From: Liolophura sinensis | Taxonomy: Eukaryota > Mollusca > Polyplacophora > Chitonida > Chitonidae | Reading direction: 5' to 3' | DNA length: 64,000 nt | Assembly (NCBI RefSeq): GCF_032854445.1 | Contig: NC_088300.1 | Location: 51,310,984 to 51,374,983, forward strand | Shown: positions 1 through 64,000 of the stretch, piece by piece | Position numbering within the stretch: position 1 is the stretch's first letter | How the letters are laid out: each line of letters starts with the position of its first letter | The notes under the pieces: model-generated | Told to the model about the DNA's origin: nothing | The model's database searches: none | What the model saw: only the letters and a program-made list of their open reading frames with translations | Translations under genes and position numbers: made by a program

Positions 1-130
1 TACTATTCAAATGTAGTGTTATGAGTTTTAGCATTAATAAAAAAAACATATCAACGATTAAACAATATGCAATGCCAACAAACCTACAAAATCTTCCAGA
101 TCCAAGGCATGACAAGTTTAAGCAAATGTA

Positions 131-136
131 TTTATT
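131..136 (-). terminator. Candidate polyadenylation signal of COX15
   Basis: The minus strand reads AATAAA here, about 280 nt beyond the COX15 stop codon at 417-415. It is a canonical poly(A) hexamer at a plausible 3' UTR distance, but such hexamers are common in AT-rich DNA and cleavage was not seen. Confidence 0.35.
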
Positions 137-414
137 ATGAAATAAGGAACATTACTCTAGATCTGAGCTACCGAGATTTCATCAGAACTCGATCGAAACA
201 AACGCCACCAAATGGTTATCCACACAGATATAAAACCACAGGGTTTGATACACAGTTACAATAGCCTTTGTTCTCAATCGGTTGAAAATTATAGTTCATG
301 TCCTCTAAATGCAGAAATTTCTTATATAAACCATATGAATTTGTTTTCACTTGTGTGAAAATAAATGCCCAGCCTTCCCAATTCCTCTTCATTTTTCACA
401 GATCCACAGACTGT

Positions 415-3400
415 TTATTTGGGTATTTTCCGGAGCTCATGAGTGAGCCAGACTGCACAAGTAAGCAGGATGAGGGAGCCAGACTGATGGGTGGCGGCCA
501 AGGAGGTGGGGACAAATGTCAGCAGGGTTGTGATACCCAGCAGAACCTGATGTCAAGACAGAAATATACATGTCATCTACTCCAGGGTTAGGCTTTTCTT
601 TGGGTGGAAAACAATATACGTTAAGATTTTCCTTTCCTTTGGGTGGAAATATATTTTATTATTTATTTAATTGGAGTTTTAGGCTGTACTCAAGAATATT
701 TCACTTGTACGATGGCTACCAGTAATATGGCGAGAGGAAACCGGGGAGAGCCCGGGCGAAACCCACAAGTCAAAAATTGGGGTGGGGAGATGGTGATGGG
801 TGGGGGCACTTGACTTTGTGACATATGTGACTCAAGGGCCAGAAAATTTCCACCTAAATGCATTAGTATCCAGCTAGAGCCTGGCCAATGAATAAATGAC
901 TGATTAATATGAATGGGTTACCTGGATATATGCCATGCCACACAGACAGTTCACGGCAAGACGGGCACGAGGCGGGAGGTGGACTTTCCTAGAGGACACC
1001 CACAGAGCTGTGATCAGACCCACTGTGGCATGAGCCTGAAGTAAAGTCACAGGAAAACTTACATAACATGTACATAAGATGAAAATACTGTCAACCTAAC
1101 TTTGTATAAAGCAACTGTTCACAAGTATCTGTTATTGTTTTGGGTCTTGTCCTGGTCACTGATCCTCTGATGGTAAGCTGCTGATCCACCGATGGTGAGC
1201 CACTGGTGTACGAAAGTAATATGTCTACATTCTCGGCTGATGAGTATAAATGAATAATGGCAGAAAGCTAGAAATCTGTTACAAAATACTCTGTATGGAT
1301 TGATAAAGTAAACTTCACTTTTCTCAACTGACTCATGTTTTACCAAATGATACAATTCTCAGTTGACTCCGGTTTTAGTAAATGGTACACTTCTCTACGG
1401 ACTCAACACTTTAACAAATAGCGTATTTCTTTGCTGACTCAGATTTTGTAAGTGGTTAAATTTTCTCACCAGCCATCTGTGATCGAACTGAACAGCTGTG
1501 CTATTTTCAAAAAAGTTCTTCCATTTTGGTGATAAAGCCAGCAAATCATCTGGGATCCACTTGTCGGACATTTTGGGGTATGTGTTGTAAACAAGTCCAG
1601 CATCCAGGCCTGCCACAAATGCACCTATATAACACGCAGTGAGATATCTTTATTGATAGAGATGATTATCTTCAAGCTTTCTAATTTTCTCCTTTTGACA
1701 ACAAAAATACCACAGTATATGTAAGTAGTTAGTGAACCTTACATCCTTGATGATCAAAGTCCATTTGGCTACAGGACATGACATTTAACACATTTGCCTA
1801 CAGGGCATGACATTTAAAACATTTGCCTACATGACATGACATTTAATACATTTACTTACATGACACGACATTTAACACATCTGCCTACATGACATGACAT
1901 TTAATACATTTACTTACATGACATGATATTTAATACATTAGCCTATGTGACATGACGTTTAATATCAATACAGTGAGGAACCTGTTTGGTACAGGATTGA
2001 CTTGGCTGTCAACATACATATAATACGGTAAGATTATTTGTTTTATTATCATTCATATTAATGCTCACGTCCATCACATCATCAGTGTCTTGTTCATCCA
2101 CCAATAACCTTGGCATCATACAAAACCATACATCCATAATGGAATTCCCAATTAACTGCTGAACCTCCATTGTTGACAATTCAGTGTTTTGACAAAGTTT
2201 TACATATTATCTTCATGAGGCATGCAGAAAACAAATACAATAAATACACTTTAAAGACTTCAAATTTCCAGGCTTTTTCAAGGTTATCGTGAATAATTAT
2301 TATACACTTTTACAAACTTGAAGTCATGCAGAATGACCTCAAATAGTTGAACTTTCAGTTAACTGTCGTTAAAATCTAACCAAGAGTAAATTAACCAATT
2401 TCAAAGATGTTGATAGTTTAGCATTCTGCTAAGCCACAGTCAGTGAATCAGTGACAGATACCTGAGACAGCTGTGATGAAGACCAAAGCTTTGGAGCCAT
2501 GAGCCATGCCACGCACCTTCCTCAGGCCTTTCGTAAACTCCAACTATGCAGGGATAAAACATACAAACATTTAACACCAGTAACAACAATAGAGATATCA
2601 ATGAACTTCATATATGATGAATCGGGAGTCATAATTTACTGGCAAATTAAACACTTCCAAAAACTGAGAACAGGTAAATAATTCATCTCGGCACTAACAA
2701 AAACAACAAACTATTTGTCTCGTAACATCCTTAGACATAACAGGGTGCATTTTATTACACACTGAACTTAGCAATGTAGCACTGTCTTTATATAACGCTT
2801 GAAAAGAAAAGTACTTCTATCGTGCTCTTAAACATCATATGCACCTATATATGTGAACATATACTACCTGTAATTACAAAAAATATTGAAACAGGTATTT
2901 ATTCTGACATATTCTGAAATTTTTACACATAATTCAAGAAGGGCATATGTATATATTAAAAGACAAGACAGCACCTGGCTAAAACATATTTCAATCGAAA
3001 GCAGGATACTCAAGCTTTCTAAAAAGTATCGTACATTACTATTTTAATGAGATTTCGCTGAATAACATAGAACAAAATGACAATACTGCACAAATGGCTG
3101 GTGTGAGTTGAGGCAGCCATCTTGAGAATTTTTATCCAATCAAACACACTGGTATCAGATTACTAAGCTGTGATGTAGCCTTTACCCATGCACTCTATGA
3201 AGTGACATATGATAACACAAAACTACTATAAAACATCACTCTGAGATCATTTACAACAATTTAGTTATGTGTAGCCGAAAATGTTGTGTCTCTACCATTT
3301 ACGGACCACCAAAGAGGTAAACTCAGTTGATTTACAAGACATAATATTCAACCTCAGTTATACAAATTATGTCAGACATTAGTGTACCATCTTGGCCCAA

Positions 3401-6400
3401 ACTGCATTCATCTCCCCAAATACATTTTTTGTCATTCATTTTAGCGATTACTCAGCATCTAAATAGCAAATATCAGAGTCAGTGCAAAATTCATTAGGGA
3501 TGCTAAAGGTTTTTAGGGCGGATGAGAAGACAGCCTCTCACCAGACAATTCTTAACATCAATTAAAACTTATATAATATTATACGTTATAATTTCTTTTC
3601 TCTGAATTTATTACAACTGAAGAATTTAAATTTTGCTCCTTAATCTTTCGCGCATACAAGGGAAGTTTTTTCTCTCCTATTTTATAAAATACAGTAAAAT
3701 TATTGAAACACCACGTGCAAGCCATGGTGTTTTCTCTGATGTCCGCTATAACTAGGTCAGCACTGCTTTCATCTGAGAAGCCACCGCTACAAAACTGAAG
3801 AATAAAATCCAGCAACAGTCAAATGCTTAGATCAGCCCCAGTGGCCATGGTGTTTAGATTTATTTTCATTTGTTTCAGAACTTAGCATAAATTTAGTTGT
3901 ACAACAATCCTATTGTAATTTAGCAAACATTTAATAGGGTTTAGAATTACCGGTACCAGAGCAACCCCTCCACAGGCTACATTCTAAACCAGGAATACCC
4001 TGATTTCTTGTAAATGATATAGTAGGTCTACTGTATCAACAGTTCAAGCAATGGAAGAAATATTCTTCCAATATGACCAATTTCTGAGGAAACTATATTT
4101 ATCACCTTGCTCTTTATAATGGAGAGGTGCTGAGGCTGTGTCAAGACAAAGTATCATTAAACTTTTACTGGGTTGAAAAAAATCCAAAAAAGCATTTATT
4201 ACAGGTTTAAGATACTTTTAATGGTAGTATTTCAATGGACATAAACGCCTGTCAGGTGCTGTCTTTAACTTTCAATTTCATCAGACTTCTTCCTTAATTG
4301 TAATGCAAAGCAAGACAAATTTTTTATGGGCAAAAAGACATACCTTGTTAGGTGGTAGCAGATGTGTGAGACCTGACCAGACGAACAATGTGTAGAGCAG
4401 GAAGGCAGAGCCCAGGTGGGCAGCCAGGCGATACTGACTCACCCTGGGGACATCATTAGGCCCAGGCTTCTCCTGCAGCCCACTTTTCACCATGTACCAG
4501 CCCAGAAAACCCTGGAGATGAAAAGTTTATTTCTTTACCTGATTGTCATTTAATACCATGCTGACAATTTTTTCAATCACCCTGCAGCAGTTACTTTTTA
4601 GGTGCAGGCAAGTCAAGTGCCCAGTAACTCAGTGGCCTTTCCAAATGTAATTGACAACTTTTCACACACATTCAAATACACAGCATGCGATACTTCAACA
4701 AGCTGGATGTGTTCATTTAACAATCATCCAATCATCAATGAAAGTGTTGTCAACCACTTGTTGCCAAAGATTTCTAGAAAAAAAAAAAGATTCCCTGTTC
4801 ATCCTCGGTATGAGGCCAAGGCTAATCCAACCCCTCATGTGTCCAACCACTTGTTCACGGCCCATGGTGCGGAGAGAGCCATGAATATATGTTTTGTATT
4901 AATACAAAGTTTAAATATTAACTGCTGCCTTTTTTGTTGTTGTTGACTGAATGGGTTTTACTGCTGCTCTCAAAATTAATTCAGGTCATAGATTTGGGTG
5001 GATGAAGCCACACATATCCCAGAAGAAATCAATGCCATTTGCCAGGCAATTGATAAACCTCCTGACTTACGACTGAAACCAAAAAAGTCTGAGCTGAATG
5101 TGAACATGCAACCTCCTTAGTTAAGGCTACAATACTGGCTGTGGTGAAAACACGGCTTTAGCTGGATGAATCAGCAAGGTCCATGAACGGTAAGATGTGG
5201 CTGTAAAATATTCCAATCATGAATGGTAAGATGTAAAGATGTGGATGTAAAATATTCAGATCACGAACAGTAAGATGTAAAGATGTGGCTGTAAAATATA
5301 AAGATTATGAACGGTAAAATGTAAAGATGTGGCTGTAAAATATTCAGATCACGAATGGTAAGATGTAAAGATGTGAATGTAAAATATTCAGATCACGAAC
5401 AGTAAGATGTAAAGATGTGTATGTAAAATATTCCAATCATGAATGGAAAGATGTAAAGATGTGGCTGTAAAATATTCAGATCACGAATGGTAAGATGTAA
5501 AGATGTGAATGTAAAATATTCAGATCACGAACGGTAAGATGTAAAGATGTGGATGTAAAATATTCCAATCATGAATGGAAAGATGTAAAGATGTGGCTGT
5601 AAAATATTCAGATCAAGATCAGTAAGATGTAAAGATGTGGATGTAAAATATTCAGATAACGAACGGTAAGATGTAAAGATGTGGATGTAAAATATTCAGA
5701 TCACGAACGGTAAAATGTAAAGATGTGGCTGTAAAATATTCCAATCATGAATGGTAAGATGTAAAGATGTGGCTGTAAAACATTCAGATCACGAACGGTA
5801 AGTTGTAAAGATGTGGCTGTAAAATATTCCAATCATGAATGGTAAGATGTAAAGATGTGGCCGTAAAATATACAGATCACGATCAGTAAGATGTAAAGTT
5901 GTGGATGTAAAATATTCAGATCACGATCAGTAAAATGTAAAGATGTGGCTGTAAAATATTCAGATCATGATCGGTAAGATGTAAAGATGATGCTGTAAAA
6001 TATTCCAATCATGAATGGTAAGATGTAAAGATGTGGCTGTAAAATATTCCAATCATGAATGGTAAAATGTAAAGATGTGGCTGTAAAATATTCAGATTAC
6101 AATGTTACATGTCAAGGTAGGATCAAATACATTTTCAGAGGCAAATATGTCAGAAAATGTTACTTTTGCGCTGAAACTTACATTTCTTCACTAGGCTAAC
6201 ATCCTACCTCCCACACACTCCTGAAAACACGTTAAGATTAACACAATTCTGAAAATCAGGCAACATTTGAAACTTGGTCATGAGGGATAAATTTTTGCAT
6301 TGACTGCATGCATTCTATAATCCTGTACTTGCTCTGCTCAACACTACACCACAGTGATATGTATAAAGATGTAAACCTTACCTGAAACCCCAATAATCCA

Positions 6401-9400
6401 GCCATAATTCCTAACCTGGCCTTCATAGCCTTAGCAATCCATCCCTTCTTGAGGAAGTATGCTGCTGGCAGTAAGAACGCTACCCCCACCATCCTACCCC
6501 ACATCCTGTGGGCATACTCCATATAGTAGATGAACTTGAAATCAGACAGGGTTATTTCCTTTTCCTTGGCGTTGCTGGAGGGGAAATATTAGAATCAGGT
6601 ACAGGGTTTGAAATTAACTACAAAACATCATTGATCAATTGTATCAGCATGTTATGAGATCAACTTGTCCCACCTTGATTTTAGGGATCATGATTAAACT
6701 TAATTCCTTTTCATCCAAGAATATAACATCTATAGTACAAGCCATATTTCTATGGCGATTCTTCATAAATGCTGGTATTACCAATTGGTAACTTAATTAA
6801 ATATTAGTAAATTACCGGACAGTCAGATCAGTGCTTGTTCAACTCTACTGGCCTAACCAATTACCTGCCAGTTGCACAATTTTGTTTTACTGACCTCACG
6901 AAAAAAAAAAACCATTTTGATTTGTTAAAAAGCCTTTATGGAAATAATTTTAAGACCTAACTGTTGTAACGGACTACATGCAAACACTGATCACTGAAAA
7001 CAACAACCATTGATAGATTATGTTTTGCTTTCAGGTATGAGATAAGGTGTCAGTAGGTGTCAAGACTTCAATATTCTTGCTTGTTTACTTCAGTTTTAGC
7101 TTCACAATGCTTTCATCCAACATATTTAATCAGATCATAATGGTGTCTCCTTGTAGTATGTCAGTCCTAATGACAACTCAGTTAGATAGTGCTGCCTCAC
7201 TGCAGGTAAGGGGCCTCTATGACCTAGTGGTTAGCTTGTTAGTGCAGCCCAATGACCCTGGAGCCTCACACCAATGGAGCTGCCATGAGTTCAAGTCCAG
7301 CCCAAGATCGCTTCCTTCCAGTTTAACGTGGGCACATAAAACCTCAATCCAATAAATAAATAAATAAATAAATACTGCAGGTACACAATGCTAAAGTCAC
7401 ACTGAGTAACAATGTCCTGATACTGGGCGTGCACACATACTATGTGCCAAGAAAGAAAACTACTAATGTTATCAGTTTTACTCCTGAAAGACTCACCTGT
7501 CTTCAATTCAGTATAAATACTCCACTTACAATTTGTACTCTGGGAACTGTTTATATCTCTCAAATTCCTCCTCCCACTCTTGCTGTGACTGAGGAGGCCT
7601 CATATCTTTGAGGAGGCGCCAGTCCACCATAGAAAGCCCCGACTCTGTTAATCTAATAACATACAGCATTTTCATACATTTCTGATACAGATCGGTTTTC
7701 ATTAAAGTTCAAAGTTTGTCAGCTCACACTATTACAGTGTACATAAAATAAAAATATTGTTTGCCTCAAACAAAAGGTAAGATATAACAGTGTCCAGATA
7801 TACATTTAAATTGTTTTTAACATTTCCCACCACAAAATGTCATAAATGCAATTATTTTCTAAGGTGGGTTTATAATAGATAATATTTTGCAACAGCTTTT
7901 CACAGTATTCTGAAAGCTTAAAAATACATTAACACATCAATACTAATCTTAATCCTAAAGTAGTTTATCAGAGATGATTTCATAGATAATAATGTCTTTC
8001 AAAATGTTCCACTGTCAAGTAGGGAGAATTTGCATGAAAAATGTTATGTGATGCCATGTCACTTACATGTGGTCTCCAAAAGGTCATCATATGTTATCCT
8101 ACTGTAGCTACTTTTTCACACAGCACAACAAAAAATAAACGTAATGAAAACATTGCCCAGTACATTAAATAGCTCTGACTTTGTCACATGGTCTATGTTC
8201 ACTTTAAACAGTCTACTTATTACATTCATTAAGGAATATTAGAATGTCTAACATAGTTTTTAGCAACAGCTTTAACAGTTTTTAACAGATCTGGGTTTAA
8301 CTCAATAAATAAGAGAGCAGAAGAGATACCATGAAGGTGGAAGGGAGACAACTCCTGCCAACAACTATAAAAATTCTTCACAAATCACTACTAATCTCAG
8401 CATTTCAAAGAGTCTCTTTACTTAATAGCTTTTGTATAGAATTTTACAGCGTTATTCTCAATTAAGGTAGGTCATTAGAAATAAAATTTTTCTAGCATTA
8501 TGCCTTAACTGAGCTGACTAACAAAAGAGAGTTAAGAGTTATCAATAATAATTTAAAAAAAAAACACTGAACACATTATATCAATAGATAAGGGCTAATG
8601 ATCTATACTACACCAGTAAACACAACTTGACATGTGACTGTCAGGCAAAACCACCTCCCCAAAGTTTTCAGTTCTTTTTTTCTTTTCTTTCTTTTTTTGT
8701 GGATTTCCCCATTTTTTTGCCTGCTCATTTCCTCCGGTACCTTGTGACACCTCCCAGAATAACTGCTCCAAACACCATCCCTGCACAGCCGATCAGCCAG
8801 CGACCCACCATTTTCTGAGCATGAACTGGAATGTCCGGGAAAAATGTTCCGAAACTTCCAAGATTCGTGGTCCTTCTAACAGGTGCTTGGAGCTTGGGGG
8901 AGATCTGTGACACACACAGGTTATCGAAATGTCATTGTTATTTTCTTTTTCTACACTAATCAAAAATCTCTACATGAAAGACCACAACCAATTATTGCAA
9001 CACAGAGAAATTTTCTAACAGCTACGCTAATGTTCCACAAAATGTATGTGACAGTTACTTCACCAGCTTTAAAACTGTTCAGATTCTCTATGTAGTCCCA
9101 TCATCTCATACATCTTTTTGAGGGTTTTACATTCGTCCTGGAATGCTCATAAATCCAGCACCAGAAATTTAATGTCTTTGTTTCTATAGCACTTTCTATT
9201 CAGTCAATGTAAAGACATTCCTGTGTCAGATCTAAGAGGCTATTGTCATTAGTTACCTCACAAGAAAATGATAAAGTTCAGCAATGACTAACACAGAGAT
9301 AAGCTATTATTCTTACATTGTAGAAATTACAAACCTGTCTAACTCCATGTTTTGATACCAATACTGCAAGATTTGTTTGCCTTTGAAAATTACTGGTTAT

Positions 9401-10245
9401 CCCCCTTTGTAAGGCTGGTCCATTCTGGAATGTGTGGATGAAAGACTGCCTGTATACAGTTCCACAGGATTTACACTGCAAGCATATACATAAAAAATAA
9501 CTTAATAAAAATTTCTTAACTCTTGACTCTCAACTCTCAAGCTTAAAGACAAAGTTCAATTCTAATAAATTTATTTATTTGTTTATTTATTTTAAATTAC
9601 AGTATTATGAATGAATCAATTATGGTATATTTTAAATTATGTCTTAACTTTTCACCCTGCAGAATACAGAATATTTCACTTTGATTTCTCAAAATAGTGC
9701 TGTTCATCCAACTATCCATGGTGGAAAACTTATAAATATCACATCACCTCATATTCTTATCATTATAGATTATGTATGGCAAAGTGTAAAGCACTGAACT
9801 AAAAGGACAAGACGCCTGGACCAGCCTTAATTGCAGTAACAAATAACTCATGATGATTTTTACGTATTGAAGGGTAAGCGCTTACTACGTTAGGAAAACA
9901 CCAGAACTCATGTGCAGAAAACCACCCAAACTTATATATCAATATTTCTGACTACATTTTTTAAATGCTACATGATGTAAATCAAATCTTGTTGGTTGTG
10001 TAGATGTACCAACGTACGTGCTAAACAGCATGTTTCAGGCTGTTTTGGGGGTTTTACGTAAACGTTGTTTGTCAGCATGACATAAGATTCAATTTAACGA
10101 TCTTAGTCCGTTATGCAAGAATTCTAGACATTGACAGTGACTCCAACGTTACCTGTGATAAAAGCGAAGGCTTTGCAATAGGATTCGTAAAACATGGTGC
10201 AACAGAAAGCCGGGAAAACAGTCGGGCAAAGCCGGAGGTCGACAT
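415..10245 (-). CDS. COX15: Cytochrome c oxidase assembly protein COX15 (heme A synthase), 10 exons
   Basis: Converts heme O to heme A in the mitochondrial inner membrane, for insertion into cytochrome c oxidase. Exons on the minus strand: 10245-10153, 9475-9335, 8904-8741, 7652-7530, 6574-6382, 4511-4344, 2543-2462, 1624-1470, 1035-922, 546-415. All junctions are GT-AG with compatible phase, total 1365 nt, 454 aa (human about 410). The N-terminus, [13 protein letters not shown], is basic and Ser/Arg-rich like a mitochondrial presequence. Conserved family blocks appear in order: [10 protein letters not shown] then [11 protein letters not shown] (exons 3-4), EYAHRMWGR (exon 5), [11 protein letters not shown] (exon 6), [14 protein letters not shown] and VQFDHR (exon 8), [10 protein letters not shown] (exon 10). 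The four conserved heme-ligand histidines fall near residues 196, 270, 370 and 431. Exon 2 carries a CxxC (CKSC). The start was chosen because it opens the presequence-like segment and lies 172 bp from the divergent CUTC start; the frame is open further upstream. Identity is certain; the first two exons are the least conserved and least certain. Confidence 0.95.
655..770 (-). repeat. Partial tRNA-derived SINE, 3' part
   Basis: Matches the 3' half of the main SINE family in reverse orientation: the ATAAAT-type tail, the 'actcaagaatatttcac' block and the diverged gccaccagtaatatgg block. Lies in COX15 intron 9. Old, diverged and lacking the tRNA head. Confidence 0.6.
1763..1965. repeat. 29-bp minisatellite in COX15 intron 7
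   Basis: About seven imperfect copies of a unit carrying 'gacatgacatttaa' followed by 'cacatttgcctaca'. The starts at 1780, 1809 and 1838 are exactly 29 bp apart. It lies between COX15 exons 8 and 7, with no coding relevance. Confidence 0.8.
5182..6100. repeat. 44-bp minisatellite in COX15 intron 5
   Basis: About 21 head-to-tail copies of a 44-bp unit containing 'gtaagatgtaaagatgtgg' and 'ctgtaaaatattcca', with two alternating variants (ttccaatcatgaatgg or ttcagatcacgaacgg). It sits between COX15 exons 5 and 6. The reading frame is not open through it. The variants are interleaved, which suggests turnover by unequal exchange or conversion. Confidence 0.92.
7209..7373 (+). mobile_element. Short tRNA-derived SINE (divergent subfamily) with target-site duplication
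   Basis: Begins with a tRNA-like head (ggggcctctatgacctagtgg, then box-B-like gagttcaagtcc) and ends in (aata)n. It is flanked by a direct repeat actgcaggta (7199-7208 and 7374-7383), the signature of target-primed insertion. It is shorter than the main family because most of the body is missing. Located in COX15 intron 4. Confidence 0.8.
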
Positions 10246-10417
10246 GGCCAAGCTACACGCGTGTTGACAGCTTTCGGTAGGGATTCCCCTGTTGCTAGTG
10301 CGCAGGCGCATAGGAACGAAAACGAGGACGGGATTCCCACTTCCTTTCCATCTGTAAACATCCACGCGCAGCTGTTGTCGCTTCTCATACATGTAGTTTA
10401 GTTTACCCTTTTTATAT
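10246..10417. promoter_or_regulatory. Shared bidirectional promoter of COX15 and CUTC
   Basis: Only 172 bp separate the two divergent start codons. This stretch is richer in CpG than the neighbouring introns. It holds tgcgcaggcgca at 10299-10310, which fits the NRF-1 binding consensus, a regulator of nuclear-encoded mitochondrial genes. A tttatatat run lies immediately before the CUTC ATG, too close to act as a normal TATA box for it. Transcription starts were not observed; regulation is inferred from geometry and motif. Confidence 0.75.
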
Positions 10418-13400
10418 ATGGAGGTCTGTGTGGATTCAGTCGCTTCTGCAAGAAATGCCGAAAAAGGAGGTAGAGGAGCTCTACTGAATATCCATAATCC
10501 CTTGCCAGTTAATTGTCGAACAGAAAGAAGGCTTGGCGGAAAAACTTCATACCGGTTGTCCTTTGTCACAGTACGCGATTTCCTGAGTTAGAGAGAAACC
10601 TTAATCTTGTTGGAATAATAAGGATAAACATTTAGCGCTATTTAAACGCTCATTAAGTCATCCTGCCAAGGACTGATGCGTTTCTGGAGGTTTCTCAGTA
10701 CTTCAAAGGAGAATTATCCCTGTCGAGTTCAAAAGGCTGTTAACGTTCTCCTTGGTGGGTACCGGTATAGATGTCATTTGAGAAAGTGGATTAAGTAACA
10801 GTATTATCGTTAATAGGGATTACACTTTCTGAATATAGCACAGATTCTAGTGCTGAAACTTGGCTGAGACTACTGCAGGTTTCGAACCAGCGACCTCAGA
10901 GTCAGGCACCAAATCGCCAGCAATGTCAACCGTCTAGACCACTCGACAACAGGCCTTCCACAAAATAGAAGGTATTTGACCGGTAGACTTTACAACGAAC
11001 ATGCATTACCCATCTGATGATCACAAATGACACACTCCCTTAGGTGTATATAAATTTCAGCACTAAAATCTGTGCTATATTCAGAAAGTGTAATCCCTAT
11101 TAACGATAATACTGTTACTTAATCCACTTTCTAAAATGACATCTTTACCTGTCTGAAATGTAAACTCGCAGTGGTCCCAGCCAAACTTCAGCACTAGAAT
11201 TTGTGCTATATTCAGAAAGTGTAATCCCTATTAACGATAATACTGTTACTTAATCCACTTTCTAAAATGACATCTTTACCTGTCTGAAATGTAAACTCGC
11301 AGTGGTCCCAGCCAAACTTCAGCACTAGAATTTGTGCTATATTCAGAAAGTGTAATCCTTGTTAACGATAATACTGGTCTTTTTGGTGTATATGAGTAGT
11401 ACTTGACGCCCTATTGTTCTCATGAAAATATAATGTCTACATTCTTGTTGCTCTGTAACAGGTGCAGCTCGACTAGAACTCTGTGCCAGTTTAGTGGAAG
11501 GAGGAACAACACCATCATGTGGTAATGTCATTTATTCTTTCTTTATTCTTTAGTCTTTCATGCAGCGATAAAATTTTAATTGCTACATTACCTCTTCAGC
11601 CACAGATTTGTACAGGGTCATCGTTAGCCATTATAAACATAAATTAAACTTTGAAACATGACTTAAAAGAAAAGACAGCACTAGAGCAAATCTAAATATG
11701 CATCAATAAAGTATCCCAAATTAAGTTTAAAAAGAATAACTTGTTATATTACATAATGCAAGATATTGCAATTCAAATTAAGCAAAATCATGCATATTGG
11801 GGAAATCAAATCGACAGCCATGTTACCAGTTATAAACAACCAGTCATGACTTACTTCTATAATCCGATAACGCACCTTTTTCCGCTATCGTCACGCGGGC
11901 ACTGTTCTGCCCTATAAGCCGTATGAGCATGGGGTATGAGTGAGGCTGTATCATGTTTTCAGTTTCAGTTTCTCTATTCATGGCGTATTCATGCATGGCT
12001 GGAATTGCAGATTAAAGGTTGATATATAGAGCTACTAAACAGCAAAATGACTGTGGCTGTTTAGGTCTGTTTTCAGCCCTCTTCCAAAACAACTATAAGG
12101 TTATATAATTTGTTGTCTTTTCTTTAAAAGAGTTTTTTGTTTGCCATAAGTGAAAATTTGGACGTGGAGACAAATGCACCATAAAAGGAATTGCAGAAAT
12201 GAGGCCATAATCTGTCCAGGATAGTTTGATGTCGTGAAGCTGACTGAGGCCATGCAAGTGTGATATGCGTGAGTCAGGGGTAGTACAGATATGTAACTCA
12301 GATTACAGGCTGCAGTGCGCAACACTTATAATGTGTCGTAGTCGCGAAAGAAACATATTTTTTGCGCGATTTCTTCAAATAAAGGCGATGCCCACATCCA
12401 CAACTGTCACTGGTGAGGTGTACATTCAATTTGAATACTTACCGCACAGAGAAATCTCAAGGATAAACTCGCATTTTCGCATTATCTCCTCTTTTTTTGT
12501 CCACACTCCTTTTTTATTCAAGACTCTTCTGGATAGCTCTGACAGTTAAAAAAAGAGCTCATTTTGCAAATGCAAAATATTATGTTGTTATTATTAAATG
12601 TGTTAAGTCCTATATTGTGGGCCTCGTTTATGTTATCTTAACTCAAAGGTTATATATAATTTGCTTTCTTGATCATTAATGTGAAAGGGTTAGCTTGCAA
12701 CGGGTGTGGAGAATTTAATAATGGACTGTAGTAACAGGAATAGGCCACTGTGTACATGTAAATGGGATACTGGACGGGATTTATAATAGTGGTAGTCCCG
12801 ACCAGGGAGTTACTGTTTTGTTATTGGATGATGACCTAGAGTTTGATAGAACAACGATGTTCTCTTTTTTAACCAGGTATGCTTCAGGTAATGAAACGCT
12901 CGGTGGCCTTACCTGTGTTTGTGATGATCCGCCCGAGGGGTGGGGATTTCCTCTACAGCCCAGACGAGTTTGATGTAATGAAGCAAGATATTACTTCCCT
13001 CAAACAAGCGGGTGCGGATGGGATGGTTTTTGGGATTTTAACACCGTGAGTAGAACAATTAGATACAGTAATTTCTGATTTGTTTTCCAAGTAATCAGTA
13101 AATGTCACAGTTATTTTCTTGCTGTATGAGATACGGACTTTCACGAAGCAGGGTTAAACACGTCTTCTCAGCTGATTTTCTTCTGACATCTACTAGTGTT
13201 GCCTGTGTTGTCAAGATTCAAATGTAAATTCAGAGGTGGGTAAAGTGGCCTCATTAAACCCTATATAAATCCGTATCACAGATCCAGAATCATAGTGCTC
13301 AGTAATACCTGGTGATGGTTAGCAGATATTGTCGTATATCTGAGATATGTTTTTTATGTTCAATAAAATATTAAAATTCTTAGAACCCTTCAACCACATT

Positions 13401-16312
13401 TTATCTGAGACTATAACCGTTCCAGTCTACGTGAGCATGGAGGTCATATGCTCTGTGTGGTCATAGAACTTACAATTTTGACAGGCTTGCTATGGCACTG
13501 CCGTATTTGTTTGTCTAATTGTGGTTTAACACCGATCGTTTTCATCATTATTTCGGCCTTATCATAACGGTCGGACAGTCTCATCATGACGGTCGGACAG
13601 TCTCATCATGTTTGTCGGACAGTCTCATCATGACAGTCGGACAGTCTCATCATGACGGTCGGACAGTCTCCTTGTAGCAGGCTGAACCCTATGCAGACAT
13701 ATATATAGTGCTGCCGACAAGTATCGGTGACCTGTTTCTCCAATGCGGAGTGCGAGGTAGTGTCAGCATTACCTCTAATATCTTAATATAAGCTTGAATG
13801 TCTTAACACCCTTGTAGCAATACATGAAAATTTGTGTAATTTTTTTCACAGGGAGGGCAAAGTGGATATAACGAGGTGCAAGGAACTCGTAGGTTGGTTG
13901 CATTGACTCAGTCGTCCATTTCGGTTGTGAGCAGGGGTTCGATTCCTGCTCTTGCAGATTCGACTGTGGCTCCTACCCGAAGGATTGTGAGAAACTTAGA
14001 GTGAAGGATGACGTATGACTTCTTTTATCAGTTAAGCGAATGTAAATCGTGTAATTGTAATATTCTTCTAACACAATATTCAAACTGGTAATCGATTCTT
14101 TTGATCGGAAGTGTTCGTCGTAGCTTTTCAAAGTTGCCATGTATCTTCTGGTTTTTAATTTTCTTTGTGTACCGCAATTTGGTTGAAGTTAGTTTAGTGT
14201 ATTCCCTTGCCGTTTATCCTGCGGAGTGGTTATTGGAAAATACCAATATGATACTGGTCGCGTGTCACATTGACGGCTATTGCCAGGTAGCTGTCTTTTT
14301 AACCTCAGAGGCCTTTCAAGCTTCCTTTCGTATCGTGCGCTAAACTGATGTTATGTGGTTATTTTCAGAGCTTTCTCGTCCGTTGCCAATTACGTTTCAC
14401 AGGGGTACGTAGGCCATCTCTTGCATCAACGTTCATGTGGTTTATCGCTTAATTGATGCTTGAAGCCGCATGTAATCAGAGATATATTTCGCCTTAAAAT
14501 TATGGTATTATGGTTGTAGGATACCAGGAACCTTTCCCGCCTTAGGCAATTCGGGCCGAAGCTGCGTGGTCACTTGTTCATTCCGTATTCTGTGTAGCGT
14601 AGTTCTCATACGTTGCAGGAAAGCAGTGGTCAATTCAGCATGGGCCCGAGTCGCCACTTCGCGAGGAGAGACCATTCCAGTTGTGAGTCAAAAGTAAAGC
14701 CAGTCGAGCAGACTTAACATTGCTTTCTTACCCTAGTTAAACAAGGGTGGAATTTCAAATTTTGTCATTTGAAGGTAATTAGCAATCCGACATATAGGAT
14801 ATTATGGAAGACTAAACGTGCAGTTCATTTCACAAATGATAATATTGTTCGAAGCATATATACGGTATCAAAGTGCATGTACAACTGTTTAAACAATAAC
14901 ATCATGAGATTATGAGTGTAGTACAGGACGTAAAAAAGTTCTTCTGGTATACTGGATAACTGAAAATTGTGAACGAATGTTTTCTGCACAGACATAATCA
15001 GTTTTGTTTTGTATCCAATGGTACAGCAATTGACATGACCGAGGACATCGCCGAAGCTCTGGAGAGTATCATTGCCACGGGATGTGAGCGAATACTCACG
15101 AGTGGTGGAGAAGGCACATCTGTAGACGGTACCACGGTTATTAAACAACTCGTATCTCAGGTATGTGAACAACACTTGTAGTGAAACCAGTAGGTGGACT
15201 TGAACTCACAGAGACCGCGTTGATGAGACGTTGCGCAACGTTGGCACGCTAATTAATGAATTGAATTTTGCGATATTATTGTGCTTATATAAAAAACAAC
15301 ATTCACAGCTGATTGGTAAAGTTATAAGAGAATAGTTGTATAAAGTTGTCATTGTTCCAATTCTTGTGTTTTTCTTTCATCCGGATTTTTTTTGTTTGCA
15401 CAGGCCAAAGGTAGGATTCTTGTAGTTCCTGGCGAGTAGGCCTATGGTGTTGTAAGAAATAATTTATGAACCTTTTCTCAACAAGCCTAATGGTCTGAGT
15501 ACTTTGAGTTCAGGCCTCTTTGATGCAGAGGAGCTGACATGTGCCTTTTTTATTCACTTTTGCTATGACGATTTTGAGAAAATGTCGAGATATTTCACGT
15601 ATAAAGGGAAACAACCATTGGAAGCAAGTTCTGGGAAAGTGTAATGGATACCTTCTCCTGTTGGTGTTTAACGCCGTACTCACTCACTTCATGACTTCGT
15701 AATTTTCCTCGGAAATGGCGTCGACATATGGCGCTGTAGCCTATAGACAACGTACGTCGTTTACGAAAAGTTACGAGATACTGAAAGTAGCGACAGCATA
15801 TGAGTGAAGGGAGTACGAGAGCAGGGAGTAAATGCTGTGTTTTCGTTGCGTACCTCACAAACCACTCCTCATAGCAAACAGCTATGTATAGCGGCTGCAT
15901 TCGAACCTGCAACCACATTTGATTGTGTAAGTTGTGTAAGTGAAGCATTTGTCAGTACCATGCTGCACGGCATGAATACCAACCCAGCAAACAAAGTCAA
16001 TTAAAACAATATTATCTACGTCCAACCTACACTGATGTCATTTTAACTTCAAATTTTTAAATCTCAGGTGGCGGAATCACTCCTGAAAACTTAGGAAGAA
16101 TTCTGGACGAAACTGGAGCTGGAGAGTTTCACGGTACTGCCAGAGGGAAGGTGGAATCAAAAATGAAATTTCGTAAGAGTGGCGTTACCATGGGATCTGC
16201 TGGAGACGGGACGTCCGAGTTTGCCTGGAAAGAATCTTCGGCTGATATTGTAAGATTAATGATAACAGTGGCAAAGGAGCATGGGATATGCACTGGAAGT
16301 AAACCTAGATAA
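10418..16312 (+). CDS. CUTC: Copper homeostasis protein CutC homologue, 8 exons
   Basis: CutC-family TIM-barrel protein linked to copper handling. Exons: 10418-10469, 11462-11521, 12877-13045, 13852-13892, 14369-14404, 15027-15160, 15404-15431, 16068-16312; 765 nt, 254 aa (human about 273). Family blocks in order: MEVCVDSV, EKGGAARLELC, VEGGTTPSCG, VFVMIRPRGGDFLYS, ADGMVFGILT, LPITFHRAIDM, ERILTSGG, VVPGGGITPENL, GEFHGTAR and MKFRKSG. All phases agree. Every intron is GT-AG except intron 7, where only a GC donor (g|gcgagt at 15432) restores the conserved PGGGI. An AATAAA at 16580-16585 is a likely poly(A) signal. Exons 4, 5 and 7 are tiny (41, 36 and 28 nt) but are fixed by homology and phase. 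The biochemical role of animal CUTC is less settled than the family name suggests. Confidence 0.95.
10770..11143. mobile_element. Non-autonomous element with ~88-bp inverted arms in CUTC intron 1
   Basis: The arm at 10770-10858 recurs in reverse complement at 11056-11143 with few mismatches. The interior, 10870-10955, read on the minus strand looks like a tRNA-type internal promoter (gtggtctagacgg box A, ggttcgaaacc box B). It lies between CUTC exons 1 and 2. It resembles a MITE-like or foldback element; no transposase is present. Confidence 0.6.
11056..11370. repeat. 131-bp tandem triplication of one inverted arm plus flank
   Basis: The motif beginning 'ttcagcacta' and running through 'cactttctaaaatgaca' starts near 11056, 11187 and 11318, an exact 131-bp spacing. 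The third copy is cut short near 11370. Copies two and three are almost identical, so the expansion is recent. It ends about 90 bp before CUTC exon 2. Confidence 0.85.
13567..13676. repeat. 22-bp tandem repeat in CUTC intron 3
   Basis: Five copies of a 22-bp unit carrying 'ggtcggacagtctcatcatg' at 13569, 13591, 13613, 13635 and 13657; the third is slightly changed. Lies between CUTC exons 3 and 4. Confidence 0.9.
13893..13965 (+). repeat. tRNA-like fragment in CUTC intron 4
   Basis: Holds a box-A-like gactcagtcgt and a good box B, ggttcgattcc, preceded by gagcagg and followed by cctgctc, a T-arm stem. No intact cloverleaf is evident, so it is more likely a SINE head than a functional tRNA. 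Confidence 0.4.
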
Positions 16313-16579
16313 CAGAATTCTGTGATATAGATTACTACATTTTTTGAGTAGAATTATGACGTTTTCTTTTATTCCATTGAACTGTCACTTTTGTAGCTTT
16401 AGATTGTATATTGGTGTGATGACATTGGGTTTTCACATTTAAACAATAACGAAAATACATATGGCCAAGCATTGTCCGTACCTACTCTGTGCGAGTTGTC
16501 GCTCGGCGGTCCTTATTGTTATGTGCGAATATTCCAAGAAATTAGGACGTGTTCAATTTCATAAGATGCGCAGCCTTCG

Positions 16580-16585
16580 AATAAA
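16580..16585 (+). terminator. Candidate CUTC polyadenylation signal
   Basis: AATAAA about 270 nt after the CUTC stop, just before an inserted SINE at 16614. Position and sequence fit a poly(A) signal; not proven. Confidence 0.4.
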
Positions 16586-16613
16586 ATGCAGTAATAGTTA
16601 ACATGTTACGATT

Positions 16614-16864
16614 TATTTATTTATTTGATTGTTCTTTTACGCCGCACTCAAGAATATTTAACTCATACGATGGCGGCCAGCATTAAGGTGGGAGGAAACC
16701 GGGCAGAGCCCGGGGAAATCCCACGACCATCCGCAGGTTGCTGGAAAACCTTCCCACGTAGGGACGGAGAGGAAGACTTGAACTCACAGCGACCGCATTG
16801 GTGATAGGCTCCTAAGTCATCACGCTGCGCTAGCGCGATAACCAACTGAGCCACAAAGGCCCCC
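16614..16864 (-). mobile_element. Full-length tRNA-derived SINE with target-site duplication
   Basis: Minus-strand copy with tRNA-like head (tggctcagttgg box A, gagttcaagtc box B), the conserved body and 3' domain (gtatgagttaaatattcttgagtgcggcg) and an (aaat)n tail. Direct repeat tgttacgatt flanks it at 16604-16613 and 16865-16874. It lies just beyond the CUTC 3' end. Confidence 0.9.
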
Positions 16865-16999
16865 TGTTACGATTGACTTTTGCAAGTCAGTATGCAACAA
16901 AGCGTACCGTCTAAACTTGCTTTTGTGATCGTATGTGACAAGCATGTATTTGAGCTCATTTTCATATATCATAAACTTCATTGTATCGTTGTGGAAGCT

Positions 17000-17107
17000 C
17001 GTGGGCATCCCCCGGGCCTTGTCCGATTTCCTCCCACCTTAATGCTGGCCGCTGTCATATGAATGAAATATTCTTGACTATGGGGTAAAACACCAATCAA
17101 ATAAATA
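17000..17107 (+). repeat. Partial SINE, 3' half
   Basis: Plus-strand match to the main SINE from the 'cccccgggcc' block through 'attcttgac' and 'caccaatcaaataaataa'. The head is missing. Lies 135 bp from the full-length minus-strand copy, so the two could pair as an inverted repeat. Confidence 0.75.
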
Positions 17108-17760
17108 AGTAACTCATTATATAGTATACAAACAGTTCATTTTCTTTTCCTAAATGAAGATTTACTCATCCCATTGAAAACATCATATTTGTTTTATTTC
17201 ACAAGAATGAAATAAATTCGAAATAAATAAAATATGATATAAGAAGGTGAGGAGTTGTTAAGTCATATGTGACTTGTGACATGAGGGAATTCTAACATAG
17301 ACTAACATCAACAAACATATTTTACTGAGTCACCAGTGAGTCATTCATAATATATACAACCTATATGGCTTATATAAATGTTTTATTACAAATCTCAAAA
17401 TTATGTTGTAGTATATGGGTGCAACGTTTTGAAAGATACATCATGTGACATGGAAGTCGTTTTCAAATGGAAAAAATGGAATGAGCTATATTGTCCTCCA
17501 GCTTCTTTAAGAATAAACCGATATTTAAATCAGAGGTCTTTTGATGTAAAAGAAATAGTAACGTCGTGGTCTGAAATACAAGACTTTACGTAACAAAGCA
17601 ACGGACGAAAACCCGGCGAATATACGGTAATTAGTATGACCACATTGGTGGGAAAAGTGCAAAAGTACATTTAGTGTATTCTTAGTAAAATTATCGTCTT
17701 CAGCAACTTTCCAGTGGTCAAAACTCCATTACCCGGATGTTTGATGTCATCACTTTCAAT
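17108..17760. other. Intergenic, between CUTC/SINEs and the 123-aa cysteine-module gene
   Basis: AT-rich. One open frame of 71 codons at 17378-17593 has no recognisable motif or splice context. It probably contains the 3' UTR of the minus-strand gene ending at 17761, but no clear poly(A) hexamer was picked out. Confidence 0.4.
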
Positions 17761-20700
17761 TCACCTCTCACTGGCTAAGGCTTCTGCGCATGACTGACAG
17801 CAGTCTCGTCGGAACTCGGGATTTTCGTGACAATTGAAAGACGAAAAGAATGTGATATAACTTCTACAAGTGTATTTTCCGAGTTCTGATCGCCATATGA
17901 CAGATCTGTCTCCATACTCACACCCTGAAATAGAATTTACATAGAAAACGTGTAATATTTTGGACAACTGAGGATTTGAACTGATGTTGTATGAAATATA
18001 AATAACGTATATAGGCAAACCGTGCAGGTAGCCCTCATGATATAACATCATGCTTACCAATAGCTGAAGTGACCCCAGATTGATAGTTAAAAGGTAATGT
18101 TGAAGAAATTTCTTTTGTTCACAGTAAGGTGCAAGTGTAAGATTTATAGATGCAGTGTTAATAAAGGAATGGTCGAAAAAATAATACAACTTGAAGGCAT
18201 TCCTGAAGTGGAAACTCCCCCCAGAGCTAACTGTACAAATTCTCCACTACCCACCAGGGGACAAAACTCTGTAGTTATATCTCGCTATAGTGAATCGTGT
18301 AAAAATTCCTGGAACTGGATCCGGATACGGATACAGGACAAAACCAAATTGTTAGTAATGGGTCTGTACCAAGAGTTTCAGTAAAATTTGCGCATAATTT
18401 CGTTACATTTGGCATACGTGACGATTCGTTTAGATATATTTTATTTATTTGATTGGTGTTTTTTCATGTAGTCAAGAATATTTCACTTATACAACAGCGG
18501 CCAGTCTTATGGTGGGAGGAAACCGGGAGCATTCCAACATCCACGACCATCCGCTGTTGATGGCAGAGTCGTTCAGAAAAAAAAACTTGGATGCAGATCA
18601 GTTTCGGTTCACCGCCAAAAGGAAGTATAGATGGATTTGTGGTTATGTCAAACAGGGTGCAACCTTCATCGAAATCTGTGCATACTTTTTTCCGTTAAGT
18701 TGCTGACCGAAATTCTGTTATAAATATTATGCAAATAAGTAAACGTACAAATTCAGATATTATTTGAAATGGTGAACTCTGAGAGCCTGTACTTTATAAT
18801 ATATCTATTTTTGTCGCGTGCACTATCATTTGGCTTGTCGGATTCATTGCACTCTTGCCCGATAGTCTTAATTATTCGCTGTATGGAAGTTAGTACATAT
18901 ACATTGTCAGGAAAATCCTCTAGCTGACAGTTGTGGTACATAACACCAGATTAAGACATTCGCTGATGAAATAGATGCTAAAGTCCATATATGCATACAA
19001 TAACCAATATATGTATACAATAAGTGAACAAATGTAATCAGTACACCATTCAATCAAATAAACAACCGAGCCAGAATGCCAACTAATCAAGTATAATTTC
19101 TAATAACTAACCCAGTGTAAAACTGAGTCAGTATACGAACCTATATGCGCGGGGCGTCTCCAGCGCCTGCAGGTGCCACAGCAGATGTCTCTGTTCCTGG
19201 TGTCGTAGCAATGATGAGGTTTGATGTTGGCGCAGGTAAACTGATCGGAATCTCTGCAAACTGATATCAGAACAATCCGGGAGAAATGTATATACAAATA
19301 GAAATGCTGTTTTTTTTTGTTGTTGTTGTTTTTTGTTACATGGTAGAAATCTAGAAATAATGGTGCTTACTTGGAAGGGCGCTCCACAAATTGAAATAAA
19401 GACCATTAGTCTAAAATATATTAAAATAGACTCTTAAGTGTTTTCCAACAGACATAAACATAAGAACCATTAGTGAGAAAGATGCAGCCCAAAGACATAC
19501 TTTCTTCGTTCCACTTTTCGCCAGGATATTTCTGAAATACCGCCAATGTGGCGTTAAGCTCCAAACATTCAATCATTTATTTCAGCAATCAGTTGTTCTA
19601 TGCGACGCGAAAAACGTCATCAAGTGAGGCGAATATTAAAAATTACTTTGTTCAACGACATTTATGGCTGGGTTACTCAGAACTTGTTTGTAGTTACTTT
19701 ACAAACTTACATAACGGGAGAAGCCTTTTTGGGGGTTTCTTAGCTGTGACAAAATGGGTATTGTGGGAAATGCGATAGGGTGATCCATGGTGGCATGGTG
19801 ATGAGGTCATATCGCGCAATTGGGTGCACAACGCCGCTCTGTATAAACATCTTTAATTTCTACGGTAAGCGTTATTATCTTTAGTCATATAATTAGTCAT
19901 AATTAACTTCTGGGATGAGCTAATTAGTTCCTGTGCTTCATAAGCGGTTATATGTTGATTACTATGTAGACATTAAAGTCACCATTATCCGTGCCGATGG
20001 GAATTGTGAAATGTGAGGTTTAATCAAGGGCATAGTAGGACTGTATGGGTGCACGCCCGCGTTACTACATGTACGTGGCGATATTTCGCTATGACCATGT
20101 CGAATCTGTGGAAAGCTGGATGCTCTTGACTCATAATGGTATCCTACTTTGACTACACGTATAAAGTACTTTTACTTTTCGTAAAAATGATTTTTACTGC
20201 CCCTGAAATATAATAATGACACCAAAAGTTCAAAGAACTATTCAAAGTTAAAGACTACGTAAAAATCAAGTGAAAGTGTTGATAATGTATTTTAAGAAGA
20301 AAGATGGTCATTTTCACACAGAGAAAGAATTTAGTAGGTGGTAGGTTTTTGTTTTTTTTGTTCGGAAATACTTTTGTAACGCTCTAGTTTCTGTCAAAAA
20401 TGTAAGCATTGCACGAGAACTGGAATTTTCAACTTTTTTGAGCGCTGTAAAACCAATTTATTTTATCATTTTGAACATTTTGTCATGTAAAATGAAGCAT
20501 ACTGTAAACAAACACAATGCTTTTAGGACCAATCAACAAGTAACCACACAAAGGTCGTTATGGCCGTAATAAAATATCATGCTTCATTATGTAATTATAA
20601 TTACTCGATTTAAACATGTTTAAAATTAAATATCTTGATGTTATGACTGGGCATCATTAAGTAAAGGTCTGTCTTTTACATAGTATACTTATGTAAAATC

Positions 20701-20824
20701 AGAAAAAGAGAAATTAAACTTCCAAGCCTCACATACAGAATGGATTCTGGGTGTTCACGCTGCAGACGAAAGCCAGGGTCAAAAGAGCGCAGAAAGTCAC
20801 CAAGTTTACTGTATAAGGCGCCAT
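17761..20824 (-). CDS. Small secreted protein with two six-cysteine (PLAC-like) modules, 3 exons
   Basis: Exons 20824-20737, 19260-19141 and 17924-17761; 372 nt, 123 aa; GT-AG junctions, both introns phase 1. Exon 1 encodes a signal peptide (MAPYTVNLVTFCALLTLAFV, then SVNTQ). Exon 2 encodes one module with cysteine spacing C-x7-C-x7-C-x8-CC-x2-C ending RDICCGTC. Exon 3 encodes a longer terminal module, CEYGDRSVIW, with spacing C-x17-C-x11-C-x9-CC-x2-C ending DCCQSC, then a short tail and stop. A good acceptor (cttttttcttttgcag) ends 2 nt before the ATG, so a noncoding 5' exon exists upstream. The modules resemble the PLAC domain of ADAMTS and lacunin proteins in the C...C...C...CC..C order; this is resemblance only. 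The protein is probably extracellular. The gene is a divergent paralogue of the one at 25307-33115. Confidence 0.8.
18437..18545 (-). repeat. Partial SINE in intron 2 of the cysteine-module gene
   Basis: Reverse-orientation 3' part of the main SINE: tail-side ttatttgattggtgttt, the gtcaagaatatttcac block, and the ccagtcttatggtgggaggaa block. The head is absent. Confidence 0.65.
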
Positions 20825-20826
20825 GG

Positions 20827-21029
20827 CTGCAAAAGAAAAAAGTGTCTTTGGTTGCAAAGCGTTTTTTTTTTTTTTAGGTTTAAAAATGCGTGAGTTTTCT
20901 GTGGCGTGATAAATATTATCTTTATTGCGCATTCTTTAATGATTTTATGCATTTCATCTTGCAGGCGTACTGCATTACCTTGGTTTGCCAGGGAAAATAG
21001 AATCATCCTACACTAAGCAAGAGATCAGA
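20827..21029 (-). promoter_or_regulatory. Splice acceptor and upstream flank of the 123-aa gene
   Basis: A pyrimidine-rich acceptor on the minus strand ends at 20827, directly before ccATG. The true first exon and promoter are therefore further upstream, possibly beyond the minisatellite that begins near 21030. No TATA or first exon could be identified. Confidence 0.4.
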
Positions 21030-22830
21030 GTTCAAACCCGTTAGAAACCAGCGCACCTCGCCAGATACATATACCTGACAAACCAACGCACATATACCTG
21101 ACAAACCAACGCAGCCCACCAGATACGTGACAAACCAACGCACCTCGCCATGTACCTGGCAAACAACCACATCTCGCCATATACTTGACAAATAACACAC
21201 CTCGCCATATACCTGACAAACCACCACATCTCGCCATATACTTGACAAACCACCACACCTCGCCATATACCTGACAAATAACCACACCTCGGCATATACC
21301 GACAAATAACCACACCTCACCATATACCCGACAAACCACCACACCCTGCCATATACCCGACAAACCACCACATCTCACCATATACCCAACAAACCACCAC
21401 ATCTCGTTATATACCTGACAAATAACCACACCTCACCAGGTACCTGACAAACAACCACATCTCGCCATATACTTGACAAATAACACACCTCGCCATATAC
21501 CTGACAAACCACCACATCTCGCCATATACTTGACAAACCACCACACCTCGCCATATACCTGACAAATAACCACACCTCGGCATATACCGACAAATAACCA
21601 CACCTCACCATATACCCGACAAACCACCACACCCTGCCATATACCCGACAAACCACCACATCTCACCATATACCCAACAAACCACCACATCTCGTTATAT
21701 ACCTGACAAATAACCACACCTCACCAGGTACCTGACAAACAACCACATCTCGCCATATACTTGACAAATAACACACCTCGCCATATACCTGACAAACCAC
21801 CACATCTCGCCATATACTTGACAAACCACCACACCTCGCCATATACCTGACAAATAACCACACCTCGGCATATACCCGACAAACCACCACACCCTGCCAT
21901 ATACCCGACAAACCACCACATCTCACCATATACCCAACAAACCACCACATCTCGTTATATACCTGACAAATAACCACACCTCACCAGGTACCTGACAAAC
22001 CACCACACCCTGCCATATACCCGACAAACCACCACATCTCACCATATACCCAACAAACCACCACATCTCGTTATATACCTGAGAAATAACCACACCTCAC
22101 CATATACCCGACAAACCACCACACCCTGCCATATACCCGACAAACCACCACATCTCACCATATACCCAACAAACCACCACATCTCGTTACATACCTGACA
22201 AATAACCACACCTCACCAGGTACCTGACAAACCAACACACTTAGCCATATACCTGACAATCACCACACCTAACCATATACCTGACAAACCACCACACCTC
22301 ACCAGATACCTGACAAATAACCACACCTCGCCAGGTACCTGACAAACCAACACATCTCGTCAGATACCTGACAAACCAACACACCTCGTCAGATACTTGG
22401 CAAGTGCCTAGCCACATACCTGAAGAAAAAAAACCCACAGTCTCTCGCCATATTAACTGACAAAACGCACTTCCCCAGATACAAGAGAAACCAACGTACA
22501 CCGCCATACCCCTGACAAAATAACCTACCCTACCATACACCTGACTAGCCAATGCACCTCGCCATATACCTGACAAATCACCAGACCTCGCCATATACCT
22601 GTCAAACCACCACACATGGCCAAATATCTGCCAAACCAGCACACCTCGCCAAATACCTGACAAGCCCACGCACCGCGCCATATATACCTCACAAACCAAC
22701 GCATCTCGTCAGACAGCTGACAAACACCAAAGCACATCACCAGATACCTGACAAACCAATTAACAAATTACCGTCAGTTATCACCAAATACCTGAGAAAC
22801 CAGTGCATGTTGCTACATACATGGCAAAGC
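21030..22830. repeat. 28-29-bp minisatellite, ~62 copies, with higher-order repeats
   Basis: Long array of a unit such as 'ccatatacctgacaaacc' + 'accacacctcg'. The core, 21.3-22.2 kb, is a higher-order repeat: the marker 'cctcaccaggtacctgacaa' occurs at 21431, 21719, 21979 and 22211, spacings of 288, 260 and 232 bp, each block one 28-bp unit shorter than the last. The edges (21.05-21.2 and 22.3-22.83 kb) are diverged. The minus strand is open in overlapping frames (Tyr/Met/Val/Trp/Cys-rich) because the unit lacks stops there; I do not consider it coding. It lies between the divergent cysteine-module genes. Confidence 0.95.
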
Positions 22831-23489
22831 AGCGCACCATTTTTCTTAACACGGCAACCATTATGTTAACATGTAGCAAACCTGTGGTCTATGCATTTGC
22901 AACTACATGCGCGAAGACAGACAAAACTCAGTGAGCCTGAGTATACCTTAAAAAGTAAATGTCCACTACCAAATGCAGAATTCTGTATTTTAATTACACA
23001 AATAAATAACATAGTGCCATATAACAAATGAAATAATCGGTGGTCGATGTTATACGCGCAAACAACATACTAACGTGATTTGTAAAACATAAATCACATA
23101 AAACTCTAGACATGTTTTGTACCCGCAATACGTCTGGTTGGCTCCCAGAGGTTTAGGTGGATTAACTAAATGCAAACCATTTCTTAGTCGCAGAGCTTTT
23201 GGCTTTCCTTCTTAAGAATCAAACTGTTATTAATAAACAAATAATAGAAAGAAAACCAGTTGCTCTAAGCTAGGGTTTTCTAACAAATGTTCAGTAAGCT
23301 AGTCTATGACATTGTTTTAATGTGATATATTAAATCCGAGACAACACAGCATTTTGAGTATTTCTAGACCAATGACGTCAAATATATTGCAATAAACATC
23401 ACTGCATTTTTTGTACCTAATTCTCCTTAAGCCATGGTGCTAGGGGACGTGTAAATTGCCACTATTTTTGCTTTTGCGTGAAGTTAGAA

Positions 23490-23605
23490 TAAAACCCTGA
23501 CTGAGGTAAATTGACAAGAGGCCGTATTTCACGGGTTACGTGCGACCATTTGCGCGCTATCACACTGTCGTCCCTGCTCTGGTTTTGCTCTCTGTGCTGT
23601 ACGTC
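23490..23605 (+). repeat. ~110-bp interspersed repeat family (R1), copy 1
   Basis: Begins 'aataaaaccctgactgaggt', continues 'gacaagaggccgtatttcac', then 'gctatcacactgtcgtc' and 'ctgctctggttttgctct'. Seven related copies occur elsewhere in the window on both strands. No coding capacity, tRNA promoter or terminal repeats were noticed. Confidence 0.85.
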
Positions 23606-25002
23606 TATTATTTTATTTTATATTATATTTTAGTATATTTATATTCAACCAACGTTACAACATATATAAAAACTAAAGTTACGTCTCAATCAGAAATTGT
23701 AATGTTTGCCAAAATGTTCACAAGGTCTACATGTAGTTATGTTATTTAACATGTATCTCGTTATTTGGCACTTACTTGCTATAGTTCTGGAAACCCCAAT
23801 GTTGACTTCTATTTCGTAAAACTTTCGCCAGTTGCCCTATCCCTTTGCCTAAATCGCTGCAAAGTAAGGTTTTCTGGGTATAATATACAGCGTACGACGA
23901 GGTTTGAGGATAACACAATGAAGTTGACTCTTCAACTAGCTCAACACGACTACTGAGATCAAATTACTGTGTCAGTATAAGTTGTCCCTCCCTGCCACAC
24001 TACCCGGTCGGATGTTGGTGGTCACAGATAGAGATCCCTCTTATAATCAGACGTGGCTTTAATCCCTGGAGTTAATGGTAAAACAACTAAAGAGCACAGT
24101 GAGTTAATTAGGGTGACATGCCATGTCCGGTGTGTATCCGTTAGCAAAAGTTAATAATAAAAATATACATGTGACATTTGAGATTGTCATCACCTTACAA
24201 GTCAGATAATCCGGGGTTTTTACTATAGCCATGCATTATATAGTCATCTGCTCTATACTAATGACTCATGATGACATGTTTATAATGTAAGGCAAAAGAA
24301 GTGTGGTTAGAGATATTTAGTATGAATCAATAGCAGTATTTGTTTGTGGGTTACAACTACAGGTTCATGGCTTGTCATGAGCCGCAGTATTTAGTGACAT
24401 GCTGTTAATATATTTGGAGACTTATCATGACTTGATTAAAACTCATTTTTTTAAGTATCAAATATTTTTTGCATCATGTTTGTCCATGTTTGCGTCTAGA
24501 ATTCTAGCATCAAATAGCCAACTGGACAAATCCCTCCATTTTGACAGATCATGTCAAAATCATAACAGCCTCGTATGCTGGTCGTATGCAACTATATTTA
24601 TGCCCACAAGGTCTGCAGTACTTTATATTTGTATATGGTTTAAGGTAAAAGTAATTATTTATTGATTTAAAAGCCTCCCGACTTTGTTTACTAAAAGTAC
24701 GATGTCTTATTATTGCTTCATTATACATGCTAAGTATAAAAAAGGGAACAATCTTTTCTCAGTATTGTGGGGTTCTCACGTTCTAAACACCATATGAAGA
24801 CAACGGCAACATGTTCCTATGTAGTACCATTATAGTGCTGTCTAGCAACAGCCAATATCAAAACGAATGACAGCTGATTCACATATAGTAAATTCATTCC
24901 CGAGGTCTATCTCTGGGATCTGTCTAATTCTGCTTTAGCCATTGTGTTAGGTAATTCTTTAAATTACTATATTTTGAGATTTGATCTGAGGTAAACAGAG
25001 AA

Positions 25003-25090
25003 ATGATCCGATTTCACGACTTCTTTGTGACTTTATGGCCAACGGTCAAAGTGTCGTCACTGCTCTGGTTTCAGTATCTTTTGTGCTATA
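25003..25090 (+). repeat. R1 repeat family, diverged copy
   Basis: Shares the 'tttcacga' to 'gtcgtcactgctctggttt' portion of the family with the 23.5-kb copy; the first third is not recognisable. Confidence 0.55.
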
Positions 25091-25306
25091 TATACATCGT
25101 GTCTAAGCGCGTGAAAACTTGCATGGCGTCCCGGTTTATCCCAAATATAGGCCGCGAACCTCATCCGAGTCCGATGAACCCAGATAAGTGAAATATGATC
25201 TTAAATTGTCTTCCCTGTGCTACATAGTGCGTGACGTTACACGAAACATCCATTTCCAGGCCGCCATTTTAGCTTTCTTGAGGACTGAAGAACTAGCTGG
25301 CCAACC

Positions 25307-28300
25307 ATGTTCCTTCGCAAAATCCTCGTCCCTTGTTTCCTGGGTTGCTTGTTGAGTTTGCAAGTCATCGATGGTCAACACGGTAATGTAGCCTAAAGTA
25401 TTCTGTAAACCAGAACCAGTGCGAAGATAACTTTCTTGTAACAGTTCTTAGTTGAAATGAAAAGGCCAGGAAGCTGATGGAGCTCTGCTTACAAAAGCAT
25501 GTCTTCAGCTCTTCTCATTACTTCAAACACTTTTTTCACATATAACATTAGCTTTGAGCTTACATGTATATGTGCATTTGTTGACAAGAATAGGTGAACA
25601 TAATTCTGCATTTCGAGCCTTACTGACAATTGTCTCTAGATGCATATAAAAGCTGAGAATAACGTAAGAGTGAATCAGAATTATATATGGATACAAAGAA
25701 GACATGTACACCCTGTTGACCTTTCCCAATGTCATGTATTTATATATGTATTAAATTTATAAATATTGTTGATTGTTAACTCATAGTTCTCTCAACGTGA
25801 GCCATATGTCACACTACAGCTAAAAAGTTTTGTTATTTGCTCCTTATGATTATTTGTTTTATACATAGTGTTTTGCATCACTACTTGAACGGAAAAAATT
25901 TAGTTTAACTGGACGAGAGTTTTACTATTAATACACCCATGTCTGCTTATTTGAAGAATAGAGAAAACCACATTTATATTTGAGATGAAAAAAAATTCAA
26001 ACTTTTAGTTTCACCAGCGACGTTGTAATCCAAAAATCACAAAAGACAGTTCTAGGTGATCTCAGGTCTTTAGGAGATCGAAGCGTTCAGCTGTACGGCA
26101 ATATGGTTTGCTGCTGTCGATTTGTTATATTCAAAACGTGCAGTAGTTCTACAAGTCAGTTCATTTATGCAAGTGTGCTGTTTTAGGAAGCGTCCCTGTC
26201 CGATCTGCTCCAGTGTTTCCAGAAGGCTATCCTGCGGTAAGTCCGATACCAATATGTCAACCTCCTTCGCCGAATGAGTGATCGACGAGTTAAAGCAATA
26301 AGGCACGCGTAAACTAACAGCTCTCTTTTAAGTGGAGAATTCTTGAATATCCCCCAAACATCCCTCAGATAAATACGGGTAATAAATGTATTGGTCACCC
26401 TTATCGATGTCTATAACCGGTTAATTTTGTTACATTTCTTGTCTCCTTTTATATAACTTTTTAAAACACACCTTCCAGTGTTGTAAAGTTGAAGTATATG
26501 ATATATGTTAGTATTTAAAAATACACTCACACTTATGTAACAGCCGGTAGACAACGCCGACAACTCTTGGTCGTTCTTTCCATAACATTTGGTCTTTCAT
26601 TTTAGTACCAAATTGTTTTGATTTTCGCCCTTCTTTACGAGAAATATTAGAGATGACAGTCGCCTAAATTCTTCCTTGTGGCTTACGAATGGTGTGCAAA
26701 TTTTAATTTAGGTACAAAATATATATATATGCTGTATATTTTACGTCACAGTGCTGGCAAAGAAGCGAATACACTGTATAGACTTGTGTGTTTTGTATTA
26801 AGATCGTTAGTGATTGCCAACACCATGAAACGTATATCATGTCCATAATCTAAGGCCAGTTGTCGTTTAAAATGCACGCAGATCTTCATGAGTAACAGTT
26901 TTACTATATGGAGATACTTTCTCCAGCCAGATTCCCAGGCCACCAGTGTGATTTCAAACGGTCGGATCTCTGCACATCTGGAATATGTGGACCGAGGAGA
27001 AGGAACCCACAGAGGGGACATAACTCGTGCAGGTACAAATCCTCAGCATGACAGGCGAGGGTACGGAGAGTCCGACACTGGAGGAGCGTCACGGACATAC
27101 AGCACGTCGAGGAGGGAATCCAGCTCATCGACCTCGGGAGTGGATTATTCACAGACTGGGGCTGACAACATAGGCCGGACCCAACCTGTTACATCGTCCA
27201 GAGACAGAGCGAGCGCGGAGCGCACTTACGACTCGTCGTCGACCGGAATGAGCTCGAGCACATCAAGAAGAACGAATCCCGGGACGTCAACAAGAACAAG
27301 CGTGGGTCGCACTTATGACTCGACGTCATCCAGGACAAGCTCGACAACGTCAACCAGAACAAATCCCGTGCGAACGTATGACTCGACCTCAACGCGTACA
27401 AACCCCGTGCGTACCTATGACTCGACGTCGACCAGAACAAGCTCGGGCACATCAACCATAAGGAACCCCGGGACGTCAAGACCGGTATTGAGCAGGTACG
27501 ACACGACGCCAATCAGAACACACTCGAGACGCACTTATGACCCCCTTGGAAGAACGGGTTTGGCTGAACCGTACGGTACCCCTGGTAGCCGTACGTACAT
27601 CCAGAGCGGGACGCAACGGTTGCCCTATGATCCATATGCTGCCAGAAGGGTGACTCATGCCAGACAGCCGTACGTTGCAAATGCGAGACAGCCTGTGACT
27701 CAACCAGACCGGCGCGGATATTACCAGGTAAGCTAATATGATTAATGTTGTTACTGGATTAAGCAGGGTGGATTGAGGTTTGGGGGGCAGCAGGATGAAA
27801 CACTACCCTTTGTGTGGTCATTATGAGTGCCTTTTTCTGTTTAAAATTCGTCGAAATGCATCAAAACTAACTGTGGGAAGATCGTGACAAGGCCTTAATG
27901 CGTTGGTTTGATTCCAACACATGTGCCATACATCAAAACGGATTCGAGCTTGGACAGTCTTGTCACCAATACACTTCATAATGGGAATGAGGTAAACTGT
28001 ACCTTTTCCCGAATTATGCTGATCAAGCTACGGATAAATTGGAATTCTTAATCATTAAGTAAGTACATGCATGTAGCAACTTCTACGCCAATACTAGTAA
28101 GCACAAGTAAGTAAAAAAAAGCAGCGAGATAATTTGCAAGTTTGACTTCACTGGTCTAGAATTACTCAAAATACTGCCATTTCATCACATTATATAAACA
28201 TCTGTATGAAAGCTTCGCAAAGGAACCAAGCCTCGATGGTCTACCAAAAAAGTTTATTCAGGATTAGACTTATAAATCACTTCTTTTTAAAGCCACCTTC

Positions 28301-31300
28301 GTTGATTTTCATGGTTGTTTCTGTGCTTATAATGGATGAGTGCATGAGTGTATGATTTCATGATGGACTTGAGCTATAATGCAATAATTCAGCTACATCT
28401 TTGTGACATCAGGAATCAAGTCTTCAAAGTAAAATAGAAATTAACAGGAAAGTTAAATAGAGCAAGGTAAAACCTTCTTAATAACAAACCATTTTTAAAA
28501 TCGCAAAAATGTTAGAAATGTTTATTAGAAACTTTTTCTACAACTCTTATTCGGCTTTGAATTAAAAATTATTTTCGCAGCCTCGAAACTATAGCTGATG
28601 CCGCTACAGTCTTATCTGACGATGTGCGGCAGTTTATTTCAGGCGCCTGCCGCCATAAAGCTTAATGTCGTTGACATAGAAAATTCCGTAAACGTATGTA
28701 GATCATAAACAGCTGTGAAATAAGTTAATCAACAATTAAAATCAGATTTGTGATGGAATAACAGTATTACCAGGGATTCTATGTCTAATAGCATGAAGTA
28801 GAGTGTGTTGAACCTTTGGTTAATATCCGAACAGATTACATCACAGAAAAGAAAGTGTTTGATGCCGTATCATTTATTCCACAACATTAGCGGCTAAAGG
28901 AAGATGTCATCTGGATAAATTAGTCTCAACACGGCATCTTAACAATCTGCATAAGTTAATGTTTGGGTAAAGTGATACACGCAACACTAACGTCATTACA
29001 GAATACACTGTCTGGGTATAAAAATTTGTGAATGAAGCCCACCAGTTTAAAATGACACGCCTTAGGCTTGTAAGGAATCCTAACCCAAAAGTGAGGGATT
29101 AAACCTGTGATTTAAAATCTGTGACATTTTAGATCTATACACGCAACTGCTGCCTGTCTGTATTACTATGGCAATACAATCTCGCTCATCACTGAATATT
29201 ACCCTCAGTTATATTTATTTATTCATTTGATTGGCGTTGTACACCATACTCAAGAATATTTCTCTCATACATCGGCGGCCAACGTTATGGTGGAGAAAAC
29301 ATTACAGAGCCACAAACCCATGATCATCCAAAGGTTGATTGCAGACCTTCCACGTACGACCTTAGGGGTAGCCAGCCTGTCCTCACGTTATAAGAAAATC
29401 GTATACAAATTTGTTTCAACGTCTCTATAAACAAACTTAAAAAGCTCCTCCCTTGATCGAGTGCCCTGTTGGCTTTTCAGCAATGCCCTTCCGACGATTT
29501 CCGCATCCTGATTGAAGGCGTTGAGTGTCACGTAGCCATTGATTCTGTTGGCTCTCACGTGTGCTATGATGATCGGGTGATGAGAGATCGACGATGCTGT
29601 GAGCGGTGTCTACAGATCAAAGACTCCAGAAAACCAGGTGATAGAAAAATAGGGCGCTCAGCATCCTATATCCGGGCATCCTATACAGTATGGTTGTCAC
29701 GTAGTAATCTGAGTAACTTCGGGACAGCAACAATGCCCGGAAATAAGCTGTTAAAGACAATACTAACATGAAGTATATTTCAGATGACAGACCGTTAAGG
29801 ACCGTCCCGAAAAATAGTTCGATTTATGTTGCGAGAATTTTTCTAACCGAGTAAAACCCCTTTAAAACATTGGATCAACGGTGGTATGTTGGAACCCAAT
29901 AGATATATCAATGACATTATATCGGTAGTTTTTGCCTGAATTAGTTAGCTCCAAGGTCCATTGATTGAATGTATTCTTAGCTTTACATGCACAAGCATTT
30001 TGAGTGCAAAAGTTTTGTGGTTTGTGTGCGATGATTGGCAAAAACCGAATGTGACATCACTGATTGCACTTTGGTCAGAAATGCTACATTAAAATTCAGT
30101 GTTTCAATTGCATTTTACCTGGTTGAAAGAAGTTCTGAAACAATAAATAGTCCTATTTCCTTTGATCGTGATTAATGGCCTTTCATTTGACATTCCTTGC
30201 GTCTTTCCAACATTACTAGAAACTGTTGACTGCTTATCTTTGCGTGACTTAAAAAGACCAGTTTCGCAGGAAAGTGTAAGAATTAATGCATGCGTAGTAA
30301 AAAAAAAGCCGGTAACATTTAAAATCTACGTCAAAATTTCTTGTGACGTCGACTGAAATCATCATATTTTCCACAGCATGTAATAAATGCTACAAGAAGA
30401 GATACATGTATGTACACGCCACATGCGGGACCTTTTAGTATATTACTATCAAATTGAGAATTCAGAATTGAAATTATCGATTTTGTTGTAAAGCGGGTGT
30501 CATAAGAGACCTTGTTCATCCCTGTGTAGATATAGCTCCAAATATGATGTACCGAGAGGACTGTCTGTTGTCTCATTTAAGTGAAACGAAAGTGGATAGA
30601 TTTCTTTTACCACCTTGGCCATATTCTATTTGTTTTATGCAATAGTTCATCGATATACTACATTGTAAATGAAAAGTATGGAACTCTTAAAAGTTTACGT
30701 TACAAGAATTCTTGTATATAGTGGTATACATATGCAAACAAGTATAGTCCTGAAGTGCGCAAATCTCTCTCAGTGGAATACCTATGCATATGCAGTAGAG
30801 CAAACAGGTATAGAAAAGCAGGCTGACTACCTATAATGTTGTCTCGTGTAACGTTTCCAATTGTAGCTGTTATTTGGCAAGGTGAACCTGATACATTTTA
30901 GTTCAGAATTCAACATTTTGTTCAGATTAGTGCTAAAGGTTTACAAAGGTTTCGTAAAGTTGCATAATGTGCCTTTAATGTTTTAATAAATAATGTATCA
31001 GCGATGTACGGTGTGAACACGTGTAGTTACCGTGCAACAGCTCATGTATTTAAAATATACCACTGTTAAATGCGGCCAAACGTTGTCCATTGTGTACTGA
31101 GTGAGGTTGCGTCCTGCTGGGACTTTTTTTAACTAAACAACAATGCCAACCTTATCATAGTAATATTAAATCAAATTCAAAGTTCTTGAATGTTGATTTA
31201 TGAAGTTTGACAATGCTGCCGTGTGCAGTACCACAAGTCTCTAGCATTACACAACGCTATTAAATGCTGCTTTTCGTTTCCTATAGGTTGTGAGTACGGA

Positions 31301-33115
31301 GATAGATCCCGTCAGTGCTCAAGTCTCAATCCGTCTCAGTGTTACATCCGGTCTAACAGAAACATTTGCTGTCAGACGTGTGAACGGCTAAGAAACCCAT
31401 CACAACAAAGTAAGTACTTAAACCTCGCGCACGGTCAGTGTTAAGCAGGTTAGTAATGTATTATGCGTGGCAACAAAGTGTGGGCTAATATTTAGTTTAA
31501 AATGATATCAGTCGTCTTGAACAAAAAGTCCCTCTTTACTCCTTATACCTCTTTGATGACTTCTAATAATGTAAGTATGTCGATATAAATATAACACAAA
31601 CCTGGCTAATACATTTTAGATATGTTAGTATGCATAATCGTTAAGCAGGTAGATAGGAAATCATCTACTACGATGGATTAATGTATAGATCTCTTTGAAA
31701 ATGTGTATGGTTCACTATTTTTTAACACGAGCAAATGTCATTCGATATAACTCACATTTCTCCCCAGACTGTGAATATGGAGACTTGTCCCCGACTTGCG
31801 CACAAATGCCGCGCCGGATGTGCTCACTGCTCGAGAACCAGCGGATATGCTGTCAAACCTGTGAGCGCCTGCGCGACCCATTGCGGCCGGGTACGTACGT
31901 CTTGATTCGTGCAGTAGAAATTCGTATGATAAACTGATTAACCGATGTGCATGTTAGTAATCCAGTCACATATGGTTGTATATTTTCGACGATGCTTTCC
32001 GCTCTTATCTTGTCGGATGAGTAAAACTATCTTCAGTGTTTATTCTGTAAGACGGATCGGAAGCTAGAGACCATGTCATTTCCTTAGTAACAAACGGCGT
32101 GGGTGAAGAAACGGCCCCCCTCGTTATTGCATAGGAAAATGCCTATTTTTGAATCGCTGTCAGCGATCTTGTATCCATTGCATTTGTATAATTTTCAGTT
32201 TTCCAGATAGTCTGAGTATTTCTGCAGAGCTTTCGTGACGTTATTTGTACACCTTATTGGTCGATAGCTAAGTAGCAAAAAATGACCTTTTCCCCAATGC
32301 TTTAACACAGGGGGCCATGTTAATTTAGACGCGAAAGATTGGTCTTGTGACCCCCAACTTCCAACCCAACAGGCGAAGAATAGCTTTGCCTGTGTAGGCC
32401 TACCGGTTCATTGACGCATTGTCTAAACCTCAGAGCAAACTTTTGACTTGTTTTTGGTTTATTATTTATTGTGCTAAGATAAACCTTTTCCTTTTCCCCC
32501 AGAATGCCCATACGGCGACCGTTCCAATCAGTGTGGAATCATATCGGGTGGAGCTTGTTATAACGTGCGCGTGAGGGACACGTGCTGCGCTACCTGTAGC
32601 CGTTTAGACGTCGGCACTCCCGGTAAGAGTAGTCTCCCTTTATATGGTATTCCACCAATTTTCACCTTAAAATTAGTCCGTTTAATTTATCTTCGACAAA
32701 CGTATTCTGCTATGTAATTGATTAAACTATACCGTGACCTCAGTGAATCATAGCTATATTTTTCTCCTAATATTTGTTATACCCAGTTTATTAAATTGTA
32801 AGCTACGTGTTGCATTTCCAGGAGGTTGTATTTTTATCTTTTATCTTTTTGCCACACTCTATCAGGCTCCGAGCGTTATAGCTATCGTATTACACCATAC
32901 TTTAATATTTATCGCTTACAACAAATTTTCTTCATGTATGTTTTACAGGTTGTCAATATGGTGACCATAATTCTGTATGGACGAGTCCGGCTGGAGAGCT
33001 CGATTGTGAAACGTACACGCGGATATACGGTCTCGGCGCATGCGCAGATCCCAATTTCTCCTCGCGATGTTGTCACTCATGTAGAGGTTACGTTTCTAGA
33101 AATCCACAGTCCTAA
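25307..33115 (+). CDS. Secreted protein: Tyr/Arg/Ser/Thr repeat region plus five six-cysteine (PLAC-like) modules, 8 exons
   Basis: Exons 25307-25382, 26187-26236, 26927-27727, 29481-29637, 31287-31409, 31768-31890, 32503-32622, 32949-33115; 1617 nt, 538 aa; all GT-AG, phases consistent. Exon 1 is a signal peptide (MFLRKILVPCFLGCLLSLQV, cleavage likely after IDG). Exon 3 (267 codons) is low-complexity and basic, with repeated RTYDSTS-RT and RTNP blocks. Exons 4-7 each encode one cysteine module. Exons 5-7 fit C-x8-C-x7-C-x8-CC-x2-C exactly (CEYGD or CPYGD start, CCQTC or CCATC end); the exon 4 module is diverged. Exon 8 encodes the terminal module, C-x17-C-x11-C-x8-CC-x2-C, the same type as the last exon of the neighbouring minus-strand gene. 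Exons 5-7 have symmetric phase-1 boundaries, as expected for tandem exon duplication. AATAAA lies at 33319-33324. Function unknown; a matrix, cuticle or adhesive protein is plausible. Not matched to any named gene. Confidence 0.85.
29212..29370 (-). repeat. Diverged SINE in intron 3 of the 538-aa gene
   Basis: Reverse-orientation main-family SINE body: attcatttgattggcgttg tail region, actcaagaatatttctctc, ggcggccaacgttatggtgg. It sits 110 bp before exon 4. The tRNA head is not recognisable. Confidence 0.65.
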
Positions 33116-33318
33116 GTGCACTTATACTGGTACTTCTAAAGCAAACATTTCCCTGGAGGAGCGGCTTATCTTAATTCTTATGGAAAGTTAATTACTGAAG
33201 TTCTTAAGTTACAGATGGAAACAGTTTAATTGCTATCACGTAGTTAAGCAGTTACATGTGCCGATACATGTGAAAAGAGGTCATTTGTGATTTAAAAGTT
33301 TGTCAAATAATACAGCGA

Positions 33319-33324
33319 AATAAA
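33319..33324 (+). terminator. Candidate poly(A) signal of the 538-aa gene
   Basis: AATAAA about 200 nt beyond the stop codon at 33113-33115. Confidence 0.45.
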
Positions 33325-33798
33325 GGAGTGGATACGAAATCGTATGAAACTGGTTTTTCTTTTCTTTTTTTTTGAAAATATGTTTTTGTTCGAAATGGTT
33401 CTCAGTTTTGATCGCAGGGCGCTAATTGTCTTCATTGTCACAGACGAAACCATAAGCATTTTTGACAATGGGGTCTCGTGTACGAATCCACGTCTAGTTT
33501 GATCTTGTAATCCATAAGCAGGTTTTGCCAGGTTTTAGTCAAAGTGCAGTCATTTTATTGACCAGCAATAAACATAAATGTACATATCGGGTGGGTATTA
33601 AAAAAAACGGGCCGTACTTTGACACTCAATATCTCCGAAACCCTCTTACGTCAGCTTCTAAAAATTTGCACGCTCAAAAGCCATTTTTTCCTAACTGCAC
33701 TGACCAAATTTCAATTTCATTCTTTAAGATTTCTGTTCATGGAACCAAAATCAAAACAGAGTCAAAAACGCATGTTCCGGACATTTCAAAATGATGTT

Positions 33799-34066
33799 TG
33801 GGGCATCCGTGGCTCAGTCGGTTAGCGCGCTAGCGCAGCGTAATGACCCAGGAGCCTCTCACCAATGCGGTCGCTGTGAGTTCCAAGTCCAGCTCATGCT
33901 GGCTTCCTCTCCGGCCGTAAGTGGGAAGGTCTGCCAGCAACCTGCGGATGGTCGTGGGTTTCCCCCGGGCTGTGCCTGGTTTCCACCCACCATAATGCTG
34001 GCCGCCGTCGTATAAATATTCTTGAGCACGGCGTAAAACACCAATCAAAAAAAAAAAAAAAAAAAA
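33799..34066 (+). mobile_element. Full-length young SINE with poly(A) tail and 13-bp target-site duplication
   Basis: Complete copy: tRNA-like head with box A tggctcagtcgg and box B-like gttccaagtcc, body, conserved 3' domain and a pure A tail of about 20. Flanked by tcaaaatgatgtt at 33786-33798 and 34067-34079. Nearly identical to the copy at 57323 but lacks five bases (gtgaa) in the 3' domain. Confidence 0.95.
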
Positions 34067-35044
34067 TCAAAATGATGTTCTAGCTTGTTTGCTTGAAAAG
34101 GTGATCAATTCCTTGTCCGCCGCAGAGAAAGCCATCTTGATTCAGCAAAACTTGTGCCTATCTGGCAGAAGGGTTTCTCTGACACTAGAGTCAGACAATT
34201 TTTCCAGACGACACTTGATTGGCGCGTGTCACAAATGTGCAACGCGCGCTCTACTCATGACACCTGACAGGTGATGCAATGTGGGTTACCGGAACGTGCG
34301 TTTTTGAGGCCATGTTTTCATTTTAACCCTGTGTACAGTCTTCTCAAGCTATGACCTTGAAAATTGGGCAATATATTAACAAAATCATGCCATATGAATG
34401 TCTTAATTGTGAAAGCGTTTGAACATAGGATAAAGGAGCAATGTAGCATCAAAATACGCCCCTTTTTTTATGCCCACCCAATATACTAATTATAGGTGAA
34501 ATATTCACTATAACCCATGCAGGCCTACAACAAAAACGTAGGCAATGCATGGAAACCGTATAACGACGTGTATATGCAGAGGTGAAAATAAACAATGCAG
34601 ACATCCTCTGTAAAGAACCCCACTAGCTTTTGCATCTTTGATATATTAAAACCAATAATCAAAACCAGACAAACACCTAACTCGAAACTGTTATATAGTT
34701 GTATTCATAAATGAGATTTATTTATAAGGTGAATGTAGCCTTTATATCATTTATGTAATGTACATCGGATTAAGCGTTTGATGTTTTCACGGTACATGAA
34801 AGACAAAAGCTATGAATTATTCACCTGTATTTACCCACCGGAAGTGAAGTATATATAGTTGTTATTTTATCTAGGACTGCTATCGTATAAGTGAAATCTT
34901 TGGCGCAAACTTACAGCCCATTCATTTCCACGGCAGACATGGGCTTTATCTCTGCCTTTGACTTTTACATGTATCTTCAAAAAGACGAGTGCAGAAGGAA
35001 ACAAACATTTAAACATTCAAATTAAGAGAGACATTGACTAAAGC

Positions 35045-35160
35045 GGCGATGGCAGTATGATAACTGGCAAATGGTCACACGTATCTGGTGAAGTGCGGCC
35101 TCTTGTCAATTTACCTCAGTTGAAGTTTTACTCAGTCTATTCATGTACAGTTTAAAAGTC
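35045..35160 (-). repeat. R1 repeat family, minus-strand copy
   Basis: Contains 'ataactggcaaatggtcaca', 'gcggcctcttgtcaattt' and 'acctcagttgaagttttac', the reverse complement of the R1 order. Confidence 0.8.
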
Positions 35161-37186
35161 TAATCATGTACGGTTTTAACATCAGGGTTTGTTATACATT
35201 CTGTAATTGGATATTATATTGTTAAGGAATACCTTTACCAAGGCCAAAATAAAATATATTCTGGAGTCATATAGATGTATGTGTATCACAGACACCAAGC
35301 CTGTCAGTCATTCAGTACCCGCTGTGCACCTGTACAGAACCAGCATAAACGTCAATGATTTAAGCAGTTAATAAGTTACACGTTATCCTATATAAATTGT
35401 CGGTTTTTTTCTTTTTTGCGTTTTGACTGCAATTGCTTTTATTAGCACGCATCAGTGAACGTAAGTTTCTATATCTTTTTTTCTCCGCCTTGCTCAGTCA
35501 GTCATTTGCGTACTTAGTAACACACATCAGTTTAACAACCTCCGGTAGAATATGGCGCCGATAAAGCTTTCCTTAAAACTTATCTGTATAGAAAAGAAAT
35601 TACGTGGCAGTTCATCTAGAAAGCCATTCCTTTATACAAGCTTATTTTCTTAAATTCCAGTTGATGTGGGCAACATTTGAAGAGCTTTCCTAGAAGTCAT
35701 TTTTATTTCGAGTGTGGTCTCAATTTGTCATTCTGTAAGCCTCTGGGTAACATCCACATTTCGTCAGGGTCTGTGGATAGCCCATCTGGGTCAGATTTCA
35801 AAAGCTTTGCTGCTGTATGCTAGACGGATTCCATGCATTTGTACAGTCGGCATATTATGCTGTATGGGTTGTCAGGTAATTGATTCCGGGGATCAAATTG
35901 AGTTTAGTGGGGTTAGCAATCACTCTAAAGCATGGGGTCTACAAGACGCTAGAACGATTGCACGGAGTCCCAAGGGATCCATAAAGGAGCAGGTCCACTT
36001 AAGGCGCTTACCATTCCCACATGAAGAATGGAGTTGGTTATTGAAGCGCAGCCTGTAAGGTCGACACCGTTAACACCTTGTCCAACAGCCCAGCCAAATA
36101 TTTCCTTATGCCCTGTCGTTTAGAGTGAGTATTTTCCCGAATTGCGTAATTCGGGAATGGAAAACTACTCCCAAACTGCTGATGACGTCACAACGACGAC
36201 AAATCAGATCGTCTTCAAAGCTTCATGAATTGTCTGAATCAAGCACTCACTCGTGATCACGAACTTAGGGCAGGGCGCTGAAGTATGATTTTATCAAACT
36301 TGCACATACTGTATGTCTGTCATTTGCTAATTCATTTACAGGGATTAAGCGGTCAGAATTGGTCAGCAGTCTATAACACTCCGGTCACAATTTAATCTGG
36401 ATCAAATCTAAACAGGTTTAAATCATAGCCAGTTAACACGTCTGTGATCAAACCGGTGTTAGACCATGTCAGTAATTTAGCCTTTAACACGGTCACATTT
36501 ATAAGCCAGTTCAGTACTAGCAACATCATCTTGGAAATGCATGTTAGAGGCACTTGATCCAGCTACCCTTCACACGGCACAAATATACCGCCTCAAGCCC
36601 TGAAACTAACAAAGTAAACGTAAAGCCACATAAAACCACATGTCCCCAATTCACGTTCCCAAGGGCGACGTCAACCTGGCTCAAAGTCACATTGGCTTTT
36701 AAAGCAACTTAACTTACAGTGTGAACTGGGTAATAGTAACAGACAAATTACTTAATTAATTAAATAGATAAAAAACACACTAACACATAAAATTTGTAAC
36801 ATGTTTAATACTTACAAATCAATAGATATTTCACAGAAAGACAACTCACCCAATCTTGGTATCAGTCAGTACAAGGTCAAGTCACCACAAAGTTTGACAT
36901 ACGTTATTGTAATGTCAGCGTGGTAATGTCATTCATTACAATGTGAGGTTGATATCACTGATTGTATCGTTATCTTGACATAAGTAATTGCAAACGTTTG
37001 ATATCAGTGGTTACACAAAATCAACTTGACATTATGGATTACAGATTATAATATCAGCTATAAAATCAGATAGCACGGTACTTGACATCTGTGATTACAG
37101 TTTACAGCTTGATATATACAGCTTCAGCTTGGCGTCAATCATTACACTTTTAGGTTAATGTCAATAATTGCATCGTCAGCTTTAAA

Positions 37187-37290
37187 TAAAACCCTGAAGT
37201 AAAGTGACAAGAGGCCGTATTTTACCGGTTACGTGTGACCATCTGCCAGCTATCACACTGTCGTCGCTTTTCTGGTTTTACTGTAAACTG
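37187..37290 (+). repeat. R1 repeat family copy
   Basis: Reads 'aataaaaccctgaagtaaag', 'gacaagaggccgtatttta', 'gctatcacactgtcgtcgc', collinear with the 23.5-kb copy. Confidence 0.85.
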
Positions 37291-37369
37291 TACGTGTTTA
37301 ATTATAGTGATCAGTGATTAGAGCATTAACTTGACCTCAGTGACTGAAAGGTTAGAATGACTGACACCA

Positions 37370-37640
37370 ATTGCATAGTTGGTAGAGCGTCCGCTTCGAG
37401 AGCGTCAGGGTCAATCCTGGGTCGGTTCACACCCTAGACTAAAAGCGGAAGTTGTGACTTCCACGCTTGGTGTTCAGCATTGAGGGGAAGTGCAACTACT
37501 GGTTGACCCGTATAATGGCTCAGGTGGAGCGACTTACTTGCCTTCTGTAAGTCGTCTTTGTTCTAGCAGCACTAGATGAAAGAGCGGTGGAAATCCGTCC
37601 TGCAACAGGGAGGCACATTACATGCACTCTAAAGCACTCA
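37370..37640 (+). mobile_element. Second tRNA-derived SINE family, tRNA-Arg-like head
   Basis: The head shows box A (gcatagttggtagagcg), an anticodon-arm-like ccgcttcgagagcg, and a T-arm ggtcaatcctgggtc. A body of about 200 bp unlike the main SINE follows (gaagttgtgacttccacgc, ggctcaggtggagcgactta). No clear tail or target-site duplication was found, so the end is approximate. Confidence 0.55.
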
Positions 37641-37815
37641 CTGAAACGTTAGACTGAAATTGGTGATTGTAAAGTCAACTTTATAATCTTATGGCCTTAC
37701 CCATTTGGTGGGATTTGTACATAAACTGAAACTCCGTGATCAGAGCCTTATCTTGAAGATGACAGATCACAGTTTTATCGTGAAAGTCTTATCCTGATGG
37801 TGGAAGATCTGATTT

Positions 37816-38045
37816 CACTCAGTCGCCTAGAACATACATTATGTCTTTCCAACATCATAAAAAACTGCTGACAGCTTCTCTATGTATGATTCCCTATTTT
37901 CGTACTTTATATACTTACTTAGTTCTTTAGTGGTTTGTGTTATACGTCGTCTTTGGGAAATGGCTTTACGATTATTGACCTGGAACGTCCTTATTGGTTG
38001 ACGACTGGCATGCGCATGTTTCTTTGGACGCATAGATTATCCTGA
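37816..38045 (+). repeat. Interspersed repeat R2, copy 1
   Basis: Starts 'cagtcgcctagaacataca' and includes 'ctattttcgtactttatata' and 'gttctttagtggtttgtgtt'. A second copy lies at 51973-52170 with about the same order of blocks. No terminal repeats or coding capacity noticed. Confidence 0.7.
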
Positions 38046-38449
38046 AAGTTCCAGATCAGGGCTCAGTTTCGCAAAGCAGTGTATGACAATTTTTTTTATC
38101 GTACATTTGTCGTGCGATATTTTATACGTCAGTGTTAACGTACCACTGTCCTATATGTGCGATATCCTACAAGTATATCTTTATGAAAGTGGCACCAGAG
38201 CCTTATCCTTAAGGTGACAGATCAGTGCCTTATTGCGAAGGTGGCAGATCTATGCCTTATCCTAGTGTATGATACATCAATGACATTAAAGCATTAACAA
38301 CGTGTATTTTAAGGATGCTTGGAAAGTGTTTTACAAACCCGATGTATACATTACCTTGCTAGATTAAACTGAAAACTTACATATACTTTTGTACGCGTAT
38401 ATGATAATATATATATATTTTTGGCTTACACTCGCATATCCTTGGTTTA

Positions 38450-38545
38450 TTTATTTAATTAGTGGTTTACGCCCTACCCAAGAATATTTTACCACTTATA
38501 TCACGGCTGACATCATTACGATGGGAGGAAACCATCCACAACTTG
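38450..38545 (-). repeat. Partial diverged SINE
   Basis: Reverse 3' part of the main SINE: ttatttaattagtggttta, acccaagaatattttacca, cattacgatgggaggaaacc. No head. Confidence 0.6.
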
Positions 38546-40135
38546 GGGGGAAACAGTTGAACATTGAGACTGTGGGACTAATTTAGATTCATATGTGATC
38601 ATCGCTTTTGCTTTTAAATGAGTGAATAATTTGGGTTTATGTTTACTTTGCCCTTGAGAGAGGGAGTTGATTATATACATGTACCTAACGATGTGTACGT
38701 GTAAGGACGTTATATCCTGGCCCACGTGAAAATATGTACAAGGAAATACAAGGATAAGGCAGAAATAAGAACAGAAAAGCGAATAAAAAAATGATAATCA
38801 ATCAGACTACTTGTGAATATTTGGAGAAAGCTAAACAAAGCTTGAAGAATAAATCAATCATTCTTATCTCCCCTTGTTCTAGTGTCACTTCACGGCGGCA
38901 CTCGGATTTATATGGCTAAATCAATTCCTTGTCTTTATATTGCTGGGCTTTATTATCTGCTTAATCAACAGAAATGACATAAAGCCCCTGGTTTAGAGTG
39001 TGCAGAATGACAATCCCACTGGAATTTGGAACGCTGGCATGCTTCCATTCAAGTAAACGTTTCTAAGTCCTGCTTTATTGATCACATCGTTTCCAATTAC
39101 TACCTTGGGACGGTTGTATATGTCCCTCTGACCAAAGGTCACTTCGTAACACAGTATCCTTATTTGGTGTCGTACTTCACCGATCCCTCAACATCCGTAT
39201 TTGAGAGCCATTCTGCCTTTTTATTACCACCAGCGAGTCCGTTGCCAATCTTCACACAGCGCCGATTACGCCGCCGACCATTAACCTTGCGTGTTGCAAT
39301 AATGAGAAATACCGCGGCAAGTCAAGCAAGTCCATCGCAGTGTGAAGGATATAAATGAATAATAAGTCTAAGGTAAAGTCACCGTGTTCCCAAAACCTGA
39401 TTGAGTACTTTATCTTTAAGTTGGATTAGTGATCTATTCTAATGCAGGTGTAGATGTGTATACGTCCATCAAAGTAGAATCCTTTGGGTATGAACGTGCA
39501 AGCGCGCATGTGCAAGAGTAAGCGTATAAGATTTGAGCTGACAGTGGGACCTTTAGTGTAAACATTACCTTAGATTTTACAATTTCCTTCCCGTTCCAGA
39601 GTAGAAAACTGTTTACGATCAAACCTGATGGTAGGCCTATTTGTCGAACTATTTCCAGGTCCGTGATTTCTACTGACATGCTAACCAGGCGTGAGAAATG
39701 GCAGTCACTCCCAACGGACTCTTCTTGCTTGTAAGAAATCACTCTTTTAATCATACCTGATTTCTTCAGTTTTTCTGGTCCGTCTCCGGGGAGTGTTTCT
39801 CCAGATCGGGTGACGAATTTAGGAGTGCGCATATCTAACCCAATGGGATAGTGAACTTTTGTTAATAGCCGACCTCTGCACGCTTGAAGAAATTAAATGT
39901 TCCGAATAAATCTTTTACCGACTTCTTTGCTAAATCAAACAGGCTGGCCCAGTGCAATCCCAGGCAGTTTACATTTAACTGCTGACGTCTGAAAAGCTTT
40001 CAATGTATAGATCAAAAAGTCTATACTGGCCCTTGGCGGTATATTATTACACATATTTATTATTCAACTATTTAATAGATTAGTATTATACATCATATCC
40101 AAAATATAACTACCGGTATATTTAAAAAAAAAAAC

Positions 40136-40262
40136 TACAGCACAGAGAGCAAGCCAGAGCAGTGACAACAATGTGATAATTAGCAAATGACCACACGTAT
40201 TAACGGTTAAATACGGCCTTTTGTCAGTTTACCTCATTTAGGGCTTTGTTCTAACTGTTCAT
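40136..40262 (-). repeat. R1 repeat family, minus-strand copy
   Basis: Contains 'gccagagcagtgacaacaat', 'agcaaatgaccacacgta' and 'acggccttttgtcagtttac', collinear with the R1 reverse complement. Confidence 0.8.
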
Positions 40263-40429
40263 GCATATTACACGCCCCCAGCACCATAACTTTAGCAGAA
40301 TTAGTTAAAGAAAAGTAGTGGGTGATATTAATTACAATATATTAGATGTGACAGGTTTGGAATTACTCGACATACAGACATCGTGAATTGGAAGATAAAA
40401 GCATAACATCTCCAAACCTGCCTGGCAAG

Positions 40430-40515
40430 CCTCCAAGTATGAACTAGACGCAGACACAACGGGGGTTGGGTTTGAACTGACAACTTCGACGGGAGAAGGC
40501 TGGTGGTCTTCAACC
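40430..40515 (-). repeat. tRNA-like fragment
   Basis: On the minus strand a T-arm-like gtcagttcaaacccaac follows a box-A-like atggttgaagacc. Probably the head of an old SINE; no cloverleaf verified. Confidence 0.35.
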
Positions 40516-41599
40516 ATAGCATTTCAAGTGAAAGAGCTACAGATTGTTTGGTATTTTACAGATTCAAACTCATACGGGGAACATTTCTCGCCTAAACAAG
40601 CCAGTTATAAGCAGTGTGAAAACACACCATTCTCTGCTGTCACACCACACTGCTTATGGACTACTTCTTTGCACTACGAAGACAGAAACTGTGACGTAGA
40701 TCTATTACAGAAAACATCAAATGGGTACACCTCGATGTCCGACTCGTTTTATGCGCGCTGTGTTCTCCATGTCAAGAGTCATCAAACACATTCCTTTCCA
40801 TTTTCTACCTTTGTTTTGAAGTATCTATCTAATCAGTTCCTTCATTTTGCCAGTCATTAGCTTATCCGTTCGTTCTATCATTCGAACATTTGAGACATCG
40901 CTTTGTCACTAATTTTCTTCACCTTCCCGTCTGCGCACAAACTCTTTGTCTCATTCATTCACCTTAAAAAGGTGCAGGATTGCGTTCTCCTATTCTTACA
41001 CCAGAGCACGTGTTCAACATGTGCTACATATTGGCTGTGCTAATCCATTAGCAGATAGTCCACAATGCCACTGGGCTAATGAGCAATTACCACATTAACA
41101 GGCAGACTACTGCGAGGTGGGCAGAATTCATACTTATTCCGTCGGCCTTCCCACGGTTCACGGTCGCCATGGCGCAATAATGACAGTAAGACTTCTACGA
41201 CACAAACCACCCTCAGTCCTCAAAGGACGGCCAGCATGTCAGGCCGCTGGTCCTCGACGCAATCACGAGCAAGGCACGTATAATGTGTCCATTATTACCG
41301 AAGAATTGGAGACTGTTTTACAAAGCCATTGCAGACTTCGGTCAAGAATTGTAAACCAACTTAAACTCTTACATGTAAATATAAGCATCAATTCCATAAG
41401 ATTTTGAGCGGTGATTCTGAGCTGTGGTGGTGAAATCCAGTGAAGTTTGAACACAAAGCTTTAAATGTTTTGTTTTGTAAAGAAGATTACAGTCTTGGAC
41501 TTAAAGGCGAAATGGCTTTGTGTAACATGCCCCTTGAACCTTCTTGACAAGAAGACATTGCACAGTTATCGGTGAAAACTGTTCTCCTTCGCCACATAC

Positions 41600-41690
41600 C
41601 AAGCTGCGTGGCTTAATGGCGTAGCTGAACCAGCAGGAGTGAGATTCGAACTCTCAACCTTAATGGTGAATAACCTGTTGTCGGTCAAGA
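41600..41690 (-). repeat. tRNA-like fragment
   Basis: The minus strand reads gagagttcgaatctcact, a good box B and T-arm, preceded by a loosely tRNA-like half. No acceptor stem confirmed. Confidence 0.35.
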
Positions 41691-41947
41691 ACAACACTAT
41701 TCATCACAGCCAATCTGGTTTTGAGAGGTCAAATATTCCAGTCAAGAACTGAACTTTACTGCTCCACATATGTTCTCTTTACGCTACTGCCAATGTGGTG
41801 TTAAACTTCTTTCTTGCAGTCATTCCAACTATACTAAATGGTAAAAATCCTGAAGAAGCAAAAAAGTGATTCTTAAATTATGTTAATGTCATTTTGAAAA
41901 TGTGCTAAAAATACAGCGATATGGTTTACTGCGTTCATTTTATATGG

Positions 41948-42155
41948 TTTATTTATTTTTAATTTATTTATTTGAGTGGTGTTTTACGTCGTACCCAAGA
42001 ATATTTCACTTATACGACGACGGCCGGCATTATGCCGGGTGGGAGGAAACCGGGCATGCCTGGCTGAAGACTACGACCATTCGTAAATTGCTCACAGACC
42101 TTCCCACGATCGACAGCAGAGGAAGCCAGAATGAGCTGGACTTGAACTACATTGG
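41948..42155 (-). mobile_element. SINE, minus strand, head partly lost
   Basis: Tail (ttatttatttgagtggtgtt), acccaagaatatttcactta, a duplicated ccggcattatgccgggtggg, and the box-B side (gctggacttgaact) are recognisable. Box A was not seen. Confidence 0.75.
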
Positions 42156-42271
42156 CGGGAAGCTCCTTAGGCATTGTGTTAAATGGTTCAAGTGCGTCCT
42201 GAAACGCTGTTGGTTGAATGGGATTACCTTTAATGGCCTAGGTGTATGTTCAAATTATACAGTGTTAAGTG

Positions 42272-42534
42272 GGGGGGGCGCTCAGTTGGTTAGCACGCAA
42301 GCGCAGCGTACTGATCCAGGAGTCTCTCACCCATGCAGTCGCTGTGAGTTCAAGTCCAGCTCATGCTGGCTTCCTCTCCGGCCGCCAGTGGGAAGGTCTG
42401 TCAGCAAGCTGCGGATGGTCGTGGGTTTCCCCCGGGCTGTGCCCGGTTTTCACCCACCATAATGCTGGCCGCGGTCGTATAAGTGAAATATTCTTGAGTA
42501 CGGCCGTAAAACACCAATCAAATAAATAAATAAA
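42272..42534 (+). mobile_element. Near full-length SINE with (aaat)n tail
   Basis: Box A gctcagttggttagc, box B gagttcaagtcc, full body and 3' domain, tail caaataaataaataaat. No target-site duplication found. Lies 115 bp from an inverted copy, so the pair could fold as a hairpin in RNA. Confidence 0.85.
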
Positions 42535-43407
42535 TGCGGCGTGAGAATACAATGAAAAGGTGCGTCTTAAAATGATACCAGCAATGTACCGAAATGATTT
42601 CAGTATATAGGTCGGAGTTCCAACATAAACCATTGTAGTTCTGTGGTCGGTTCGCCATGTTCTCAGCACACCTTCCGGATTAACCGATCTGAATAGTTAC
42701 ATTCATTAATCTGGAACTCGGTCCTGTCGCCTGCGCTGGTCTCAAAGTCACAACGTTTTACGCTTCAAAAAGAAGTGTCTCGTTAATTGAAGTAATTCTT
42801 AATTCATATTACCTCATTACAGGTAAATAATAAAGTCCATAACATCGCAAAAGACACAAATGTGACCGACGCATCCAGTCCAACAGTATCAGAACTTCGC
42901 AAAGCACGATTTTCGAATCATTTTGACTCCGTTGATATGGTGAAATGAGCTGCTTTTAAGATAAATTATGGTTTATTCTGTTCATTATTAAAACGAAAAT
43001 TACAGCTGACTGCGAAGTAATTTGTAAATCACCCTTTAGATGGTATAATTCTGAATCGTTTCAATTCAGTCATTCCACGAGTTTGACTTTTGCCGGACGA
43101 TGCCAAGTGCAGCCAACTCGAATTGAAAATGGCGGTTATGTATATGGTACCGCTAGGGAATACTTATCCTTTCGTGAGCGATACTGTACAGCTTAGTAAA
43201 CGGTGATCATTCAGTCATTCTGCTAGGCACTCTTTATGTCTAGCGAGGTCGGATATCTGCTACAGATTAGCAATGACGCTTATCACATTAACATCGCACA
43301 CTTTAACAACCGTAGGGAACACACAGACATATATGTTATAAAGATTTTGCTTGTGTTGGCAGGCGATGGCAAGTTTAACTACAGTTATTCTGGAATCTCT
43401 GTTTATT

Positions 43408-43482
43408 TATGGGCATCCGCGGCAGAGGTGGTTAGCGTGTCAACACGGCGCAATGACCCAGGAGCCTCTCACCAGTGTTGTC
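43408..43482 (+). repeat. SINE head only (3'-truncated)
   Basis: Matches the first ~75 bp of the main SINE (gggcatccgcggcagaggtg, caatgacccaggagcctctc) and then diverges abruptly. A head without a body is unusual for a retroposon and probably reflects a later deletion. Confidence 0.7.
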
Positions 43483-45043
43483 AGGACATCTGGACACACC
43501 ACTATTGAGCCCGAACAAGATGTAGAGAAGCGGTCATTCGGTCTTGTGACCTCAACAGTTCACTCAGGAAATGTGTAAGGCCATTTTGTACTGCATATGG
43601 CCGAAACAGAGGTCCTGAGTTTTGAATTCTTCTCTAATGACTACTCAGATATAGTTTACTGTAATATATATATGATCCTTCAAATGAAGTCTGGGTGTTT
43701 CCAACTGACGAGCTCATTTGGTTATTTTATGTTTTAAATTCCTTAGTAAAGGATGTTCTTCCCCAGCTACATAACAGTCTCCTACGTGCGCATTTCAAAA
43801 GAACACCCCATGCATACATGATCAGGACCAAGAAAATCACCCCCACCCGAACGACAATAACAACAAAACCATCCACGTAATGAAAATAAGTGTAGCCCTA
43901 TTCTCATTTGTCAAATCAATAGTTTTTGTTGACGAATTACGTGTTTTTGCGCATGTCTGGGTGCATGCGTTATACGTATCATTGTCACTTTGTCTTGTTT
44001 TTCCAGTAATGTATCTTTCTCGAAACTCTCCATTCTAGACAGGATGATGAAGAGCGTGTTAAACTCTAATTTAGTCATAATAAACCGTTAGATTAATTTA
44101 ACGTTTGAAGATTAACTTTATGCTGCTGCTTTTCATCAATAATGTCTTCACCTAATTGTGCACACGACATGCATATTTCTGGATTGCTTTCGTTCATTTA
44201 TCTTGTACGCATGACATAATCGAAAGTTTTCTGTGTTAGTGTGGGTTTTTTTTTCCTTTTTTTTTCACCGCGTCACTACCATGGCTCCGCAGTTCTGTCC
44301 CAGGCCAAGAAGTGCTATGTTGAAATACAGTGGTAACGAAGCGTTCAGCGTAAATCAGTTAACAAGTTAATCTATCAATGAACACGTCATTTGTCTCCCG
44401 GCATTCTTCACCAGTGTCTCTGTGACTTTCTTGATCTTGTTCTGATAGTCTCAAGGGAATTCCCCGAGTAACTGACGAGTGATCCGCCAGAGGCTTGGAG
44501 TTGGAGCAGCACCATGGCCGGAGCCGCGAAGGTCGTTTCGCTCTAGAATCTTAGCCCACCATCCTGCCACAACTTGAGGTTTGGTCCTCCATGCTGACGG
44601 CCTAACAGATTCTGACAAATCCATTAACATTGGTAGTCCACCGACTGCGATGTCATAACTCATTTTGCGTCGACACGCGAGTCCATGACCTTATCTTTCG
44701 TAAATCAAGTCAGTGGTAACCTTCCGCGGTTACTTTCTGCGTAACCACATTAAGTGATTTTTGCCTGTCTGGTGAGTGACACCGTCTGCCTAAGGTCACC
44801 GTTATTTCAAATTATTCACGATGTCTCCTATATAAGACGACGTAAGACAAAGTACATAAATAGCAAAGATGCATTATATAATTGACGTCACATTCGATTT
44901 AGAATCACTCGTTGGATAGTTCGATTAACAACAATTTTAGCCACATGAATATGATATATCTCTGTACTTATAACCTGTCCAGATTGCTTTTTAGTAAAGT
45001 CTCCTTAAACCGGGATCCAAATTTCGGTTCAAATAAGAGAATC

Positions 45044-45197
45044 GTACGGGGGAAGGTCTGTCAGCAACCTGCGGATGGTCGTAGGTTTCCCCTGGGCTTT
45101 TCTCGGTTTCCTCCCGCCATAATGGTGGCCGCCGTCGTATAAGTGAAATATTCTTGAGTTTGGCTTGAAACACCAATCAAATAAAAAAATAAATAAA
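45044..45197 (+). mobile_element. 5'-truncated SINE with 15-bp target-site duplication
   Basis: Only the 3' ~150 bp is present, starting at the 'gggggaaggtctgtcagcaa' block and ending in an A-rich tail. tcaaataagagaatc flanks it at 45029-45043 (one mismatch tolerated at the edge) and 45198-45212, so truncation happened at insertion. Confidence 0.9.
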
Positions 45198-45511
45198 TCA
45201 AATAAGAGAATCAAGACAGCAGTCCTAGAATATAATCCCGGAATTGTGAAAGTGAAAAGTTTTTTAGCTCAAGTAAAATTAAAATTTTAGCTGGTTACAG
45301 TAATACACCAGTGTTATTCTCAATATTCAAATTAAAATTTCAAATTTACTGCTTTTCCATTTAATCCATATTTGGCCTAACTGAGTCTTGGGTTATTCCA
45401 CTCATCAATAACCACACTTCCAGGGGCCAGTTTCCTAAAGCCTACCTGGCCTTAAGTAGCTTTTACCCAGGTGTACTTCATATCTCTACAACATTTGTTC
45501 TTGCTCCAAAC

Positions 45512-45682
45512 GGATACAGAATCGACGCTGATTGGCTGACAGTGGAGATAGGGTTTCCTTGGTTAAATGTTGCAGCGGTGGTCACGCTTGAATAAATGTA
45601 CCAAACCTAAAATTCAGTTTACACAAGGTATGGCCTGGATTTGCCTATCTCTCACCAGTCAATAAGAATCGATTCTGTATCC
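45512..45682. mobile_element. MITE-like element with ~40-bp inverted termini
   Basis: 45512-45552 (ggatacagaatcgacgctga to ggagatagg) is the imperfect reverse complement of 45643-45682 (cctatctctcacc to cgattctgtatcc). The spacer is about 90 bp with no open frame. A direct repeat of ~130 bp flanks it (about 45360-45500 and 45690-45840). Confidence 0.6.
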
Positions 45683-46060
45683 CTTTGGCAGTTAATCCAT
45701 ATAGGGGCCTAACTGAGTCGTCTTGATTTATACCACTCATCACTTTATCATCATTAACTTCATTTCCAGAGGACAGTTTCATAAAAACCTATTTAGCCTT
45801 AAGTAGCCCTTAGCAAAGTGTACGTCAATTCTCTACAACATATATTGTTATTGTGTTTATGACTCACTATTGCTAAGTGCGCTTCATGAAACAGGGGTCA
45901 GGAATTCTGCTATTCGTTTTTTCTTCGTCACGTCTGAAGATTTGTCTATATAGAGAAAATTCTGTGGTTTCATTCGAGCTCTGTCAGGTTTCCCCATTTT
46001 GAAAACCTAGCGCAGTTCTTTGGTTCTCAACATCTTCCGTTTCTCTATTTATAAACTTAA

Positions 46061-46115
46061 TCGCCGTCGCATGTGTGAAATAGTCTTGTGTAATGTGTAA
46101 AAACACCCTTCAAGT
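46061..46115 (+). repeat. Small old SINE 3' fragment
   Basis: cgccgtcgcatgtgtgaaat then agtcttgtgtaatg and aacacccttcaagta resemble the SINE 3' domain with several changes. Confidence 0.4.
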
Positions 46116-46604
46116 AAAGCAACAACGTAAGTCTCGAGACAAGTTAAAAGAGGTACTTTCGCCCAATATAATCGCCAATATATAGTGACGAATCTCTGCA
46201 TCAGTTTGTGCATTTCACCAGTAAGATTGCTAAGCATATACAAAGCTCAAGATTATTTTGCTGCTGGTTTACATTTTTCATGTGAATTAAGATACATGTA
46301 TTTATTAATCCAGGTATTATAAGCGACTTGTTGAAGAAACTGTAACAAATACATTTCCAGTATATTCGTGATACAAAATCATCTCCCGGGGCAGGAAAAT
46401 CCGCAAAGCCTGCGCCATGTCGCTATACCGTACACCACATGTTTCTATGCGTTGCAGTGAAAGAATTGATTGGGAGGCAAAAAATCGTGCAGCATGGTAT
46501 GAAAGAATGATTTGTCACAACGAGGCTGTGGTCTGAACAGTTCTAGATATATTTAAACTGATCAAGATTGGAAAAATCACAACCATGCCATTATCAAAAA
46601 TATT

Positions 46605-46610
46605 TTTATT
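46605..46610 (-). terminator. Candidate poly(A) signal of the FMRFamide gene
   Basis: AATAAA on the minus strand about 530 nt beyond the FMRFamide stop codon. Plausible but unproven. Confidence 0.3.
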
Positions 46611-47138
46611 TCAAATATTGGTGTTTACGTAGAATTAGAGTAACCAGCGATTTACAAGAGTACCATTTGACAGGTTACCTGGGGAGGGGTTGACAGAGCT
46701 GGAACTAACTATCTACAAGTTTAGATACCGTACACTGGGATTAACTTCGCCGATATCAATCTGAAGACGAACAGTGGCAATGCACAATTTAGTAACCGGT
46801 GTGCATCACGTCAGAAATATTCAATTCAAGTCTCTGTCAGAGAGCATTGCGATAATCAGTGTGTACACTTTCACACAGGAAATGTTTAGAGGTTCCTAAC
46901 ACGTTAGGGTCGGAGGAGCTATTGAACACGGTGTAGCCGGCACGAATTCAAGGAGGAATACTATAATCCTGACACATTTTCACCCCCATTCATTCTCCCT
47001 TAATCTGGTGTAATTAAAATAAAATAACCTAAACGAAAGGTCTAACCGTAAAATGTATGTACAAAAACCGTATCTTTCAACAGAAAAATATGTATTTCCA
47101 TAGCATCACTCCTACATTGCCCTTTACCCTCTCGTCGT

Positions 47139-50100
47139 CTACCGCGTGAGGTTTCGCGGGTATGTTTCAGTGAAGAAGTCATTGCTCACTTCTTTCCCAA
47201 AACGCATGAATCTTTTGTCCTTTTCAGTATCTTCCTCAGATTGTTCGTTGTCACGTCCGAACCGCATGAACCTTTTCTCAGCCGGATCTCGGCCGAATCT
47301 CATGAACCGCTTTTCTGCGGGATCTCGCCCAAAACGCATGAATCGTTTGTCTTCCAGAGCTCTACCAAATCGCATAAATCTCTTGTCTGGTGTTTCTTGC
47401 CCTCCATCAGACCTTCCAAAGCGCATGAAGCGCTTACCTTCTTCCGTTATTTGGTTTTCTTCGCCGCTTTTGCCAAAGCGCATGAAACGCTTTTCAGCCT
47501 CAACTGGATCCCGACCAAAACGCATGAAACGTTTATCGGCGTCCCCTGAATCTCTGCCAAAACGCATAAAGCGTTTCTCAGCCTCTTCGGAGTTTCTTCC
47601 GAACCGCATGAACCTTTTCTCCTTTTCTGCGGAATCCCGACCGAATCGCATGAACCTCTTTTCTTCCTCCATGGGAGTTCTACCAAACCTCATGAAACGT
47701 TTCTCTTCTCCAGATTTTCCAAATCTCATAAAGCGCTTCTCCGGGTCTCCTTCCATTGCGTTTTCATCGTCATCGCCATCTTCAAGAGCACGTCCGAATC
47801 GCATAAACCTCTTTTCATTATCCCGCCCGAATCTCATGAACCTTTTGCCAAAACGCATGAATCGTTTCTCGTTATCTCGTCCAAATCGCATGAATCGCTT
47901 ATCTGCCATTCCATCTCCCATTTCTTCACCACCACGACCAAATCGCATAAATCGCTTTTGTTTATTGTCCGTTTTGTTGGCGTTGTCATTGTCTTCCTCT
48001 TCGACTTCCGACGTCTTAATCTCGTCTTCAGCTACTTTTTCCGTCTCAGGAGGAGCATCAGCTGATCGTCTTCTCCTCAACTTTGTTCCCTCCGCCCTCT
48101 CGATATCATGAATTCTGAACAAGGCCTCTTTAAGAAGGTCCTCAATAGCCCTGTCCCCACGGCCAAATCGCAGGAACCTTTTGTCTTGGAACGGTAAACC
48201 TCTTCCGAACCTGAGGAAACCATCACCGCTTAGAGCTCTCCCAAAACGTAGAAATCGCTTTTCTTTTGCGTCTCCATCTGAGGACTCTGTAAAAAAACAA
48301 ATGAAAGAAAGGTCATCAGAAAATGCGGCAAATATACATAGATCTAATCTGATGCTGTAAAAAAAGTTTCATCATTGATAGAATAACCAATCGAGAAAGA
48401 AACAAGTTGTGAATTCAACGCACGAGGGCCACGCCATGCAAGAACACCACACGGGGACCAATTGCTAGCAAGGCAGGAAACAAGACGCCTACCCTATTAA
48501 ATCAGCTTTGGGCGAATTCGCTCAATAAATCGTTACAAATTATCTGTCTAGGTAATAATGATCGAATGGGGCGCCTGGAGAGCCACGTCAACAACGTCAC
48601 TTAAAACTGACGGACAGTCGGTTGCGTAAATCACTCTAACCATAGTGATCTTTCGTCATTGGCCAATTCATGTTGTAGACGCTATCGCTTGACGGGGCGC
48701 ATTTGCGTAGGGAAGGAGAAGACCTGGACTATAATTAACCTCATACATATTTCATAGAGTTTAGGGAGAGGCTAATTTCAGTGAAGACGACGATGCAGGC
48801 TGCGGCATTACGGGTCAGCTTTGGCCACATAGTCCTCTGTCATCACCGGTTTCTTGGGAATTGTCACTATCTGCTTTCTGCCCAGCTATCAACCTGACTC
48901 ATGAAAATTCATCCGACTCAGAGTTCCTCGGAAGGTGGAATCTCGTCGCGTGTTTTCACCTTCTCATCCCCCAGCCCTTTAATTATTTTCACACTTTTCT
49001 CAGGACTACTTTCTTTCCCGACTCACGAAGTGCCAAAGTTCATTTTCGCTAACTCCCAGAATGGGACCATCATCGTCCCTGAGTTTTCCTCACCCTACGC
49101 AATGCTTTAAAATGCTTCTCTTCGTCGTTTCTTTTTCCAGTTTATTGTTAATCCGTTTAACCCCAAAACTGTCATTTGACCCCACCAATATTGTTACAAA
49201 TGACATTAAGTAGGTCCTGAAATCCCAACCGATAATGACACCAATCGATCATCTGAACTAAACGTGAAGTATTGTACATTTTGTCCGGTTTATTAATGCT
49301 TTATACGTTGAATTCACATGAAGACATGGCGGATAGGTACTGAGATCGTAAACATTTCACATCTGGTGCCTTCGCTGCGCAGGTTGTTGTTGTCATAACT
49401 AACGCCGTATAGATACCTGTATTTTACCACTGTTACCGACCGTCTATTACGAGCAAGAGATGTCTGTTTTTATGTACCACAAGTCTCATTTGTTTTTATG
49501 ATGTCATCATTACATGTTAAGCGCTATTAACTGTATCAGGTTGTTTATCAATACTAGTGTCCAGAACACAGTGTTAACCAACTTTAGTTCTGGTGTCAGC
49601 AATGCTGGTGTTGTTAGTAAGGACGTAAGCTCTAAGGTCGGGTGGAGAGGTTTGTCTGTATGGCCTAGCTGTGGTGTTCAATTTACCAATTTTGTCAATT
49701 TTGCGTGGATTATACGAAACATTTGCCTTGCATAAATGATAGGAGTGCCTGTGTTGCGGTTTTATGTTTGCTGTTAATTATGTTTATGGAAACTGATATC
49801 TCGCTGATTATAACCCACGAAGTCCTAGCCGGCGACAATTGTCACTCGGTTGCAATGGGCTATTTGTTCCAATACATTCAACATCAGCAAAACAATTAAT
49901 GGCTTAAATATTGTAGGTGATTTGGCGAGTAATGATACATCGTCAAAAAATCGATTTATTCGTAACGTAAAAAATGTTTTGGTTTTCATTTTCATCTTGA
50001 CAAAGCCCTGTGGCTAGAAAGCTAGTCTACGTTACGAATGGCACATAAATATTGTCATTAGATAAGCCATAACGTCAGCTTCAGATACATTTGTTCTCAA

Positions 50101-53100
50101 GCCAAGACCACAAGATACACGGATGGCAAGCATGCTTTATTCATTGAGTAGCATGTTCTTATCATATCGTCCTACTTCCTGCATATTAGCCGATACGTTT
50201 ATCTGCGGGTCAATGAAGACAAGCATGAAAGTCAGTGAAGACAAGCATGTTGCACGCATAGTCGGTATAGATGACGGCTGCACGATGATACAAAAGGACT
50301 AAACAACTATAATCCCTTTGAATTCATGTACTATCTTACCTAATTCGGATTAGGCCATGACAATTGGTATGTGTAAGTTGTTACTGTTTTCTTCCACAAC
50401 ATGAACAGTTTGAATAAAACCCTAACTGAGGTAATTGCCAAGAGTATCTATTTAATTTCCTCCAATTTCCTCAAGCAGACCCACGTATACAAATAAAAGT
50501 ATAATAACACGTTGTCATTTTTACTATAATTTACCATTCACAGACGAAGTTATTGGCGTCATTTTCACACATAACGAATGTATAACGAATGCCAATTTAA
50601 GAAACAGTGCTTGGATATTCGTCACCTCACGTATGATGTATGCGCTTGTAGACCTACACAGTTTCTATTATTGTGCCACGGATGTTTCCGAAAACTAGAA
50701 CTGCTTCGTCTAATCTATATTCAATTGTTGCAGATTAGCGTTTTGTAAGTATCAATACACCAGTGCATATTTATCACCATATTTTCAGGTACATATCAGT
50801 TACCAAAATCGATATCAAAAAGTCTCTATTTTTTGTTTTGCCCTGAAATAGGGGAATGAAATGGAAAATGTCTTAAGCATGCGTTATCTCACAGATTCGA
50901 TACTGACCGATGTCTTCTGTTCCAGTGAATGAAGGAAATTTCAACAAAAATAGCAACTTGACGTGAATCACTGCAATGCTAATTTATGATATGACTCGTA
51001 GTAAGATCACACTGAGGTGGAGGACAGAAGTTAACTTCTTATATGATGATAGATTTGATTGTACATACAGAAAGAATTTTTTTAGAATCTCTTTCCTTTT
51101 TATTTCTCGTTGAGAAAATAGAGAAAATTCAAAGGCATAGGTGATTAGGGTCTTACCCTAAAGCATAAAAAAGGACCAAGAAGCAAATAATTGATACTAA
51201 ACTGAGAAAGTAATGTGAGAAAATTGAATTTACTTGCGGGCCCAAAAGGTTGCAGTAATTTTTTCTTTCAAAAATGTGGTTTTACGCCAGGAATTTCAAA
51301 GAAATTTTGAAACAGAGCTTGATGGATAATCTGATTGGATCTCGAAAAAATCATAGTGCCCGTAGTAAACCCTCAACCTTAGTCAGGTACCAGACAAACC
51401 TAATAACTTCGAGCCAGAACGGAACCAGCAAGAGCCTTCGCCATGGTTGGCCAGGGGACGAAAAGAACGCTGCAATGTTGAGTGAAAAGGTTTTTACTCT
51501 CTTTTAAGAGTACGTTTTTACTTTTAAAGTTATGCTTGAATAGTCGGAAAAGAACCCTGATTGAGAGAATTAACAAGAGGTTAGGTGTGACCATTTTGCC
51601 AACTATCACTCTGTCTTTACTACCCCCGGGTTTACTATCTATGCTGTACTCTTTAATATTTTATTTATTTATATTTATTTGTTTGTATTGAAACTGGGAA
51701 TGTTACCAAATTACAACCTAGATGGGCACCGAAAAATGTTGGAATCGAGGGCAAATGGTAACCTATTAGAAAGAGCTAGCGACTGGTTGCACTGGTCATG
51801 AGTGATCACTGATTCAAATCCGTCGTATAGCACGGCCAAGGGGTCGTGTTCAAAACGTCTAATCTGCGATTCCAATTCGTAAGAGGGCCACAGACAGGTC
51901 TTACATGACCGTACCAGTAGTCGGGCAACTGGTCCTGCCACGTGGACGTTGGTGGCCGAGTAGTTGCACGGGCGATTCAGTCGCCTAGAACATACATTGG
52001 GTCTTTCCAATATCAATGAAAACTGTTCACTTGCTCCATTGGCATGTTTCCGTCCTATTTTCGTACTTTCTATACTTTATTAGTTCTTTGGCTATTTATG
52101 TTAAACGTCGTTATTGCGATAATTGATCTGGTTGACAGCTAGTATACGAATGTCTGTTTTGACACATAGGCGCGTAGCACCATTCGTACGATCGGTCGCT
52201 GATCGCCACCACAAGGCCCACAATTACCTGTATACGTTGGATCTTGTCATTATTGATGACTGCACAGCCATGCGTAGCACCAATCGTGCAATGACCTATA
52301 CTACCAGTTTTACAGGGCAATCGCAGCGTCACTTACAAAAAAGTGAGAGTGGGATTGTCCAGAAACTCCCTGTCTAAAAATCTGTCCTCATCAATCTTTG
52401 TGTAACTGGGACTGTAAATTGTCGTTAAGTAACTGAATTAATATGTTATCTTGAAAACGGAATAAATAACGTTAAATAACTGTAAATTAAACAAGCACAT
52501 GTATGTAAATACATATACGCTGTATGCAAACAAATTTTACATCATGCATTGTAGTCAGAATTATTAAATTTTACAAGTTAATCAAGTGGTAGTTAGAGTG
52601 GTTTGTCTTTTTTTTACTTTATTTTTTTCGGAAGTAACTTTGTCTGGGTTCTAGTGCTGAATGGCGCTGTGATTTAGGAGACAATTTACGAAAAGCAGAT
52701 TTAGAAAGTTTTGTCAATGCCGGTATTTATGGAGGACGATTTCAGCCATAACGTAATAAAGTATGTCGAAAGTTGAAAAACTTGTGAAACCAATCGACCA
52801 AATCTAACTACCAGATGAAAGCATTATCTCGTACAAACACGAGAATTTAAATGTCAAAGCCATTCCATACAATGTATACTTTCTTGGATTGTGTTAAAGA
52901 AAAGGCCAATGAAGACTTCGTCTTCAAGGGTTTACTTTCCACTATTTGTGAAAATATCGGAAGCATATGCCTTATGTTTGCCTCTCAGCAAGCCTGGTTA
53001 TTATGCGCTGACATGCTGGAGCGTAAAAGGCCCAGCAAAGGGAGGCTTGGAACTGTTCGGGGCAGAGCAAATATCGTCCAGTGAGTTGAATTTGCTTTTA

Positions 53101-56100
53101 CCAAAGAATATGTCCATGCATGGCCCATGGCAATTTTGAAAAATGGCTACCAATGTGCAAGATAAAATTAGATTTGGGTCCGTCCATTACCGGTGAGCCC
53201 GTAAAGGGAATGTCCCCCTTGTAGAGCCAACAGAGCAGACATGTTGCTTTACACGCCCGTCAGCTGCTCGGAGAGGCGCTTGGGGAACTGGCTCTGTTGA
53301 GAGTGCTAGAGCACGGTGGTTAATAAAGCTTTCGTGAGGCACGTCATAACCCTCTGTGTAAGCCTACAGACCAGGCGGCTTGAAAAAACAAGCACTTTTT
53401 TTAGGCACTGCCTTATAACTGATTCGATTAGAAGCCGATGTAGCTGACCTCCCCACAAAGGTCGATGGGGTTAGAACTCATCCCGCTGTGTTGAATAGCC
53501 GTCAAGTTTTAATGGTTGGATTGAGAGCCGTTAGATATCCTGACAGGGACACCGGTTCTTAATCTCCCCTTCAAAATTTAGTTGTTCAACCCATCATCAG
53601 ATTTAACTCAAAAGTGACGAATTTTGGTGTCAGAAATAGGTTCGAGATAAAATGGCGAGACGCAGCTGTTAATCCACATGTCTTTCTTTGTGAAACAAGG
53701 TGTCTCACGGACATATATATATATATATAATATATATGATAAATATATGACAAAACTGTTTCTTTGGGTGCATATATCATAACCATAACTTTGTGGCGTT
53801 CCTATACCGGATAAAATAATACAACGTCTATTGTCTTTATGTTACCAAAAACAGCAAACACAGAGAAATCTACTGATTTAAGGTTGTGCGACCACGAATG
53901 GTATTGTTTTCGTAAAACCTTTCCAAACAATGACACACAATAGAATTGCCATGGTGAAAAAATAAACCTTTGGGCTCATAACTCCATATGTAGGTATTCC
54001 ATCATGTTTGTTTGCAGTAAACGAACGAAAAAGCATTTTTCCCAGAAGTATTTATTTATTTATTTGTTTGATCGGTGTTTTACGCAGTACTCAAGAATAT
54101 TTCACTTATACGACGGCGGCCAGCATTATGGTGGGGGGAAATCGGGCAGAGCCCGGGGGAAACCCACGACCATCCACAGGTTGATGAAAGGCCTTCCCAC
54201 GTAGGAAGTCAGCTTAAGGTGGACTTGAACTCACAGCGGCCGCATTGGTCAGAGGCTCCTAACCGACGGAGGCCCCCTTCCCAGAAGTAAGCTCATAACA
54301 GTTATTATGTCTCAGCCATGAAATGCAAAAACCCAAGCACTATTCCCAGTGCGAAAGCAAAAGGACCATCAGTGCCACGGGGTATAAAAGGTCACAGTTC
54401 TATTTGCCTACAGCCTCTCAGACTAATATAAAAATACCCCGTTAGTAAATACTTATATTGACTTTCATTCCCGGAAAGACACATAATGTTTAACTCATAG
54501 ACGAAGGGAAAAAAACCCGATATTCTCTCTTAAGAAGATAACCATCGATCAGTAACAAAAATGGCGCAGAGAGAAATGCACGATGTCTCTTGGGCTGCCC
54601 TCATGGGATAAAGTTGAGCTTGAACTAAGACTGAGAAATAAGACTTCTTATGAAATCAAATTGCCTTTACTATATCATAGGCTCAGAATCTGATACCCTT
54701 AGTAGGTTTTTGAAGAAAGCTATTAGTGGGCTGCTTAACCTGTTGGGGGAAATCCTTTTATATGAACATTGTTCGAAAAAAATTTACCAGTAACAGGCCT
54801 TTAGCTCAGAGTGGAATTGCTAGGTCAAGTGCAAAAGCTCACTTTGTCTCCAATGCGACAGTCCAACTGCTGTGCTTTAAATTCTCAATAATTATATATA
54901 AAACACTGAATGTTGTGGAAACAAAGAGGTTTTGAAGCAGAAAGTTCGTTAATCTTTTCAAGTAGTTTTACGTCTATTAATCATATTAAATCTGTTGGTT
55001 TCATTGCAAAAGGCCACACTTTGGAGAGTACAGTCAGAGCAGCGACAACAGAGCGATCGCTGGCAAATGGCCACACGTAACCGGCAAAGTCCAGCCTCTT
55101 CTCAGTTTATCTCAGTTGGTGTTTTATGCTATATTTTCGTGTGAATGATTAAATCGTAGCTACTCAAATGCCTCCTATATCTATGGCTTCAGAACTCTAT
55201 GACTTAAGCAGAGAAAACAACACGGTGAAGTAAAATTTGCTACTCATAATCTAAATATCTGGTTGATGCAATCAAGGCAGTAAAACCTATAAACAATATT
55301 TAATCACGAAAAATGAGACGCATATATTTGGGTCATGGACAGTTTTCAGTCGCTCTGTTTTCTTTATGTGGCTACACAAACCAACCTGTTTTCTAGAGGG
55401 ACAAATAAACTACTTACTTGTACGTACAGCGGATATTAAATAATTAACAGTGCTAGTCTTGAATAAAATCTACTCGTTTTCTTTGACCGCTATTATCCTT
55501 GTCATAACAACGAAAGTAGAGCTATACAGAGAAACACGACCTACGTATATCTGTCATGGCGCGGTAGGTTTGATCGCCACAATAGTGGTTCCTTATCGCC
55601 AGCCCTCCCCGTTGTCATCAGAGATGGCCTCGTGTCTAAGTGTTATCGCTCTACAAAGCACCGGCCAGTGAATGCCCCAGGCAAGGCTTTCTGTCGTTAA
55701 GTGTTGACAAAAATCGGATATAAGGCTAACAGTTAGCCGCAGCCTCTCCAATAAGGTTAAAGCACGTTCAGGGCAGTTTTAAAGAACAACTTTGAGTAAC
55801 ACTGACATCAGCTTTCCGGTACTTCCGCGATTCCTTTCAGTTCTTCCGTCAAACTGTCAATGTACTTTTCCGGAAACTTCACCTGTTTCCTTGTTACACC
55901 TACAAACTGTCTGTGGAACAAGATCTGTTTTGAGAGAAGAGTGAAGACGCCTTCTCACATCCAACGGCAAACATCCACAAAAAGACATTAGGACATTCTC
56001 CTCTTGACAGCAATGTAAGGCACTTAGTACAGCTTCAGAACAAAATACTCCAAGTAATCACTTAATCCAAGAAACCCTAGAAAAGTAGCTCCCTAATTTA

Positions 56101-58069
56101 TGTCATGGTTATGAAGTTCATGTTAAATATGAATTAACGGCAAATACCCTAATTATGACATCGAAACCCACAAAAAGTATACAATGAACTGCCGCGAAGT
56201 TAGGTGAGAAGGTGACACAGCCTTTACACGCGGAGAGAGCGGCATTTGTGTGCAGTAATCCAAATCTCTTTATCCGCCATGTGTAATGGTTATGTTTAAT
56301 ACGTTAGCTGTCTAAAGTTGATGTATTTGTTTCAAATTTACCATGACTAGTATATGCACAAAATTTTGACGATATGGTACTGATCAATCTCCTGTGGCTA
56401 GACTGTCAGCTTTCGATATAGGTAGTTCAGCTAAGGTCAAGGATAAAAGGAGATAACTTCATTATTCAGATTCTGCGTTCATAGGAATAGGAAAAATAGT
56501 GTTTTAGTTCAAGGCCACCAATTGACTGATGCATTTCGATTTTACATATTGGCGGCCAATACAATTCAACCGTAATACACATATTCCTAAAAAAAACAAG
56601 CACAGGCCAAATCATTTTTCTCCACACATGAGCAAGATGATAATATCATTATTCGGGCAAAAATCGTTCGTTTTAGAAAAACATGTGTATTTAAAGGGAC
56701 TTTACGAAGGAGAACAGGTTAGCCTCAAAGTTAAGACCGCTTTATTATGCTGTGATCTTCTGGTCTGCTATTGTACCACGGCCTTAGTATAAACCGATCC
56801 GGTTATTTAGTCACGTTAAGACCACTTATACAGAAACTGTCGTTATGTATTACGAAAAATAATGTTTATCTGTATCAATATTGCATATTAATATATTTTA
56901 CTTTATTTCACTTGTGAAAAATTACTTGTGCCATCCTGTAGTAACAGTGACCCTGTTTTCAATTGCCAATGGGCTAGATGAATTCCTATAATCATTCATT
57001 CATTATTTGCTTATGATGTAAGTATGTATACTTTGGGTTTTACGTCGTAATTTTTCGGCCATATGACTTCGAGGAGTCATGAGATGTAGATAGATATACT
57101 GTGTCTTCTTGTAGCAGGGCGAGTCCATGCCGCCAAAGTGCTACCACACTGAAGCATCATCCCGAAGACACCAGACACGACACCCCACCGAGTCACATTA
57201 TACTGACACCGGTCAACCAGTCCCGTTTCCTTGCTCTAACCTTTCGGTGCTGAGTGCCAAGCGAGGCAGCTACAAGTAACATTTTTAAAGTCTTTGATAT
57301 GACTCGACTCAAACTATTATGCGGGGCCTCCGTGGCTCAGTCGGTTAGCGCGCTAGCGCAGCGTAATGACCCAGGAGCCTCTCACCAATGCGGTCGCTGT
57401 GAGTTCAAGTCCAGCTCATGCTGGCTTCCTCTCCGGCCGTAAGTGGGAAGGTCTGCCAGCAACCTGCGGATGGTCGTGGGTTTCCCCCGGGCTGGGCCCT
57501 GTTTCCACCCACCATAATGCTGGCCGCCGTCGTATAAGTGAAATATTCTTGAGTACGGCGTAAAACACCAATCAAAAAAAAAAAAAAAAAAAAATCAAAC
57601 TATTATGCCACCGAAACGGTCTGCTTACATAGAAATGATGATTTGTGCGATGATTTTGTTTGCTTAAATATGATAAACTATATCGATAAGTGGAGTAAAT
57701 CATGCGCTTGGGTAAATACGATGGGCTCCCCTGGTAGGAGTTGATCGTTTGAATTTAATAAATACAATACATTATCCAGGTAAGTTTATTGTTTGCTTTT
57801 ATAAAGATGACGTACGGTGCCCATAGTCGTGTTTATTATATTACTTAAATATCACGACGGCCTTTGCGGGCAGGCAGAGTTCGGTGTTTTCTTGCATAAA
57901 GAAACTGCTTACCTTTTTGTACATACGCCAAAGTTTCACATAATTGCAAGATGCCAGGGTCTGAAAGTAACTGTGAGTCTGCGCATGCGGATAGGTCAGC
58001 CATCACACCGGAACTTGCCCATTGTATTATGACAAAACCCAGCAGATAATGCAGGGGCCGGCAGTACAT
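47139..58069 (-). CDS. FMRFa: FMRFamide-related neuropeptide precursor, 2 coding exons
   Basis: Secreted precursor cut to amidated neuropeptides acting on muscle and neurons. Coding exons 58069-57913 and 48286-47139; 1305 nt, 434 aa; phase-1 GT-AG intron of 9.6 kb. Exon 1 gives a signal peptide ([17 protein letters not shown], cleavage near GVMA) and a two-cysteine N-terminal segment (DLSACAD, LQLCETL). Exon 2 holds FLRFamide (residues 64-67), [15 protein letters not shown] (70-79), a second FLRFamide (90-93), a RRRR furin-type site (about 123-126), an acidic spacer, and 18 FMRF units from residue 165 to near the C-terminus. Each is preceded by KR or, once, by GKR. Fourteen end in GR and four in GK (copies 3, 6, 12, 18). 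Gly is the amide donor; spacers are acidic. A pyrimidine-rich acceptor at 58091 shows the 5' UTR is spliced. Start chosen because it opens the signal peptide just after that acceptor. The tail [17 protein letters not shown] follows the last unit. Confidence 0.96.
50415..50450 (+). repeat. R1 repeat family, short fragment
   Basis: Only the first ~35 bp (aataaaaccctaactgaggt and attgccaagag) is present. Confidence 0.55.
51545..51665 (+). repeat. R1 repeat family copy
   Basis: Reads 'aagaaccctgattgagagaa', 'taacaagaggttaggtgtga', 'ccaactatcactctgtcttt' and 'tgctgtactc', collinear with the family. Confidence 0.8.
51973..52170 (+). repeat. Interspersed repeat R2, copy 2
   Basis: Shares 'cagtcgcctagaacataca', 'cctattttcgtactttctat' and 'ttatgttaaacgtcgt' in order with 37816-38045. 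A tRNA-like piece (gattcaaatccgtcg, near 51811) lies just upstream. Confidence 0.7.
53715..53746. repeat. AT dinucleotide microsatellite
   Basis: Run of alternating A and T, broken once, in the FMRFamide intron. Confidence 0.9.
54051..54277 (-). mobile_element. Near full-length SINE with 12-bp target-site duplication
   Basis: Reverse-orientation copy with an (aaat)n tail, 3' domain, body and box-B region; the head is shortened (box A lost between cctaaccgacgg and aggcccc). Flanked by ttcccagaagta at 54039-54050 and 54278-54289. Confidence 0.9.
55028..55145 (-). repeat. R1 repeat family, minus-strand copy
   Basis: Contains 'gtcagagcagcgacaacag', 'ctggcaaatggccacacgta', 'cagcctcttctcagtttatc', 'tcagttggtgttttatgct'. 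Confidence 0.85.
57323..57594 (+). mobile_element. Full-length young SINE with poly(A) tail and 14-bp target-site duplication
   Basis: Best reference copy of the family: box A tggctcagtcgg, box B gagttcaagtcc, body, 3' domain (gtataagtgaaatattcttg), caccaatc and an A tail. Flanked by tcaaactattatgc at 57309-57322 and 57595-57608. Inserted in the FMRFamide intron 300 bp downstream of the signal-peptide exon. Confidence 0.96.
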
Positions 58070-61000
58070 GGTTGCCCTTCCAACAGATATCTGAATGTAG
58101 AAGAAAACATACAAGATCAGTTCTTTTTCAAATAGTTGCAGAAGTTTATGCCGTATGAGGATTTCCAGAACCATTCTGGACAATTAGCCCATCATTCTTA
58201 AAGACATTAATCAAAGGGCGAGATAACTCTCTAGAGTTCTAGATTTAGTTGTTGAATTCATGTAATAACGGGTTTCTTATATTTCATGAACTGGCCCTTG
58301 TTTACTTCATAAAACAAAAAGCTAGTGCTCTAACAAAAATTACTAACTTGGTAACGTTAGCTTTTTCACACAAGGACAAAAAAGCACACAAAAGTTCCAG
58401 ATCTGGCTCTTCAGATGATAGTTTCGGGAGTTTTCAATAAAAATGCGTTGCTACATGATTTAATAGTTGAAAACAGCTAAATTCGTCAAAGCAAAGGTAT
58501 GTTAGCGACAAGTTGATCGTCAGTATATTAATAGCCTACGCAATCTATGATTTATGTCATAGCTTTCACAGATCATAAAGGTCACACATTAATAACATCC
58601 TTTACTTGTTCTGTTACATATAACACGCCGTCTGCGTATTTCAAACGAACAGAAAGCACCCAGTTAAAGCTTCCCGAAGACTGTTGTTGATAAGACGGCT
58701 TAGAACATCTGGCCCTATGTGAACTCAACGTGACAACGAAGCTACATGTATAGCTGGAGCCCCCGACCAATGTGACGTAAATAATACGTTCACGTAAAAC
58801 TTAGATCTGGATGGTAGGTTTCAATCATATTTAATTAATTAAAATCAGACTTTGAAATGTCCAACGTAAGACCCATTGTTTTGTCTTTCGCTCATCAAAG
58901 AATACAAGGGTTTGTTTTTTTGTTTTGTTTTTTGATTGCGGGAACATTTTTTTCCATTGCAGCTGTCCAGAGATGATGTGTGTTCATATCCGTGAGGGAT
59001 ACTCACCCCCTAAGCCTATCGTTAGATCAACTAAACTGTAGCTTTGTTTCTTAATACTTCATAAGTTTCCCAAACACACAAAGGGACTAGGCAGATAAAT
59101 GGGGTAGCTTCTTCTAGCAATGGAACTAATATTACTACCGGTACATAATTTGGCTGATAATTCTGTTCTTTCTTACGAGTTTTACTGAATTCATTGCCTT
59201 TACAGTATTGAGAATGCGGAAGAGTGGTGAGTGCTTGCAGATGAAACTCTACCCCTTATGTTTATCCCCTGACTTAATGTCCCTCTTTACATAAGCTGGA
59301 GAAGTCTGATCTGATGTAGTTTAGCGTATTAACTCTGGTTATTCGACCGTGTGTTATACACGACATTAAGCACCCCTAAGCGTTTGGCGTCACGAGGACA
59401 CAAGGCTTCCTCGAAACAATACAGAAGTTTGATTTCATACGTCATATTTCCAAACTATATATAACGGAGTAAAATTGTATCATAAGGATCAAGATCAGAA
59501 CTTACCAAGAAAAACGAGCATTCGGCATTGTTAAATTCTGCGAAAATCCTAATGGGTTAACGTTTTGTATATATATACCTACTTGGATTGATTTGTGTCT
59601 AGTCTAAGTAAAATAACAGCCAGTAATACCGGAATTGACCCTTAGGGCGTAGTCTCCGATGGTTTCCGTGTTTGGTTCAAGGAAGTCCGAATGAAGCTGG
59701 CACCTGGTCAAAGGTTCGCCCGTGGATTTGCGAGAGTTTTGATCTTGTCAACGCTTCGCGCCCCCAATAACTTCCCGATAACGTCAGAAACAGCCCATTG
59801 GCAAAAGTAGCGGCAAAGAAAGGATTATGTCAAAACCACTTGCTGCAGACAAAGAGCGCGAGATGGAGATTATAGAGTCTTGGACTGACGGGAGATCAAC
59901 AGCAGCCAAAGAAATAAATGGCCAACTGCTTCCTAATCACTGATGCTCCTTAGTCCGTGGCACCGTGAAGGATGCACCCACAATACTGATAGCTCGGGGA
60001 AGAAGACGCCAGAGCCACACTGTTGCCCCGTGCGAAGAATAGGTAGGAATGATACTGTCACCTCGAACGAAGAATGTGGTGTAATGCACATCTGCGCCGT
60101 TGTCATCTCCCATACACAACAGGTAGCAACTGACTACGGTGAAACATGCAACGGTATTTAATTAACATTGCTTTAAAGTTCTAATTAACTCATCGCTGAT
60201 CGATGATACCGGTTATCGATCAATTTACTGTTTACCTTGAATTACCTACATTCCTGTCAGTGAGGGTAGCAAATTTAATAAGGCACCGTTATGTGAGAAA
60301 TTCACCCTATAGCATTAGCGTTTCTAATTGCCATGTTGTTATGCACAAACACAGACGACCTCATCTTGACAATCAAGTTATTCATTATGCGAATGAATCC
60401 CAGTCTTCCAGTTGTCAACAGCGATGCACTGAATAAAAACTTCATCAGTATTAATTAGTTTTTATGACGGTTCTTTAACAATATTGATCATATCGATATT
60501 TGCTTATTAAAAATATTCAAATCGCGGCGTCGACAGCAGGATATTTGAATACTACCTAAACTGTTGTCTGAGCAAACCAGTACAGTACCATTTACCGTGT
60601 AGCTTATTTGCTGCGTTAATATAGACTTTAACTTACTACAAGTAATAAAGAGGAAATTGAAACTTGGGAATGTCGTTCATGGCTGGGATAGATTGATTAT
60701 TCACTCTTACCTTGGAGATGACTTTCTTCGACTTCGGAATCACCAGTTTATATATAATTCACAGCAAATTACACACGGACCGTATCCCTTTTGTGGCCTC
60801 GCGGATGGGAGATGCTTTTGACTCCCTCTGGTGTGCCGCTGCTCGGTCCGTCACAAGTTCCAGTGAACCATCGAGTAAGCTAGAAGCTTTTTAACTGGTT
60901 AGTCACGTGGTCTGTTCTAGTGACGAATCCAGCCTTCGACTGGACGGTGACTACTGCGTTGTATTCCGCCCACTCGACGCTCCCGTCTCCATGGCTGCAT

Positions 61001-61699
61001 GGTCATAAGGCGTTCATTGATGAAGGACTATCCTCTGTAGGGTAACAGAGAAAGGGCCTCAAGGGGGACACCCCTTCGATTCGGAAAACAGGAAACATTA
61101 CCTAGAATATCCAACTCTTTTAAAGAGATGAAGCCGAAAAAAAAAATTAAATGTATATTAAGTCCCCGATGAAATGTAACTTCTGGCGTTTGGGATTTAA
61201 AAAAAATTACAGTGCTAAGCACTAAGTAAGACTACATACATTAGAACCTTTATTTCTCTCAGAAAACAAAGAATGCGGAACACTTGTACTTGTAATTTGA
61301 TTTTCGGTTGTTGATTTGTGAACACTATATTTGCTGCATGATCCGCTGTCCGATTAAACATTCTCAACCACGTGCGTCAGAGTACCGTATTGTTGTCTCA
61401 GTAAACGACACCACTACAGATAACAGAATAATAGCCGAGTTAAATGCAACGCTGCTTTATGCAGTGTGAGATATCAATAGAAGGGGATCTCAAGCAGTTA
61501 GCATACATGTAGCGTGGAAATCACAGTGAATGTGCCTCGTCAAGATAATTGTTCATACACAGACAATAAACAGATTTCAGTGTTCAGTATGGTCGATTCA
61601 ACAAGTTTTTCACGAAACATGTGAAAACAGTTCATCACTTTATCATATCTTATCGACGTTTTGACCATATCTATATTACTTTGTACGCATCAGTTTACA

Positions 61700-61893
61700 T
61701 CACCAATGCGGTCAGTGTGAGTTCAAGTTTAGCTCATCCTTGCTTCCTCTCCAGCCGTAAGTGGTAAGGTCGACAAGCAACCTGCAATGGTTGTGGGTTT
61801 CCCCCGGTTTCCTCCCATCATAATGTTGGCCGCAGTCGAATAAGTGTAACCTTCTTGAATACGGCGTAAAATACCAATCAAATAAATATATAA
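61700..61893 (+). mobile_element. 5'-truncated SINE
   Basis: Starts at the 'caccaatgcggtcagtgtga' block, including box B (gagttcaagttt), and runs to caatcaaataaatata. An internal deletion shortens the cccgggctg region. No target-site duplication found. Confidence 0.8.
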
Positions 61894-61974
61894 TCCCCTG
61901 CGTTATGCTATTTACGCTATCCAAATATACCTGGTCAGGCGGGAAAGCTAGCTCCTTGGATTATACCATATTTC

Positions 61975-62025
61975 TCGACGGTTGGTCCCTGCCCGATGAG
62001 GTCGCAAGTTCGAATCCAGCTCACG
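61975..62025 (+). repeat. tRNA-like box-B fragment
   Basis: gaggtcgcaagttcgaatcc followed by agctcacg resembles a tRNA T-arm and the SINE box-B side. Too short to classify. Confidence 0.35.
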
Positions 62026-62591
62026 TTACATTTCTAAAGGTTGTGGTTTACCACGGGCATTAGTTTAATTTCCAGATTGTTCAATAATGTGAAGTTTTTC
62101 CTATCGTTAACCACTACTAAAGAGACTATACCGGAGATCTTTGATAAAACACAAATCTTATCGAAATTTTTCCTATTTTTACCTATTTTGTTTCAGAATA
62201 GTCCAAATAGTCACAAAATATCACCGCTAAAAATTGGTAATAATGTGTATGTAGGCTTGAGGTTTTATGATGATCCCAGAACTTTCGACTTCGAGGTAGA
62301 CAGTCTAAATATTAGGCCAGCGAAGTGGGCAAGTGCTTAACACCATGAAAAGTGTAGCTACGCGTCTGATATCTAATGGAAGGCAGTAATTTGAGCTATT
62401 TCTAAGTAAATATAAAAAAGTATATGATAAGCGAATATGTTTTTTTTTTGGCAAAAAAGTGTAGCATCTTTAAACTGAAGTGAATCCCTTCTCGTGTGTA
62501 CGTCTGTACTGGTAATCAAACTTAATGCACAACTGGTGTATATATAAACTTAGGAATCACTACTAAACTTAAACGGATAGCTTTAGTAAAG

Positions 62592-62790
62592 GATCTGTAT
62601 TTTATTAATCACAATTAAACTTAATCACATGGGCCTGTGTATTACTAATCACGATTGAACTCATGTGATGGGCCTGTGTATTACTAATCACGATTGAACT
62701 CAAGTGATGGGCCTGTGTATTACTAATCACGATTGAACTCAAGTGATGGGCCTGTGTATTACTAATCACGATTGAACTCAAGTGATGAAT
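62592..62790. repeat. 39-bp tandem repeat
   Basis: Unit 'gggcctgtgtattactaatc' + 'acgattgaactcaagtgat' at 62631, 62670, 62709 and 62748, exactly 39 bp apart, with a diverged leading copy. Confidence 0.92.
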
Positions 62791-63349
62791 TCGTGATGGG
62801 TAAACACGATCAAACGATCCAGTGAATCTTTAAACGCGATTTAACTTACTCGAAGAGATTTTGTAGCTATAATTAAGATTAAACTCATGCAAAGTGCTCT
62901 TTATTGGTAATCAAGATTAAACTTTTGGAAAGGTAATTGCCATTAAACTTAACACAAGGGCTTGAATATTGATAAATCGCGTAACGGTAATTGCGAATTT
63001 AACTGGCATAAAGGATTTGTGATAAAACCTTCAGTGGGTTTTGAATTGTGCGATGTTTCTAAGATGTTGTAAGCTACGACAAGATTGCGCATCGTGTCGT
63101 CTCTAGTTATGGACCATTGTTTAGCGTAAGTATTTGCAGTAGGCCAATAGCGCAGAATATCACAGACCACCGGTGATTGAGAGATACAGTTATTGTGTGA
63201 TATCGCCCTTTTACACACAAATAGGTACCTAAAGGTGGAACTTCTAGTTGGTCAGACGACGCCACTTCCGCTAAATAACCACATAAAATATCATGTACCT
63301 AAAATATGGTATTGTGATATTGCAAGAAAATGTTGAGGTTCCGCTCACG

Positions 63350-63850
63350 TGAATGCTTTGTGTACCTTAAACACAACTTAATATAAGTTAATCGTTTGCG
63401 TATCGTAAACACAACTTAACATACGTGAATGGTTTGTGTATCGTAAATACAATTTAACATATGCGAATGGTTTGTGTATCGTAAACCTAACTTAACATAC
63501 GTGAATGGTTTGTGTATTGTAAACATATCTTAACATACGTGAATGACTTGTGTATTGTAAACACAACTTAACCTACGTGAATGGCTTGTGTATTGTAAAA
63601 CCAGCTTAACCTACGTGAATGGTTTGTGTATTGTAAACATAACTTAACATACGTGAATAGTTTGTGTATCGGAAACCCAACTTAACATACGTGAGTGGCT
63701 TGTGTATCGTAAACACAACTTAACATACGTGAGTGGCTTGTGTATCGTAAACACACAGCTTAACATACGTGAATGGCTTGTGTATTGGTAATCACGGTTA
63801 AACTTACGCGAAGTACCGGTGTACGGCTAGCCACTGTTAAACTTACGCGT
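63350..63850. repeat. 38-bp tandem repeat
   Basis: About 12 copies of a unit with 'cttaacatacgtgaatggtt' + 'tgtgtatcgtaaacacaa', 38 bp apart. The last units (63780-63850) take on the 'taatcacggttaaacttacg' form, resembling the 39-bp array to the left. Confidence 0.92.
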
Positions 63851-63861
63851 GGGGCTCGTGT

Positions 63862-63947
63862 ATTTATTTCATTTATTTGATGGATGTTTCATGTCGTACT
63901 CAAGAATATTTCACCTTTACAACGGCGACCAGCATTATGGTGGGGGA
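63862..63947 (-). mobile_element. 5'-truncated SINE inserted in the 38-bp array
   Basis: Reverse 3' end of the main SINE: tttatttgatggatgtttc, actcaagaatatttcacc, ccagcattatggtgggggaa, stopping at aaaccg. A repeated gggctcgtgtat at about 63847-63858 and 63964-63976 looks like a target-site duplication, with an extra partial gggctcgtgt next to it. Confidence 0.75.
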
Positions 63948-64000
63948 AAACCGGGCTCGTGTCGGGCTCGTGTATGGAATATCACTATTTAACATAGGTT

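Follow-up and report, generated by a model that had tools for sequence, protein, structure and literature searches.

The two genes that lie head to head in the window, the 64-kb stretch of chiton DNA analysed here, are best interpreted as derivatives without a protease part, comparable to ADAMTSL, papilin and C. elegans DYF-4. We consider it reasonably probable that they encode secreted, non-catalytic proteins derived from the C-terminal six-cysteine module of MIG-17-like proteases, serving as matrix or mucus scaffolds or as regulators.

The spans and strands that the sequence-only reading had given for the two genes (minus 20824-17761 for the small gene and plus 25307-33115 for the large one) were exact to the base, and its architecture of a signal-peptide exon plus one exon per module was borne out in both, the signal peptides being predictions. 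Spliced at GT/AG sites, three exons of the small gene give an intact frame of 123 aa and eight exons of the large gene one of 534 aa, both predicted to be secreted; none of the 11 exons contains a stop or frameshift, and GT/AG is present at every junction. In the small gene, exon 1 (20737..20824) holds the start codon and a predicted signal peptide (MAPYTVNLVTFCALLTLAFVCSVNTQNP..; hydrophobic 12-mer mean 2.51 on the Kyte-Doolittle scale) and ends at a GT donor in phase 1, exon 2 (19141..19260) is the internal module, with AG/GT borders and phase 1 at both ends, and exon 3 (17761..17924) follows an AG acceptor in phase 1 and carries the terminal module and the stop codon. Exon 1 of the large gene (25307..25382) likewise supplies a start codon, a predicted signal peptide (12-mer mean 2.41) and a GT donor, followed by a 17-residue linker in exon 2 (26187..26236; AG/GT, phase 1 in and phase 0 out) and by a basic Ser/Thr/Arg/Tyr-rich region of 263 residues in exon 3 (26939..27727), which has RTYD repeats, no Lys or Cys and a pI of about 10.7. 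The start codons of the two genes are 4.5 kb apart, and a 1.7-kb tandem array, which adjoins the small gene, lies in between. Searches of Rfam (no match within the window), of NCBIfam (no match in a library built for bacteria and archaea) and of PDB sequences with the large-gene module region as query (no match) returned nothing.

The cysteine spacings had been read correctly. Exons 5 (31287..31409), 6 (31768..31890) and 7 (32503..32622) of the large gene, the type B modules, follow C-x8-C-x7-C-x8-CC-x2-C exactly, and the small gene's internal module departs from this pattern by one residue (C-x7-C-x7-C-x8-CC-x2-C). The terminal modules follow C-x17-C-x11-C-x8-CC-x2-C in exon 8 of the large gene (type C; 32949..33115, with the stop codon) and C-x17-C-x11-C-x9-CC-x2-C in the small gene. 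We found an additional module in large-gene exon 4 (29481..29637), the first, type A module, which is spaced C-x13-C-x11-C-x10-CC-x2-C and runs from phase 0 to phase 1. The phase-1 boundaries claimed earlier hold at every module-to-module junction, but the exon 2/3 and 3/4 junctions of the large gene are in phase 0. All seven window modules have six cysteines ending in CC-x2-C near the C-terminus. A loose module pattern matches seven times in the window, every time within the two genes, whereas 100 dinucleotide shuffles averaged 0.03 matches and never exceeded 1; a tight pattern matches four times, and not once in 100 shuffles. By sequence, the A, B and C modules are related beyond their cysteine pattern; the hhalign scores for A4-A5, A2-A5 and A2-A4 were reached by none of 60 cysteine-keeping column shuffles.

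The suggestion that the pair forms an isolated local family was not supported. The chiton genome contains at least 13 other clusters with the same kind of module exon, and in all 13 that we found M12B metalloprotease or ADAMTS cysteine-rich exons lie upstream of the modules, an arrangement that marks the modules there, from their sequence context, as tails of MIG-17-like (ADAMTS-type, M12B) proteases. The third-zinc-histidine exon could be read in 12 of the 13 and the HExGH exon in 8, while the cluster at C1:93.24 Mb yielded an ADAMTS_CR_2-like exon and no catalytic exon. Of three CR2 pieces tested, two scored above the Pfam cut-off for ADAMTS_CR_2 (PF17771), and both of these had been hand-joined from several exons; in the genome search the ADAMTS_CR_2 profile listed an exon at 10 of the 13 clusters, each at 20.2-26.3 bits against a cut-off of 27.3, and its above-cut-off places were elsewhere. 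Reprolysin_5 (PF13688) as a lone probe gave three places genome-wide, none near the clusters, and is a poor probe because the protease domain is split across exons. The count of 13 is a lower bound, with the weak places at C6:32.12 Mb (E 0.26) and C7:11.57 Mb (E 0.40) left out; a scan of the weak places L029, L030, L031 and L033 (L032, which overlaps L029, was outside it) found no module pattern, and a match at L058 with spacing 4-4-6 was set aside as chance.

The C-terminal module array of these protease genes is present in the window genes by sequence and exon phase. In both sets the modules occupy one exon each, as a rule in phase 1, and the module acceptor usually lies 2 nt 5' of the first cysteine; large-gene exon 5 is 58% identical to one protease-gene module. 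The comparison lends weak support to a matching order of first, middle and last modules. Because modules of the same kind occur on all 13 protease clusters, we regard the window pair as, most plausibly, a branch of that family that lacks the protease.

A tree of 40 modules, those of L055-L057 left out, was poorly resolved, with 2 of 37 inner branches starred, and the window modules did not form a single group. Large-gene exon 4 grouped with the first modules of the protease genes on a very long branch; those first modules enter in phase 1 and exon 4 in phase 0, and a type A module of a protease gene used as query did not find exon 4 at E <= 1. Both window last modules grouped with four protease-gene modules taken as last, at a weak support of 91/79, so that the last-exon module, which the sequence-only reading had called distinct and which is indeed present in both genes, may have a counterpart at protease-gene ends. 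Given the poor resolution, the ungrouped window modules and the long exon 4 branch, the tree does not establish any single protease gene as their source, and it has too few columns for a parent gene to be named.

We propose that a protease tail parted from its catalytic head and gained a signal-peptide exon and that, in the large gene, the basic region was also set in front of the modules. The modules, taken as ancillary localising regions of the proteases, would still form small folded units held by disulfide bonds and, if the localising role known from other animals carries over, would keep the proteins in the extracellular matrix or mucus. The large protein could then be a structural linker with a basic arm; the small protein, with its two modules, could act in solution as a ligand of the parent proteases or compete with them. 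ADAMTSL and papilin are thought to bind matrix or receptors without proteolysis, and the pair may act as they do, and perhaps as DYF-4 does. DYF-4 and the limpet protein P-vulgata_8, both described below, serve as non-catalytic precedents for this reading.

The arm itself, exon 3, contains 38 Arg, 43 Ser, 46 Thr, 17 Tyr and 0 Lys in its 263 residues and is probably O-glycosylated; the acceptor 5' of 26939 was picked by eye from several in-frame candidates. Thr-rich sequence also occurs after, or shortly past, the protease-gene modules in L037 and L038. It is conceivable, though in our view rather unlikely, that the genes encode structural proteins of an adhesive, mucus, cuticle or mineral matrix, in which the modules would cross-link or bind the gel and the arm would stick to surfaces or mineral, with no part in protease regulation. 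The Arg-rich, Lys-poor large protein as a whole (67 Arg and just 3 Lys in 534 aa), its Lys-free Ser/Thr/Tyr-rich exon 3 and the Thr-rich sequence beside protease-gene modules would fit such a role, as would P-vulgata_8, a mig-17-like protein without HEXXH from limpet interfacial adhesive mucus, as far as the available part of the source describes it (PMC7333891). However, the small gene has no arm, and exon 3 searched against the genome at E <= 0.1 matches only itself, so the arm lends the structural role no independent support. We would give still less credence to a combined scheme, in which modules from the tail of a MIG-17-like protease, severed from the catalytic head and fused to the Lys-free arm, help to form mucus, cuticle or foot adhesive while the small neighbour competes with the parent proteases and displaces them from the sites they share.

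Among the module genes found, these two are, by our sequence searches, the only ones without protease exons. Pfam finds neither a protease nor a TSP1 domain in the pair, in agreement with the sequence-only reading. Fifteen parental exon queries against the window reached a best E of 0.044. Eight catalytic-exon queries for an M12B domain with HExxHxxGxxHD gave nothing above noise (best E 0.044), and ADAMTS_CR_2 was found neither by profile nor by seven CR2 exon queries (best E 0.19). The five third-histidine peptides stayed at noise level in the window (best E 0.044) but recovered all of the other control loci (8 or 9 per query) with E-values no worse than 2e-8, and a module control query recovered four window modules; HExGH and CR2 exons make less sensitive queries, reaching some control loci only at E 0.1 to 0.8. 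HExxH motif scans of the window gave chance matches only, in frames with stops.

These searches bear on a finding that the sequence-only reading had said would refute it, namely that the pair are just the 3' parts of complete ADAMTS genes. The modules do belong to that class, yet the window yielded no protease exon. We therefore think it improbable that the pair are the 3' portions of ordinary ADAMTS or papilin genes with 5' exons located elsewhere or missing from the assembly, although each of the other 13 clusters that we found is such a 3' portion. A splice-acceptor-like stretch stops 2 bases 5' of the small-gene ATG, which makes a further upstream exon of the small gene possible and would suit that explanation. 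On the other side, each gene opens with a predicted signal-peptide exon whose frame continues into its modules, third-histidine exons that match one another so strongly had no counterpart above noise here, and, as the genes stand head to head, 5' exons would need to sit in the 4.5-kb gap or past the other gene.

The likeness to PLAC in the order of modules, noted earlier, was supported, while the proposed profile check against PLAC and ShKT came out negative. For PLAC (PF08686), the best score was 17.0 bits, for the large-gene last module, against a cut-off of 26.4; the 229-aa module region scored 13.2 bits, and neither whole protein nor any of three other modules alone gave a row. The cut-off was passed at nine places elsewhere in the genome and at none in the window, and since the modules score below it we do not give them the PLAC name formally. 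When compared with the genome's own PLAC exons over 18-23 aligned columns, with A and B profiles that include protease-gene rows, the scores of types A and C were reached by none of 60 cysteine-keeping shuffles and that of type B by 9 of 60, which suggests some profile kinship of types A and C to PLAC. A six-cysteine module type missed by the Pfam PLAC model is present on at least 13 chiton protease loci.

For ShKT, no Pfam ShK row was obtained at E <= 10, in a scan where HMMER filters remove most rows above E 0.1. A type B module modelled with AlphaFold2 (mean pLDDT 90.5) had four Foldseek rows only, a ShK homologue and three natrin (CRISP) entries, at TMq 0.51-0.62 and E 4.5-5.6, and VIA-align placed it on the natrin C-terminal region at Z 3.1-3.2; the terminal module had a single natrin row at Z 2.4. 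The terminal-module Foldseek list (19 rows) was rejected as noise, its top row being an unrelated dehydrogenase and its natrin row having a TMq of 0.36, and so was Pfam Toxin_28 on exon 5 (13.8 bits against a cut-off of 25). The predicted short helical six-cysteine module and its weak structural rows resemble the ShKT/CRISP fold, but ShK profile rows are lacking for the window modules, for a chain this short such scores do not rise above noise, and the CC-pair spacing differs from that of ShKT. We treat the modelled likeness as only a lead, and consider it very improbable that the modules adopt the ShKT fold and serve as secreted ligands of ion channels or as antimicrobial peptides.

Equally doubtful is the idea that the genes are decaying, functionless fragments, which their standing as the sole module genes found without protease exons and the tandem array beside the small gene might suggest: all 11 exons are intact, and in large-gene exons 5-7, the only exons taken into the codon-position test (the small gene was left out), third codon positions carry most of the divergence from seven paralogous modules of the same spacing (0.66 vs 0.42 and 0.42, 21 pairs), as is expected for coding DNA.

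Compared with the MIG-17-like, ADAMTS-type M12B proteases of the same genome (e.g. G000 C3:19.22-19.24 Mb; C3:1.79 Mb), the window genes share related one-exon six-cysteine modules of first, middle and last types but no catalytic or ADAMTS_CR_2 exon was found in the window. Since a single genome contains genes with and without a protease part, assembled from related module exons, loss of the catalytic head can be studied here beside its relatives. Such loss is already known from ADAMTSL and papilin of other animals, and the pair is close to known kinds of protein; among the matches listed, we came across no account of these genes, nor of chiton module proteins without a protease, in the open-licence literature. 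ADAMTSL and papilin/lacunin are, like the predicted products here, secreted, ADAMTS-related and without a protease domain. They have C-terminal PLAC modules and TSP1 repeats, whereas neither whole window protein gave a TSP_1 row at E <= 10. MIG-17 has PLAC at its C-terminus (PMC4856095, in the part available), and TSP1-PLAC proteins are described from sea slugs (PMC7663992, likewise in part). In the accessible part of its source, C. elegans DYF-4 is a secreted protein for which a signal peptide and a C-terminal six-cysteine PLAC are the only domains named, and C366Y changes its localisation (PMC8221789); it has one true PLAC, whereas the window genes have several PLAC-like modules and the small gene consists of modules only. 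P-vulgata_8 of the limpet Patella vulgata, as described in the same partial source as above (PMC7333891), is likewise a secreted mollusc mig-17-like protein in which HEXXH is absent and Ser/Thr-rich (Ser-Pro-Thr-Thr) repeats are present, but it retains the reprolysin domain that the window genes lack; taken together, the limpet protein and the chiton pair hint at repeated loss of catalysis in the molluscan MIG-17-like family, possibly linked to secreted gels.

The cysteine modules of the small and large genes share both kinship and exon geometry with the tails of protease genes elsewhere in the chiton genome, as judged from sequence, and no protease head was found in the window. Re-deriving the exons on each strand confirmed the positions that the sequence-only reading had given for both genes. 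The small gene (minus strand; exons 20824-20737, 19260-19141 and 17924-17761) is predicted to encode 123 aa, and the large gene (plus strand; eight exons, 25307-25382, 26187-26236, 26939-27727, 29481-29637, 31287-31409, 31768-31890, 32503-32622 and 32949-33115) 534 aa. Frames are unbroken in both predicted genes and GT/AG borders every junction, the acceptor of large gene exon 3 having been picked by eye from several in-frame candidates. Both proteins start with a hydrophobic stretch typical of signal peptides (best 12-residue means, 2.51 and 2.41), and secretion is predicted for both. In the small gene the signal is followed by an internal-type (B) and a terminal-type (C) module, while the large gene places a short linker and an arm of 263 residues between its signal exon and the modules A-B-B-B-C, A being the first type. 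The earlier claim of phase-1 boundaries stood for the window module exons, which hold one module apiece, are phase 1 on both sides and place the first cysteine 2 bases past the acceptor; it failed at the entry of large gene exon 4, which is in phase 0 with the acceptor 3 bases from the first cysteine. The terminal exons of both genes also depart from this geometry, closing with a stop.

Between the two genes lies a tandem array (21091-22758) with a 29-bp unit and a 288-bp higher-order period, one end of which is about 270 bases from the small gene start codon. A dispersed element (ttgattggcgttt...caagaatattt) was spotted by eye in introns and flanks at about 17060, 18480, 29220 and 33990, and a stretch resembling it is present in L038, one of the comparison loci. 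Farther along, a 409-aa open frame on the minus strand (47142-48368), part of which appears as tandem repeats (47257-47585), carries 18 FMRFG motifs and 3 of FLRFG, most of them preceded by KR sites, and we read it as an FMRFamide precursor gene.

Scanning both strands of the window with a loose six-cysteine pattern ending in CC-x2-C returned seven matches, all inside the small and large genes, where 100 dinucleotide shuffles averaged 0.03 matches and never gave more than 1; the tight form gave four matches versus none in 100 shuffles. When large gene exons 5-7 were compared with seven paralogous modules that share their spacing (21 pairs, each of 31 codons; large gene only), differences reached 0.66 of sites at third codon positions versus 0.42 at each of the first and second.

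Genome searches (609 Mb, 632 contigs), in which the queries were the module regions of both window genes and the tails of two paralogues, revealed 13 other module-exon clusters, six on contig C3, four on C1 and three on C6, the contig that also carries the window, with the paired loci L034/L035, L036/L037 and L039/L058 each counted as a single cluster. DNA was read at all 13. An exon around the third zinc-histidine, of the general type SLGxxHDG...IM...NPWxFSxCS, was read in 12 clusters (in L052 with cysteine in place of glycine), and an HExGH exon additionally in 8 of the 13; at C1:93.24 Mb, only an ADAMTS_CR_2-like (CR2) exon was seen. The M12B exon of L058 (C1:93.33 Mb; about 5050-5202) has tyrosine at the third zinc-histidine position, and HExGH queries match this locus at 7e-6, but a scan there gave no match to the HExGH motif itself, so the protease may be inactive. 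Two of three paralogue CR2 pieces tested, both joined from several exons, reached the Pfam ADAMTS_CR_2 cut-off, and single exons score under it for CR2 and M12B alike. The 13 clusters, with their M12B and/or ADAMTS_CR_2-like exons, indicate that such modules in the chiton usually sit at the C-terminal end of MIG-17-like, ADAMTS-type metalloproteases, a label taken from the domain set and the annotation habit for mollusc proteins, with no protease tree behind it. Directly past the last module read of the protease gene in L038 (minus strand, reverse-complement coordinates 8542-9834; C3:1.786 Mb) is a 431-aa Thr/Pro-rich mucin-like open frame, adjacent at the DNA level.

Profile comparison linked A with B, and C with both, at scores reached by none of 60 cysteine-keeping column shuffles; profiles A and B mix window and protease-gene rows, and C holds the terminal modules of the two window genes. 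With the nine PLAC exons of this genome as the comparison, A and C scored above all 60 shuffles with only 18 columns aligned, and the score of B was reached by 9 of 60. In a tree of 40 modules, large gene exon 4 joins modules that come first in protease genes (94/100), but on a branch of 3.51, and both window last modules group with four protease-gene modules (91/79), taken as last since no later module occurs in the DNA read. Good support is confined to 2 of 37 inner branches, and the window modules form no separate group. With modest confidence, these placements suggest that the whole A-Bn-C tail was inherited rather than newly assembled. AlphaFold2 predicts four short helices for a type B module (17 rows; pLDDT 90.5) and a hairpin in addition for the terminal module (12 rows; pLDDT 85.1); structural likeness of the models to ShK and CRISP chains does not rise above noise and serves only as a lead.

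Eight catalytic and seven CR2 exon peptides, run against the window, gave a best E of 0.044. As a positive control in nine loci from other clusters, the five third-histidine peptides each matched all the loci besides their own at 2e-8 or better. HExGH and CR2 peptides are weaker probes: most cross-matches ranged from 1e-25 to 1e-3, and a few control loci came up no better than 0.1 to 0.8 or were missed. A type B module run as a control matched four window modules (1e-10 to 1e-5), and a type A control matched none at E <= 1 because large gene exon 4 is very divergent. Given this control performance, the window firmly appears to lack catalytic exons of ordinary divergence and, less firmly, very divergent ones.

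The arm of the large gene contains 46 Thr, 43 Ser, 38 Arg and 17 Tyr, no Lys or Cys, and five RTYD motifs; across the genome, nothing except the arm itself matched it at E <= 0.1. The 534-aa protein as a whole has 67 Arg versus 3 Lys.

Protease-free relatives of ADAMTS are a known kind. What is new here is modules without TSP1, a lysine-free basic arm in one gene, and protease relatives within the same genome. Among the matches listed in the open-licence literature, we found no description of the window pair, and one may exist elsewhere. The earlier reading of the pair as an undescribed lineage-specific family goes beyond what these results show. The window proteins would retain the ancillary modules that aid matrix placement in ADAMTS-type enzymes and may act in the matrix without cutting. 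MIG-17 has a PLAC domain at its C-terminal end (PMC4856095), and the secreted C. elegans protein DYF-4 begins with a signal peptide and carries PLAC at its C-terminus, where a Cys-to-Tyr change alters localisation (PMC8221789). In the limpet, P-vulgata_8, annotated mig-17-like, has Ser-Pro-Thr-Thr repeats and no HEXXH, and was detected only in interfacial adhesive mucus (PMC7333891). From these precedents we favour a matrix or mucus scaffold for the large protein and a soluble ligand or competitor for the small one, a putative division of labour to which we give less weight than to the protease-tail origin.
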